Below the pieces are notes generated by a model. It worked only from the letters and a program-made list of their open reading frames with translations. It made no database searches and was not told the origin of the DNA. From Bryum argenteum (lineage: Eukaryota > Streptophyta > Bryopsida > Bryales > Bryaceae): a stretch of DNA of 64,000 nt. A program made the translations under genes and the position numbers. The DNA lies in the NCBI GenBank assembly GCA_037043015.1, contig CM073321.1:6654001-6718000 (forward strand). The letters run 5' to 3'. Positions 1 to 64,000 of this stretch are shown piece by piece; within the stretch, counting starts at the first letter, position 1, and each line of letters starts with the position of its first letter.

Positions 1-810
1 TTTTGTAATTATATTTATCTTTCATTACCTTTTTGATATATTCTTATTATGTAAGTGCATTGTTGTATTTGGTTGTTTTTCCTGCCAGATGAGATTACCA
101 CCAGCTTCTCCGCTAAAGGAAGAAGAGGATGTTCAACCTCCTCTTACCGACCAAAATGAAAACATTACTGGTGATGACGATTTCGTTCCTCAGCAACAAA
201 TACTAGAAGACTCGAGCGATGCGGTTCGCCAATAAAGTCCGTCGGAAACTGCCCAACTCCCTCAAATATTCAATGCTGATGATGGACACGAGTCTCTTTC
301 CGATGATGAGGAACCTGCATTGCCGGGAGGTGTCAACGTGGGGATTGTTCATCTCCAAAACAAAGATCCAGACTGGAGTGCAAACGAGATGCGAATGATT
401 CACAAGAGTCATTCAATCGCCATCATCAACAGGTTGCGTTTCAAACGTGTTAAGAAATCTCGCATGATGATTCTATTGTGTCGCCTTGTTTGTTATCCAA
501 AAGTTCGACCCATCTCAAAACAAGACGTACGAAAATTGGAGAGCGAGTTCAACAAGGGTTATCGCAAAGGTGATCGTGTTATGTACGTATCTCCTTTCGA
601 TTAGAAAGGCAGAGAAAAATTGGTTGACTCCGGAGATGATGTGTGGACAGATACGCTTTGGAAAGAGGCTAATGACGAGTTTGACAAGACGTTGCGGTCG
701 GATCCGAATCTCCCTCATCTCATCAGCAAGTACTTCTACATTTATGAAGGTAACCATCGTGTTACGGCGTGGATGCGGCACATCAAAAGGTACCACAAGC
801 TTGATGCTTC

Positions 811-1760
811 CACTACTAGAAAACTGTGACCGAATCAACATAAAATCAACAGATTTTTGTTGTTTGGGGCACTCCATTGACCATTTTCACTGATTTTTGA
901 GCTTTTTGTAAAAATCAACAGTTTGCTAAATATATTTTGTTGATTTGAGTAGTGTAATGACCGAATCAACAAAATTTCATCAAATATGGAATCTTTTTGG
1001 AATCTTTTTGGAATCTTCCAAAATCTTTGGAATCTTTGGGAATTTTTTTAATCTTTTTTTGACATTGATTAAAATGCAAAATGAAAAACGAAGATGCTTT
1101 GGAGCCTCCTCGTTTCTTCAAAATAAAAAAACTCAAATGTTTTTGATATTTTTCCTAGATGTACAAAAATACCTGCACAAAATAGAACATAAAAAGATTT
1201 TGGAAAAAAAAAAAAATCACATCGTGAAAAAAATTCAAAGTCTGCTGTGCAGTAAAAAGACGCCTAAGCCTAAAAAAAAAAAAAAAAAATCAAAAAATTT
1301 TGAAATTTTTTCTATATGTAGAAAAATACCTGCATGAAGTAGTGCAATTTTTTTTTTTGAAAAAGATTAAAGGCAAAAGGCAAATTAATAGCCAATGAGG
1401 CAGTTTTACTGTAAGTAAAAAATTAAAACAATCATGTGCATACATGGACTTAGGTGGCGTAGTGGCGAAGGACGTCGGTTGGGAGCCGGGGAGGTCGTGG
1501 GTTCGATCTTGGCCCCCAACATTTAAGGCCTCGGAGGAGTCCGAGGTGGGCCCCACTCGTGTGACGGTCTGGTTTGAGGTGGGTCCCATTGGTTATTTTA
1601 ATTTTAATTTTAATCTAGTAAAAAAAATGAATTATGCCTGACCGAATCAACAGATAATATCAAAACTTTTGTGTTGGTCAATGTCCAGATCAACGCGTTC
1701 GAATCAATTGAAAATTTCAATGTTTTCATGTTGATTTGGACATTGGATTTTCTAGTAGTG
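811..1760. mobile_element. Non-autonomous CACTA (En/Spm-type) transposon
   Basis: Terminal inverted repeats CACTACTAGAAAA (811-823) and its reverse complement (1748-1760), flanked by the 3-bp target duplication TTC (808-810 and 1761-1763). Removing 811-1760 plus one TTC restores a reading frame that matches copy 2 across the junction (KMEPSWYISVDC in copy 2), so the insertion site is proved by comparison. Subterminal copies of GACCGAATCAAC occur near 828, 960 and 1641. There is no transposase ORF; the interior is A/T-rich with poly-A runs plus a SINE-like unit. Confidence 0.9.
1447..1640 (+). mobile_element. tRNA-derived SINE-like unit nested in the CACTA element
   Basis: A tRNA-like head carries an A box (TGGCGTAGTGG, 1455-1465) and a B box (GGTTCGATCTT, 1500-1510) at tRNA-like spacing, followed by a GC-rich body and a tail of TTTTAA repeats ending near 1620. 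A-box and B-box pol III promoters with a simple tail are typical of plant SINEs. I cannot find a clear target duplication, so the ends are approximate. A related unit lies on the minus strand near 39985-40310. Confidence 0.55.
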
Positions 1761-4700
1761 TTCGTGGCAAATCTCGGTCGAGTGTATCATCCTTGATGCT
1801 CGCGGGGAGAGCAGTTTGGTCCTTGATGCTATAAATGACATCAATTGGTAAGAAGATAGCATTTTTTTTATCTTCAATTTGTTAAATATATTTTCTTCGT
1901 ACAACGTTACTAATTTCTGATTCCGCTATGTAGGTCTACAAAACATGACCATGTTGAAGATAGCCAATGTGCTAAACTTCAACGCATGAAGATATTTGGG
2001 AAGATCAAACTGCATGATTTTAAAGATCTCACAAGTCCAGAGGACTACAAAATCTGCAAGAACTCCAAGGCAAAAAATGAAACTTGGTATCCAGTCACCC
2101 TAGACGTTTTCGTTAAGATTTTATACTCGGTAAGTTTTTGTTACACGTGCTTGTCTCTTGTACATAATATCTAATTTTTCACATCTTCTTATTTTTGTTT
2201 TACTTTTGTACAGAGGAGGTTAGCCAAAGTATCGGACGATGCCGAGACTACTTACTATGTCACTGTCCCGAAAGATAAGCAAACGTGGCCGGGAGTATGG
2301 TGTGCCGTGGATAATGCCATCAAAGCAGAAATCAAAGCATTCCGTGGCAAAATTTTTGAAGATGGTCGCAGTGGCGAATTACAATCTTGGGAGAGTATTC
2401 CCCAAAGAGGTGTATGTAAATTTTCTAAGATTCCTTTTGCTCCAATATATTATTGGTTTCCAAAACTAGATTCCGTTTTTCAATCCGTATTCTGTGCAGA
2501 TTTATTCACACTACACCCAAAATCTCAAACCGGATATGACAATTGATCGCTTGCACATGGTAGCAACTACCAATGTTCACTTCGAATTCAAGGGAAAGTG
2601 GTTGCAATGGTGGAACTCACCAAACGATGTTCGACGATTAGTCCACTTTCCGGAGGACCGCATATGAAGGATAAAAGTTTGATTACATTTCTCCATCGTG
2701 CTTCTCTATGGGCACATGTAATTTCGTCCCCACTTGTGTATTTACATTAGTCTTGCCATATGAGTAATATATTTTAAAACGTGTTCTAAGTATTTGCAGT
2801 TGGAGAAATCCCTAGAAAGTGAATTGGAGAAGCTTATTGAGAAAGAGAATCTCAACTTTCAATGGTCTGACGCCGTCCTCAAGCCATCCGCATATGTCGA
2901 GAAATGGAGGTTGCTATACTAGGAGAAGGCATTCGCCAACTACCTTGCTCCAAATGCCAGCCCACAGTTCATCAAAGGCACCGATATTCAAAAGATTGGA
3001 GGTGGCAAAGTCACCATCAAACGCGTGTTATTCCGGTATGCCTCTCGTTAGCTTATTTTTTACTAAAATTTTGTTTCATATATTCCATTCCGTTGTTCAA
3101 ATATGTTCTTCCGATTGTAGGAACTTGAAGCAAGAGCTTGTTGCCAAAGGTGCATTAACTTCATGGTCCCTTCCTTTAGAGTTGGAAGACGTTGCAGTCA
3201 CAAACGATCCCTCCAGCATCTTCTCTGAAGTCCAACAAAGGCAATTTACTAACTCACAATTGATGGCTGGGGGTTGGTTTCTTGAATGTCAGGACAACTT
3301 TGTACACAAGGAGAAAGAACTTCTTCGAATCCTCGATTCACTTGTAGCTGGCGATGCACCTATGGAGATCGATGATGATAACGACGACGACGTCTCCATT
3401 CTACCAAGCGCACCTATCTCATGCTCTCCACCACCTTCTCCGGCTGCGCTGCCCAAAGCTCGAGCAAACAAGAAACGACGCAAGGCTGTTGTGGACCCTG
3501 TACAAGATCTTCAACAAGATTCTGAAGAAATTGCTCCAAGCCAACTGGAAGTTGAAGGATCCGAGGACCCTGATCTTACTCAAACTTCACATGGTGTGAC
3601 AGTTGATGTCGTTAGCCGCGGTGCATGACTAACCCAGGTTATCGGAGGGGGACTTACGAATGCGTGAACCACAACTCTCCGCAGTCTCCTCATCGCCTCA
3701 GTCAGCCCGAATTCGCCAAACGCCCTGTTCCGAAACCCAAACACATTGGTAGCAGCTCGTCGTCAAAAATATCAGTCACTCTATCCATCTATCTCGAGAA
3801 GGGGAACATTGGAGATTTGGTTCATCAATCGTTGAAGACTTGAAAGTGGGATTCGCAGATTCTCAATATCGTCCAGCACATCAAAAAGGTACTAGTTTGT
3901 ACAATTCTCATTTATAATTTCCTTACTTACATTTTGTACATGTAAATCTATTATTTACTATCTAATGTATCACGTGTACCTCAGATTGGAAAAGACCGGA
4001 AGTACCCGTGTACGGCTATGGAATATAATCCCAAGCATCCAGGGATTGATCTCATTTTTGCAGATGCTCCAGAGAACTTGCCTGTGCCTGGTGTGTCTCC
4101 TACGGAAATTCCAACCTGGAACCGGCGTGATATAAACTACTTTGAGAACCTTTTTATCTTTGTCTCATACCACTTGACAGACGTTCCAGCCATTCTTCTG
4201 ATGCATCCTAAATGTCGTAGAATCGAGCATACACTCGTTTCTGAGTCCCATACATATAATCTTCGTGTTGTTCGAGACTGGTAGGGATATAATCCCCTCC
4301 CAATGGCCTCTACCGTACCGCACCTGAAAGGTGTACGGGGCACTTTATAGTTTTCATTCTCACAATTCATGATTACTGCCTTCTATGCTTGTAAGTTAAT
4401 ATTTCCATACTTGTGTTTTGCAGACTCACCGCTTCCATATCAAAGTTTATGTTTGTAAAGAGTTTCTTTCGATGTTCCAAACTCAGCAAGTGCCACACGC
4501 ATACACGGGTGTAGCAATCATATCTGATGAGGAAGACCACCTCTCTAACTTTGCAGACAAAGAGACATTGCGTTATCGTCCGAACAGTATGCCATGGCGA
4601 GGCTCACGAGAGAAGGACCCCTCTTTCATTCAATGTTACGTGGATTGGCTCACGGACGATGGGGGTATAGTTTTCGACTGGAGCGCAAGTACAGGTAATA

Positions 4701-5280
4701 TTTCCGTAAACGGTACTTTAGAAATCGTTTATACATTTCGCATTTCTAACATGGGCTTCTGATTTTTTAGGTGCATCTCTAATTGCTTGCGCGCGCTCCA
4801 GCCGTTTCATTGCTATGGAACCTGACGAAGAAATCTTTGATGGTGTACTAGTGGATTACAAGAATGGTCCTCCCGGTGATGAATAAAGTGGGGAATCAAC
4901 CCCACCCGCAGATTATGACTCTAGCAAATCGCCCCTGAAGAAGCCACGGAAAATTATTGGTGCGTAGTATCATCGTCTATTTTCTTTCTCAATTTCGTAT
5001 ACTGCTCTTACAAATATATTGTATAGACTTTCTTTGTACTTTTAGCATCGTAGGTCTGAAAGAGCAATTGACTCGCAACGCTCATCTCTACAATAGCCCT
5101 CTATCAACATTCACCCTACCTTCCTACGCTAAGCGTCTTGCTCAAGAGTTTGTTCAAGCTCCATCTCCCATTTTGTCTGACACTACACGTCCACGTAAAA
5201 GCAATAGTGTGCTTAAGTTCATAGACTTTGAGGCTCATAAGTGTGACTTGCACTTCAATAGTGCTACACCTTTAGCGTAG

Positions 5281-5906
5281 TATGTGCTTTGTTTTCCTAT
5301 AGGTACTCGACTTGGTAGCGCCATGTATTCGTATTTGCCATAATCTACTATTTATCTATGTGTTCTTCAATTCGGTTTTGAATTATTACTTATCATGATT
5401 ATCGTTGATATCTAAACATACACTAAGTGCTTCACGAAAGTCAATAAAGTATAATGGAAAATAATGGCGTTAGCCCTAATTCTAATGTAATATTTATTAC
5501 TCCAAATTAAATGTCACTAAATAAAATATAATCTCGATCCCATATTTCAGATCAAAGTCGGTAAAAAATATCAAATCATATTGAGTGACAATGGTGACCT
5601 CCAATTTCATATGATTTGGGCACGATGACGTCAGCCCTAATTTATGGTCGACAATAAAATACAAGACCAGGATCTCCTCCTTAATAATTTATGAAATGGG
5701 GCCACGATCTCATTCACATGTGAATAGGATCTATATCCACGGATTTGGGGTACTCAATTAGACTAAAGTAATCCTTAAAAATCTTTAAAATGCTTAAATC
5801 AATGGTCATAGGGTCCCTATCTTTTACAGAATTTTTTAAAAATGTTCACGTCTACCCATGCCATCTTGGACCTCACCGCTCACCACTCTACGCTCTCCGC
5901 TCACAC
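5281..5906 (+). other. Conserved non-coding 3' tail of ParB-MTase copy 1
   Basis: AT-rich with no coding potential. It shares ordered motifs with the tails of copies 2 and 3: TGACGTCAGCCCTAATT (about 5626; variant at 5464), a motif like ATCCACGGATTTGGGGTACT (about 5733), CAATGGTCATAGGG (about 5801), then clustered GCTCACCGCTCAC motifs ending in CTCACAC at 5900-5906. Conservation of a non-coding tail in three copies suggests it is part of the repeated unit, perhaps an element end. Confidence 0.6.
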
Positions 5907-6100
5907 CTCTACATTCTGCACCCGACTGTGTGAGTCGGCACCTGATGAGGTGCGCCAGCACCGGGGGGAGAGCGTCTGCCGGGAACGCAATTGGAAGACT
6001 GGAATGTGCTGGCACCAAAGGTGATGAGTCGGCAGCAGCAGGGGTCCGCCGGCACCGAAGGTGGTGAGCCGGCAGCAGCAGGGGCTCGCCGTGCTGTGAG
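5907..6100. repeat. Short GC-rich hairpin minisatellite tract
   Basis: About two units of a repeat with CCGCCGGCACCGAAGG then GGTGAGCCGGCAGCAGCAG. GCCGGCACC and GGTGAGCCGGC can pair as a hairpin. The same family forms a longer array at 24151-24680, also just outside the right end of a ParB-MTase copy. ORFs here on both strands are repeat translations. Confidence 0.6.
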
Positions 6101-6880
6101 AAGAATGTCAAGTGAACTTTGAGATCTTACGATTGAATCTTTTAAATAATGCTAAGATTGAGAGTTTTTCAGATTAATCTAAAGGAAGGTCAAATTTTGT
6201 GACTTAGACCATTTTGCAACAAGGAAATTTAGGGGTTAAGTGAGAAAATACAAGAACACAAGACTATCCCGCCTTTCATCTTCTTGGATCCATGAATTTC
6301 TTTTAGTTTACAACAACTTGAAAATACACATCTGGCAGCACATCTCAAGATATAAAAGAACCTTGCAGTTTTCCCTTAATGTAGAAACAGGAACAATGCG
6401 TATCAATGGAATTGAACATACCCCAAACTCCAGAAGAGCCAAAGTCACTCTCTGCCCATTGTCAACCGCCGAGACGGTTCACGCTTGCGGGAATTGCTTT
6501 CTATAAGCTTGAGTTTGGTATATTCATATTCAAATTCCCTAATTGGAACATTTAGGCCAATTCATCCGGTTCCCGGGAAATCTATGTTCTTGAGTGGAGT
6601 TTTGTCTAAATGCCCCTCCGTTGATTTTGTTTATTCTAAATTGGTAATATTGATTGGTGTTAAGGTATTAGGGCATGTTTTTGGGTATGTTTTATGCCTT
6701 CATTATTATTCATAATTTAGCGCACGGGCATTGTGAATGCTTAGCTTCCTCCTATTTAAAAATCAAGGAACTTAATTAAACCCTGTGGATGAGTTTGTCG
6801 GATGAATACAGATTCATCCGTTAAAGCGGATGAAACTTGTAATCATCCAACTAAATCGAATTCGTCAGTGAGGAAAGAGA
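6101..6880. other. AT-rich interval, no gene seen
   Basis: Only short ORFs without recognisable motifs. There are related ATTCATCCG and CATCCG words near 6806-6850. I see no structural feature to call. Confidence 0.5.
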
Positions 6881-8170
6881 GTTAGTTAGGTTTCGTGTGT
6901 TTTGGGTGTGTGTGTGCAAGATTTTTTTGGCAGGAAGAGAAAAATCGGGATCGGAGTAGCAACGAGAAGACTGAGCAGCCAGTAGGTCCTAGCTCCGGTA
7001 GTCGGTTGCGGAGGTTGACCCCTGGTTGAGCCTGCTACTTTTGTGGACATACTAGCTTTGTGCCGGCCTGGTGGATGAAGTGCCGGACCTGCTAGAGCAG
7101 CGCAACTGCGAGCTTCGACGAAGCGGGGGGCGAGACAACTCCAGCAGCGACGGAAATCAGCCATCGGTGGCAACACGGCGATCCAAGAGGCCGGCATGCA
7201 TGAGTTTGGAAAGGAGGATCTCCGTTCACATTTTCCGGATGGAGAAGTGAGAGATCGACGAGGCGGCAGCGCCACAGTAGCAACGGCGATCTGAGCAGAA
7301 GACGGAGAGCAGGTTGACAGCGGGAGAGCAGGTTGACAGCGGGAGAGCATCGCCGAAGGTCGCCGACACCAGGTTCAGTAGCGGCGAGGACACTAGGATC
7401 AGTGAGGAACAAGCAAATAGGAGTGAGCGGCTCGGCGGAGGGGCCGACACCACGAGAGCGACGGAGCCAGCAGCTCCAGAGGAGCATCGACACGGCATTG
7501 GGGTCGACGCCAGACAGCACCACCGACCGCGAGGAGCGAGGACAACGACGACAGAAGGACGAGCCAGCTCGGAGGCTGCGCATCGGACCTCATCGGTCGG
7601 CAGGTCGAAGCTCGACGGCCGCCTGCAGGTCGGCATCGGCAACGCCGAAGCATGGCAACATCGGCAAGGAGGAGGACTCGCAGGTCAAGGCTGGTGCAGG
7701 AGCAACCAGCATCACCGACAAGAAGCAGGAAGGCCCAACATCGGAGCTGGACCACCATTATCGAGTGAGCTGGTAGAGAACGCGGACGAGTGGATGGTGT
7801 TGGATAAAGCGATGCTGTTTGGCTGTTCGGCGGCACAGTCCTATGGCATGGACATCAGCACAATCGAAGGCCAGCACTTTGGCCATCGGGAGGAGCGACT
7901 CTCGACCCATCGACACATCGACATCAGCACGAGCTTGACACCCCTGCCGAACCTGTGGCGATCCGACTGCTGCAGGAGCCGGAACGGGAACCAGCAACTC
8001 CGGAGGAGGCACCGCGGCAGCAGCGGAGGTGGTCATCGAACGGCAAGGACGACGTGGAGAGAGGCGGCAGAACCGGCAACAAGGCAATCTGGAGCCAACA
8101 GCTCCGAAGATGGCCGCTGTTCGGCATCGGAAGGCGGCTTCCCTAAGCCCTGTCTCCTCCTGAGATAATA
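6881..8170. other. GC-rich interval with overlapping ORFs on both strands
   Basis: Long open frames exist on both strands at once (for example 7314-8168 + and 7092-7583 -). All are rich in R, G, S, A and T and low in motif content, as expected from GC-rich repetitive sequence with few stops. Words such as GGCATCGGCAACGCCGAAG recall the hairpin minisatellites. A GGAGAGCAGGTTGACAGC unit is duplicated in tandem (7305-7345). I do not recognise a protein; it could be a degraded transposon leader. Confidence 0.4.
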
Positions 8171-8753
8171 TGGAGGTTGCACAGGGTGATATTAGAGAGG
8201 GAACTCCTCTCTTCCCGTTTGGCTCTACTTTGTTCATGCTTGTTTTGTTAGATTGGTTGTGTTGAAGGTAGTAGGGTTCGTGAACCCGTCTTTCTTAAAA
8301 ATGGCAAAATTCATTGCCCAAAAAACCGCTGGCTTGATCTCGTTTAGTGTTCCTTAACACTTGTTAATTGCGCGTGTTTTGTTGGAATGGTTGTACCTTG
8401 CTTGATTTGTTGCTTTGCGTGGTTGTGTGTTAGTGTTTACTGTGTGCAAGGGCAGTGCGGAAGCTCTGCCTATTTTTTAGGGCTGAATGTGTGGAATTTA
8501 GGCTAAAATTTGGAGAATTGGGATCGAGCGCGGAAGCGCTGTCCAAATCACTCTAAAATTTCCTTGTTTATGTTGGAATGGATTGAATGCTTTGCTAGAT
8601 TGTGCACTCTTCTTCCTTCCACAAATGCAAACCAAGGCACCCACATACTTTGCATTTGCTTCATCTCCACGGCCCAACTTGTGGCTTGAAAACCGGGTCA
8701 CCGGAATTTAGGCTCATTGTGAGTCAAGACCTCGTAAACTGGACGTTGCTACC
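8171..8753. other. Non-coding interval, no gene seen
   Basis: AT-rich with short ORFs only. It ends at the candidate left terminus at 8754. Nothing else is recognised. Confidence 0.45.
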
Positions 8754-9362
8754 GTGTGAGCGTTGAGCGGTGAGCGGTAAGATTTTTGATTTTTTAGGGC
8801 TGACTTTGTATTTTTAGTAAGAAAATTCTAAAAATAGCATAATATGTTTTGTTGAGGAATTATTCTAAAATATTCTCGGGAATATTAGAATATTCTAGAC
8901 TTATTACCGTGGATTTAGTGACCCAAACCCGTGAAAATAAGGTTTAAATTCTTTGAAATTGGTTAGACTTGAGCTCAAAACTTGATTGTAAATGACAATT
9001 TCTTAATGTTAATGAAGGGCCGTCGAGGTCGAGCCGCGAAAACGAAGCGAAGCGCAGCCTCTCAAATGGATGACATTCCTGGATGAAAGGACTTCAAACT
9101 CTTCATCCGAACTTCAGAGCATGGAGTCAAGCAGTCAAACACGGTCCTCGGCAATGCCGAAGTCTATAATTTGTATTAAAAAATTTCATCACATTCAATG
9201 CCAACTCTCATTTCAAATGTGAGTCGTGGCCATACAACTTCTATAACTATCCATCAGCTAGTCATAGTTCGAGTCAGTCCCTCTATCATCACCTGCTCAT
9301 CAATCGCTAAAGTGAATTCTAAAAATCCTCCCAAATCGTCTCAGAGTGGCAAGATTTCATAC

Positions 9363-9705
9363 ACATTGCACCAAGCACCCCCAATTCTTGCCCGTCATGT
9401 CCTTCAGGTAGTCGTCTCCCTTGTTCCGTGCTATACACGCTGAACACCACGCCTTGTGACAATAATCACAGGGGATCACAAACTCGTCTCCTCCACACCA
9501 ATTGCATTGCTCATCATCAGACTGGACGTTCTTCGTAAATACAACGTCGTCCAACAAAAGTTTGCACGAAATGCAAATTCCAACACCGAGACGCGGATGC
9601 TCCATCAAACAAGCACGGATTTTTCTCTCTCCACATGCAGTGCAGGAATACAAATACAAAGGATCGACATCGGCTGCATGCCCCGCCATTTGATGGACTT
9701 CACCT
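9363..9705 (-). CDS. ADD-type zinc-finger protein exon (ATRX/DNMT3-like)
   Basis: A clean exon with ATG at 9689, possible acceptor at 9706 and GT donor at 9361-9362. The 110 residues hold a GATA-like C4 finger (C16-x2-C19 ... C39-x2-C42) followed by a PHD-like C8 finger (C62-x2-C65-x8-C74-x2-C77-x4-C82-x2-C85-x19-C105-x3-C109), with WCGGDEFVIPCDYCHKAWCS at its core. This order is the ADD domain of ATRX and DNMT3 proteins, which reads histone H3 tails. It has no stops, unlike the nearby ParB-MTase genes. Further exons are not resolved: upstream ORFs at 9724-9978 (-) could belong, and downstream sequence to 8754 shows nothing clear. Its place next to a methylase-like gene suggests a chromatin role, which is inference. 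Confidence 0.75.
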
Positions 9706-10289
9706 CTGCAAGACTAACAAACTTCAAATGAGAGATGGCCCAAAAGTCCAAGCTTCGAGATGCTGGCTATCCTCCCAAACCATTCTTCTATAAAACGAGA
9801 GCAATCCGGATTGCCATGATTTCACCTTGACGTCCCATTCATTGACACCAACCCATCGACCCCTCACGGGCACCGCCGACAGCACCGGCAGCAGCAGCAG
9901 CCTTTGTTGCTGGACTGTAAGGCACCGACATTTCTGCAAATTACAAACCGACACTTTGGCACCGACACGAATTCCCATGACAATCGACCTGATTTTTTCT
10001 TACATTTTCACAAGAAATCACCGACATTGCATCCTCTTACATTTTCACAAGAAATCTAATCACTTGAGCATCATTTCCTCACATCTGTACCAGCACATCA
10101 CAATGAGCACCGACATGGCACAGCTACATGGGACGTTAAAACCGAAACTCCGACACTCTTTATGACACAACCCATCTGCTCTCATGCATGGCCATATTAT
10201 TATAGAACATGAGCACCGACAACTTGTACCGAGACCATGCTGTTCACTTCACTAACGTCACGGACACATGACAGCTTCGGCCGGATTCA
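9706..10289. other. Non-coding or unresolved upstream part of the ADD gene
   Basis: Contains an 84-codon minus-strand frame (9724-9978) without known motifs and several CACCGACA words. It may hold 5' exons of the ADD gene, but splice sites are not clear. Confidence 0.35.
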
Positions 10290-13010
10290 ACGGCGATATT
10301 GAATTTTTTTTTAAAATGATGCTAGGACCGGCCTCCATACGGAAAATAAGAAAATTGTTTCAGCTCAAGGACCCTCTTATTCAGCATTTTTGAGATGGTA
10401 GAAGAACTACGAGGAGTAAGGAGGACGGTGGAGGCGTTCATGACGGACCCTGTCATGTCATAAAGTTGATACTGTTCGGGTTGTCGTGAGTTACCGAACC
10501 GAGGAGACCAAAATTAACTCAATTTACCCTTACAACCTAGCAAGATGGTCCACCTTCCGGGTAACGTTCCACGGAGATTCTGTGAAGTGTGAAGACAAGA
10601 CGAAATCCGGATTGATCACCGGGTTGACGCTACAACGACCAACACGGTCTAGTGTACCGGATCAGGGAACGCAAGAGTTTAGACCTGACTGGTTCCTTAA
10701 CCCAAAACCCCAGGGTGACCGGTTGATTCTGATCCGGTTGCTCTCCCCAACTAAACTATTACTTTGACCGGTTAGGGCATGTTAGTGAGTGATGATTTAA
10801 TTTAACCTCCATAAGTCCTCGGAGGGGTTCTCCCTGTAAGTTTTTAACAGAGCACGGAATGGGCACTCTCCTCCGGTTGATTAGGGTGACTGGAGTTTCA
10901 CCTATACTCGTATCCTTCTCTCTCTCTCTCTACCCGGGGTTCCTCCCTTACAACTGTCGCTACCGTCGGGTGATTTGTTTAGACGGCAGGTCACACCGGC
11001 AGTTGTCCGGTTCTCTCCTTCTCTCTGGGCGACACAACTTGTGATCCGGTCTGCAGTGAGTAGCATCCCACTACCCTGCCCACGAGATTTCTACTAACGA
11101 TATCGGGGTTAGGCGGCACCCGGGGTTACGTGCAACTCCCGTCGTGGACTTTCCTCACCCGAATATCCCATCCGGGGTGGTTATGCGGGGTGGCTTTACT
11201 CGCCAATCCCAACTCCTCTGTCCATCCGGTTGGAATAACAACCCCCTTGGCACTCGCTAAACACCTCCCGGGGACGCTCGGACTCCTCTCACCGGGACCT
11301 CTTCGACGGCGTTACTCCTCCGGCTATCCCCTCCTCGGATATCTCGGACTCGAACTACCGGACCAACAAGGGACTTCCTGTACTCCACAACCGGTTTTCA
11401 ATCCTCACTTTATACAAAATACCAAGCAAATCACTCACACATGCACAAAGCAAGGGACGCAAGGTTTCGGATGCAAATTGAACCTTTACTCACAGAGGTG
11501 GATCGCGAAAAGACCCGAAGGACTCCGCAGAGTCTTCGGTAAAAACTGAGGGTTCCGGATTTCCGGAAACCCTATCGATCCGAAATTCCCGGGCCTCCGA
11601 GATTCCCGGGTGAGTGGCCAAAAGGGCATCTACTATTTCTAGCTACCTCTAACCTAACTAATTTATTAATTAATATCTTCTTCCGGCGGCGTGGGGCGGC
11701 TCGAGGGGTCTGGCGGCGGGGGTATTCCTCCTGGGAGTGCCTTTCCACTCGCGGGGAAGGGAACCTGCCTCTTTGATCGACCCGAGTGTCGATGTAAAAC
11801 CTCGGGTTTTTCTTGTGTCCTCCGCTCTTCCACCGTCCCCGGAGTGCCTTCAACTTCGATGGAGGGGGCACGGGTTGGGCTTCCACTTCTTCCTGAGGGA
11901 CCACGGGCTCCTCTTGCTGTTCCTGAGGGGCCACGGGTTCATTCTGCTGGTCCTGTTCGCCCGGATCTCCCACCTCGTTGACTTGGGCCTCCGGGTGAGG
12001 TACTACCTCCTCAACCTCGCTCGGGAGTCCCGCCTCTTCTCCCGTGACACCGTCCCACCGGATTCTCATCCGGTTGTTGAGAGGGGTTAACCTCTCCTTC
12101 TACCGCCTCTTCCACCTCGGAGGGACCGGGTAGCCCTACTTCACTCGGGATGTCACCTCCCGAGGGGAGTTACATCTCGGTCTTCCTCTCTCCCTCCGAA
12201 CGCCACCATCAACTGGGATCCCCTGCTCTTCCGAAACGGGCAGGGACACTTCCTCGACCTTCATGGGCACCGGCCCCTCCGTGGGCACCTCTGGGGGTGC
12301 GACACGTACATCTCGGGGAAGCGGTGGGTGACGGTCTCCTCGATGATGGCCTGATCCGCCAAATCCCACGGGGCATCGTACAGCCCGGCGCACCCCATCC
12401 GGAGGAGGTCCTCCCTCAGCTCCGCCTGGTGCAGCGGAAGTTCGGGCACCTGCGGCTTCACCGACTTGAGGGGGATCGGCATCCCGGGTCGCCATGGGAC
12501 GACTTCCCTCCTCTTCGGCATTGCTCCGGTTCTACTCTCCTGCAGCTGCCCGGAAATACTCTCCCCGCCTTCCCGGATCGACTCGGTAGAAACCCTACTT
12601 CCCGAAACCCTAACCTCACAGAACTTCGCTTTTCCAACTCTCGCGGATTGCTGAGCGCTCAAGATTGCTCGATCTCTCAAAACGCGCGGACTGGAATGGC
12701 TGAGAATGGAGGCGGCGGCTCCTAATAACAACAAACCGGAGTTCTCCTTCCGAGACATCATCACCCCGCACTCGAGACGTACACCGGGAATTACCCCGTC
12801 ATCATTGAGCCGCCGGGTGGTTACAGCCGGGCGCCCGCGAGTTTTCCGGCCCTTTCTCCGGGTCGACCGGCGGCCCCGGCCATCAATCCGGTAGGAGAAC
12901 CGCCCATCCGGGCATCTCAGGTATCGGCGGATATCAATACGGGTATCCGGTAGGCTCTAAAATCCCCTAAGGTTAGCCGGAGGAATCCTAACACAAAATT
13001 ACTACCTACA
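10290..13010 (-). mobile_element. Gypsy-type retrotransposon relic with Gag-like ORFs
   Basis: GC-rich with frequent CCGG words. The minus-strand ORF 12764-12261 contains MSRKENSG and later AELREDLLRMGCAGLYDAPW, then IIEETVTHRF. The same landmarks occur in the same order at 25496-25960 on the plus strand, next to a gypsy pol, so this is probably the Gag of the same family. The ORF 12069-11572 is acidic, then proline- and arginine-rich, as in a Gag C-terminus. The rest (10290-11570) is non-coding and may be LTR. No pol is visible, so the copy is truncated. Confidence 0.5.
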
Positions 13011-13619
13011 AACCGGTTTAAGCAGACCGATTTTTATTTCCACTTGCTAAAATTACCCTTTTACTCCTAATTAATTGCTAAAAACAAAAATATTGGAGAA
13101 CAGGGTTCGACACGGGTCGTAGATTATATATTTTTCAATCACTCTATAGGTCCACTGGTTCGACAAGGGCGGAGTACTAAACAAGATTACAGTTTGGATC
13201 CAAGACATGTTTCTCTAACCAAAGAGAGGACTCATCAATCCCGAAACGACTTGCTAGCAAAGACGGATACTTTGAATTGTGAGCATGATGATTTGAATGC
13301 TCATTACCCATAATAATTTAATTATCTGGACTGACAAAATGCCATTAAGTACTTACGATTCAAAATATTAGATCCGTCGATAAAATAAGTAGGTGTAAGA
13401 TGTAGAGTTAAGGCGGCAGTCATTGTCAGAGATTTAGTTAGATAATAGATGCGATTAAAAGTTAACTTATTTTGGATTGTCAGACACGGTCATAGCGGGA
13501 TGCTAGGGAATATGCGGTGGATAATTAGGGTTTCTTAGCCGCATGGGGAACTCATATATTGGAGTTCAAACTCATAGTTCAACCTCTTCATTTGCAGTGG
13601 GATCACTTGGACTCGTTAG
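13011..13619. other. Non-coding interval upstream of the charged-protein gene
   Basis: AT-rich with short ORFs only. A polypyrimidine-AG acceptor at about 13597 opens a 24-codon frame with six cysteines (ACTCDKFSHCKQCGGIC) ending in TAG at 13671; it overlaps the next gene in another frame and may be a decayed finger exon or chance. Confidence 0.35.
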
Positions 13620-16600
13620 CTTGTACGTGTGATAAGTTCTCTCATTGCAAGCAGTGTGGAGGAATCTGCTAGCGGTAGTGAGAGAGGAAAAGAGATAGGC
13701 CAGAAAAAGAAGAAGCGGAGGGGTGGTACAAAGTTTACTAATTCTAAAGCGCAGAGGCGTAGTGCTTTGCGGAAGCGCGATGGGAGAAGCTGTAGCGGCG
13801 ATGATCGGGAGCCAGACAGGTATGACATCTTGATCGACGATGATGTGCTACCGCCATTTAGGCGGACAATCAAAATGCGATCGCTCAACCTGGACAGTGT
13901 CCCGGAGAGTGTCGGGACAGACGAAGCTAAAGACGAGGAGGAGGAAGGGCGTAAAAGGCAGTTCAGGATATCTAGCAAGACTGTATGCGTGGATGGGGAT
14001 GACGATGGAGGTGTAGACTCTACAATTGAGGTAATTATGTAATCTATTTTACAAATATGTTGATATTTCTAAGTGTCAAAATATTACCGAATTCGTTTAT
14101 GGATTAACATCAACATGTGTTGTCTTCAGGGTCGCAGAGAAACGGAAGAGGAAGACGATCAATTTGGAGGAGAAGCTGCAATGTTTGAGGAGAAAAGAGG
14201 CACTGATATGCTCAAGAGAGGAGAAGCCTCCACAGATGAGGAGATACAGAATGATGTAGCGGATGGATTTGAGACAAGTGCTGAAGAATTAGATGAGGTA
14301 CATGAAAAACCTTACTTCTTGGTTTATTGGGAGGATCTAGGATTGATTAAGTATACAATCAACTAGAGTCCATTCTTCGGTTCGAAGTACTTAGAACTAT
14401 TCACATTATAGATTTCCATGATATATATAGAGGCATGACTGTTTCATGGTATAATATTATCGAGTGTGACATGATTCGCATGTGTATGTTAAAACAGTCT
14501 ATGAAGAGTGAGCAGGTAAATGACATGTCATAATTTCAGAGCGGCATGAAAGAGTATGGGCATATTTTAGCATTCACCTCTAGAGATTAGATATGTTTTC
14601 AGGAAACGGAAATGTAGATTACGATTTAGTAGTATTTCTGAAAGAAAGATGTAAACAAGTATTAAATATATGTTTGTCCAAATGACGTACATACAAATCA
14701 TATTCAAAACTATTCTAGTGACTCAATACGGAGAAAATGAATACAATACATAGTGCTGATAAAATTATCCCGGAAAAAAGCTGATACCCGAGCTCACAAG
14801 CACTTAACCTGCTACACGAAGTCCGGTCCTAGCTTCCCGACATGGCACAATGTCCGCTACCCCCCTCGTAAAACTGCATGATCGGTCCTGCTGGGTACCG
14901 GCGAGGCGGGCCCGGCAAGGCCGGGTACCGCTGAAGGCCGGGTACCAGCGAGCTGGATACAAGCGACCCGGCCCGGAAAGGCCGAGTACGAGCAAGCCGG
15001 GTACCAGCATGGCTGGCCCGCCAAGGCCGGGTACCAGCGTGGCTGGCCCGCCAAGGCTGGGTACCAGCGTGGCTGGCCCGCAAGGCCGGGTACCAGCGTG
15101 GCTGGCCCGCAAGGCCGGGTACCAGCGAGGCTGGCCCGGCGAGGCCGAGTACCAGCGAAACTGGCTCGGCATGATCGGGTACCAGCGAGCAAGGCCGGCA
15201 AGCCGGGTACCAGCGTGGCTGGCCCGGCAGGGCCGGGTACCAGCATGGCTTGCCCGACAAGCTGGGTACAGCAAGCTGGCCCGGCCGGGTACCAGCCTAC
15301 GTCCCGCCGAACGCCGACCCGGTCCGTCACCGGCGCTCGCCGAAAGCCGACCTGCCTCCTCCGCCTCCGCCGACCTGCCTCCTGCGCCGAACGCCGGTTT
15401 TGGCTCCCTCTTTCGGCGCCGCCTCTTTAGTGCCCGAGGGGTCGCTGCCTCAATCCAAAGTCTCCGTCTTTAATTTCAAGATTCGATTACAAGAAAAGTT
15501 CGTGCTATTTTTGAATAGGCCAAAGCAGGAACCGCCGATGCTGGAAAGGCAGTTAATTTTAGTAGAAGCAACAGAACATTCTGGCAAGATGGGAGGAGTA
15601 CATTTGATACTATCAAGTTGTGGGAGGGTGTTTTTTGATGAGTTTGCACACCATCGCTGTCAAGATATTGCAGGAAGAAGAAATCATGGCGGATCTTGTA
15701 GAGAAAGAGGTGGCAGTGGAAGGAGGCAGTGAGCACGTCGAAGAAGCTTCAGAAAATGTGAGTTCTCAGTCCTCAGAATCAAGTATTTTCGACGAATTTT
15801 ACAAGGAATTTTACAAGTCGCATGCTCCTGGTGAAGCAATGAAAACGAGGGCGGAGTTGGAGGTGTGGTACTCCAAGAAATTCCTGGTATGTACTGAACA
15901 AAGCTTGTTGCTACATCAGATTGAGTAAACCCTAACTTTTGCATTCTGCACCAGATCGATTGTGCACTAAACCTTGTTCAACCGGTATGACATAGAATCC
16001 GGTAGGAGAGGAAGTAAACGCCATGAACACACTCGAATATGTGAATTCGGGTAGTGCAGGTTGCTGACTCCTCTTCCCTCGGCGCTGTACCTCATTGTTG
16101 TTGCCGATGAGGGCAAAGCGTCGGTGCTCTCCTTCTTTGCTGTTGCCGATGAAGGTAAAGTCTCGGTGCTGTCCGTCTGTTGTTCCTAATGACGGCTGCT
16201 TTGTGAGTAGGCTCGAAGCAGAGCAGGTTCAGGGCTTGGATTTGCATGGATGTCTGGACGGAGGCTGCCGTTTTTCCCTATTATGTGCCCGAATTTGGCT
16301 ATTTTTTTTTCCTCGCTAAACTGCATTTTCTTCTCCTTGTTTGCTGGACTCGTGATGTATTTCGGGGAGTGCAGGTGCTGCCTTCTCTTCCCTCGCTGTG
16401 GCCCATCCGATGAATGCCGATGAAGGCCGATGAAGGCTGCAGAAAGCTTCAAGGCGGGCCTGAGGCTGTTTGCAAACTGGTATTCCCCTGCTCAAATGGA
16501 AGCTTGATGGCTGGCCATTTCAGTGGCGTGGTTTTGGTGTGGCACTGGTTGTGGGAAGAGCCGGGAAGCACCCAGACATTCATGGGCGAAAGTCTGGAGG

Positions 16601-18214
16601 GAGGTGCTCGAATTGGGCTTTTTCTTTCATCGGTGATCAGCATTTTCTTCTTTTTGCTCGCTGGATCTCGTGATGTATTTCGGGGATGCAGGTGCTGCCT
16701 TCTCTTCCCTCGCTGTGGCCACCCAACATGAATGCCGATGAAGGCCGATGAAGGCTGCTTAGAACTTCATGGCGGGCCTGAGGCTGATTGCAAACTGGTG
16801 ATCCCTTGCTTAAATTCATGCTTGATGGCTGGCCATATCGGTGGCGTGGTTTTGGTGTGGCACTGGTTGTGGGAAGAGCGGGGAAGCATCCAGACATTCG
16901 TGGACGAAAGTCTGGAGCGAGGTGCCCAAATTTGTCATGTTTCTTCTGCGTTATCTACTTTTTCTTCTTTTTGCTCGCTGGATCTCGTGATGTATTTCGG
17001 GGAGTGCAGGTGTTGCCTTCTCTTCCCTCGCTGTGGCCACCCAACATGAATGCCGATGAAGGCCGATGAAGGCTGCTTATAGCTTCATGGCGGGCCTGAG
17101 GCTGTTTGCAAACTGGTGATCCCTTGCTTAAATTCATGCTTGATGGCTGGCCATATCGGTGGCGTGGTTTTGGTGTGGCACTGGTTGTGGGAAGAGCCGG
17201 GAAGCATCCAGACATTCGTGGACGAAAGTCTGGAGGGAGGTGCCCGAATTTGTCATGTTTTTTCTGCCTTATCTACTTTTTCTTCTTTTTGCTCGCGGGA
17301 TCCCGTGATGTATTTTGGGGATGCATGTGCTGCCTTCTCTTCCCCCGCTGTGGCCACCCAACATGAATGCCGATGAAGGCCGATGAAGGCTGATTATAGC
17401 TTCATGGCGGGCCTGAGGCTGTTTGCAAACGGGTATTCCCTTGCTCAAATTCATGCTTGATGGCTGGCGATTTCGGTGGCGTGGTTTCGGTGTGGTACTG
17501 GTTGTGGGAAGAGCCGGGAAGCACTCAGACATTCGTGGACGAAAGTCCGAGGAGGCGCCCAATTTGTCATTTTTTTCTGCCTTGTTTGCATTTTGGCTCT
17601 TCATCGCTCGCTGTTGCACATCCTTGTTGTGCCTATGAAGGTACCTGTGTTCTTCATGGCGGGCCTGAGGTTTTCCGTTACTGCTATTCCCCAGCATGCA
17701 TCTGAGAAGCTTGATGGCTGGACACAATGGTTGCTGGTCGACGCATCCTTGGTTTATTTGCTTATGCTGGTTTATTTGTGAATGAATTTCTTGAAGTGTG
17801 AATGAATTTGCTTAATATTAGTTTTATAACAATGCCTGATTTTTTTATTCGGAGTGTTTGATAATTGACTTAGCATTGGTTTGGTGTGATTTTGCAGGTT
17901 CCAAAAATGTGAAAAAAAATTGAAAGAGAAGAGGAATCTGATGCAGATAGTGACCTTTCCGCATTGAGAGACAATGTGTTACCTTACGTGGAGTCTCATC
18001 GATTAAACATATCATTGACTTCGGTTCCGGAAACCCCACCTCCTGCCTCACCTGTCCGTCACACCTCGCGTGATGTCGTTGATCGGGTTGCACGAGCTGT
18101 TAACATGCAAATCAAAAAGAATGAGGCTAAAGCTAGACGTATCGAAGAGAAAGCATTAGCTAGAGTCAAACCCAGACGTTCTCCGCGACTTGCTAGAAAG
18201 TTGCAGTCATCTTG
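13620..18214 (+). CDS. Hypothetical multi-exon gene for a charged, probably nuclear protein
   Basis: Proposed exons: 13620-14030, 14130-14297, 15674-15886 and 17898-18214 (TGA stop). The first three join in phase 0 with GT-AG borders. The product starts with a basic stretch (GQKKKKRRGG), has acidic runs (DEAKDEEEEG, ETEEEDD), a middle exon with SSIFDEFYKEFYKSHAPGE, and a basic end (VKPRRSPRLARKLQSS). The basic clusters look like nuclear localisation signals. I do not recognise the family. The last junction is out of phase by simple splicing (the open frame begins g|TTC|CAA), so an exon is missing or an indel exists. No ATG start is seen at the first exon. Introns 2 and 3 are filled by tandem repeats. 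It lies directly upstream of ParB-MTase copy 2 on the same strand and could be its missing 5' part or a separate gene. Confidence 0.45.
14890..15300. repeat. 30-bp minisatellite with a KpnI-type core
   Basis: GTACCAGC recurs at 14942, 15001, 15031, 15061, 15090, 15119, 15149, 15179, 15208 and 15238, a 29-30 bp period. Units read GGCTGGCCCGCAAGGCCGG then GTACCAGCGT. GCTGG...CCAGC and CCCG...CGGG can form a hairpin. It lies within the proposed second intron (14298-15673) of the charged-protein gene. Overlapping ORFs on both strands (YPALAGQPRW and similar) are repeat translations. Confidence 0.85.
16100..17640. repeat. Tandem repeat of 317-318 bp, about 4-5 units
   Basis: The landmark GTGCTGCCTTCTCTTCCC occurs at 16375, 16692, 17010 (one variant base) and 17327, giving 317, 318 and 317 bp steps. 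Each unit also has TTCATGGCGGGCCTGAGG, GGAAGCATCCAGACATTC and an ATGCCGATGAAGGCCGATGA block. The array starts with a diverged partial unit and fades after 17640. It fills the third proposed intron (15887-17897). The ~86-codon ORFs that recur on both strands come from the unit and show no conserved domain. Confidence 0.88.
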
Positions 18215-18354
18215 ATTGTATCGTCGGATGATATGTTGAGTTTATCATACACTTGATTATAAAGCCGATGTTTTTTATTAATTTTATCGCATTGGTTATT
18301 TGACACATTCTTATTCAGTCTGTGGTGTGTTATATTTGGTTTCTGGATTGCCAA

Positions 18355-21300
18355 ATGACCTTAGCTCAAGTTTGTACCGATGAAGATGACGAATCTAGCC
18401 GACAACTTCTTGCTTCTCCACCACTTCGTTCGACTGATGGAGACGTACAATTACATGATAGTGTCGCAAATGTTGAAAACATTTGCACCGGAGTCCCGGA
18501 AGAAAGTCCTTCTGAAAGTGAGCGTCATCCTGAAGCCGTGCACGATCATGATCGACTCGACGCGCTTTCAGAGGATGAAGATACTCCTTTGCCTGGGAGT
18601 GTCAACGTTGGAATCGTTCATATGCCAATGCATCTGCAAAACAAGGACCCCGACTGGAGTGCAAACGAGATGCGAATGCTTCACAAGAGTGATTCGATTG
18701 CAATCATCAACAGGTTACGCTACAAACCTTTTAAGAAATCTTGTATGTTCATTCCACTCTGCCGTCTCGTTTGTTATCCAAAGGTTCGCCCGATTTCAGA
18801 ACAAGACGTCAGGAAACTAGAGAATGAATTCAACAAAGGATACCGGGAAGGTGATCGGGCGATGTACGTGTCACCCTTTGATAAAAAAGGCCGAGAAAAA
18901 TTGGTTGATGCCGAAGATGCTGTCTGGACGAATCCTCTATGGAAATCAGCTAATGAAGAGTTCGAGAAGTCGCTGCAGTCGGAATCGGATCTACAACACC
19001 TCAGTGACAAGTATTTCTATGTTTACGAAGGCAACCACCGTGTGACGGCGTGGATGCGTCACATAGAGAGGTACCATAAGATGGAACCTTCGTGGTACAT
19101 CTCCGTGGATTGTATCATTCTTGATGCACGAGGAGAGAGCAATCTCTTGCTCGACGCTATGAACGATATAAATTGGTGAGTATTTATTCATTTTTTTTTA
19201 TTCGCTCAATTTATATTTTGATTAAGTTCAATGTTTCTCATGTCTGATCTCGCACTACAGGTCTACTGAACATGACCATGTCGAAGACGGTTTGTGTGCA
19301 AAATTGCAGCGAATGAGGCAGTTTGGAAAATTGAAACTGGAGGATTTCAAGGATCTGATATCCCCAGAGGATTACAGAATATGCAAGAACGCTAAGGCAA
19401 AAAAAGATACTTGGTATCCTGTAACAGTGGACGTCTTCGTAAAATTCTTATACGCGGTAAGTTGAATGGAACGTGTTTCAAATGTGAATGTTTGTATTGG
19501 GTTCTTTACATCTTATTAATTCTTTTTTTGTGTTATACAGAGGAGATTAGCGAAGGCATCTGATGACGCAGAAACGAATTACTACGCCACCGTACCGAAA
19601 GAGAAACAAACAGGACTTGGAGTATGGAGTGCCATGGATAATGCGATCAAAGCAGAGATTAAGGCCATACGTGGCAAAAACTTCGACAAGATAGTCGCTG
19701 TGGCCAACAACAAACTTGGGAAAATATTTGCGAAAGAGGTAAACACCCCTTTCATGTTTTATATGACTCGTAATCATGTTTTATAACCTGATTCCTACTT
19801 ATGATCTTCATGTGCAGATTTATTCTCATTACAGCAAAAACTTGAAACCCGATATGACAATCGATCGCTTACAAATGGTCGCCACTACCAATGTTCATTG
19901 CGATTTCAAGGGTAAGTGGCTCCAATGGTGGAACTCATCGGACGAAGTTCGACATTCTTTTCGCTTCCCAGAAGAACGACCAATGAAAGATAAAACTTTG
20001 ATGGCATTCCTACATCGCGCTTCTCTATGGGCACAGGTATCTTAATGTTTCGTTACGTGTTTTCAAAGTTAGACTTCATATGGTATTTTGATATTTAACA
20101 TGTTCTCTTTTTTCACAGGACGAGCATTCACTTCAAAGCGAATTGCAAAACCTGATTGACAACTAAAACCTCAACATTGAGTGGTCTAGTGTTGTCCTAA
20201 AGCCATCTGAGTATGTGGAGAAGTGGAGGTTGCTCTTATGGGACAAGGCATTCAACAACTATCTTGGTCCTAATGCCAGCCCAAAGTTCAGCAAAGGCTC
20301 AGATCTTCAAAAGATTACCGGGGGCAAAGTTACAATTAAGCGGCTTTTATTCCGGTAAGATTCTAGTTTTTTATTCAATATTAATAAAATCGGTACAACT
20401 TGTTCAATTTTCACAATGTAATTTGTTTTCTTTTTTGAAGGTACTTAAAACAAGAGCTCGTTGCCAAGGGAGCTTTAGCTTCGTTCTCTATTCCAATGGA
20501 GTTCGAGGACGTCTCAGTCACATATGATCCCCGCAGTTTTTTCTCCTCAGCCCAACAAGAGCGGTTTCCAAACTCTCAATTGTCGACCGGTGGATGGTTC
20601 CTTGAGTGCGATGACAACTACGTGCACAAGGAAGAGAAGCATCTTCTTCGGAATCTCGCTTTAAACCGAGCTGACTCTGCACCGATGGAGATTGACGACG
20701 ATGACGACCTATCTATTCTACGAGTCGCGTCTGATCCAATCTCTTCTCCTTCTTCACCTGTTGCAGTGCCCAAGTCTCGTGCAAACAGGAAGCGACGCAA
20801 CGCTGTTTCGGAGCCTGTTGTTGCACTTGACGAGGTTTCCGAAGATATTGCTCGTCGTCCAGAAGACATTGCAGGGCCAGAGGATGCTGATCTGACTCAG
20901 GCGTCAGTGGAAGCGACAAACAAGGCAATTCGACGCGGTGCAAGACTGACTCAACTTTCTGCGGGTGGACTTACGAATGTTGAGTCTCCTCCTCAATCCT
21001 TCACCGTTGACCACAACTCCCAACAGTCCCCACGTCGCCTCTGCCAGCCGGTATTTGCCAAACGCCCTCTTCCAAAACCCACTCACATTAGTAGCAGCTC
21101 GTCGTCTAAAATATCGGTGACTCTACCTATGTATCTCGAGAAGGGGAACATTGGAGATTTGGTCCATCACTCATCGAAGACAAGAAACCGGGATTCGCAA
21201 ATCCTTGATATTGTTGAGCACATCAAGAAGGTATTATTTCATACATTTCTCATTTATAATCTCTCTAATTACGTTTTGTACTTTAGAATCTATTAGCGAC

Positions 21301-22625
21301 TATCTAATTTTTCATTGTCTCCCAGATTGGCAAAGACCGTAAGTACCCATGTTCGGCGATGGAGTATCAGCCCAAGCATCCAGGGATTGATCTCATTTTT
21401 GCAGATGCTCCCGAGAACTTGCCTGTACCGGGTGTGTCTCCAACAAAAGTTCCATCCTGGAACCGGCGAGACAAAACCTACTTTGAGAGCCTCTTCGTGT
21501 TTGCCGCGTATCATTTGACAGACGTTGGAGCCATTCTTCTGATGCATCCAAAATGTCGTAAAATCGAGCGTACTCTTGATTCTGAGTCGCATAAATATAG
21601 TTTTCGTCTGGTTCGAGACTGGTGGGGGTATAATCCCCTCCCTATGGCCTCTACCGTGCCTAAACCAAAAGAGGTACGGACCAGATTCTAGTTTCCAATT
21701 TCATATTTCATGATTATTGTCTTCTATGCTTCTATGTTAACGTATGTATACTTCTGTTTCGCAGACTCACTGCTTCCATATCAAAGTGTATGTTCGGAAA
21801 GATTTTTTTCCGAAGTTCCAAACTCGGGAAGTGGCACACGTATACGCGGGTGTGTCAATCGTACCTGATGAGGAAGACCACCTCTGTAACTTTGCAGACA
21901 AAGGGACATTGCGTTATCGTCCGGATGGTACGCCATGGCGAGGCTCACGAGAGAAGGACCCCTCCTTCATTCAATGTTTCGTCGATTGTCTCACGGACGA
22001 CGGGGGTATAGTCTTCGATTGGAGCGCAAGTACAGGTAATATTTCCGTAAACTCTACATTAGAATTTGTTTATACAGTTTGCATTTTTAACGTGGGCATC
22101 TGATTTTTTAGGTGCATCTGTGATAGCTTGCGCGCGCTCCAACCGACACCTCATTGCTATGGAGCCAAGACGAAGAAATCTTTGATGGTGTTCTAGCAGA
22201 TTACAAGAATGGTCCTCCCGGTAATGAAGAAAGTGGAGAATCAATCCCTCCCGCTGATTATGACTCTGACGAACCGGTCGTGAAGAAGCCACGAAAGTTC
22301 ATTTGTGCGTAATACCATCTTGTAAATTACTTCTAGATTTTAAAATACATATTTACAAATCGGTAATATTGACTTTCTTTGTACTTTTAGGATCGCAGGT
22401 CTGAAAGAGCGATTGACTCGCAAAGCTCATCTCTACAGAAGCCCTCCATCAAAATTCACCCTACCATCGTACGCTGAGCGTCTTGCTCAAGAGTTTGTTC
22501 AAGCTCCATCTCCCATTTTGTCTGACACTCCACGTCGACGCTATAGCAATAGTGTGCTTAAGTTTATAGACTTTGAGGCTGATCATTGTGATCAGCACTT
22601 TAATGGTACTACACCGTCTGCATAG
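18355..22625 (+). pseudogene. ParB-like / DNA-methyltransferase-like fusion gene, copy 2 (best preserved)
   Basis: Exons 18355-19175, 19261-19456, 19541-19738, 19818-20036, 20119-20354, 20441-21230, 21326-21673, 21765-22035, 22112-22304 and 22399-22625, all GT-AG. Order along the protein: acidic N-terminus; ParB-like domain (LCRLVCYPKVRPISEQDV; FYVYEGNHRVTAWMRHIER; LLLDAMNDINW); a middle region with WLQWWNSSDEV; an acidic and proline-rich linker with a KRRN basic cluster; DLIFADAPENLPVPG (motif IV position) and DVGAILLMHP; WRGSREKDPSFIQC; GGIVFDWSASTG (motif I position) then ARSNRHLIAME. A C-terminal exon holds LAQEFVQAPSPILSDTP. Motif IV lacks the canonical second P and aromatic residue, so catalysis is doubtful even before decay. 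Defects found: one stop (TAA at 20164) and a +1 frameshift in exon 9 near 22164. The start at 18355 is an ATG aligned with copy 1 residue 1; in copy 1 that ATG follows an AG acceptor which is lost here (CCAAATG). Confidence 0.75.
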
Positions 22626-23548
22626 TTTGTGATTTGCTTTCTGATAGGTACTGGACATGGTAGCGCCATACATTCGTAGTTCACCATGATCTATTACTTA
22701 TATTAGTCTCTATATGTGTTTTTCAATATATATGGTTTTATATTTTTATTTATCGTGATTATTGTTTATAGCTTAACCTACACTATGTGCTTCAAGTATT
22801 ACTCTAAGTATCTCAATACAATGTAATCTGAGCCATGATTGCCTTTAATGGTGATGTCAGCCCTAACTTGATGTAAATTCTTTAACTCCAATTTCAATGC
22901 ATCGGTGTATCTAAATGTTTAAGTTTAAAACTCAATGCAGACTAAAAGTTCTAGAAGTTTTTTTTCTTTTTTCCATTGGAGTGATTGAATCTTGCCAATG
23001 TTAGTAGGGGCTACAGTCGGGTATTTGTATAGCTCATGATAGCGGCTTTAAGACGCAATGCAACGCTCCAACGAGGCCGAGGACAATCGAACTCGGACCA
23101 CTACAATGCCACGTATTGACATATATTTCTGACAAGTGTAATAGGAAATTGATGACGTCAGCCCTAATTAGTCTCCAAATATTAAAATATATAAAATAAA
23201 CTTATTGATTACTTAAAGGAAATCCACAAGTGGGGGTTTAGATTTTGTATATGATTTCAATTGTATTGGTTACACATGATGATGCCAGCCCATAATTTAA
23301 TTAACTTTTATTTTCTCTTGCAAATGTGGATTATTTATGAAATATTGTATGACCTCAACACTATGAAAATAATTGGATTTAGGACCATATCCACGGTTTT
23401 GGGTACTATTATGCCTATAAGAAAACAATTTTGAAATTTCAGAACCACCCATTCCATGGTAATAGGGCCATTAACTTTCAAATTCATTTCTTCTTACCGC
23501 TAAAACTTTACCGCTCACCCCTCACCGCTCACCGCTCAACACTCACAC
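22626..23548 (+). other. Conserved non-coding 3' tail of ParB-MTase copy 2
   Basis: AT-rich, no gene. Shares with copies 1 and 3 the motifs GATGTCAGCCCTAA (22854), GATGACGTCAGCCCTAATTAG (23153, the first 20 bases shared), a third related copy at 23278, ATCCACGGTTTTGGGTACT (about 23391), CATGGTAATAGGGCC (about 23454), and ends in clustered ACCGCTCACCGCTCAAC motifs. Confidence 0.6.
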
Positions 23549-24150
23549 CCGTGGTTTCCCCCTCGTAAACTTTGATCGCCATCGCTGCACTGACAGAAGC
23601 TCAGACAACAAATGTGATTCATTGAGCCAAAAACAATGGGAGCTTCTCACTCTTTATCCTCTCACACACACAAAGCAGTGCCCCAACATTCTTACGACTC
23701 TCAAGCTCGGAGACTTGCCACTATTGTCAACGTAAACCACAGCTCGAGCCCAACGAAACATTCCTAGTACAGAAGTTTCTAGTACCAATTCTCTCAATGC
23801 TAAACAAAAGTGGCAGAAGCACGCATTCGAAAGTAGCGGAACTTACGTGAACGAGCTCCGAGACTGTTGACGATTGAGCTTGAAAGTTGAATAAGATATG
23901 AGCTTTGAAAGGCACCAATGAAGAAGGTGAAGAACAAGCCCTAGAAAACATTCATACAAAAGTTTCTAGTCTCAAGTCTATCTACGCATGCAATCCAGAC
24001 AGTTCCAGGAATCCGAATCATGCATTCAGAATGAGTGTCCAAAAAGTACATGACAGAGCTCGGAGACTGTTGATGATTGAGGTTCGCAACGGAAGGCTCC
24101 TGGAAGCAAGTAGTCAATGAAGAAGGTGTCCTTCGATGATATTTTGGTTC
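23549..24150. other. Non-coding interval with an imperfect internal duplication
   Basis: Two related blocks contain AGCTCCGAGACTGTTGACGA (about 23853) and AGCTCGGAGACTGTTGATGA (about 24057), each preceded by TTCTAGT words, a direct duplication about 204 bp apart. No gene recognised. Confidence 0.5.
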
Positions 24151-24680
24151 AACCAAAAATACCGGGTCCGCTGGCACCGAAAGTGGTGAGCCAGCAGTAG
24201 CAGAGGTCCGTCGGTACCGACGGTGGTGAGCCGGAGCGGGGTCCGCCGGCACCAAAGGTGGTGAGCCGAAGCGAGATCCGCCGGCACCGAAGGTGGTGAG
24301 CCGGCAGCAGCAAGGGTCCGCCGGCATCGACGGTGGTGAGCTAGAGCAGGGTCGGCCGGCACCAAAGGTGGTGAGCCGGTAGCAACAGGGGTCTGCCGAC
24401 ACCAAAGTTGATGGGGTGCGCCGGCACCGGAAGGGAGAGCGTCTGCATGTGGGGTCCGCCGGCACAGAAGGTGGTGAGTAGGCAGCAGCAGGGGTCTGCC
24501 GGCCCCGGAAGCATACAGCCGCCACCGAAAGGACTTAGCCGGCACCAGCAGAGGTCCGCCAGCACCACAAGGGGTCAGCCGGCACCTCGGGGGGTCTGCT
24601 GGGACGATCAAGGGTCCGCCGGCAGAAGTGGACTTCTTTGCACCGTGAGGGGTCCGCCGGCAGCCTGACACCTATAGCGG
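24151..24680. repeat. GC-rich hairpin minisatellite array
   Basis: More than ten degenerate units of roughly 36-42 bp, each with CCGCCGGCACC, AAGGTGGTGAGCCGG and CAGCAGCAG. GCCGGCACC and GGTGGTGAGCCGGC form a potential stem with a GAA loop. The long ORFs on the minus strand (rich in PADP, CRRTP) are repeat translations. Homologous to 5907-6100. Confidence 0.8.
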
Positions 24681-25230
24681 TCTGCCGGCACTAGATAGAA
24701 AAACGAGGCCAGAGAACCAATGTTACCTCCGAATCTGCAAATTGTGGCTCCAACCGTAGAAAAGTCTCCTCCTTGCGCCAGAAAGGTACTCACATTTCGA
24801 TCACCTCCATGACGTGGCGGCTTGCCACGCTCCATGTCTGGCGGTGAAAGAAGTTCGTTGGCTGCTCCCAAAGAACTCACGCTAGGCCGGTAAGGGCTGT
24901 TGTTGCCGGCAATGCTCGCCCGAGCTATGCAGCGATACTCCATCGCAACACCATGAAATCCGAAGCCGGACTAGTACTAGAACTAATGATACAATTCAAA
25001 GATATAATCAATTGAGATTTAATCAGTTGGACTTCTGCCCTTACCGGCTCCAACCATAGAAATCAAAGCGCTTACATTCTCCTCCTCGCTCCGAGAGAAC
25101 TCCTGCCGCGCAAGTTATGCTCGCCCTTGCTGTGCCACAACACTTCATGTCGAATCCTATTCTCTAATATTTTAAATTTTATTGCGTGTTTAGGGTTAAA
25201 ATGAGAATTTTAGCGTTTGGGAATAAAGAC
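24681..25230. other. Non-coding interval, no gene seen
   Basis: Contains two similar sentences (CCGGCTCCAACCATAGAAA near 25047 and GGCTCCAACCGTAGAAAAG near 24746) suggesting a duplicated block, perhaps retrotransposon flank. No coding feature is supported. Confidence 0.4.
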
Positions 25231-28200
25231 CAGATAGTCTAAATCGGTCTGTAGATAGCGTTCTAGCTTTGTAGTTCATCCGGTTGGCCTTAGTAGATTC
25301 TAGAGCTTACCGGATCGTCGTGGACTCATCCGATTTCCCCTCGGAATTCCGAGTGACCCGATATTTCTACCGGGTGGCTACCGGAGTGACCGGTAGACCT
25401 GACATACCGCCGGATAATCCACCTGCGCCCGCAAGTATCACTGGCGGCCCTCTCACGCCCAAAAAGTAACGGGTGTACCTCCCAAGGCCGGAGTAATGAT
25501 GTCTCGGGAGGAGGTCTCCGGATTATGGCGTTTAAGTGCTGCCGCCACCATTCTTTGTCATTCCAAGTTTGATTCGCGCACCCTCAGTCCTCATACGTCG
25601 CCGCGCGCTCAGCACGCCAGAGGAGAGCGCCAATCAGCGAGTTCAGTTAGGAGTCCGAGAGATAGGGTTTCCACCGGAAGGAGTCCGGAAGCTCAGGGTT
25701 CGGCGAGTGACTCCAAATGCCGGAAGAGAAGGCGTAGCATCAGCGCAATGACGAGGAAGAGGGACACGGAGTTATGGCGAGTAGGGAAGCCGATCCCAAT
25801 CAAGATGGTGAAGCCGGACTTCCCCCGAACGACGCGTCATGAAGCGGAACTAAAGGAGGACCTCCTCCAGATGGGGTGCGCCGGCCTTATTGACGTTCCA
25901 TGGGTCATGTCTGACTAGCTGATCATCGAGGAGACGGTCAGCAAGCGATTTTTCCGGAGCAGTTCGTGGAACACTGATTGAGGGGGAAGCCGGAAAACTG
26001 AGCGCCACGCCATTGGAGGGTGACGTACCGGTTTCCAGAGTCGGATGTGGGCTACGGAGCCGATCCCGGAAGTCGCCCGACACAAAGGGTGGCCTCAAAA
26101 TCGAATACTGCAAGAGTGACCGGAAGATGCGGGTGCTCCACTTTCTTGTTCCCATCCTCATCCCGGAGAAGCCAACGTCCTGCATCATCAAGCTCATGAA
26201 GTGGATTCTGTGGAGCTACGATAGTAAGCAACAGATTGGGTGGCATCACATCATCAGCGATGTGGTGCAGCGGGAGGTTGCCAAGATTGGCAACTGAAAA
26301 GAGTGTCTCCTAACCGCCTTCCTTTCCATCTCTACGCCCGATTTGCCCTCCTCACTGACCGGGAGCTGTGCGTCTGGAGCAATATTTAGCCGATGTTATC
26401 TGGAGACCCGCAAGAGGATATGTCATCCGAGTCCGACGATGAGAACCCAAGGGTGCGGCCAATTGTCCTAGAGGGATCACCGGAGCCGGCATGTCACATC
26501 CATTCCAAAGAATGCCCGAACACCGTGGTGAACTAAGAGGACTCCGGGAGTGACGCCCCAGGCTTGGCAAGTGACAAGGTCAGGTGACCAAGGAGAGTAT
26601 AGAGCAAACAGTACGCAATGGCATTGTGCTCGGGACAAACTTGGTAGTGCGCCGTACATGGTTAAAAACCTCATTTGAGCACGCACCCATGGGTCCAAAG
26701 AACGCACAATTTGGAAATGTGAGTCATGAGATATGGCTCTTCAAAGTCGGAGCGCGTTCAGGGACACTCCGGGACTCGGGAGTGTTGCCTTTTGGAACTC
26801 AATTTGTCGTCCTTCATGGATGGCGGCATGTTGCTTGTTGTTGGAAAGTTATGAACAAGAGCTTTTCATAATGCTAAGTCTCATGAGGAGCAAAGCAATG
26901 CTTTGACAGATATGACTCTCCAAAGCATCGAAACTTCGGGACTCTAGGACTGGTGCTTCCCCAAGACTCCCGAATGTTCAAAGGAGCATAGCTCCCACAT
27001 GGGAGCTTTGATTGGGACAAGTGGGGACACTATCAACATCAACTTAATGAGAAGATGTCGAAAATGAGCTTGCACGGCCGATTTGAGTAACTGTACTACA
27101 AGTGGAAGTCGAGTGTCAAAACTTCATCTTTGTGGAAAACTTCACTATAAGTGAGATAGATGGGATTGATTCGACCATGTGTAAGACTTTCTTTGATACC
27201 TATAGGGTAAAGATAATGAGGTGGCCATTGAGAGTGGTTGCCAACCCCAAAGGAAAGGAGATTGACTTAGGATGGGATTGGTCTCATCTTATGTAAGACT
27301 TCCTTTGATACCTATGGGGTAAAGATAATGAGGTGGCCATTGAGAGTGGTTGCCAACCCCGAAGGCAAGGAGATTGAGTTGGAGTTCACCAAGGCTCCCA
27401 ACATGATAGGAAGTAGGATCAACTTGGTGAACTTGGAGGAGTTAGAGGAAACCCGGTTCTTGATGATGCTAAAGACTGATTTGGGACTTGAAGGGAATAA
27501 GCCCACTTCCAACTCCATACCTCCCAAGTGTATTTGGGAGGTGGAAAAGGCTTTGGTGATGCCTTTTGGGTTGTGCAACGCTCCATTAACATTCACAACC
27601 CTCATGAATACAGTGTTCCATCAAGAGATTGATGTGTTTGTTATTGTCTACTTCGATGACATATTGGTGTTCTCCAAAACCGCGGCAGAGCATGCACAAC
27701 ACCTTCCAATTGTGCTTCAAACACTTAGGGACAATAAGTGGTACAAAAATGGGGAGAAGAGTGAGTTTGGCTTGCAAGAGATTGAGTTCTTGGGACACAT
27801 TATGACGGGGCAAGGTGTCAAACCGGACCACAAGAAGGTAGAAGCAATCAAGAAGTGGAGCCGAGCCACTTCACAAAGAGAAGTGAGGTCATTGCTTGGG
27901 TTGGCTAAGTATAATAGGAGGTTCATAAAGAACTTCTCCAAGATTGCTAAGCCCCTGTCTAATTTGATTAAGAAGAACTTGATCTTAGAGTGGACCGAGT
28001 CATGTAAGCCAGCCTTTCAATAACTCAACGAGAAGCTCTCGTCCCCGCCGGTATTGAAGTTCTCCGAGTACGAGAAGCCTTTTAGGTGTTAACCGATGCA
28101 AGTGACTTTGTCATCGAGATAGTGCTCATGGAAGAAAGAAAGCCAATTGCATTTGAGAGCAAGAAATTGGATGGTGCTCAAATCAATTGGCCAACGCATG

Positions 28201-30227
28201 AAAAGAAGATGTTTGTCGTGGTGCATTGTTTGAAGACATGGCAACATTACCTTTGTCTCCACAAGACCAAGGTATTTACCAATAATGTTTCATTGAAGTA
28301 CTTTGAAACACAACCGAAAGTTACCTTCAAGCCATTGAGGTCATATAATACCTTAGTGCTCATGAATGTGGAGTTGATTCACAAGCCGGGCCGAGTGAAT
28401 GGGCGCAGGATGCACTAGGTTGGAAGGATGAACATAAGCCAAATACCACGTAAGTCTTGAGAGTGATGTATGGAGGAGAAGATGATTTGGCAAAATGGAT
28501 AAGAGAGGCGTACATAAGAGACCCGAGGCTCAAAAGTTCTTAAGTGAACTTATGTGTGGCAAGAAGTCGAAAGGTATCCGGCTTCATCAAGGTATGATCA
28601 AGTTAAAGCAAAATAGGGTGTATATTCCAAAGGGCAAGTGGAGGTTGAGTGTGCTCAAGGAGGAGCATGACAACCCTTTGGCCGGGCATAGGAGGGAGGA
28701 GTCTAATAAATGCTCGGTTTTAAAGAGGTTCTATTGGCCCAAAATGAAGGAAGATATAGCCCATCATGTGAAGACTTGTATCTCTTGTCAAGCCAACCGG
28801 GTGTCATATTTTGATGTGTCCGCCTGGGCCCCTAGCGATCTCCGTGGAATTCGTTCACATTTGGTAGAGCACACAATCGATCTGATCGATGGAGCCGTTC
28901 TGGTCAAACAACGCTAGTACCGGTTGAACCCGAAGTACTCAGTGATAGTGAAGGAGGAGATAGACCGGTTGCTGGAAGCAGGATTCATCTACTCAGTCAA
29001 CAACTCGGAGTCGGTTTCCTTGATTATGGTGGTCTCAAAGAAAACCGGAGAAGATGGAAAGGTGAAGATCCGGGTCTGCCAGGACTTCTTGAAGCGGAAT
29101 GCGGCTACCAAAATGGATTATTACCCGCTTCTCTTCATCGACGTCATCCTCGATCATGTAGCCGGTCGGATACTCTATAGTTTCCTCGACGGATTCTCAG
29201 GAAACAACCAAGTATCCATCCGGGCAAGCATGTAGCTGAAGACGACCTTTACCATGGAATGGGGGACCTACGCGTTCAACCAGATGCCTTTCGGCCTCTG
29301 TAACGCTCCGGAGGTTGATGGTCGATATTTTTAAGGATTTCCTACTCCACTTTGTCGAAGTATTCATCGACGACTTTGCAGTGTTCGGAGATCTAGAGAA
29401 CCACCTCTCCCACCTCCGCCAAACTTTCTAGCGTTGCAGAAAAACAGACCTCAAACTGCACCGCGGTAAATTCTTTTTTGGCATGGAAACCGGATTGTTG
29501 TTGGGTCATGTGGTTAGCCGGCGAAGTTTACAGGTGGATACGGACAAAGTCAAAGTAATTCTGATCTTATCTCTACCCCGAACGGTTCGTGAAGTCCGAG
29601 GATTCATAGGCTGCGTCAGGGTACTACAGGAGGTTTATTGATAGCTACGCGCGGAGGGCATCACCCCTGACCGAGCTGCTGAAGATCAATGAGCCTTTTT
29701 TGTGAACATCCGAACGGCAGGCCGCACTCGAGGACCTGAAGAAGCAATTTGTCAGTGTTCCCATTCTATCTCCACCGGATTGGAAAAGGGAGATCAACGT
29801 CATTATTGACGCATCCGGTTGGTGCCTCGAAGCCATACTATGGCAAACACATGTTCAGGGCAGGGGGAATCCAATCTACACCGCAAGCCGGCAGATGAGC
29901 ACCGCAGAACGCAATTACACCACCACAGAGAGAGAGGCATTGGCAGTGGTGTATTCCTGCAAGAAATTCCGGCATAACCTCCTAGGCTACGAAGTGGGTT
30001 TCCACACGGATCACAGCTCCCTGAAATTCCTTGTGAACAAAGCTGATCTATCCGGAAGACTTGCGAGGTGGATCCTACTACTCCAAGAATTCGACTACGA
30101 GGTAAAGGTCAAATCCGGAAAGGCAAACTCTAATGCGGATTACCTCTCACAGATCCGAGAAAACAGAGCATTCAGAGATGGTCTCTGCCTTTTCCCGGAC
30201 GAGTTTGAGGAAGGCAAACCTTTCGCA
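25231..30227 (+). mobile_element. Ty3/gypsy retrotransposon relic, family A (host of a nested insertion)
   Basis: A Gag-like ORF at 25496-25918 runs on in degraded form to about 26297 (AELKEDLLQMGCAGLIDVPW, IIEETVSKRFF). Family A pol resumes at about 28830: reverse transcriptase with EEIDRLLEAGFIYSV, KIRVCQDF, FSGNNQVSIR, FNQMPFGLCNAP and FIDDF at the catalytic YxDD position, then RNase H (STAERNYTTTEREALAVVYS, HTDHSSLKFLV, SNADYLSQI) ending about 30200. Several stops and frameshifts (for example 29233, 29327, 29703) make it inactive. The two halves are separated by family B sequence. Confidence 0.7.
26492..28815 (+). mobile_element. Ty3/gypsy retrotransposon relic, family B, nested in family A
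   Basis: Starts with the same TGTCACATCC LTR head that begins the solo LTR at 34611. The internal part shows a retropepsin tail-like stretch (about 27150-27400, partly duplicated in tandem at 27180-27260 and 27290-27380), reverse transcriptase (VMPFGLCNAP, VYFDDILVFS, FLGHIMTGQGV), RNase H-like (VLTDASDFVI) and an integrase zinc-binding region (28620-28810, HH-CC type with CISCQANRVSY). The N-terminal half of the RT is missing, fused directly to VMPFGL. Stops at about 28021 and 28091. Breaks back into family A near 28815. Confidence 0.68.
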
Positions 30228-32250
30228 ACCCTAATTACTCCAACTCTTTCTTTTCTTAGTGAGCCTTACTTGGTAGCGGAATCCCGGCTCACTTAGTTGG
30301 TAGCTACCAGCCACAACTTAACTAACACTTGCATGTGGCCCACACACACAATGTCAGCACCATTCCAAGTCAAGGTGTCCAATCCACCTTGACTCCCTAA
30401 CTCATTATCCGATACTCATTGTCTGGAACTCCTTCCAACACATGGGCGTGTCACTTGGTGGCACAAGGTGGCCTTTCACAAATTTCCAAGCTCCCAAGGG
30501 TGGCACTAATCACCCCTGGATCTAACCGCCTTTATCCATTGTCAAACTTCCCACTAGTCCCCTTCCACTGTTGTTTCTCACTCCATTCGGGACTTTGCCG
30601 AAAACTCTCTCGGAATCTGGCACTAGTTTTCTCGGGAACTAGTTTGGGGCGGATTCTTTCCAACCCAATGTTGCGAGATGCTTAAGAGCATCCCACAATG
30701 CCCAAGGTGCGAGCGTGAGGCTTTCTTTCCATGCCTCACCCTTTAGAGCCTTTCCCCGCCACTTCCGGGAATCGACACTACTTATCACGAGGACTAACTT
30801 GGAGAGGGAAACTTCCCAACCCTATGTTTAGAGATGCTTCAAAGCACCTTCCTATTTCCCCAACATGCGGGAGTGAGGCTCCATCCCAAGCCCCACCCCT
30901 TGGAGCCACCCCGACTCTCCTTAGCATCATGAGGAAGTGAGGAGGCAGACCACCCCTCCTCATAGTACTATCTGGAGTCTTCGGTAGGCTCCCCCCTCTT
31001 TTATTGAGGAGCCTTTCATGACACATGGCAAAGACCTTAACAAACCCACTTGCTTTCGATATGACGCTCGATTGGCTTCACAAGTCAAACAAGTCTTCAC
31101 ATAATGGGCAATGTTTTGCTTCAATCCAGCAATAAAATCACTTTGACACCCAGCATATAGTGGATTTCTCCCCTCTATGCCCGGCCAAAGGGTTGTCATG
31201 CTCCTCCTTGAGCACACTCAACCTCCACTTGCCCTTTGGAATATACACCCTATTTTGCTTTAACTTGATCATACCTTGATTAAGCCGGATACCTTTCGAC
31301 TTCTTACGACACATAAGTTCACTTAAGAACTTTGGAGCCTCGAGTCTCTCATATACGCCTCTCATATCAATTTTGCCAAATCACCTTCTCCCGCATACAT
31401 CACTCTCAAGACTTGCGTGGTATTTGGCTTATGTTCATCCTTCCAACCGAGTGCATCCGGCGCCCATTCACTTGGCCCGGTTGTGAATCAACAAATGTCC
31501 AAGTTCCCAAGGGTGACTCTAATCACCCCCAAATCTAACCGCCCTTATCCATTGTCAAACTTCCCACTAGTCCCCTTCCGCTCTTGTCTCTCACTCTATT
31601 CGGGATCTTGCCGGAAACTCTCCCGGAATCAGGCACTAGTATTCCCAGGGACTACTTTGGAGCGGGATTCTTTCCAATCCAATGTTGCGAGATGCTCAAG
31701 AGTATCCCTCAATGCCCAAGGTGAGGGAGTGAGGATTCCTTTCCATGCCTTACGCTTTCGAGCCATTCCCCGCCACTTCCGGGAATCAGCACTACTTATC
31801 ACGGGGACTAACTTGGAGAGGGACACTTCCCAACCCCATGTTTAGAGATGCTTCAAAGCACCTTCCTATTTCCCCAAGATGCGGGAGTGAGGCTCCATCC
31901 CAAGCGTCACCCTTTCGAGCCACCTTGGATCCTCATGGCACCATGTGGAAGTGAGGAGATAGACCACCCCTCCTCATAGTACTCTCTAGAGTCTTTGGTT
32001 GGCTGCCCCCTCTTGTGTTGAGGAGCCTTCCGTGACACACTTTTCTTTTGGAAGACCACCCGTTTTTGCCCTAGCCTCAAGAACGGGCCGTAACTTCTTC
32101 TCGGGCTAACTTGTAGCTTAGTCACTCAAATGGGCCGTGCAAGCTCATTTTCAACATCTACTCTTTGAGTAGATGTCGATAGACTCCTCACTTCTCTCAA
32201 TCGGTGCTCCGATGAGGGAGGTATGTCCCTCTAAACATTGGAGAGTTGCG
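30228..32250 (-). mobile_element. Family B LTR fragments in reverse orientation, with an integrase scrap
   Basis: Two related LTR segments, about 30228-31000 and 31490-32250, repeat each other (CACCTTCCTATTTCCCC; GGGACTAACTTGGAGAGGGA) and are the reverse complement of 34611-36133. Between them (about 31030-31470) lies a minus-strand integrase zinc-binding scrap (CLTCEANRASY; VYIPKGKWRLSVLKEEHDNP). No intact frames. Confidence 0.65.
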
Positions 32251-32282
32251 GGAGGCAGCAGTCCCGGAGGGGGAATGCACAG

Positions 32283-32933
32283 GTGTGAGCGGAAAGCGGT
32301 GAGCGTAGACCGGTGAGCGTGAATTATTGGCACAATTTAAATATTTTTTTATCAAAGATTAAGACCCTATTACCATTGAATGGGTTTTATTAAAATGTTC
32401 AAATGTTTATTTATAGGGTATAAAGTACCCCAAATCCATGGTAGATGGTCCAGCTTCCGTGTGTATTGAAAAAGGGTCTTAGTTCACCACTTCTAATATA
32501 ATCAATATTATTAAGTGAATATAACAATTTCTATGTATTTAGGGCTGACATCATCATTTGTGACTTGGTTTAGTTAGATCGATTTTGATTTTAGGGTGTA
32601 ATAAAGACAAATTTTGATACAATGTGTCGGTTACTTCTACAATTTTTTAGAAGTCGATCACTTGGAGTACTAGGATAGTGATTAAATTAGGGCTGACGTC
32701 ATCAAGAGCTCCTATCCACTTTGGCAAAATTCTATCACCTATTGTGTAATAAAATGATTATGATTTTTATAAAGTACTCAGATTATTATTTTGATGAATC
32801 GCAATAGAAAGACCATATATAAAAAGACTCAAAACATATATAAAGGATAAGATGCATAAAAATTAAGAAATAAAGGCCAACTATAGATAGATGGCACTAC
32901 TTAGTCCAGAATAAGATATCGAAAAAACACATA
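32283..32933 (-). other. Conserved non-coding 3' tail of ParB-MTase copy 3
   Basis: Reverse-complement counterpart of the other tails: starts GTGTGAGCGGAAAGCGGTGA (32283-32302), then GACCCTATTACCATTGAATG, GTACCCCAAATCCATGG (32428), AGGGCTGACATCATCA (32541) and AGGGCTGACGTCATCAAG (32690). No gene. Confidence 0.6.
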
Positions 32934-35900
32934 CTAAGAAGACGGTGAAGCACCATTAAAATGCTGATCACATTGATCAGCCTCAAAGTCTATGAACCTA
33001 AGTACGCCTTTGTTGAAGCGCTTTCGTGTTGCGCCTGATAGAATAGGAGATGGAGCTCTAACAAACTCACGAGCTTGGCGTTCCCGTAAGAAGGTAGGCC
33101 GTAAGTGGCTGGAGGACTTAGAGCGGTTCGACTCAATCGTCGTTTGAAATCTAAATATTCAAAGCTAAATATTCAAACAAAGTCAGTACAAGATATTCAA
33201 ACATGTAGAATATAGATATGTTATGAGTTAAAAATTTTACGCACCAATGTACTTTCGCTGCTTCTTGACAAGTGGAACATCGTCGTCGTAGTTGCCACCT
33301 GTGTGGATTCACCACTCTCTTCCTCAATTGGAGGTGCATCCTTGAAAGTCGATAGAACACCGTCAAATATTTCATCGTCGGGTTCTAGAACAATCAGGTG
33401 GCGGTTTGAACGAGCCCACACAATAACTGAAGCACCTGACAAAGAAGAAACATATGTTTATAATATTGTTCATTAATCTCCATTGATAGGTAGAATTGAG
33501 AGGAGTATTACCAGTACTAGTACTTCAGTCAAAGACAATACCACCCTCGTCAGTGCGACAACCCATGAAGCACTGGATGAAGGATGGATCCTTCTCACGT
33601 AAGCCACGCCAAGGCGTACTGTTGGGGCGATAAGTCAAGGTCTCCGTGTCAAAGAAAATTGGAGACGAGGTCTTCCTCATCAGGCATTATATTCACCCCC
33701 CCCTACGCTTGAGCTACTTGACGGGATTTGAACTTAGACACGAACTTCCTTCGAGCAAAAACCTTGATGTTGAAGACGTGAGTCTCCATAAGAGATTTCA
33801 AGCAATGGTGAGATACAATTCACACCAGTAAATAAGTAACTAGTATGAAATTTAGTTTCAAGAGTACCTGCTTAGACTTGTCAGGGAGTGTAGAAGCCAT
33901 AGGTAGGGGCTTATAACCCCACCAATCTCGAACGACACGGAACCCGTAAGCGGCCGCTCGGTTGTCAAGATTACGCTCGATTCGACGGTCCTTGGGGTGC
34001 ATGAGGAGAATCGCCCCGACGTCTGTCAAGTGGTACGAGGCGAAACAGAACAAATGCTCGAAGTAGTCTTTGTCACGTTGGTTCCAAGTAGGAATTTCTT
34101 TGGGCGACACTCCAATGACTGGCAAGTTCTCAGGAACATCAGCAAAAATCCAATCGATTCCTGGATGCTTGGGTTTCATTTCCATCTGTGTACAAGGATA
34201 CGACCTGTCCTTGCCGATCTGAAGGAAACATGCATTAGGCTTTATAAAGTACCGTTCACGTATAAGATATCATAAAAACGAATGAGTTTAGGTATGTGGG
34301 AGTGTAGTACCTTCTTTATGTACTCAACCACCTCAAGGATTTGGGTCTCCCAAGCACCAGAATGTAAGGAGCAATGATCCAAGTCCCCCATGTTCCCCTT
34401 CTCGAGATACATCGGCAAAGTAACAGTAATCGCCGACGAAGAGCTGTTGTTGACATGCTTCGTAATAGAAATAGGGCGCTTCGTATATTTGGACTGTCTA
34501 GTACGATGCGGTAAAGGGTCAGAGTTGTGATCTACGTTGAACGATCAAGGAGGTGAGCCCATCGTCAATACCCTGCCTTTAGAACATTGAGTCAATCCAT
34601 GGTTCGTCTCTGTCACATCCCTTTCCAAAGGATGCCTGAACACCGTGGTGAGCCAAGAGGACCCCGGGAGTGACGCTCCGGGCTTGGCAAGAGACAAGGT
34701 GAGGAGACCAAGGAGAGTCCCGAGCAAACAGCACGCAATAGCGTTGTGCTTGGCACGAACTTGGTGGCGTGTCTTACATGGTTGGAAACCTTGTTTGAGC
34801 ACGCACCCATGGGTCCAAAGAACGCGCGATTTGGAGTTATGAGTCATGAGATATGACTCTCCAAAGTTGGAGCACGTTCCGGGACACTCCGGGACTCGGG
34901 AGTGTTGCCTTTCGGGACTCAAAATGTCGTCCTTCTTGGATGGCGTCATTGTTGCATGTCCATGGAAAGCTCTAGACAAGAGCTTTCCAAAATGCTAAGG
35001 CTCGTGAGGAGCAAAGCAATGCTTTGGGAGATATGGCTCTCCAAAGCATCGGGACTTCGGGACTCCGGGACTGCTGCCTCCCGGGACTCCCGAATGTTCT
35101 GAGGAGCATAGCTCCCACATGGAAGCTCCGATTGGGACAAGTGAGGAGTCCATCGACATCTACTCAAAGAGTAGATGTCGAAAATGGGCTTGCACGTCCC
35201 ATTTGGATAATTGAGCTACAAGTTAGCCCGAGAAGAAGATACGGCCCGTTTTTGAGACTAAGGCAAAAACGGGTGGTCTTCCAAAACAAAAGTGTGTCAC
35301 GGAAGGCCCCTCAACACAAGAGGGGGGGGCCTACCGAAGACTCCAGAGAGTACTATGAGGAGGGGTGGTTTCCCTCCTCACTTGCACATGGTGCCTTGAG
35401 GAGCCGGGGTGGCTCCAAGGGATGAGGCTTGGGATAGGGCCTCACTCCCGCACCTTGTGGAAAGTAGAGAGTGCTTTGGAGCCTCTCTAAACATGGGGTT
35501 GGGAAGTGTCCCTCTCCAAGTTAGTCCCCGTGATAAGTAGTGCCGGTTCCCGGGAGTAACCGGGAATGGCTCAAAAGGGTGAGGCATTGAAATGAAGCCT
35601 CACTTCCACACCTTGGGCATTGTGGGATGCTCTTGAGCATCCCGCAACATTGGGTTGGAAAGAGTCCCGCTCCAAACTAGTCCCCGCGAAAACTAGTGCC
35701 GGGTTCCGGGAGGATTTCCGGCAATGTCCCAAATGAAGTGAGAGACAAGAGTGGAAGGGGGACTAGTGGGAAGTTGGACAATGGATAAGGGCGGTTAGCT
35801 CCGGGGGTGATTAGTAGCACCCTTGGGAGCTTGGACATTTGTGGAAGGCCGCCCCGTGCCACCAAGTGGCATGCCCATGTGTTGGTGGGAGTTCCGGGTT

Positions 35901-38630
35901 GGCATGCCCATGTGTTGGTGGGAGTTCCGGATAATGAGTATCTGGTAATGAGTTATGGAGTCAAGGTGGGTTGGACACCTTGACTTAGAATGGTGCTAAC
36001 ATTGTGTGTGTGGGACACATGCAAGTGTTAGCAAAGTCATGGCCGGTTGCTACCAACTAAGTGAGCCGGGATTCCGCTACCAAGTAAGGCTCACTAAGAA
36101 AAAAACTATGTTGGAGTAATTAGGGTCGTGACAGTCTCCCTGCAATGGCAGTTGTCCTTTGCGAAGCCAAAGTGATTCCTGCACCACCAAGAACTGCATT
36201 GACGACTATTCCATGAGAAGTTTGTGTAAGAATTGGTTCGCCTGGACCTGCATTCTCAAATGGAAATGGACCTTCAGATTGCGGCTCTGCATCATGTTCC
36301 GAGTCGTCTTCATGCTCTGGCTGAGGGGCATTGTTGCGGCGTTTTCTACTACCTTTGCCTTTAGGTCTCGCAGCGGGTGCAATTGGTGCAGCGGGTGCAG
36401 GTGGTGCGCCTGGAGAGATGGAGAATTCGTCATCATCGTCGATGTCCATGATCTCAACACCAGTAGCGCTTGGACCAACAATCTGGAAGAGATGTTTCTC
36501 CTCTTTGTGAGCGTCGTTATTTTGACACTCAGGGAACCATCCACCTATCAACAATTGGGACATAGTGAATCGTTGCTTTTGGATTTAGAAGAAGAATAGG
36601 AGAGGCGATTCTTTTATAGTCGCATCTTGATATGATACTGGAACGGACCAGGAAGCGAGCCCACCCTTGGCTACGAGCTCTTGTTTTGTATATTCAAGTA
36701 CAAAATGACAAATAGAATGTTAGAGTCAATAAATACTTATACACATGCTAGATGATCAAATTAGATAAAATTACCTACCGGAACAGTAGTCGTTTCGTAG
36801 TTTCCTTGTCGCCGCCGATCTTCTCAATTTCCGAACATTTGAGGGATATTGGACTTGCATTAGAGTCCGTGTAGAACCCAAAAGCCTTGGTCCATAAGAG
36901 CAACCTCCATTTCTCAATGTAATCACCGGCTTTAGAATGGTGTCACTCCATTCAATGTGGAGTTTGTTATCTTTGACAAGTTTCTAACATTGTTTCTAGG
37001 CTCTTCTCCGCTTGTAATCCAAAACGACATAATTCGTTAGTAGAAATATTAAAGTTCGAAAGGGACAGAATCACCGATAGGGACGAGAAAGGAAGAAATA
37101 TTAAAGTACCGAGCCGATAGTAAAAAGGGGATCGAGCCAAACGTCAGGGACTTTGTCTTTCAATGGGTTTTCCTGTGGGAAATGAGTTTCACCATTGAAG
37201 CCATTTGGCTTTGAAATTGATGTGGACATTTGTAGTCGCAATCTTGTGCAAACGCTCGATTGTCATGTCCGGTTCAAAATTGGCGCTGTAGTGGTTATTG
37301 ATCTGCGCATGGAAATTAGACTTGAGGGATTGGTGATCATTGGGGAGTACGGAAGCCGAAATTCATTGCTAAATAGATTGATATGTATTTATACCTCGCG
37401 ATCCCAAGCCTTGCCTAACTCTGGATTAGCGACAGCGAGCATTTTGTCGAAGTTCTTTCCACAGATTTTCTTGATTTCTCTTTGGATGGCTTTGTCCATT
37501 GCACTCCATACTTCCAGCCAAGTCCGTTCATTTTCCGGAGTCATGTCATTGTAAGTGGCTTCGGCTTTGTCAGAGGCTTTTGCACATCTACGTTGCAAAT
37601 CAAACAACAACATATTTACAACCGGCTTATTTAAATAAAAAGAAAATGGTTGAAGAAGAAATTTATCGCTTACTGCTTATAGGAATTTGATGAAGACGTC
37701 AATAGTCAGAGGGTACCAAGTTGGTCGCTTTGATTTGACGGACTCGCAAATCTTGTAGTCCACTGGGGTAATAAGATTTTTAAAGTCTGGAAGTTTCAAC
37801 TTTCCAAACTTCCGCATACGTTGCAATTCGGCCGGAAAATTGTCTTCAACATGATCATGCTCCATTGACCTGTAAATGACATTACAAGAGTAATGATACA
37901 CTTTGTTTGTTACCTTGTATAAGACCATATATTGAGAATCTGCATGGATACTTACCAGTTATTGCCGTTCATCGCCTCTATGAGCAGATTGCTCTCCTCA
38001 CGCTCATCAAAGACAATGCAATCAACGGAGATATACCAAGAGGCATTGGATTTTTGATACGTCTCGATGTATCGTATCCAAGCAGTGACACGGTGGTTAT
38101 CCTCATAGACCCAGAAGTATTTATCGCAGAATTGATGAAGGTCCGGATCGCACGCGCAATGACTCTTCAAATCAATCATTGGCAGATTTCCAGAGCGGGT
38201 TAGACCAAATCTCATCCTCGAAGGAGACCAATTTCTCTCTAGCCTTGTTATCAAAGAGCGAGACGTAGAGAACCCGATTGCCTTCGCGGTATCCCATTAC
38301 GAACTCATTCTCAAGTTTTTGGACATCTCGATTAATGATGGGTCGAACCTTGGGGTAACAAACCAGGCGGCATAAAGGAATTAGCATCCTTGTCTTCTCG
38401 ACAGGTTTGACCCAGAACCTATTGATCATGGAGTTGGAGTCGCTCTTGTGGAGAACTCGCATAGCATTTGCACTCCACTTGGGATCCATATCCTTAAGAT
38501 GCGTTGGCATTTCGACAACCCCAACATGTACGCTCCCCACTTTCTTTGACAAATCGGCTTTGGCATTCTCAATAGGCGGAGGAATTTGAATTTGGACATC
38601 CTCTATAGGAGCGTCACATTCGACTTACAT
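32934..38630 (-). pseudogene. ParB-like / DNA-methyltransferase-like fusion gene, copy 3 (decayed)
   Basis: Minus strand. Exon 1 spans about 38630-37956 (ParB-like: LCRLVCYPKVRPI and EDNHRVTAWIRYIE, with G to D in box II). Middle exons lie between 37868 and 36790; exon 6 is 36690-36139 plus 34605-34311, split by an LTR; exon 7 34219-33868 (DWIFADVPENLPVIGVSP at the motif IV position, DVGAILLMHP); exon 8 33783-33512 (WRGLREKDPSFIQC, GGIVFD then a stop where copies 1-2 have W); exon 9 33435-33245 (GASVIVWARSNRHLIVLEPD); exon 10 33150-32934 (REFVRAPSPILSG, FIDFEADQCDQHFNG, TAG stop). There are also frameshifts near 38200, in exon 8, in exon 9 and downstream of the LTR. It is more diverged from copies 1 and 2 than they are from each other. 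Confidence 0.68.
34611..36133. mobile_element. Solo LTR (1523 bp) with 5-bp target duplication
   Basis: Starts TGTCACATCC (34611) and ends GGGTCGTGACA (36133); TGTCAC/GTGACA are inverted termini. It is flanked by GTCTC on both sides (34606-34610 and 36134-36138). It splits exon 6 of ParB-MTase copy 3. It belongs to the same family as the LTR fragments at 26492 and 30228-32250. No internal coding region is present, so it is a recombined solo LTR. The two short GGCATGCCCATGTGTTGGTGGGAGTTCCGG-type units near 35868 and 35900 are a local tandem duplication. Confidence 0.88.
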
Positions 38631-38859
38631 CTTGGGCTACCTCGCTCGTGGATTTGCTCGCTTTTTCGTAGACGTGCCCGGTTGGAGATTGAGAGGTTGG
38701 AGACTCCGTAGCTTGTTGGCGATCTTGAGTGGGAGGAGCTACACTATCCTCTAAAGGAATAGATCCCGCACTCAGACTTTGCATTGTGAGCGAAACGACA
38801 TCGTGCAAGGCCGCCATGTCGTTTGGCAGCATTTGAAACATTTGAAAAATTGTTAGAAA

Positions 38860-39085
38860 TAAAGAGCGAGATGAGATATTTGTCCGAGACTTTTCCCTCG
38901 TGGATACCGTTGAAACGCTCATTGCTCGCAGGACAATATTGCACAGACTTGGACTGGTATCCACTCTTGAACGCCTTGAAATACACATTGGCTTGCAACA
39001 CGTAATTCGTTATAGTGGGAATATATATTGATTTTGATATAGGGAGACTTCCATTTAGATCGATTCTTACCTGATTATTTACCAA
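38860..39085 (-). pseudogene. Fragment related to the gene D methylase-like exon
   Basis: The minus-strand frame contains PASNERFNGIHEGKVSDKYL, which aligns with PSSNERFNGIGEGKASEKHL in gene D exon 4 (43850-44219). Similarity includes about 20 residues before it (ANVYFKAFKSGYQSKSVQY against AVVHVDKKLKDEYARKAANY) and is lost soon after. It is isolated just upstream of copy 3, so the two ParB-MTase types may once have been adjacent or recombined. Confidence 0.55.
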
Positions 39086-39341
39086 ATCATCAGGTTATTA
39101 CTGATAATGATGAATTTTCTCAATATAAAAGACAATAACAGAAAGGAAATCATAATGCAAGCTAAGAAATATGTTCCTCCAAGAGAAAATTTTATTGATA
39201 TGAAAGCACAAATACAATTTATTGGTGTAATTGTAGACCTCCAACAGGTAGGCATTATATTATCTACCAATCACGACGTGGCGGAGAGGAGGTATCACCA
39301 CTAGAATCTTTCTTAGTGAATACAGGTTCCTTACTACGTGT
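39086..39341. other. Short AT-rich interval, no gene seen
   Basis: A 65-codon plus-strand frame (39107-39304) has ordinary composition but no recognised motif; I do not call it a gene. Confidence 0.4.
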
Positions 39342-41520
39342 CTATTTAGAGAATGCAGGCTTGTCCATCTCCATAAGCGCACCACTTCTACGATGCTTCA
39401 ATGCACGTCTCCGTAATAGACGGTGAGTCTCCGACGATAATCGTGCAGGATAAACGCAAGTGTTTGCTCCAAGAGACAAGGAGCAATGAGACACAGTATT
39501 CCGCAAGGGACTATTTGGATCGAATTGAGCTAAATAGGCACGGCCATCTACGACGGAGTCGCGAAACACAGCTTCACCTTGGGGTGCCGTTGCAACCGAG
39601 GTCATCACACCGATTCGATCATAGCGGGTTGCAATACTTGCTTGAGTCTGAATAGGGGGAGTGTCTACTACACCTTCCTCGTCATTATCCATGTCTTTTT
39701 TCGTGTAATCTACAGCCGACGCGTCGTCCATAGCACAGTAGATCAACCGTCCCCGCCTCCGTTCCGAGAAAGTTCTCGAGTCCTCACTTGTAATGGAAGG
39801 ATCTGACACTGTTGAAGGACCAATTACAAGATTTGCTTGCACAGCACATGATGGAAGTAGAGAGAGCTGACGTCCAACGGCAACAACCTGGTTTATAAAC
39901 ACACCCATTTTAGAAAGTTAGTCCATGACAATAAGTGCAATGAAAAAGGTACAGATAGATAGAAACTCCGGTCCCTTTCTAAGGGGCCGGCGTGAATGAA
40001 GTGTCCGTTCGTAATGCTAATATCCCGATGGCCACCGGACAAGGGGAAATTGGAACAATACTACTTCCTCCTCTCGAGGGTGGACACTGTAACTACGCTA
40101 GTTTCTAGCCTAGTTACTAATACCTTGAAAATACTTGACATAGTATCCCCCCAAAGGGCTTTGAGGTACCCATACAAAAAGGTCCAAAGACTCCCCACAA
40201 TAGTTGGGTGGACTATAGGGGTGAACACCACGCCAGCATGGGGAATGGAAGTCACGACCTCCTCATTGGGGGCCTAAGCCCTAACCACCAAGCCAAGGCT
40301 TGTAGTGCCTGAAAAAGGTACACAATATAACAACGCATTTAATCACGTATGTCGAGGGGGGATTTACCAATCGATCCACAATATATCTCCATCTAAGCAA
40401 CTGATAAACATAAGGTTGCTAGAGTAAAAATCAAAATAATACCAATGATGAAAGTATTCAAGGCAAATTCTTCCCAGTGATTCGGTCCTGATTCTACAAA
40501 TATGGAAGGTTACGGCTCAGGAGCATATACAACTCTGAGTCCTTCGACAGTTCATTATGCGTGGGTCTACGATAGCGCATAGTCTCATGAAAATTCTCAT
40601 GACCGTTCAAATGCATGGCAAGACATATCTCGCCTATCCTTTTTAACAACTCGGACTTTGGCTCTTCCGGACAGGATTGGTTCCACAAAACAGTGAAAAG
40701 TGTGTTCTTTGTGGGAACCGCAATGCAAGTCTCATGCTTGGAATCGACAATGAGCAAGTTATCGTCATTGAAATTGGCACCCTTCCTAGGATACAACCGA
40801 CGCCGAGGATATTTTAAGAGGATGGTATTTGTCGTTCCGGGGTACTTGGCGAATGCGTAATTCTTTAACGACAGATTATCGCATTGGTTGGAAGCCAAGA
40901 CAACTCCAGGGGCAACGTCTGACTTCGAGAACAAAAAGGAGCAGAGTCAATGGACAACCTTAGGATCTAGGGTACTCCAGACGTGGATGTGGCAAAACAA
41001 AGCTAATTAGCGAAGGAACCCGGTCAACCTGGACGACAGTAGACGACCCTGCCGGCAACTTAGGTTGGGACGGTGGAGGAAAACACCGGAGGATTATTGG
41101 GATCCGGAAAACACAGGCACTCTGCAGGCGTTGGGGTAGACACAGAGGCCATTGAACATAGAACCCCGTCCAACTCCAACACCACATTCAACCACTTGGG
41201 CTTGGATCGTAAAAGACTGCCCGAGATATGCGTAATGGGTAGCTCGGGCGTGATACGTTGTTTTGGCTGTTTGGAGGGTCCGGCCTGCATCAAGGGAACA
41301 CGTAACAATAGCAAATGGTATTAAAAAAAGAGGGTGTGTACCTTGCAAAATGCTGAAGTATGCAAAGAACTGCCAGCAGTTATTTGGTATTGAACCGCGA
41401 CACCCACAGGTAACATGAGGTGGTTGGTGGGGGATTTTGAAGCAATCGGACGGAACAAGGTATTCAGAAGGGGGGCCTGGTAGAAAAGGATGATGTTTAG
41501 GGCCTTGTAATGAGAAGGAC
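39342..41520 (-). pseudogene. Unrecognised minus-strand exons downstream of gene D
   Basis: Candidate exons with GT-AG borders: 41503-41342 (PSEYLVPSDCFKIPHQPPH, then CGCRGSIPNNCWQFFAYFSI), 41284-41029, 40922-40494 (CDNLSLKNYAFAKYPGTTNT; KRIGEICLAMHLNGHENFHE) and 39890-39342 (acidic, then RRRALKHRRSG basic end). In one frame the second exon reads ECGVGVGRGSMF, faintly like a SAM-binding loop, but an alternative frame is equally open. They could be the 3' part of gene D or a separate gene. A SINE-like unit sits between the last two exons. I do not recognise the family. Confidence 0.4.
39985..40310 (-). mobile_element. Second tRNA-derived SINE-like unit
   Basis: On the minus strand a head with TTGGCTTGGTGGTTAGGG (A-box-like) is followed by GAGGAGGTCGTGACTTCC (B-box-like GGTCGTGACTTCC). 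GAGGTCGTG is shared with the unit at 1447-1640. The tail is not well defined. It lies in an apparent intron of the gene D downstream exons. Confidence 0.4.
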
Positions 41521-42979
41521 GCAGACTCAGTGAAGACGAAAAGTAATGTACAAAAAAAGAGTCTCAATTTTATTGAATGATGTTTCAATAAGTACAACGT
41601 TTATAAGTGTACTATGTACAAAAAGCGAAACAACATCCAACAATTCGGACACTACTCATCGACCTACTCGTCGCCATCGGTGCCAAACTCGTGTCAAACA
41701 AGGAGTGCCGGCTTTAAGATTACTAAATGCGAAAACTTCAAGACATGACGAAATAGCAGAGCAACTGCCATTACTAGCATCGATTACAAAGACAAAGAGA
41801 AGGAAAGGATAGTAACTAACCTCTGGATTTACCGGTGAAGTCTTAGCCGTCTCGATAGCAGCCACGGGAGAGTCACGGGAAGGAACAACCTCTGCATGCT
41901 CCCCCACATCCAATGCTACTGCAGAGGTGTGATGCGTCAGCGTTGCGGTTACCTCAGTCGGGTCATCATCCTCTTGTGCAGGCCTATCCAAAATCTCAAG
42001 GGGTACGGGGCAAGGTGCGATCTGCAGTTAAGCAACATGAGGAGGTTGTGGAGGCGCAACGATGGCTAGTGGACTCGCGACACAGATGCTGAGGCAGGGT
42101 TGATCAGGGTTGCTGGAGGCCATGAAGAGAGGAATAGGTAATTGGGATAAGATATTTCCGAATGAAAGAAAAATTTGCTCCATCTTGCCCAGCTGCATGC
42201 AAGTTCCAGACTGAGAGCTTAGAAGGGTGGACTCTAATCTGTCAACTCGTGCATTCTGGGCCGCGATGTCTGCTAACCTTTGCTTCTCTCTCTCCATTTC
42301 TTCCTTTGCCTTGAGGGCCTTCTACGCCTCCTTCTCTTGCCGCTCCTGTGTCCGCTTCTGATCCTTAGTGAGCAGAGGGGCAACAATTTCCAGCTTCACT
42401 GGTGGTCCTGAAGGCTCTCCTTCTTCCCTGAACAGAGGCACGATAGGGAGAAGAGGATCATCCTCAGTGCTCTTTGGCTTTAGAGAACTAGGCGCCTTCG
42501 AGAAGTCGTAATACCGGATTTCTATGTTATCCTCCGGCTCGTCCTCGGGCTTCCGCACTCCTTTCACGAACCATTTGTCGTACTTCCCCTTCTCAATCTG
42601 CCTCCTCGGTGCGATCTGCGGGCATTGGAGAGCAGCCGCCAAAGTAGTCTCGTTGTGGGATGGATCAGGAGCCACCTCGTTGCGTGAGGTCATGGCTACG
42701 GGGTCAGCATCATTAGCGCGGTCATCGTCGTCGCCGTCATCGTCGTCGCTCGCATCCTCAACATCGTCATCGTCGGATGAGTCAGAGCTGTCGGAAGTTG
42801 GCGCATCCCGTGGCAGTCGCTCTTGGCCACGCACTACATCGTCTTTGCCAAAGGCTTCCCGGTAGACTGGATCATTCGAGTTCTTTGAACGAATCTCGCT
42901 TTGAAAACGCTAGGGTGGAACTTTGTGTTGAACTGGAGTTCCAGCGGCCCCAAGATCGACGACCCCAGGGGACTGCTCG

Positions 42980-43000
42980 TTTAGCTCGACTCGAGCTAAA
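42980..43000. repeat. Palindrome P1, copy in gene D intron 5
   Basis: 21-bp near-perfect palindrome: arm TTTAGCTCGA, one central base, then the reverse-complement arm. Centred in a ~100-bp intron (donor GTGAGG at 43012, acceptor CCCTAG at 42911). If not spliced it would encode DLARVELNEQ. Confidence 0.85.
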
Positions 43001-43682
43001 TCCTCACCAGATGGTCGAACACGACGCAGGCGCTAGAGTGGCGGGCTCTCTGTGTCCCTAACGAGATCGCACGCGTCATAATTGGATGCAAGCGCCCTCT
43101 GTGCTTGAGGCACAGTATTGCTTCTTGAACGAGAAGCCTCTCCAGCTCGGGCCTGAGAAGAGGAACGCTTAACGGATTCGCGCGGGGGGGCGCGTGCTGT
43201 ACTGCAGCTATGAGACACTGAAGACCCAACTCAACCGCTTCCACGACCCAGAGAAGCGCTAGTACCAAGGCCACAAGGGGGAGCACGAGCAGTATTGTAC
43301 GGAATTGCCAATCAATTGCGAGAGGAGACACGAGAGCAACTTTTGAATCCATGGAGGCATTCATCCCCGCCGGAGAAGAAGGACCACCTTCATCTTCACG
43401 TTCGTGCTCCGAAGCTCAAGAGTCGTCACTAAGAGGCTGCGTGGACTTCTTTTTTGACTTCCTCTTCTTTCCTTTCCGTCACCCCTCAGCAGCAGGCTTC
43501 GTATTGCCAGTAGCTTCCGGATTTACGTACGTTGCGACATTGATATCATTGTAGTCCAAATGTTGGTAGAGTGCCGCAGCGTTTGCATAAGCCTCTGCCT
43601 CGTTCTCGCTAATAACAACATACGTCTCAGCCAAACACATCTGTTATAGAAGGAGACAGAAACTTATTAGAAGACGAAGACA

Positions 43683-43808
43683 AAATAGCTCGACTCGAGC
43701 TAAATGGTCATTGAGAAAATACAGAGAATGAAAAGATAAAAGTATGAGACTGTTTAACTCGACTCGAGCCAAACGAGCATGAGACCGTTTAGCTCGACTT
43801 GAGCTAAA
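43683..43808. repeat. Palindrome P1, three copies in gene D intron 4
   Basis: Copies at 43683-43703, 43753-43773 and 43788-43808, 70 and 35 bp apart, inside the intron 43849-43641. The middle copy has two changed bases (TTTAACTCGA..., GAGCCAAA). Confidence 0.85.
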
Positions 43809-45219
43809 GAAGCAAATGGAAAAGGAATGGCGCGAGGTACTTACAATTCCAGCCAACATTGGCTTTGTGCCAGCCATTATTGATAAGAACTTTCCCCTCG
43901 GAGATGAAAGCATCTTCAAAACACGACAATAGAACTCCAATCACAACTCGGAGTGACTGAGACCTAAGTCGTGTTCTCTGTACGCCCCGGACTTCATGTA
44001 CACGGGCAAGTCTGGAGCATAGAATACAAGTGGAATCGTTTTCAGGACATTCTGCGCGTGGCTGCTCTTCTCGACAAGGAAGAGCAAGGGGAGCAGGTGC
44101 TTCTCTGAAGCTTTTCCCTCTCCTATGCCATTGAAACGCTCGTTGCTAGAAGGCATGTAGTTGGCTGCCTTGCGAGCGTACTCATCCTTCAACTTCTTAT
44201 CAACGTGCACCACTGCCTGGCAATGTCAGTTGACGTTCCCGGTGATCAACATTCAGACCTCGGAATTCTTGATGTGCGGATCGGTTACGGTGTCTGCCCA
44301 AGTATCAAGGAATTCTTGAAAGTATGGACTCTCTGTGTCGTCCACTCGACTTCCACTCCCAGGGACAGATCGCAAATCGATGAAGCCGATATCAAACTTG
44401 CTAGATTGGCTCCAGGCGTAGTCCCAAATCCGGAATTTGAATTCCGACGAGAAGAAGTGCCGCGTATAAAGAATTGGTGCAGGAGGTTCAAATGTCCTTT
44501 TGACATCCGGAAACTTCTTGAAGAACTCGGCTGCATATTCCAAAATTTCTTCTGCACTCTTATTCTTTGTCTGCTTTTGGCGGTACAGGGTGAAGAACGA
44601 GTCGCCCGGGACCGAGAGAAGCATGGACATAGTCTGACGAGTCAGATTGTAGTCCTTCTTAAACTTCTTCCAGTTGTCGGCGTTGAATTGCCACTCCGAG
44701 TTGAACAAACCGAGCGAGGGCTTCAGGTTGTGCAATTCCCTTGCGACAGTGTTCTTCCTCTTCCGGTTTTCGACCCACTGCTTTGCGCTCAAGCACTAGA
44801 AGTACTTTTTTGCGGGCTTCTTCACGGCCACCTTCGGGTAAGGTTATGTCTGATCATGAGTCTCGTTCAACAAAAGCAGCGCCAACACCTCGAGGTCCTC
44901 TGCGTTTAGCTGCCCCATTCCCTTGAAGAACTCCCTGTTCAAGGTGAACTTCTTTGCGGCGATTTCTCAATCTTTCGCCCGATTAAATGGGAGCTCGGTG
45001 TTTGGGTCCATCAGCTCTCCAAGTCCGTAGTTGGTGATGAACCTCGACCACAACTCGTAGACGTCGTCAGGAGATGTGATGATGAGGAGCTCGTTGCGAA
45101 GGTCGGACGATCTGACGATCTTGTCCCTCGTGTTTGTGTTGATGCTCATGAACCTCTTCACCATAGCAGTCGCAAATGCCTGGACCAAAGCCAAACGAAT
45201 AAGGAACAAGCTATGCTGT

Positions 45220-45240
45220 TTTAGCTCAAGTCGAGCTAAA
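45220..45240. repeat. Palindrome P1, copy in gene D intron 2
   Basis: TTTAGCTCAA, central G, TCGAGCTAAA. It lies in the 148-bp intron 45328-45181. Confidence 0.85.
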
Positions 45241-46691
45241 ACAACGTCCCCAAAAAACATCTACATACAATGCAAATTAAGCCATACAGAAATTTGTTTT
45301 GCAAAGAAAAGAACAAGTAATTTTATACCTCATATCTTGTACGGTTATCTAATTTACCCGTTGTTTGACGTTGATGCGGCTTCTTCAACTTCATCGGGCG
45401 GCCGTAATCTTTCCAAACCTTTCTTGCGCCCTTGATGTTCATTGCCCTGGAAGGAATGAACGTGCCAACATTGTTCGTCTTGTTCGCCATGGCCGACACG
45501 TCCAGAATCTTGCTAATGTCCGAATGCCACACAACATGGGCTTTCCATGTCTGCAGGGCAAGGATCTTTGCGGCGTCAACCTTCTTGTCACGAATCAACT
45601 GTTTCGCAGCCTCAACGTGGTGCTGCCCATCAATAATCCGGAACCGACAAGTTTCGACCAGCAGTTCCCAATCCCAAACCTCAGGCTCATCTTTAATCTT
45701 CGGCATAATGATGATAGTTTGTCTGGAACTAACGTTGAGGGAATCTATCAATATGTTCTTGTAATGAGCGATTCCGGTCAGTTCCAAAGATCTCACTATG
45801 AATCTTGGTTCTGCAGGGTCGAGCAGGCCAATCGACACGTCAAGCGGATGGCCGCGACCAAAGACATAACAATCTGCGCAGTTGCTCCAATAGTCCTTGA
45901 GAGCCTTCGTCACTTTCTCATACTTGATCTCCTTCTCCGAGACAACCACGTTCATTGTGGGGTTTATGAACGTAAGTGCGCTACCGGAGGATTTGCTCCT
46001 TTTGTAGCCAGAGCTGGATGAGATCGGGTTTCCCCGCTTCGATCACTGCCCGCCTAGACTTCCCTCTGGAGTGCCGAGACCCGACGAAGCATTTTCGGAT
46101 GAAGCCTGCAACAGTAGATTCCCGGTCCGTTTCATCAGAGCCTTCCCTATCTTCTTCGCAGTCTCGAAATCAGACAGAGCCTTCCAAATCTGCGCCGTGT
46201 ATGGAATGTACAATCTCACGAAAGCTTTTGGCGACGAAACATTGGGTAGCAATCTCGTGTCGAGATGATGAAGCTGAGTGGAATCGACCTTCCCGACCAT
46301 ATAATTGCAGATGAAGTCGTGGGAGAATCGGACTTCGTTGGGCGGAAATACAATGGTGAAGACGAAACCTTCAACCTCCAATGCTTCGAACTTGATAAGG
46401 AGGTATGCGTCCTTATAATTAACAAGACCGATGAAGGCATCAATACACAGAGGTAAAAATGCCCCGTAAGACCCCGATGGTTGGTAGAAGAAGAAATGGG
46501 TCTTGTTCATCGGACGAATAGACCAAGAGGGAATGAAATTTCTCTTGGGGGTCTACAAAATCCCTCATTGTGCGTCCTCACCAATAGCTGCAAGCGGATC
46601 GTCTGCTGATTCTAGAATGACTGGTTCAAGGTATCCCTCCAGTGCTTGCATGTTGTAAGTGACCTAGGGATAACAAAATTACAGAGGGCGA

Positions 46692-46712
46692 ATTAGCTCG
46701 ACTTGAGCTAAA
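46692..46712. repeat. Palindrome P1, copy in gene D intron 1
   Basis: ATTAGCTCGA, central C, TTGAGCTAAA, inside the 92-bp intron 46755-46664. Confidence 0.85.
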
Positions 46713-46969
46713 TGGACACATCTAAAGTGCTTATGGATATGAGGTGGAGTCTTACCTCAGGAATAGACTCTTGCTCCTGGACTTCCATATCGACGTCCTC
46801 GGCAGGTGCATTCGCATCCATCGGAATAATCTTAGCAGTGGGTCTGGTTCTCGCCATAACTGTACATCAACAATACAGATTCAAATGTAAGATTCACAAT
46901 GGCAAAATACAAAAGCAAATTATCATAATGCTCGTTACGATGAAATCGGGAAAGCAAAGCATGCGCGCA

Positions 46970-47650
46970 ATTAGCTCGAGTCGAGCTAAACGAGCTTGGG
47001 TACGTCAAGGGGAATAAGGGCCTATCAAAGTTTACGTGACTATTTAGCTCGACCCAAGCTAAATGGGCTTCAGGTGTCTGGCCTCCTGCAGGACTGGTTA
47101 GGGAGTTTACGTGCTCAAATAGCTCGAGTCGAGCTAAATGAGCCGACCTATAAACTTGCTCACTTGAAGATCCGGATAAAATATTGCAAGTCCTGAAACA
47201 TGGTGCAAAACCATTTAGCTCAACTTGAGCTAAATGGCCTTGACCTGAAACATTGTCCGAGACCATTTAGCTCGACTCGAGCTAAATGGGCATGCATTGC
47301 GCATTTTAACGCACCCATTTAGCTCGAGTCGAGCTTAATGGGCTTGACCTAAACCAAGGTCCGAGAACATTTAGCTCGAGTCCAGCTAAATGGGCTTCAC
47401 CATAAACAACGTCCGAGACCATTTAGCTCGACTCGAGCTAAATGGGCTTGTCCTGCGCATTTTTACGGGCCCATTTAGCTCGAGTTGAGCTAAATAGGCT
47501 TCAATATAAAGAACGTCCGAGACCATTTAGCTTGACTTGAGCTAAGTGGGCTTGACCATAAACTACGTCCGAGACCATTAAGCTCGACTCGGGCTAAATG
47601 GGCTTGACCTGAAACAAGGTCTGAGACCATTTAGCTCGACTCGAGCTAAA
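46970..47650. repeat. Palindrome array A (P1 repeats) upstream of gene D
   Basis: Twelve copies of the 21-bp palindrome. Starts: 46970, 47043, 47118, then 47214, 47266, 47318, 47370, 47422, 47474, 47526, 47578 and 47630. The last nine are spaced exactly 52 bp apart, with spacers of 31 bp that fall into two related types (one with CTTGACCTGAAACAAGGTCC, one with CTGCGCATTTTTACG). The palindrome contains TCGA and, depending on the central base, CTCGAG. It lies 5' of gene D; an acceptor-like CAG just before its ATG suggests the array is in a 5' UTR intron. It continues as GGGCTTGCTAAAT microrepeats to about 47700. Confidence 0.92.
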
Positions 47651-47829
47651 TGGGCTTGCTAAATGGGCTTGCTAAATGAGCTAGATGGGCTTGCTGGTCG
47701 GGAGGAGGCCACTCCCGCCCTGTACCCAGCCCGTCCGCCACCAATTCAGTGTTGCCCGGGCTAAGCCGACCTCCTTGGGCTGCCAAGGTTGCTCGTTTTC
47801 TTTTTTAATTTTTTTTTTATTTTTATTTT

Positions 47830-50100
47830 TTTTGTTGAGATAAAGCATGAAAGAAGGTGGTTTTAGCATTTAAATAAGCTAATTAGGACCCTACAAAATT
47901 TTTGGAACCATCAAAAAAAATTATGCGAAAGTCAGTGTTATTTTTTCCGAATTAGTTTAGAATGGTGGAAGCAACCAGAACTTTGAAAAATAGAGGGAAA
48001 TTAGTAAAGAGGAGAGGAAAAATAATTTCAAATCTTAATTAAGCTAATAAGTACCTTATAAACATGGTGGAGGAATAAAAACAATCATACGAGTGAGGGA
48101 CTCATATGGTAGATTTTGGTTGCGAGTATTCGAAATTATATGAACTTAGAAAAATAGGGAAAAAATAGATAGAGGTGAGGAGAATATGATTTTAACACTT
48201 GGACTCGCTAATAATGACCCTATAAAAATGATGGAATCATAAAAATAACCATAGGGGAATCGCATCCATATGTCATGATTTACATGCAACCACCAAAACT
48301 TTGAATAATAAGGGAATAGAGCATGAAAGGGGTGATGAGGTGGTTTTAACATTTGAAGTTGCTAATAAGGACCTTATGAATGTGATGGAAGTGCTAAAAA
48401 AGTCATAAGAGAATAGGATCTGTGTGCTTGAGTTGACGTGGGGATATTTGAATCGGCACGATTTGAAGCAAGGGGGTGAATGCAAATATACAAGTAAAAA
48501 AGGTGTGAAAGGGGTCTTTATGATTTTCCTAGGTGACTCACATAGTATAAAAAATATGATGAAAAACTTAGAGCCACGGGGGGAACGGAAGTATTTTTCC
48601 CGAATTACCTCAAGTTAATTAGACACGTTGAAATTGAGGGACGGTGTGTACATATATATAAGATAAAGCATGGAGGAAGGTGGTTTTACCATTTTGATAA
48701 GCTAATAAGGACCATATAAAAATGTTGCAACCATCAAAATAGTTCAAAAGAAATCAAAGCTATTTTTCCCGAAATACCTTAGAATGATAGAAGTGATGAG
48801 AACTTTGGAAAATAGAGGGAAAATATTTAAGAGAGAAGGGAAAATTATTTTTAATCTTGGATTAGCTAATAAGTACCTTATGAACATAATGGAGCAATAA
48901 AAAAAATCATACGAGTGACGGATCCATATGGTGGAGTTTGGTTGGGGTGGAAGCACACTAGGGTGGATCAAAAAGTACGTTACGCCCTCTAAGTCGTGTA
49001 AATTTGCTTCTTCAATGGCCTTTCATGGACCCCTCTACATCTTAAAGTACTAATTTTTTTTGGATTTAGGTAAAAAGAGTGATGGAGTGTGCAAATCACT
49101 TGACAAATTTTTTCAAAAATATTAGGAACATATTGTAATTTGCACTTCTTGCTTTTCAGAAAAGTACGTTACCGCAATCAAAAATGTTACAAAGTACTCC
49201 AATTTGATAATATTTGAGTTGCAAAGTACAAAAATAATTATATGGTTAGAGAGACCACCTTCTAAGATAACTAACATATGTTGTATCATTACTTTCCAAA
49301 AATTCATCCTTTCCTTACAATTTTTAGCGGTCAAAGGGCAAAATTTTTGTCATGATGTAATTTAGTCAAAAATTAAAAATTTTAGGTGGATTTATGTGCA
49401 TTCCACCATTTTCTTACAAACCCCACGAGGGGCATTTGTACCAACTCATTGTTTTTGGCACCAAAGGCTGCTTCCAAGAATCAAGATATAGTACTTAGCA
49501 TGTACTCTATGTACAATATTAAAAACTTTCGATGGAGATAATTGTCATTATTGCGACTTTTATCACTAGCCCACAACCGAGTCTACTAGTCCCCTTAATT
49601 CTCTTTAATTCACTATGATTTTTAACACTCAATGCTTCTTGTAAACCTTGTTTATTTGCAAATTAAGATTTCTAGTACCTAAAGTACCCAGCAAAATTGG
49701 GCATTGACTTTTGGTACTTCTTGAGTACAGGTACTTGTCCAAAAGTGATCCACCCTAGTATGCTTTTACCCGTTGCAAGTATTTAGGAACATCAGAACTT
49801 TGTAAAATAAGAAAATAGATAAAGGGGGTGAGGGGACAATTTTAACACTTGGACTAGCTTATTATGTCCCTATGGAAATGATGGTGAAATTTCAAAAATC
49901 GTGGTAATAGTGCATCTTTAAGTCATCATTTACTTGCAAGTACTTTGAATCAGCAAAACCTTGAATAATAAAGGGAAAATAGATATGAGGAGATGGAAAA
50001 TGATTTTAAAACTTGTAATGACTAAACATGACTTTATAATAATAATGGAAGCATAAAATTTATTGTGATAGAAAAGTGTCTACATGTCATGATTTAATTT
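47830..50100. repeat. Diverged AT-rich tandem repeats
   Basis: Recurring phrases GCTAATAAGGACCTTATGAA, ATGGTGGAATCATAAAAAT, AGGGAAAATAGATAAAGGG and CTTTGAAAAATAGAGGG appear in the same order at intervals of roughly 170-200 bp (about 47870, 48040, 48200, 48360, 48700, 48870, 49850, 50020). Interrupted by the MITE at 48945-49771. No coding potential. Confidence 0.7.
48945..49771. mobile_element. MITE-like element (827 bp) with 26-bp inverted ends
   Basis: Left end 48945-48970 and the reverse complement of the right end 49746-49771 differ at only 3 of 26 positions (shared core ACTAGGGTGGATCA; outer GGGT..AAGCA). It is flanked by GTTG on both sides (48941-48944 and 49772-49775). The pre-insertion sequence TTTGGTTGCAAGTATT matches the undisturbed neighbour repeat unit TTTGGTTGCGAGTATT (48115). 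Interior AT-rich, no transposase. The 4-bp (or 3-bp TTG) duplication does not fit an obvious superfamily. Confidence 0.82.
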
Positions 50101-50560
50101 GACTTTGGAGGATGGTGAGTAATATCACACATAGAATACTAAACCTGTAAACTGTATTTACTCACTGAATGTTAACAAGACCTAATTCTAAACCAATAAT
50201 ATTATACTCTAAATATCATATATGGAAATAATACACTTGAAAAAAGTAAGTAATAAACTTATAATTACTCAACTTATTCACTGTCTAAATACTCATGTAA
50301 TAGTATCTCACATAAATATGTTGAATATTATGTTCATAATATCCATTTGTAGAATACCACATTCAACATAATTGAATATCATACTTAATATACCAGACTA
50401 ATTAAGTAGAAACTAATCTTACAGAATCGCATTTAAATAAATTCAATATTTTGTTTACTATAACTGTTTTAATGTACGGAGTACTAATCTTTTAATATTA
50501 CACGTATTTTAGTAAATACAAATCTTACAATACTTCACATGACCTGTGGATTTTGATAAA
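50101..50560. repeat. AT-rich repeat shared with the window's right end
   Basis: Phrases such as AATACTAATCTTA, ATACCACA and AAATTGAATATTATACT recur at 50200-50530 and again at 63430-64000. No gene. Confidence 0.65.
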
Positions 50561-52084
50561 TTGAGCATAAACGCTAGGCATAAAGGCTTAGCAAATGTTA
50601 ATAGCGTCCACCATTTCACATGCTAATTCACAAAAATAAACCTAACAATTGTTAGGATTGAAATATGGAAGTAAAACAAATAGATTCACATAATTACTCT
50701 ATAATTCTACTCTCCATTTGATACTCTATTAAAGCTCTATGAAACTCTTCGAAGTTTCGCGTACTTAATTTAGAATAAAATAAAATTAAATTAGTCAAGA
50801 CTACATCAATCCAAGGTACACGACGAGAACAATTTGTTTTCCCTCTAAACATTTATTAAGTATAAGTTTCATGTAATTAAATATTTACATGTTTTTCTCC
50901 CTATACTCTATTTAAGGTAATCTTGTAAAGATTCAAATAACAAATGACGCTATTTCTTTAACAACTATAAGCTTCTTTTTCTCTTTGTGTAGTCGGATGA
51001 ATTGTGCTAAAAAATGTTTGCAACAATGGTAAAAGTGTTATTATTAAAGTTATCGATTTTTAAAATATCAAAAGTTAAGTTAGTTATGGTCTAGGGTTTA
51101 GAGTTTTTCATTACGGTTTTATGGCTTCATGTAAACTTGACTAATTTCTTTACTAATAATACATTAACTTGCCATACATTAACTCGCCACAAAAATTAGT
51201 TTTTCAAAATTCTTGGCTCAAATAAAAGCAATGTAAATGAATGCCTTGGTAAAAACCACCGTAAATTTTACAAAGAAAAAATAGTCGAAAACTAGAACCT
51301 TTGCATTAAATTTCATGCCTTATTTTCAAAACATCTTAGATCTAGTTAAGGTTTCTATCACTTTAACTAGGCTCTGATTATAGGCCATCCAAAAAAATTA
51401 AGTTGAAATCCAACGGTGGATGAAAGAGATATAGCTCCTGCAATATCATCCATTTGTGACTTTTTATGTTGACAAAATATCATTGCAAATCCAATAGCAA
51501 AATCATTATGATCAGAAAACTTTTTACTACAAAGTTGTTAAGAATCACCTTAAGATCATGACCATGAAAAAGTAAATCATGAAACACTGGTTTTAATTTC
51601 ACATAATTGGCTTGCAATGATAATACATGCCCCATGCTTGGAGTTCCAATAAAATAGAAGAATTGTCTTCACTAAAGTGCATTCTATTATTTCATACTTT
51701 ATTATAAATTTTACAATACAAACTAGACTTGATTTGGAGCATAACCCAAGTGATTTCATCCAAAATGGACCTCGGATAAAGAAGATATGGCTATTCAAAG
51801 TTCTTCCTTCCATCCAAAATGTCGTTTTTCGACATTTGCCGCATTTAGGGATTAACATTCTAGTGCCCAATATGTGATTATTTTGTTAATTTGAGTTTGG
51901 GTTATCCATTTTCCTCGCGAATCCGGTTTGTTTAATTACAATTATGTAATTTCTATTTTTAGAAAATTTCCGAATTTCTCGGTGACTTCAAATGATTTTT
52001 ACTCTCCCAAGATGTCCCCGTTCCTCCCGAAGTTCCCAACCACATCGCTTTTACTCAAAATTCTTTGATCGTTAGTGGCCTTTT
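50561..52084. other. AT-rich intergenic interval, no gene seen
   Basis: Only short ORFs without motifs (51577-51870 - is the longest). No repeat structure or RNA gene recognised. Confidence 0.5.
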
Positions 52085-52460
52085 TTGGCGCCCTTTCTCT
52101 GCCCAGTTGGTGCTCTTTTCTGGCGCCATTTTCCTTCCCGCTTCGTGTTACTAGCTCTTCTTTCTCATAGCACACTATCTCGCTCCTCCGCTCCTCTACT
52201 GCTCCGCTCCTTTGCTCCTCCGCTCCTCCGCACCTTCGCACATTTGCCCTTCGCCTCACCTCCGCACCTCCGCACCTTTGCCCTTCGTCTCACTATACTA
52301 CATTTTGCCTATACTCCGTTTCCCATTTGTACTTCCGGTTTAGTAAATTCTGATTAGGGTTTGGGACTCAACCTAGCTCTGGAGTTGATGCGCGTGTTGC
52401 TTTTGAGGATACCCAGGGCCTTCGTTGAAGTATTGCAGCTGTCGGGCACGGCGTGAGGGT
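52085..52460 (+). other. Pyrimidine-rich leader and candidate first exon of the plus-strand DUF7869-type gene
   Basis: A run of CTCCGCTCC and CTCCGCACC words (52170-52290) is followed by a possible non-coding exon ending at a GTGAGTTCG donor (about 52458). An acceptor CAG lies just before the coding ATG (about 53393). If used, array B would be inside the first intron. Inferred from splice-like sequence only. Confidence 0.35.
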
Positions 52461-52705
52461 GAGTTCGATCAATAACCTCAATTTCAATGTGTAACAAGAA
52501 TTTGTTGTTGATTGGTCATATGTTGCCTTCATCGTGCTGCATTCCTGATGGCAAAGTGGATTTTGTCGGAGTTGGTGTGCACGGAAATCGAGGCAAATAT
52601 TCTGTTTTACTTCTGCACAGTTCCCAAGAATCATTCTCCGAAATTACTGTGCACGAATATCGAGGCGGTTTCTTATTACCAATGCATGTAATATGGACAA
52701 CCCCA

Positions 52706-53294
52706 TTTAGCTCAAGTCGAGCTAAATGGGCATCTACATCCAAATGGTTCAAGTTCACAAATTCGTGTATTTGAATGATTTATAGGAAGACCATTTAGCT
52801 CGACTCGAGCTAAATGGTCATCCACGAAAATATAACTATTTGTGTATGTCTTGGGAGATAATTGTTGAAGGATCCTTTAGCTCGACTCGAGCTAAATAGT
52901 CTTCTTTTGACAAATGGTTTGAGGTAAGCGTGATGAACTGTTTTCTTGAACACCGTTAAGCTCGAGTTGAGCTAAATGGGCATCTTGATATTTGCTCACC
53001 AACGAACCCCGAAGCATTTTAAAAAGAAAGACCATTTAGCTCGAGTCGAGCTAAATGGTCATCCAGCTACAAATGAATCTGGGTTTGGTGATGAACAATT
53101 ACCTTGATGACCATTTAGCTTGAGTCGAGCTAAATGGTCATCGACATACCTGTTCATCACGCTCCCCTCGAAGCAAATGTATTTGGATGACCATTTAGCT
53201 CGACTCGAGCTAAATGGTCTTTCTTTTTGAAATGCTTTGGGGTTAGCGTGATGAACAAATATCTTGATGACCATTTAGCTCGACTCGAGCTAAA
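52706..53294. repeat. Palindrome array B (P1 repeats, spacers alternating in orientation)
   Basis: Eight copies of the same 21-bp palindrome start at 52706, 52794, 52876, 52956, 53035, 53114, 53194 and 53274 (steps 88, 82, 80, 79, 79, 80, 80). The last five spacers are one sequence in alternating orientation: forward at 52897-52955, 53056-53113 and 53215-53273 (GTGATGAAC... then TTGATGACC), reverse at 52977-53034 and 53135-53193 (GGTCATC... then GTTCATCACGCTC). Located just upstream of the DUF7869-type gene. Confidence 0.92.
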
Positions 53295-53400
53295 TGGTCA
53301 TACAATTTCCTTAATGGTCATACACATTTTTGATTCTAGGTATATTATTTTACCAGTGATTACTCATGATTGTGTGTTTATTCTTAGCATTCAGGTAATC

Positions 53401-56350
53401 ATGGAATTGAGTGTATGCGATGGCGACGGAGATTTTGAGCGTCTTTTTTCTGAGGTATTGAATTTACTAATTTTGCTTAATCTATTTTTGTCATGAGTTT
53501 ATCCATATGTAGTAATTCGTCTTTGTTTGTGGTCTTAGAGGACTTGGATGTCCCTTCCGAGCTTGTTCTTCCGGACCATTTAAAAGATTGCCCCGGATTG
53601 CCCAGAAGTAAATGGGTTACGAAATTTATGACACTTCTCAACGATAGAGGGGACGTTATAGGCAAAGGCATTTGTCAGACTCTGGGCGCTGAAAGAATGT
53701 TAGAGAGTAATGACGAGCCCGTTTGTGAAGATCAGGAAGTTGTGCAGATCGTAAAGTGCTTGAATTTTGACTTTGTACCTGCTGAGACCATATATGGAAC
53801 TAGGAGTTGGAAGCTTAGCCATGCTATCCATGAGGGTTGGTCACTACTTGATCCTTTAAAAGTTGATTAATTTAATGTCGCTGTTTATGCCCGCAATCAT
53901 CCAAAGAGAAATGAGGTGCGACCGTATGAGTTGGGACATCGGAACTCACGATTCTTAAGGACCAAGAGAGAAGAGGAGCTCCTGACGTTAGATTCAGTCA
54001 ACTTGGTTGCAAGCAAGATTTGCTGCAGCAAGAACTGTTGCCAACCTTTCTCTCGAGAGAAAATTATGGCTCTCCGAAAGCAAATGTACGAGGCGTCGGG
54101 TTTTAAATTTAAGTCACATTTCAAGATAGATGTTCATAATCGTTTTCATCAGGCACCAGACAACACGATGATGGTAACGACTGAAGGCAGCGACGTTTGC
54201 GCGCGTGCATGGCAACATATAAGTGGAGTTCCGATTTCAACATTCTAGAGGAGGAAGGCAGAAGCTGCAGCTGGACTACGTGCTCGCCACCATGGCAATG
54301 TCGGTCAAAAGAAACCACGATTGCATGTTAAGCAAGCTGTAGCTACTCTGAAGACATTCATTGACAATGCTGCTGATCATATGCCTCACAGGACGAAGAT
54401 GTTGACATCTGGTGAGAAGGTTGTGTCTCGGTCCTTGCCGTCGTCCTTCAGATGGAAGGATGCCATACCCGGGATTAATGACATCAATGAGAGGTTGGGC
54501 TTGAAGTCCATTTCTCAAAGCACACTTAGCAGAATTAGGAGGTCATAATTTTCTGAGTATTCAAAGAAGGCGCCGGGGGACAACTTTGCTCGTTGCTCAA
54601 CCTGTGACAGGATGGGGACAATGATCAAGTGAATGGCACCTGATTCATGTGAAGAGAATATGTGGATCAAGAAGCTAGAGGAGCATTTGCATCATCAAGA
54701 AAGGCACCATGAGTATTATTATACAAATTGTTCTCTTTCTATTCAGAGGCCGAGAGATGTACTTTGTATAATACATGACAAAATGGATCATGCAAAGACT
54801 GCGTGCCCTGTGTTTCTACATAAAACAAAGGCAAATGATGCTTTGATGAAGATTCCAATTGCTGTGACTGGCATGAATTGCGCACGGGCATAGCGATGTC
54901 TGGTATGCTCATAATGGGCTTGATATTTATCCAAGTGATTGCAATCACACTGTTGGATCAATATTAAAGCTTTAACGAGATCTAGAAGGTGCTCCAATCT
55001 TGTATTCGAAATCATTATTCGCAAATTCAGGGTCGCTACCTTTATTTGAAGCTGTATTGTTTGGAAAAGAATGGTGTTTAAACTCTCTTCTTCCTGAAAG
55101 TGAAGTTTCTGGGGTGGCGGAGCCTCTACCTCATGTCCCGCATGTGCAACTGGACAACGTAGCTTCTGACAACAAGAATAGATTTATGTTTTGCTTTTGG
55201 TCTCTTCTGGTACTGACACATGAGTGTGTTCCGTGAACTATATGTCAATTTTTTGTTAGTTGGACATACCCACGAAGATATTTACGCCCTCTTTGGACGT
55301 TGGAGCATGAATCTGAAAGAGAATGACTTTCTCACACTTCCTCAGTTGATGAAGTCATTTATGGACGTAGAGTCTTTGCCGGTTATTCCTCATTTGATAA
55401 AGGAAATACCTGACTTCAAGGGTTATATCAAATACTACATTGGTTCTAGAGATGAAATTCTAGTTGGGCATTTGGAGGGTCAACAATTCAAGTTTTACAA
55501 GCATGACAATGGATGGCCCATGATGTAGTACAAGATGTTATGCACAGACAATGAGTGGTTACCTTCTACTAATGGAGGTATAAAATAGTGGAAAGAGGAC
55601 GGAAGTACAGGCAAACAATTGTTACCTACAGGTGAGATGAAACCTTTGGCGCCCATTCCCATGAAGAACCGTGATGACATTGTAAAAGGCATTGGAGGGT
55701 TTATTAAGATGTGAGAGACTTCATGTGCGGAGGACATATCTGGAGAATTTCGTCGGCGTCATGAATTTGTTATTCGCTATTGGCGAGCTGTGAACATTGC
55801 GTTGGTTGAGCCTAAAGAAGTGTCTTCATTTTTGAATAACGGGTGTTGGCCTTTAACTCGAGTACCTGCGACACGAGAATTCTTAAATACTGGCGAATTG
55901 CGAGAGGAATATGGGCGTGATCCGCACTTTATCGGACGGTTGTGTGATAGACCAAGGGAGTCGTTTCGTGTTGGTCGAGATGTTTTTGCTGGATATTTTG
56001 TAGCTCTACGTCCAGCCGATGGGGATGCTCGTCCTTTCTGGATTTCTAGGGCTTTAATTGATTTCAATGTTGATCACAACTATCCAGGCTATATTCAAAT
56101 GCAATATTTTCAACCTGCTTAAAACAATAGTATTGTTCAGGAAACCTATGTTGGTTGAAATACGAAGAAGACTTTTAAATGGACAGTTGAAGACACTCAC
56201 ATTCCGGAATGGCTTCATGCTGATGCTATTTTTACGTCATGGAAATCAAGTGCATGACTTGGCTCTCGACGTCCAATTATTTTAATATCGAAGCGTCAAA
56301 TCGACATCATCAAACAAAGTATTGAGCGGTACGACGGTGGAGAGGAGTAG
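53401..56350 (+). pseudogene. DUF7869-type transposon-associated gene, plus-strand copy (decayed)
   Basis: Exon 1 is 53401-53454 (MELSVCDGDGDFERLFSE, donor GTATTG); coding resumes at 53541. Landmarks: LPDHLKDCPGLPRSKWVTKF; CCSKNCCQPFSREKI; KKPRLHVKQAVATLKTFIDN; LTSGEKVVSRSLPSSFRWKD; CSTCDRM; IIHDKMDHAKTACPVF; VQLDNVASDNKNRFMFCF; VNFLLVGHTHEDIYALFGRW; a C-terminal block PRESFRVGRDVFAGYFVALR; end QIDIIKQSIERYDGG. The D(x)M..K, Q.DN..ENKN-like and GHTHEDID motifs are those I associate with DUF7869, thought to be an RNase H-like transposase-associated fold. At least nine in-frame stops and one or more frameshifts (near 55220) inactivate it. Homologous throughout to 58403-61281. Confidence 0.72.
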
Positions 56351-56383
56351 CCTGACATCCCTAGTTTATTTGGGCATGCCAAT

Positions 56384-56404
56384 TTAGCTCTAGTCGAGTT
56401 AAAT
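56384..56404. repeat. Palindrome P1, diverged copy at the 3' side of the DUF7869-type gene
   Basis: TTTAGCTCTA, central G, TCGAGTTAAA. It is the rightmost clear P1 copy; a half-site TTTAGCTCGA occurs near 56720. Together with 42980 it brackets the zone in which P1 occurs. Confidence 0.75.
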
Positions 56405-57269
56405 GACCTCAGTGCAATTTGAGCAATCAATTTATTGTATCGTGACTTCTTGCCAATAGAATCATCTTAGAAATGCACGTAGAAGTCCTATCTCTTATCT
56501 ATGCTAGCGGTTGATATCCGTAGTTAAGTATTGGTACAATCGTTGTGCCTTAAAGGTCAATGATTCAAGTGTTTGTATTTTTTCGGCGTTAATTGTCGAT
56601 TCCCAGTTTAATTGAGTTTATCGTTTTATTGTGCTCTTTTTGCAAATTGATGTCGGAATGCATTTTGCGTTTGCTACTTTCATCATCTTTTGTATTCACT
56701 TTAGCTCTACAACACGCGCGTTTAGCTCGATACATATGTTGGAATTTAGGTCGATTGGTTTTTGAGAGTTTGAATATTAACATTATAACGAATTACGTGT
56801 TACAATGGGAATAGACCATTACAAGTAAAATTTCCAAGAATCTATGTCCATTTCATACAGAAATTTGGAATAGAGTATTGATTGGTCAAATCAACTCTAG
56901 GTAGGTTTAGCACGTAGCCTAGGAGAGTGTCAGGGAGCTATGATTGCTTGTTTCCTAGACTCTAACCGCCACAATCTGTTAAATGCTCGCCGCTCACGCA
57001 TGTACAGCGCACGTGCAACGCAGTCAATGACAACCAATGAGGTTTGGGTTTGTCGTACACATGAATTGTCTAACGATGGCGGAAAAGCAGGTAAACCAAG
57101 CACCACATAACAGTTGACAATGATTGAAGTACCACGGTCTGGAAAGTGTTGTAATGGCGCTCTCATTGTCTGAAATGTCAATCGATTCTTGAGGTCGACC
57201 ACTCAATGCAACCTGCAAACACAACCAACCACAACAATCGACAATTAATAACCACAAAGAAATTTTAAA
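56405..57269. other. Intergenic interval, no gene seen
   Basis: Short ORFs only. No recognised repeat or motif apart from the P1 half-site near 56720. Confidence 0.45.
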
Positions 57270-57780
57270 AAAAAAAACTAGACCGAGACCACTACTTGAA
57301 CAGGTCCTCCCACGCGGGGATCATTCCGGGTCTGCACAAGGGCTGTGACTACAAAACACTTCATGGCAACTTTTGTTACCGAAAGCCATAAGGACCGAAA
57401 CCAAACAATGTCAAAGACTCATTCAAAAAGCCTTAAAAGAAAAGAACTCATGAACCGAGACGGGATTGGTATCTCTTGAACAGTCCTCCGACGCAAGAAT
57501 CATCATGGTTCTGCACTGGTGCTGTGACTTTGAAGCACTTCAAAGCAACTTTCGGCACCGAAAGCCACAAGGACGGACACCAAAATTGCATAAAATTAAT
57601 CTCAATACATTTGCAAATAAATAAAATACGCGACCCACAAGGAGGAATTTGGTATGACTTGAACAGTCCCCCCCGCGGGGATCATCCCGGGTTTGCACAA
57701 GGGCTGTGACACCGAAGCACTTCATACTTCATAGCAACTTTCGGCACCGAAAGCCTCAAGGACGAACTCCAAAATTTAGG
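57270..57780. repeat. Tandem repeat of about 182 bp, three units
   Basis: Landmarks recur at about 57298, 57478 and 57662: GGGATCATCCCGGGTTTGCA (varied), GGGCTGTGAC, CACTTCA..GCAACTTTCGGCACCGAAAGCC, AAGGAC. The GCACCGAAAGCC part is best conserved. No coding feature supported. Confidence 0.75.
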
Positions 57781-58402
57781 CCATATTCGTTAAAATGAGA
57801 CAAGTTTAAGTCTAATATAAATTTTAGTAATTTTAGATCATTGCATTCGTTCATTAAATTGAGACACATTATTAAATTGAGACATATCATTAAAATGAGA
57901 CTTGCAATTCTATTTAAATAACACTTTCAATTTATTCATTAAATTGAGACAAGCAATTAAAACGAGACTCTATATTATGTACTTGCTCTATCTCCCATTG
58001 AATTTCTTCATTCCAATCAAAATTATCTAAGGCCATCATCTTCAAACCACACCTATAGCGTTCCTAAACATTAGTATGAAACATCTGACATTTTCTATTA
58101 TTCTAAAAAGGAAAAAAATTTATCAATAAACGACATTGGAACAAATAATGAAATGTGAATATGCTATAAATAGTAACAACCAATCCTTACACTTCTAGGT
58201 ACGTCGATGTGAATAATAATGAGAATATTCTCAAGCCATCAAAAAACATTTGTATATGCAAATTATAGACTATGCCAAATTCTATAACGACAACAACTAA
58301 CATATCTTTGAAGTAATCATTTATCTCTAACCAATGGAATCCATAGTCTAATCAATCCCTTCATCAACAAAAAAACAAACCACTATATACTTAAATGACA
58401 CA
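57781..58402. other. AT-rich interval, no gene seen
   Basis: Contains repeated ATTAAATTGAGACA words (57845-57960), probably a small satellite or MITE remnant. No gene. Confidence 0.45.
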
Positions 58403-61281
58403 TCATGCTGCAGCAGAAGAGTCTTGTTTTGAGTCACTTGAAAAGGCTTGAACGGATGCCTTGATGATGTCAATTTGAGCCTTAGGTATTGCCACCTTTG
58501 GATCTGAAGTTCCTTCCCGAAAATGTGGCTTCCAAGCTGTCATGATACAACTTGTACTAGACCAAGTTGGATTCATAGACCGATCTTCGCCAAGAGTTCC
58601 CTTTTTTTGTATCCCATCCTTCGTATGTTTCCATATTAATGTGTCGATCAGAAGACGCAGACTTCCAATATTGAATCTCGATCATGTGCATATGACCCGG
58701 ATCCGGACTGGGGTTTGTTGTCGCCCTAGCCAGCCACATCGGCCTCAAGTCATCATCCGCAGGGCGAACTACAACAAAATAACCTGCAAAAGTATCCCGA
58801 TTTACACGGAATGAAGCGCGTGGACGATCACGTCTTCGTCCAACAAAGGGTTCATCCCATGCATCCTCTTCTCGGGGCCTCCCATCTCTCATCCTACGAT
58901 CCGCCTCGTCGTGAAGTACCCTCGTGGCCGGCCAAAATCCGTGTAGTAACCTTTCTTGAGGCTCGAGTTCTGCATCAAGAGCTAATCGAACATCTTCCAG
59001 TACTCTTTTAAAGGATCATTCTTGCGTCTAAATTCTCCGGAGAGATCATCGTTTGCCATTCCAGTCCAATGAGAAATAAAACCATTCAACCCTTTTTTGA
59101 TCTCATCAAGTGTTCGCAGCTTACGTGGTTCAACCGGAAAGGGTTCACCATCTGGAACTATGGGTCGCCTATCCTCTGTCTCTGACCACAACCGGATCCC
59201 GTTGCCATGCGCAGGCAACCACTTCTTATCCGTACACATAATCTTGTACTCCATCAGTGGCCATCCATCAGAATCCATAAAGAATTTGAATTGCTGGGAT
59301 TTTGAATGACCTTCTAAAAAATCACCACCACTCCCTAAGTAACCTTCAACAAACTCCTTAAAATCGCAAACTTCTTCTATCAAATGAGGAATCACAGGGT
59401 GTGTCTCACAATCCATGAAAGATTTCATAAGTCTAGGAATAGTTGGAAAGTTATCTGCCTTTAACTTCAAGCTCCATCGCCCAAACATGGCATCTATGTC
59501 TTCATGTGTGTGCCCTACTATGAGAAAGTTGATGTACACCTCACGGAAAATGCCTTTGTATACAAGTAGCGAACAAAATGCAAATACGTATCTATTTTTA
59601 TTGTCTCCAGAAGCATTATCCAGCTGCAAAACCAATATAGGAGGCAAGGGTTTAGCATGAATCACCATCTCTGGTAGAGGAAGAAGGGAGTCCAAACACA
59701 TCTCAGAACCCTTCAAGACAGCCTTGGTAAATGGAGTCTGCGTATTTCCCTCCGAAAATAGCTTGCGGGAGGAATTTTTTGGTGCCTCCTCTAGATCACG
59801 TAATAACTTAGCAATAGATCCAATGGTATGGTTGGAATCTGTTGCAAATGTGTCAAGGCCATAGTGGGCATACTTAACATCTCCATGACCATGAGCAATC
59901 ATTCCCGTTACTGCAACCGGCATCCTTAGGTAGGAATCTGTAGCTTTGGTCTTGTGAGAATAGTGCGGTGACGCAGTCTTTGAATGATTCCTTTTGTCAT
60001 GGATGATAGTAAGCATCTTATCAGGAAAGCCTTCAGAAACTGTACGATTGAAATAGTACAGTTCTCTATGGGCCCTTGCGCATTGAAGGTGCGCTTCCAA
60101 CGCCTCAGTTCACTTTGATTGTGCATATGAGAGGGGTGTACAAGCACTCCGTAATTGCTTGTACTTATCACACAAACTACAACGAGAGAAACTGTCTCCT
60201 TTGTCCTTCGCAGCAAATTCAGGAAACGACGCCCGTCGAATATTATTCAAGCCAGTTGAAGAAATTGGCGGCAAATCAAATGCTGCATTAATCTCATTGA
60301 TGTGACTTATCTGGTCACTCCAACAAAATGCTGAGGGTAAAACCATTGATGGAACTTTCTCACCAGAAACGAGAGCTTTGGTCTGGTGTGGCATTCTGTC
60401 GGCATCAGAAACTATAAGTGATCGAAGCGTTGCGGTAGCTTGGACTGTGTGAAGTCGAGGTTTTTTCAAACACACATTTCCGTGCACCTCAGTCTGTTTC
60501 CCCCCTTTAGCCGCATCTTTGTACCTGTAGAAGGTAGCTCTCAAAATCCCATGAATGGTCCACCACGCTGTGGGACAAACTTCCCTTTCTTTCAACGTAA
60601 TCCACTCGTTTCCTACACAATCCTTGTGGACTTGTCTATGCACCTCAAGAAGACATTTCTTTCGAGAGTACACGCTATCACTAATATGTAGTTGTGAGCG
60701 AATAGCATAAATTTGCCCGCGAGGAAATGGTTGCAGGCAATTTTGCTCACAACATGTAAGAGTGGAAACTGAGGTGATTGCTTGAGGAGCAAGAAGAGCC
60801 TCTTTCTTTGGGGGTACAGTAGCCTCAAGTCTCTCACGCATGGTTTCATAGGAACGTACACCTTTCAGGCCTCTTTTCTAGATATCCTTTACGGCCATGT
60901 TGTACACGTGAGTCGTGTAATGGTCAAAGAGACTGACACCATCTAGTATGACTAGTTAAATATCCCATGAATGAACGGACCACATCGAACCGGATGGAAC
61001 TTCCAACTCGCACAAGGACTCCGCAATTTGAACGAACACTTTGTCGTCCCCTAAAGGCTCGACGGAAGGAGCGTTAGGATCCAATGTATCATCAAAGGCA
61101 GAAGAATCCGTGTTCTCGCACAAGGCCTTGGCGACGTCTACACTGTCATTGTTGCGTAAAGTAACTGCCTTCAAATACCACTTAGCACGAGGCAGCCCTT
61201 CGCAAACAGCAATCCCTGGACGTAACACAGGAATAGTTCTGGCAAAATCTGAAGGCCGATGCGTGTCCATCCTGCGATAAA
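58403..61281 (-). pseudogene. DUF7869-type transposon-associated gene, minus-strand copy (nearly intact)
   Basis: The first resolved coding exon starts after an ATCGCAG acceptor at 61281. Landmarks in order: CEGLPRAKWYLKAV; CCEQNCLQPFPRGQI; KKPRLHTVQATATLRSLI; LVSGEKVPSMVLPSAFCW; CSLCDKYKQLRSAC; IIHDKRNHSKTASPHY; LQLDNASGDNKNRYVFAF; INFLIVGHTHEDIDAMFGRW; RPRASFRVNRDTFAGYFVVV; end QIDIIKASVQAFSSDSKQDS. The 372-codon open block 58982-60100 holds the core, and 60110-60841 the cysteine region. Defects: stops at about 60957, 60880 and 60107, and two frameshifts near 58990 and 58560. It is much better preserved than its plus-strand relative. It is probably part of a mobile element; catalytic residues are not established. 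Confidence 0.74.
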
Positions 61282-61429
61282 AAGATCCCCAGTCAAAACA
61301 ATGGAGTAGTATATATATTTTGCAACAGCTTCACACCACATAATAATAACAAAAGAGTCAGTACTCAACGCGCAAATACTCGCAAGGACGGATCCTTCAC
61401 GCGGCTTCGCAAATGAGAAGGTGACATAC

Positions 61430-61450
61430 ATATCGTCGGGACGACGATAA
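61430..61450. repeat. Palindrome P2, outlying variant copy
   Basis: TATCGTCG, spacer GGA, CGACGATA, one unit separated from the main array by about 250 bp and closer to the coding exon; it lies in the interval between the array and the first resolved exon. Confidence 0.75.
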
Positions 61451-61700
61451 CAATGAAATGTAACACAATGTAAGCCTCGCAAGGGGTCCTAGACAGATAT
61501 TGTAACACGGACATAAATATAAGTATCTGTCAAAAATTCAATACATGAAGCCAACAACCTATCACACCGTACGGATGTTTAGAAAGGAAGCATCCGATTC
61601 TTGACACATTGAAGTATATCGGCTGATTACCATCGGTTTCCAGTAAAATACAAACTCATAAATGAAAATAGAAACTAATTAAACGCTAGATGTAAGATAG

Positions 61701-62314
61701 TTATCATCGACCCGACGATAACCTGTATCGTAAAAACCGTTTGAGAGCACAGTGTTATCATCGACCCAACGATAAACTATGTTGCAGACACTATTGAAGG
61801 CAAAAAAGTTATCGTCCGCCCGATGATAAACTACGTTGTGAACACCGTGTAAGCCAACATAGTTATCGTCGACCAGACGATAAACTATGTTGAACACACT
61901 ATTGAAGGCAACATAGTTATCGTCGACCCGACGATAAACTACATTGTGACACTGTGTAATGCAACATAGTTATCATCGGCCCGACGATAAACTACGTTGT
62001 ACACACAATGTAAGGCAACATAGTTATCGTCGGCCCGACGATAAACTACGTTGTAAACACAATGTAAGGCAACAAAAGTTATCGTCGACCCGACGATAAA
62101 CTATGTAGCAGACACTATTGAAGGCAACATAGTTATCGTCGACCCTACGATAAACTACATTGTGACATTGTGTAATGCAACACAGTTATCGTCGGCCCGA
62201 CAATAAAATACGTTGTACGAACAATGTAAGGCAACATAGTTATCGTCGACCCGACGATAAACTACGTTGTATACACTATTTAAAGCAACGTAGTTATCGT
62301 CGACCCAATGATAC
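61701..62314. repeat. Palindrome array C (P2 repeats) upstream of the minus-strand DUF7869-type gene
   Basis: Twelve copies of arm TTATCGTCG, spacer ACC, arm CGACGATAA, starting 61701, 61755, 61809, 61863, 61917, 61970, 62024, 62079, 62133, 62186, 62240 and 62294 (steps 53-55). The ~33-bp spacers are also palindromic: CTATGTTG or CTACGTTG at one side and CAACATAG at the other. Spacer variants recur as a three-unit series (about 61884-62020 and 62100-62236), suggesting block duplication. The array codes SYRRPDDK-like repeats by chance. It is different in sequence from P1 but has the same design. Confidence 0.93.
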
Positions 62315-63111
62315 CAGTAACAATTGCCAACGCAGACTCCGGAAAATGCGGCACATATATCGGACCGTGAATAACTCTATGCATTGAAGTTTACAAACGA
62401 TTCATAGAATACATCCTGAAATGATCTTCAACTCCAACTCAATGAAGGGCCTTGCTATCACTAACCTCAAAATGATTCTCAATTTTGAAATTTTAGAAGA
62501 AGAAATATACATACAACACTTGAGGAACAGCAACGATTCTACAACATTTTGAGACTCGCGCGAAATTGAAAAACTTTCCGAAGAATACGAAGAATCAAAG
62601 ACAAATGGTTGCAATACCTTGGAAGAAGAACTGAAGCAGGTATCACAACGTTGGCAAGCGGCGAAGAAAGGAGAGACCCAGCGACGGAATCGCAGGACTT
62701 CAGAAAGGCTCTCGACCTTGCACTCTAAGATCGTACTAAGCAATTGAAACCGCGAAATCTGAGCGGGAGAATGTAAACCGCGGGAACGGCAGAATTTGAA
62801 CGTTAGCTAAGAGACGCGGGAATTAAAAAAGTGCCACCAACTCGTCCACGTTCTCTAATCCTTTACAATTGGACCTTATCCTCGTCTTCCCGAAATATGG
62901 GTGCCTTTTGCCCTGGATTCTTCTAAAAGATTACATTATTAGAAACAACCAATCAAAAGTTGTTCTTTTCGGATGAGATTTTTTTTATTCCTACTAAATA
63001 AAGCAGGAATTCTATAATTTGTGTCTTTTAGTATTTGTCCATACGCCTTGGAGTTCAATGAAACTACCAAGTTAACGATACTTTACGGTGTACTATTTCT
63101 GATTCAAGGTG
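62315..63111 (-). other. Candidate first exon of the minus-strand DUF7869-type gene, and flank
   Basis: Minus-strand ATG at 62743 opens a frame to a GTATTG donor at about 62616, the same donor hexamer as exon 1 of the plus-strand copy. If real, array C (61701-62314) lies wholly inside this intron. The encoded stretch has no recognised motif, and no similarity to the plus-strand exon 1 is visible. The rest is non-coding. Confidence 0.35.
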
Positions 63112-63260
63112 TAGGGTTTAGGGTTTAGGGTTTAGGGTTTAGGGTTTAGGGTTTAGGGTTTAGGGTTTAGGGTTTAGAGTTTAGGGTTTAGAGTTTAGGG
63201 TTTTAGGGTTTTGGGGTTTTAGGAATTAGGAATTAGGGTTTAGAGTTTAGAGTTTTGGGT
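63112..63260. repeat. Interstitial telomere-like repeat, TTTAGGG type
   Basis: About eight uninterrupted TTTAGGG units (63112-63177) pass into degenerate TTTAGAGTTTAGGG, GTTTTAGGG and GGAATTAGGG units to about 63290. This is the plant telomere type, located inside the window rather than at an end. Confidence 0.9.
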
Positions 63261-63429
63261 TTTGAGTTTAAGGTTTAGATCTAAGGGGTTTAGGATTATG
63301 GGTTTACTAAGAATCGAAATATTAAAAAGACACAAGCAATTGCCTTGTTGAAGTTTGAGATCGTTTACAACCACCAAACTTGGCTTGAGTACTGTTGAGA
63401 AAAGGCCTCGAAGTATAGTGGCGATCCGA

Positions 63430-64000
63430 AATTAAAAACCTCCCATGGCCATTCAATATCATACTTATGATAACTTACTCAATTTACAAAATAAAATTCC
63501 TAGAATACCACACCTAATTTAGTAAATACTAATCTTCCGCTTCGTAACATACTTTAGTAAATACTTATCTTAGAGTACCACACTTAATAAAATTGAATAT
63601 AACTAAATTTTTATCTTAGAATACTTGAACTTATTTCACTAAATACTTATCTTAGAATACCTCACATAAATAAATTGAATATTATACTAATAATAACTCT
63701 TTTGATTTACTTATAAAGTGTTTTACACCTAATTTACTAAATACTTAGCACACTTAATTTACTAAATACTAATATTAGATTACGACACATGAAAAATTCA
63801 ATTGTAATTTTAGATTAACACATTCCGGATAATTGAATACTATACTTAATGTATTACACCAAGTTTAGTAAATACTAATCTCAGAGAACCACAATTAAAT
63901 AGATTGAATATTATACTCATAATAATTGAAATAATTTACAAAATAATAATCTTCGAATACCACACCTAATTTAGTAAATACGAATTATACAATATTGTAC
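63430..64000. repeat. AT-rich tandem-like repeat
   Basis: Phrases TTTAGTAAATACTAATCTT, GAATACCACACCTAATTTAG and AAATTGAATATTATACT recur every 60-130 bp and match 50101-50560. No gene. Confidence 0.7.

Follow-up and report, generated by a model that had tools for sequence, protein, structure and literature searches.

The window analysed here, a 64,000-bp stretch of Bryum argenteum DNA (C1:6654001-6718000 of the 258.8-Mb assembly, 25 contigs, that was searched), contains a row of short palindromes upstream of a gene with a ParB-like box, which raises the question of what such an array does in a eukaryotic genome. The initial annotation had read a set of nine 21-bp palindromes, with an exact 52-bp step and spacers of differing sequence, as the outcome of selection on geometry, with all sites facing one side of the helix, and had suggested a parS-like site or a cluster of methylation targets.

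Palindromes and the element that carries them

Matches to the 21-bp consensus of the element, TTTAGCTCGASTCGAGCTAAA, bear out the nine palindromes and their 52-bp step (starts at 47214, 47266, 47318, 47370, 47422, 47474, 47526, 47578 and 47630; array A1 in Table 1). The exact period had been described from 46970 onwards but is limited to 47214-47650, since the first three sites are irregularly spaced. The 31-bp spacers do vary, as had been noted, but not independently of each other: the mean pairwise identity of the eight A1 spacers is 67%, against 25% when shuffled, and one spacer class covers six of the eight. With up to 5 mismatches allowed, the window holds 28 matches, all within 39514-56383 and all inside one transposon, assigned to family A. 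They are not due to chance, because no site was found (at ≤3 mismatches) in one block-shuffle, and none lies in window 1-38996, outside the element.

Array A1 lies inside a single 17.8-kb element, because AACACGTAATTCGTTATA occurs at 38997 and, inverted, at 56801, and this terminus is common to relatives. The terminal inverted repeats have 18 identical bases at each end, and 25 of the 28 outermost bases are identical. In two relatives (E1 and E2), the same terminus lies at the right end, where similarity stops; it also adjoins a nested DUF7869-type stretch in another locus (L023). E1 and E2 have 25 and 26 sites inside the element and none in the ∼16 kb outside each. The window copy shows no visible target-site duplication. 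By eye, the left flank (window 37392-39009) looks like the later exons of a second ParB-type gene similar to those of family B, so that the element seems to lie next to or inside a relative. A nested insertion is seen in L023 (at 8244), where a ParB-type gene is interrupted by the terminal repeat of a second element and by a DUF7869-type stretch that matches the one in the window at 89% identity over 1719 bases. Elsewhere in the window there are four copies of a 318-bp tandem repeat (16326-17583), and the remains of a retrotransposon with reverse transcriptase and RNase H domains (27271-30293).

The two genes of the element form a divergent pair, with the ParB-fold gene on the left and the DUF7869 gene on the right, and both are broken in this copy. 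In the former, for which an ATG was placed by eye at 46857, an in-frame stop separates the ParB exon (45326-46042) from 46046-46552, and relatives read on at this point. The window copy, the shared palindrome and the shared termini suggest that the two genes are parts of one element; the only stretch that two loci of family A (L018 and L020) have in common with the others is the start of the array. Most palindromes lie in front of the two genes or in introns, with possible exceptions at 39514 and 42980, which may be coding. The exon that ends in TKPMLAG is followed, in several relatives, by an intron that carries an array with a 35-bp period. The half-site TCGAGCTAAA occurs once, together with two near-copies, just inward of the right terminal repeat.

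Table 1. Palindromes, genes and element boundaries in the window (window positions)
Feature	Position	Strand	Remarks
Transposon, family A, ∼17.8 kb, bounded by terminal inverted repeats	38997..56801		AACACGTAATTCGTTATA inward at both ends
Left terminal inverted repeat, 18 identical bases	38997..39014	+	
ParB-fold protein gene, several exons	39350..46857	-	Outline by eye, left end approximate; fold modelled for homologue
Decayed palindrome	39514..39534		Probably within coding exon
Single palindrome	42980..43000		Exon/intron status ambiguous
Three palindromes, intron after exon ending TKPMLAG	43684..43808		Same intron in families B and C
Single palindrome, intron after ParB exon	45220..45240		Same intron in families B and C
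Single palindrome, intron 1 of ParB-type gene	46692..46712		
Three irregular palindromes, starts 46970, 47043, 47118	46970..47213		Gaps after them 73, 75 and 96 bp
Array A1, nine palindromes, exact 52-bp period	47214..47650		Upstream of ParB-type gene
Array A2, eight palindromes, same sequence as A1 sites	52706..53294		Gaps 88, 82, then 79-80 bp; upstream of DUF7869 gene
DUF7869 gene, split into several frames	53481..56119	+	PF25273, E 2.3e-16 in frame 55217-55525
Single palindrome close to right end	56383..56403		Not clearly intronic
Right terminal inverted repeat, 18 identical bases	56784..56801	-	
DUF7869 gene of family C element	58560..61330	-	Downstream of A3; PF25273, E 8.8e-49 in frame 58985-60109
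Array A3, second element (family C), twelve near-palindromes	61700..62315		Mostly GTTATCGTCGRCCCGACGATAAA, 53-55 bp apart

Copies across the assembly

A search with the ParB exon, in which 150 of 909 first-look candidates were scored, gave at least 151 matches in two main identity groups (∼70–86% and 50–60%). Among the matches listed, most copies are on C1, which makes up ∼17% of the assembly and may, as a guess, be a repeat-rich or sex chromosome. The array search gave at least 305 matches, which were collapsed by hand, among those listed, to 41 distinct array places. When these are compared with 102 ParB-exon matches (a set that leaves out most but not all of the 50–60% group), 31 of the 41 lie within 6 kb of a ParB exon, and all 31 are upstream of it, at 0.6–4.4 kb; a random point on C1 would fall within 6 kb of one of the C1 exons in this set in 2.6% of cases. 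The remaining ten places have no exon nearby in what is an incomplete exon list. The longest array noted extends over ∼9 kb beside a ParB exon (C1:34570097-34579160). The initial annotation would have been refuted by a satellite spread through the genome without ParB-type genes nearby, a pattern that 31 of the 41 places do not show. In a closer comparison of twenty loci, ten from each of groups A and B (200 kb together), a run of sites at 50–55 bp is found upstream of the ParB exon in all ten A loci and in none of the B loci.

Spacing and spacer structure

The ten A loci and the window element contain 286 sites. Between 48 and 57 bp there are 158 spacings, of which 83 are 53 bp and 52 are 52 bp, and their mean of 52.57 bp corresponds to five turns of 10.5 bp, as the one-face argument would have it. 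Another 37 spacings, contributed by runs in the later intron, measure 35 bp, and the period is 79-80 bp before the DUF7869 gene, 30 bp in family B and 53-55 bp in family C. These values share no phase, and strict helical phasing as a general rule is rejected because the period differs between arrays. A freely varying period in relatives had been named beforehand as evidence against the original reading; such variation is partly seen, and it removes the argument from one-face geometry but leaves the link to the ParB-type gene in place. Spacing is secondary, and location is the conserved feature.

The near-constant period is explained by the spacer classes. Single linkage at 75% sorts 157 A-array spacers into 16 clusters, ten of them singletons. 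The four main clusters, mostly of 32, 31, 31 and 32 bases, occur in both orientations (27/29, 28/17, 16/5 and 9/9), and two small ones (5 and 2 spacers) in a single orientation. Because spacers occur both ways round, each array has the look of a mosaic in which cassettes flanked by symmetric sites have been inverted and duplicated. Such a structure would also be expected of passive tandem repeats without function, carried along in a transposon, where the period merely reflects duplication; the main spacer classes are few, of 29–34 bases and in both orientations, and array length is variable, reaching ∼9 kb. This explanation is quite improbable, since it would predict neither that the relatives checked share the intron positions of their sites nor that the half-site switches between families, as described below.

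Symmetry does not extend far beyond the palindromes, reaching only ∼5–7 bases on each side. A second dyad at the spacer centre was not found, either in nine dereplicated 31-base spacers (2.44 symmetric pairs vs 2.10 when shuffled, with 470 of 2000 shuffles as high) or in 17 of 32 bases (2.24 interior symmetric pairs vs 2.50). Within the palindromes themselves covariation is not above chance, with 2 double compensating changes in the 286 A sites against 2.6 expected, and was rejected as proof of selection for symmetry. The bases least changed, in both halves, are positions 4-7 (AGCT), with 28 changes in 286 sites.

Family-specific half-sites

Three families were compared, the third of them known from a single element. 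Family A has the half-site TTTAGCTCGA, family B mainly TTTAGGTCGA and family C TTATCGTCGR; the pattern TT....TCGR is common to all, and the differences are in the middle bases. The ten A loci contain 498 copies of TTTAGCT and 32 of TTTAGGT, and the ten B loci 55 and 260, against 27 and 26 in one block-shuffle of all 200 kb. The A and B half-sites are concentrated in the same 500-bp bins, which cover the upstream region and the introns that follow the ParB exon and the TKPMLAG-type exon. Bins 8, 9, 11 and 12, which belong to the ParB exon and the exons next to it, have 0–1 half-sites. The switch is incomplete: in the B loci, the intron after the ParB exon has 28 TTTAGGT and 22 TTTAGCT. The upstream units of family B are only partly palindromic, and two loci (L035 and L036) have no whole B-type site at 4 mismatches.

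The family C element occupies the right part of the window, and its ParB-type gene, divergent from the DUF7869 gene, lies past the window's right edge (L041), with a box that reads INGQHNIFASKA. In this element, sites precede the ParB-type gene and also occupy its intron 1 and both homologous introns; those of the array have halves that differ at the innermost base. No inverted repeats were found between 56001-58600 and 62301-72000 that could mark its ends. Beside array A3, at 63108-63278, there are ∼24 plant-type telomere-like heptamers (GGTTTAG). All three families have sites before the ParB-type gene and in two shared introns; these introns were compared by eye in the window element (A), L030 (B) and L041 (C), and intron 1 in A and C. 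The motifs of A and B match each other's sites in part (for example, 8 A-type and 20 B-type sites in the B loci at 2 mismatches) because one base per half differs. The C motif has no match in any of the twenty A and B loci when 2 or 3 mismatches are allowed, and element C in turn has no match to the A or B motif at these thresholds. A separate half-site for each family suggests that each family's own protein would recognise its own tag.

The DUF7869 protein could be thought of as a transposase that binds the palindromes to assemble the element ends and regulate itself, in the manner of CACTA subterminal repeats. Both elements in the window have a DUF7869 gene, preceded by an array of eight sites in one and of twelve in the other, and TCGAGCTAAA and its near-copies lie just within the right end. 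We regard this as unlikely, as most sites of the window element are distant from the ends, being central or in introns of the ParB-type gene, and the model of DUF7869, although weak, has no transposase fold. No paper under the name DUF7869 was found in the open-licence literature.

Encoded proteins

The ParB-like character of the neighbouring gene is upheld by structural modelling, as the modelled domain of a homologue has the fold of the ParB N-domain. At the sequence level, a profile search of the PDB gave no match, and there were weak matches to DndB in Pfam (best E 0.15) and to ParB-like PHROG families (E 0.13 and 0.26). The usual ParB box is GERRxRA; that of the element protein reads DGQHHVEAAK. 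The Pfam scan covered 30 open frames of the window, nine more (partly the same) and the 14 members of a further set, and only DUF7869 and retrotransposon domains were above the cut-off. Among the frames scanned, a subset of exons, there was neither a MuDR-type transposase nor a VANC protein.

If the ParB-fold protein were to load at the palindromes as a nucleotide-driven clamp and spread as in bacterial partition, the arrays would be parS-like, as had been proposed. The modelled fold and the clusters of palindromes upstream of the gene would fit. This reading is highly improbable: the helix-turn-helix domain with which ParB-type proteins read parS had no match in the pieces scanned, no partner ATPase was present in the frames scanned, and the box is unlike the usual one.

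A methyltransferase domain had no family or PDB match above chance, and the sole PDB hit (E 0.43), to an unrelated protein, was rejected as a chance match. By eye, a candidate methyltransferase-like strand has the sequence DLR-x-VP in families A and B, as against DVR-x-IP in family C, and we take it to align with the catalytic D/N/S-PP-Y/F/W motif of methyltransferases. The C-terminal exons (window 41063-41320; also in L018 and L020) contain, again by eye, LELDGVLC, which had no Pfam match and resembles the motif of HAD-type phosphatases.

A putative self-recognition system

What stands of the earlier interpretation is the link between palindromes and ParB-type genes, with 31 of 41 places and a modelled fold; the one-face geometry has gone with the variable period. 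Site positions are kept between families, the sequence has changed largely in concert and the sites are mostly non-coding, as expected for a co-evolving DNA-binding protein that is encoded by the element. We therefore hold, with moderate confidence, that the palindromes are putative self-recognition sites, the private address of a family of large, two-gene DNA transposons. A dimeric protein encoded by the element would bind the palindromes of its own family, the ParB-fold protein being the most likely candidate and the DUF7869 protein a less likely one. By covering promoters and introns, it would activate the element or keep host silencing (DNA methylation) off, and host genes and other transposon families would stay unaffected. 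The arrays would supply local site density, and would grow and reshuffle via duplication and inversion between palindromes, with the near-constant spacing as a by-product.

A more elaborate version, which we consider very doubtful, is that a ParB-type protein has been turned into a transposon marker, which would act as a nucleotide-driven clamp at the palindromes of its family, spread from there, and keep the element open or count it, with new families arising by coupled change of protein and palindrome. If true, a parS-like system would serve genome conflict and not chromosome partition.

To our knowledge, few cases of sequence-specific self-recognition by transposons have been described. Under the self-recognition reading, two further gene types (ParB fold and DUF7869) would accompany a palindromic site that is long enough for specificity. 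At least three families keep the site positions and change the address, so that palindrome swaps could show directly whether a selfish DNA-binding protein and its sites co-evolve. The element also places a ParB-fold protein (the fold being modelled) in a eukaryotic transposon, and supplies a context for the Pfam family DUF7869.

Comparison with known systems

In its general build the window element, with its inverted terminal repeats, is like other DNA transposons of that type. CACTA/Spm elements of plants similarly carry repeated binding motifs, in subterminal repeats that are bound by TnpA; the present palindromes stand for the most part in the interior and before genes instead of at the ends. 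With bacterial ParB-parS the element shares a modelled ParB N-domain fold and palindromic sites near the gene. It differs in that the sites are scattered through a eukaryotic transposon and its introns, with no parS-reading domain in the pieces searched. Among the matches listed in the open-licence literature on ParB (in transposons, methyltransferases and eukaryotes) and on subterminal repeats, the available text held no description of this element.

The closest described system for family-specific self-recognition that is known to us is VANC, the anti-silencing proteins of the VANDAL transposons of Arabidopsis. According to the available parts of the reports, VANC relies on family-specific motifs, which occur as tandem repeats in introns and other non-coding regions (PMC5735166; PMC10398659) and evolve together within a family (PMC5735166). 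VANDAL and other transposons carry epigenetic genes, in an account whose available text does not mention ParB (PMC12730594). The gene content is different here, with ParB-fold and DUF7869 genes, and no VANC protein or MuDR transposase in the frames scanned. The palindromes resemble the VANC motifs, as far as the available text describes these, in being short, specific to the family and densely repeated in tandem within introns and non-coding parts of the element. They differ in form: VANC motifs are 8–9 bases long, and those of VANC21 are arrayed in one orientation (PMC5735166, in the part available), whereas the sites of the present element are palindromes of 21 bases.
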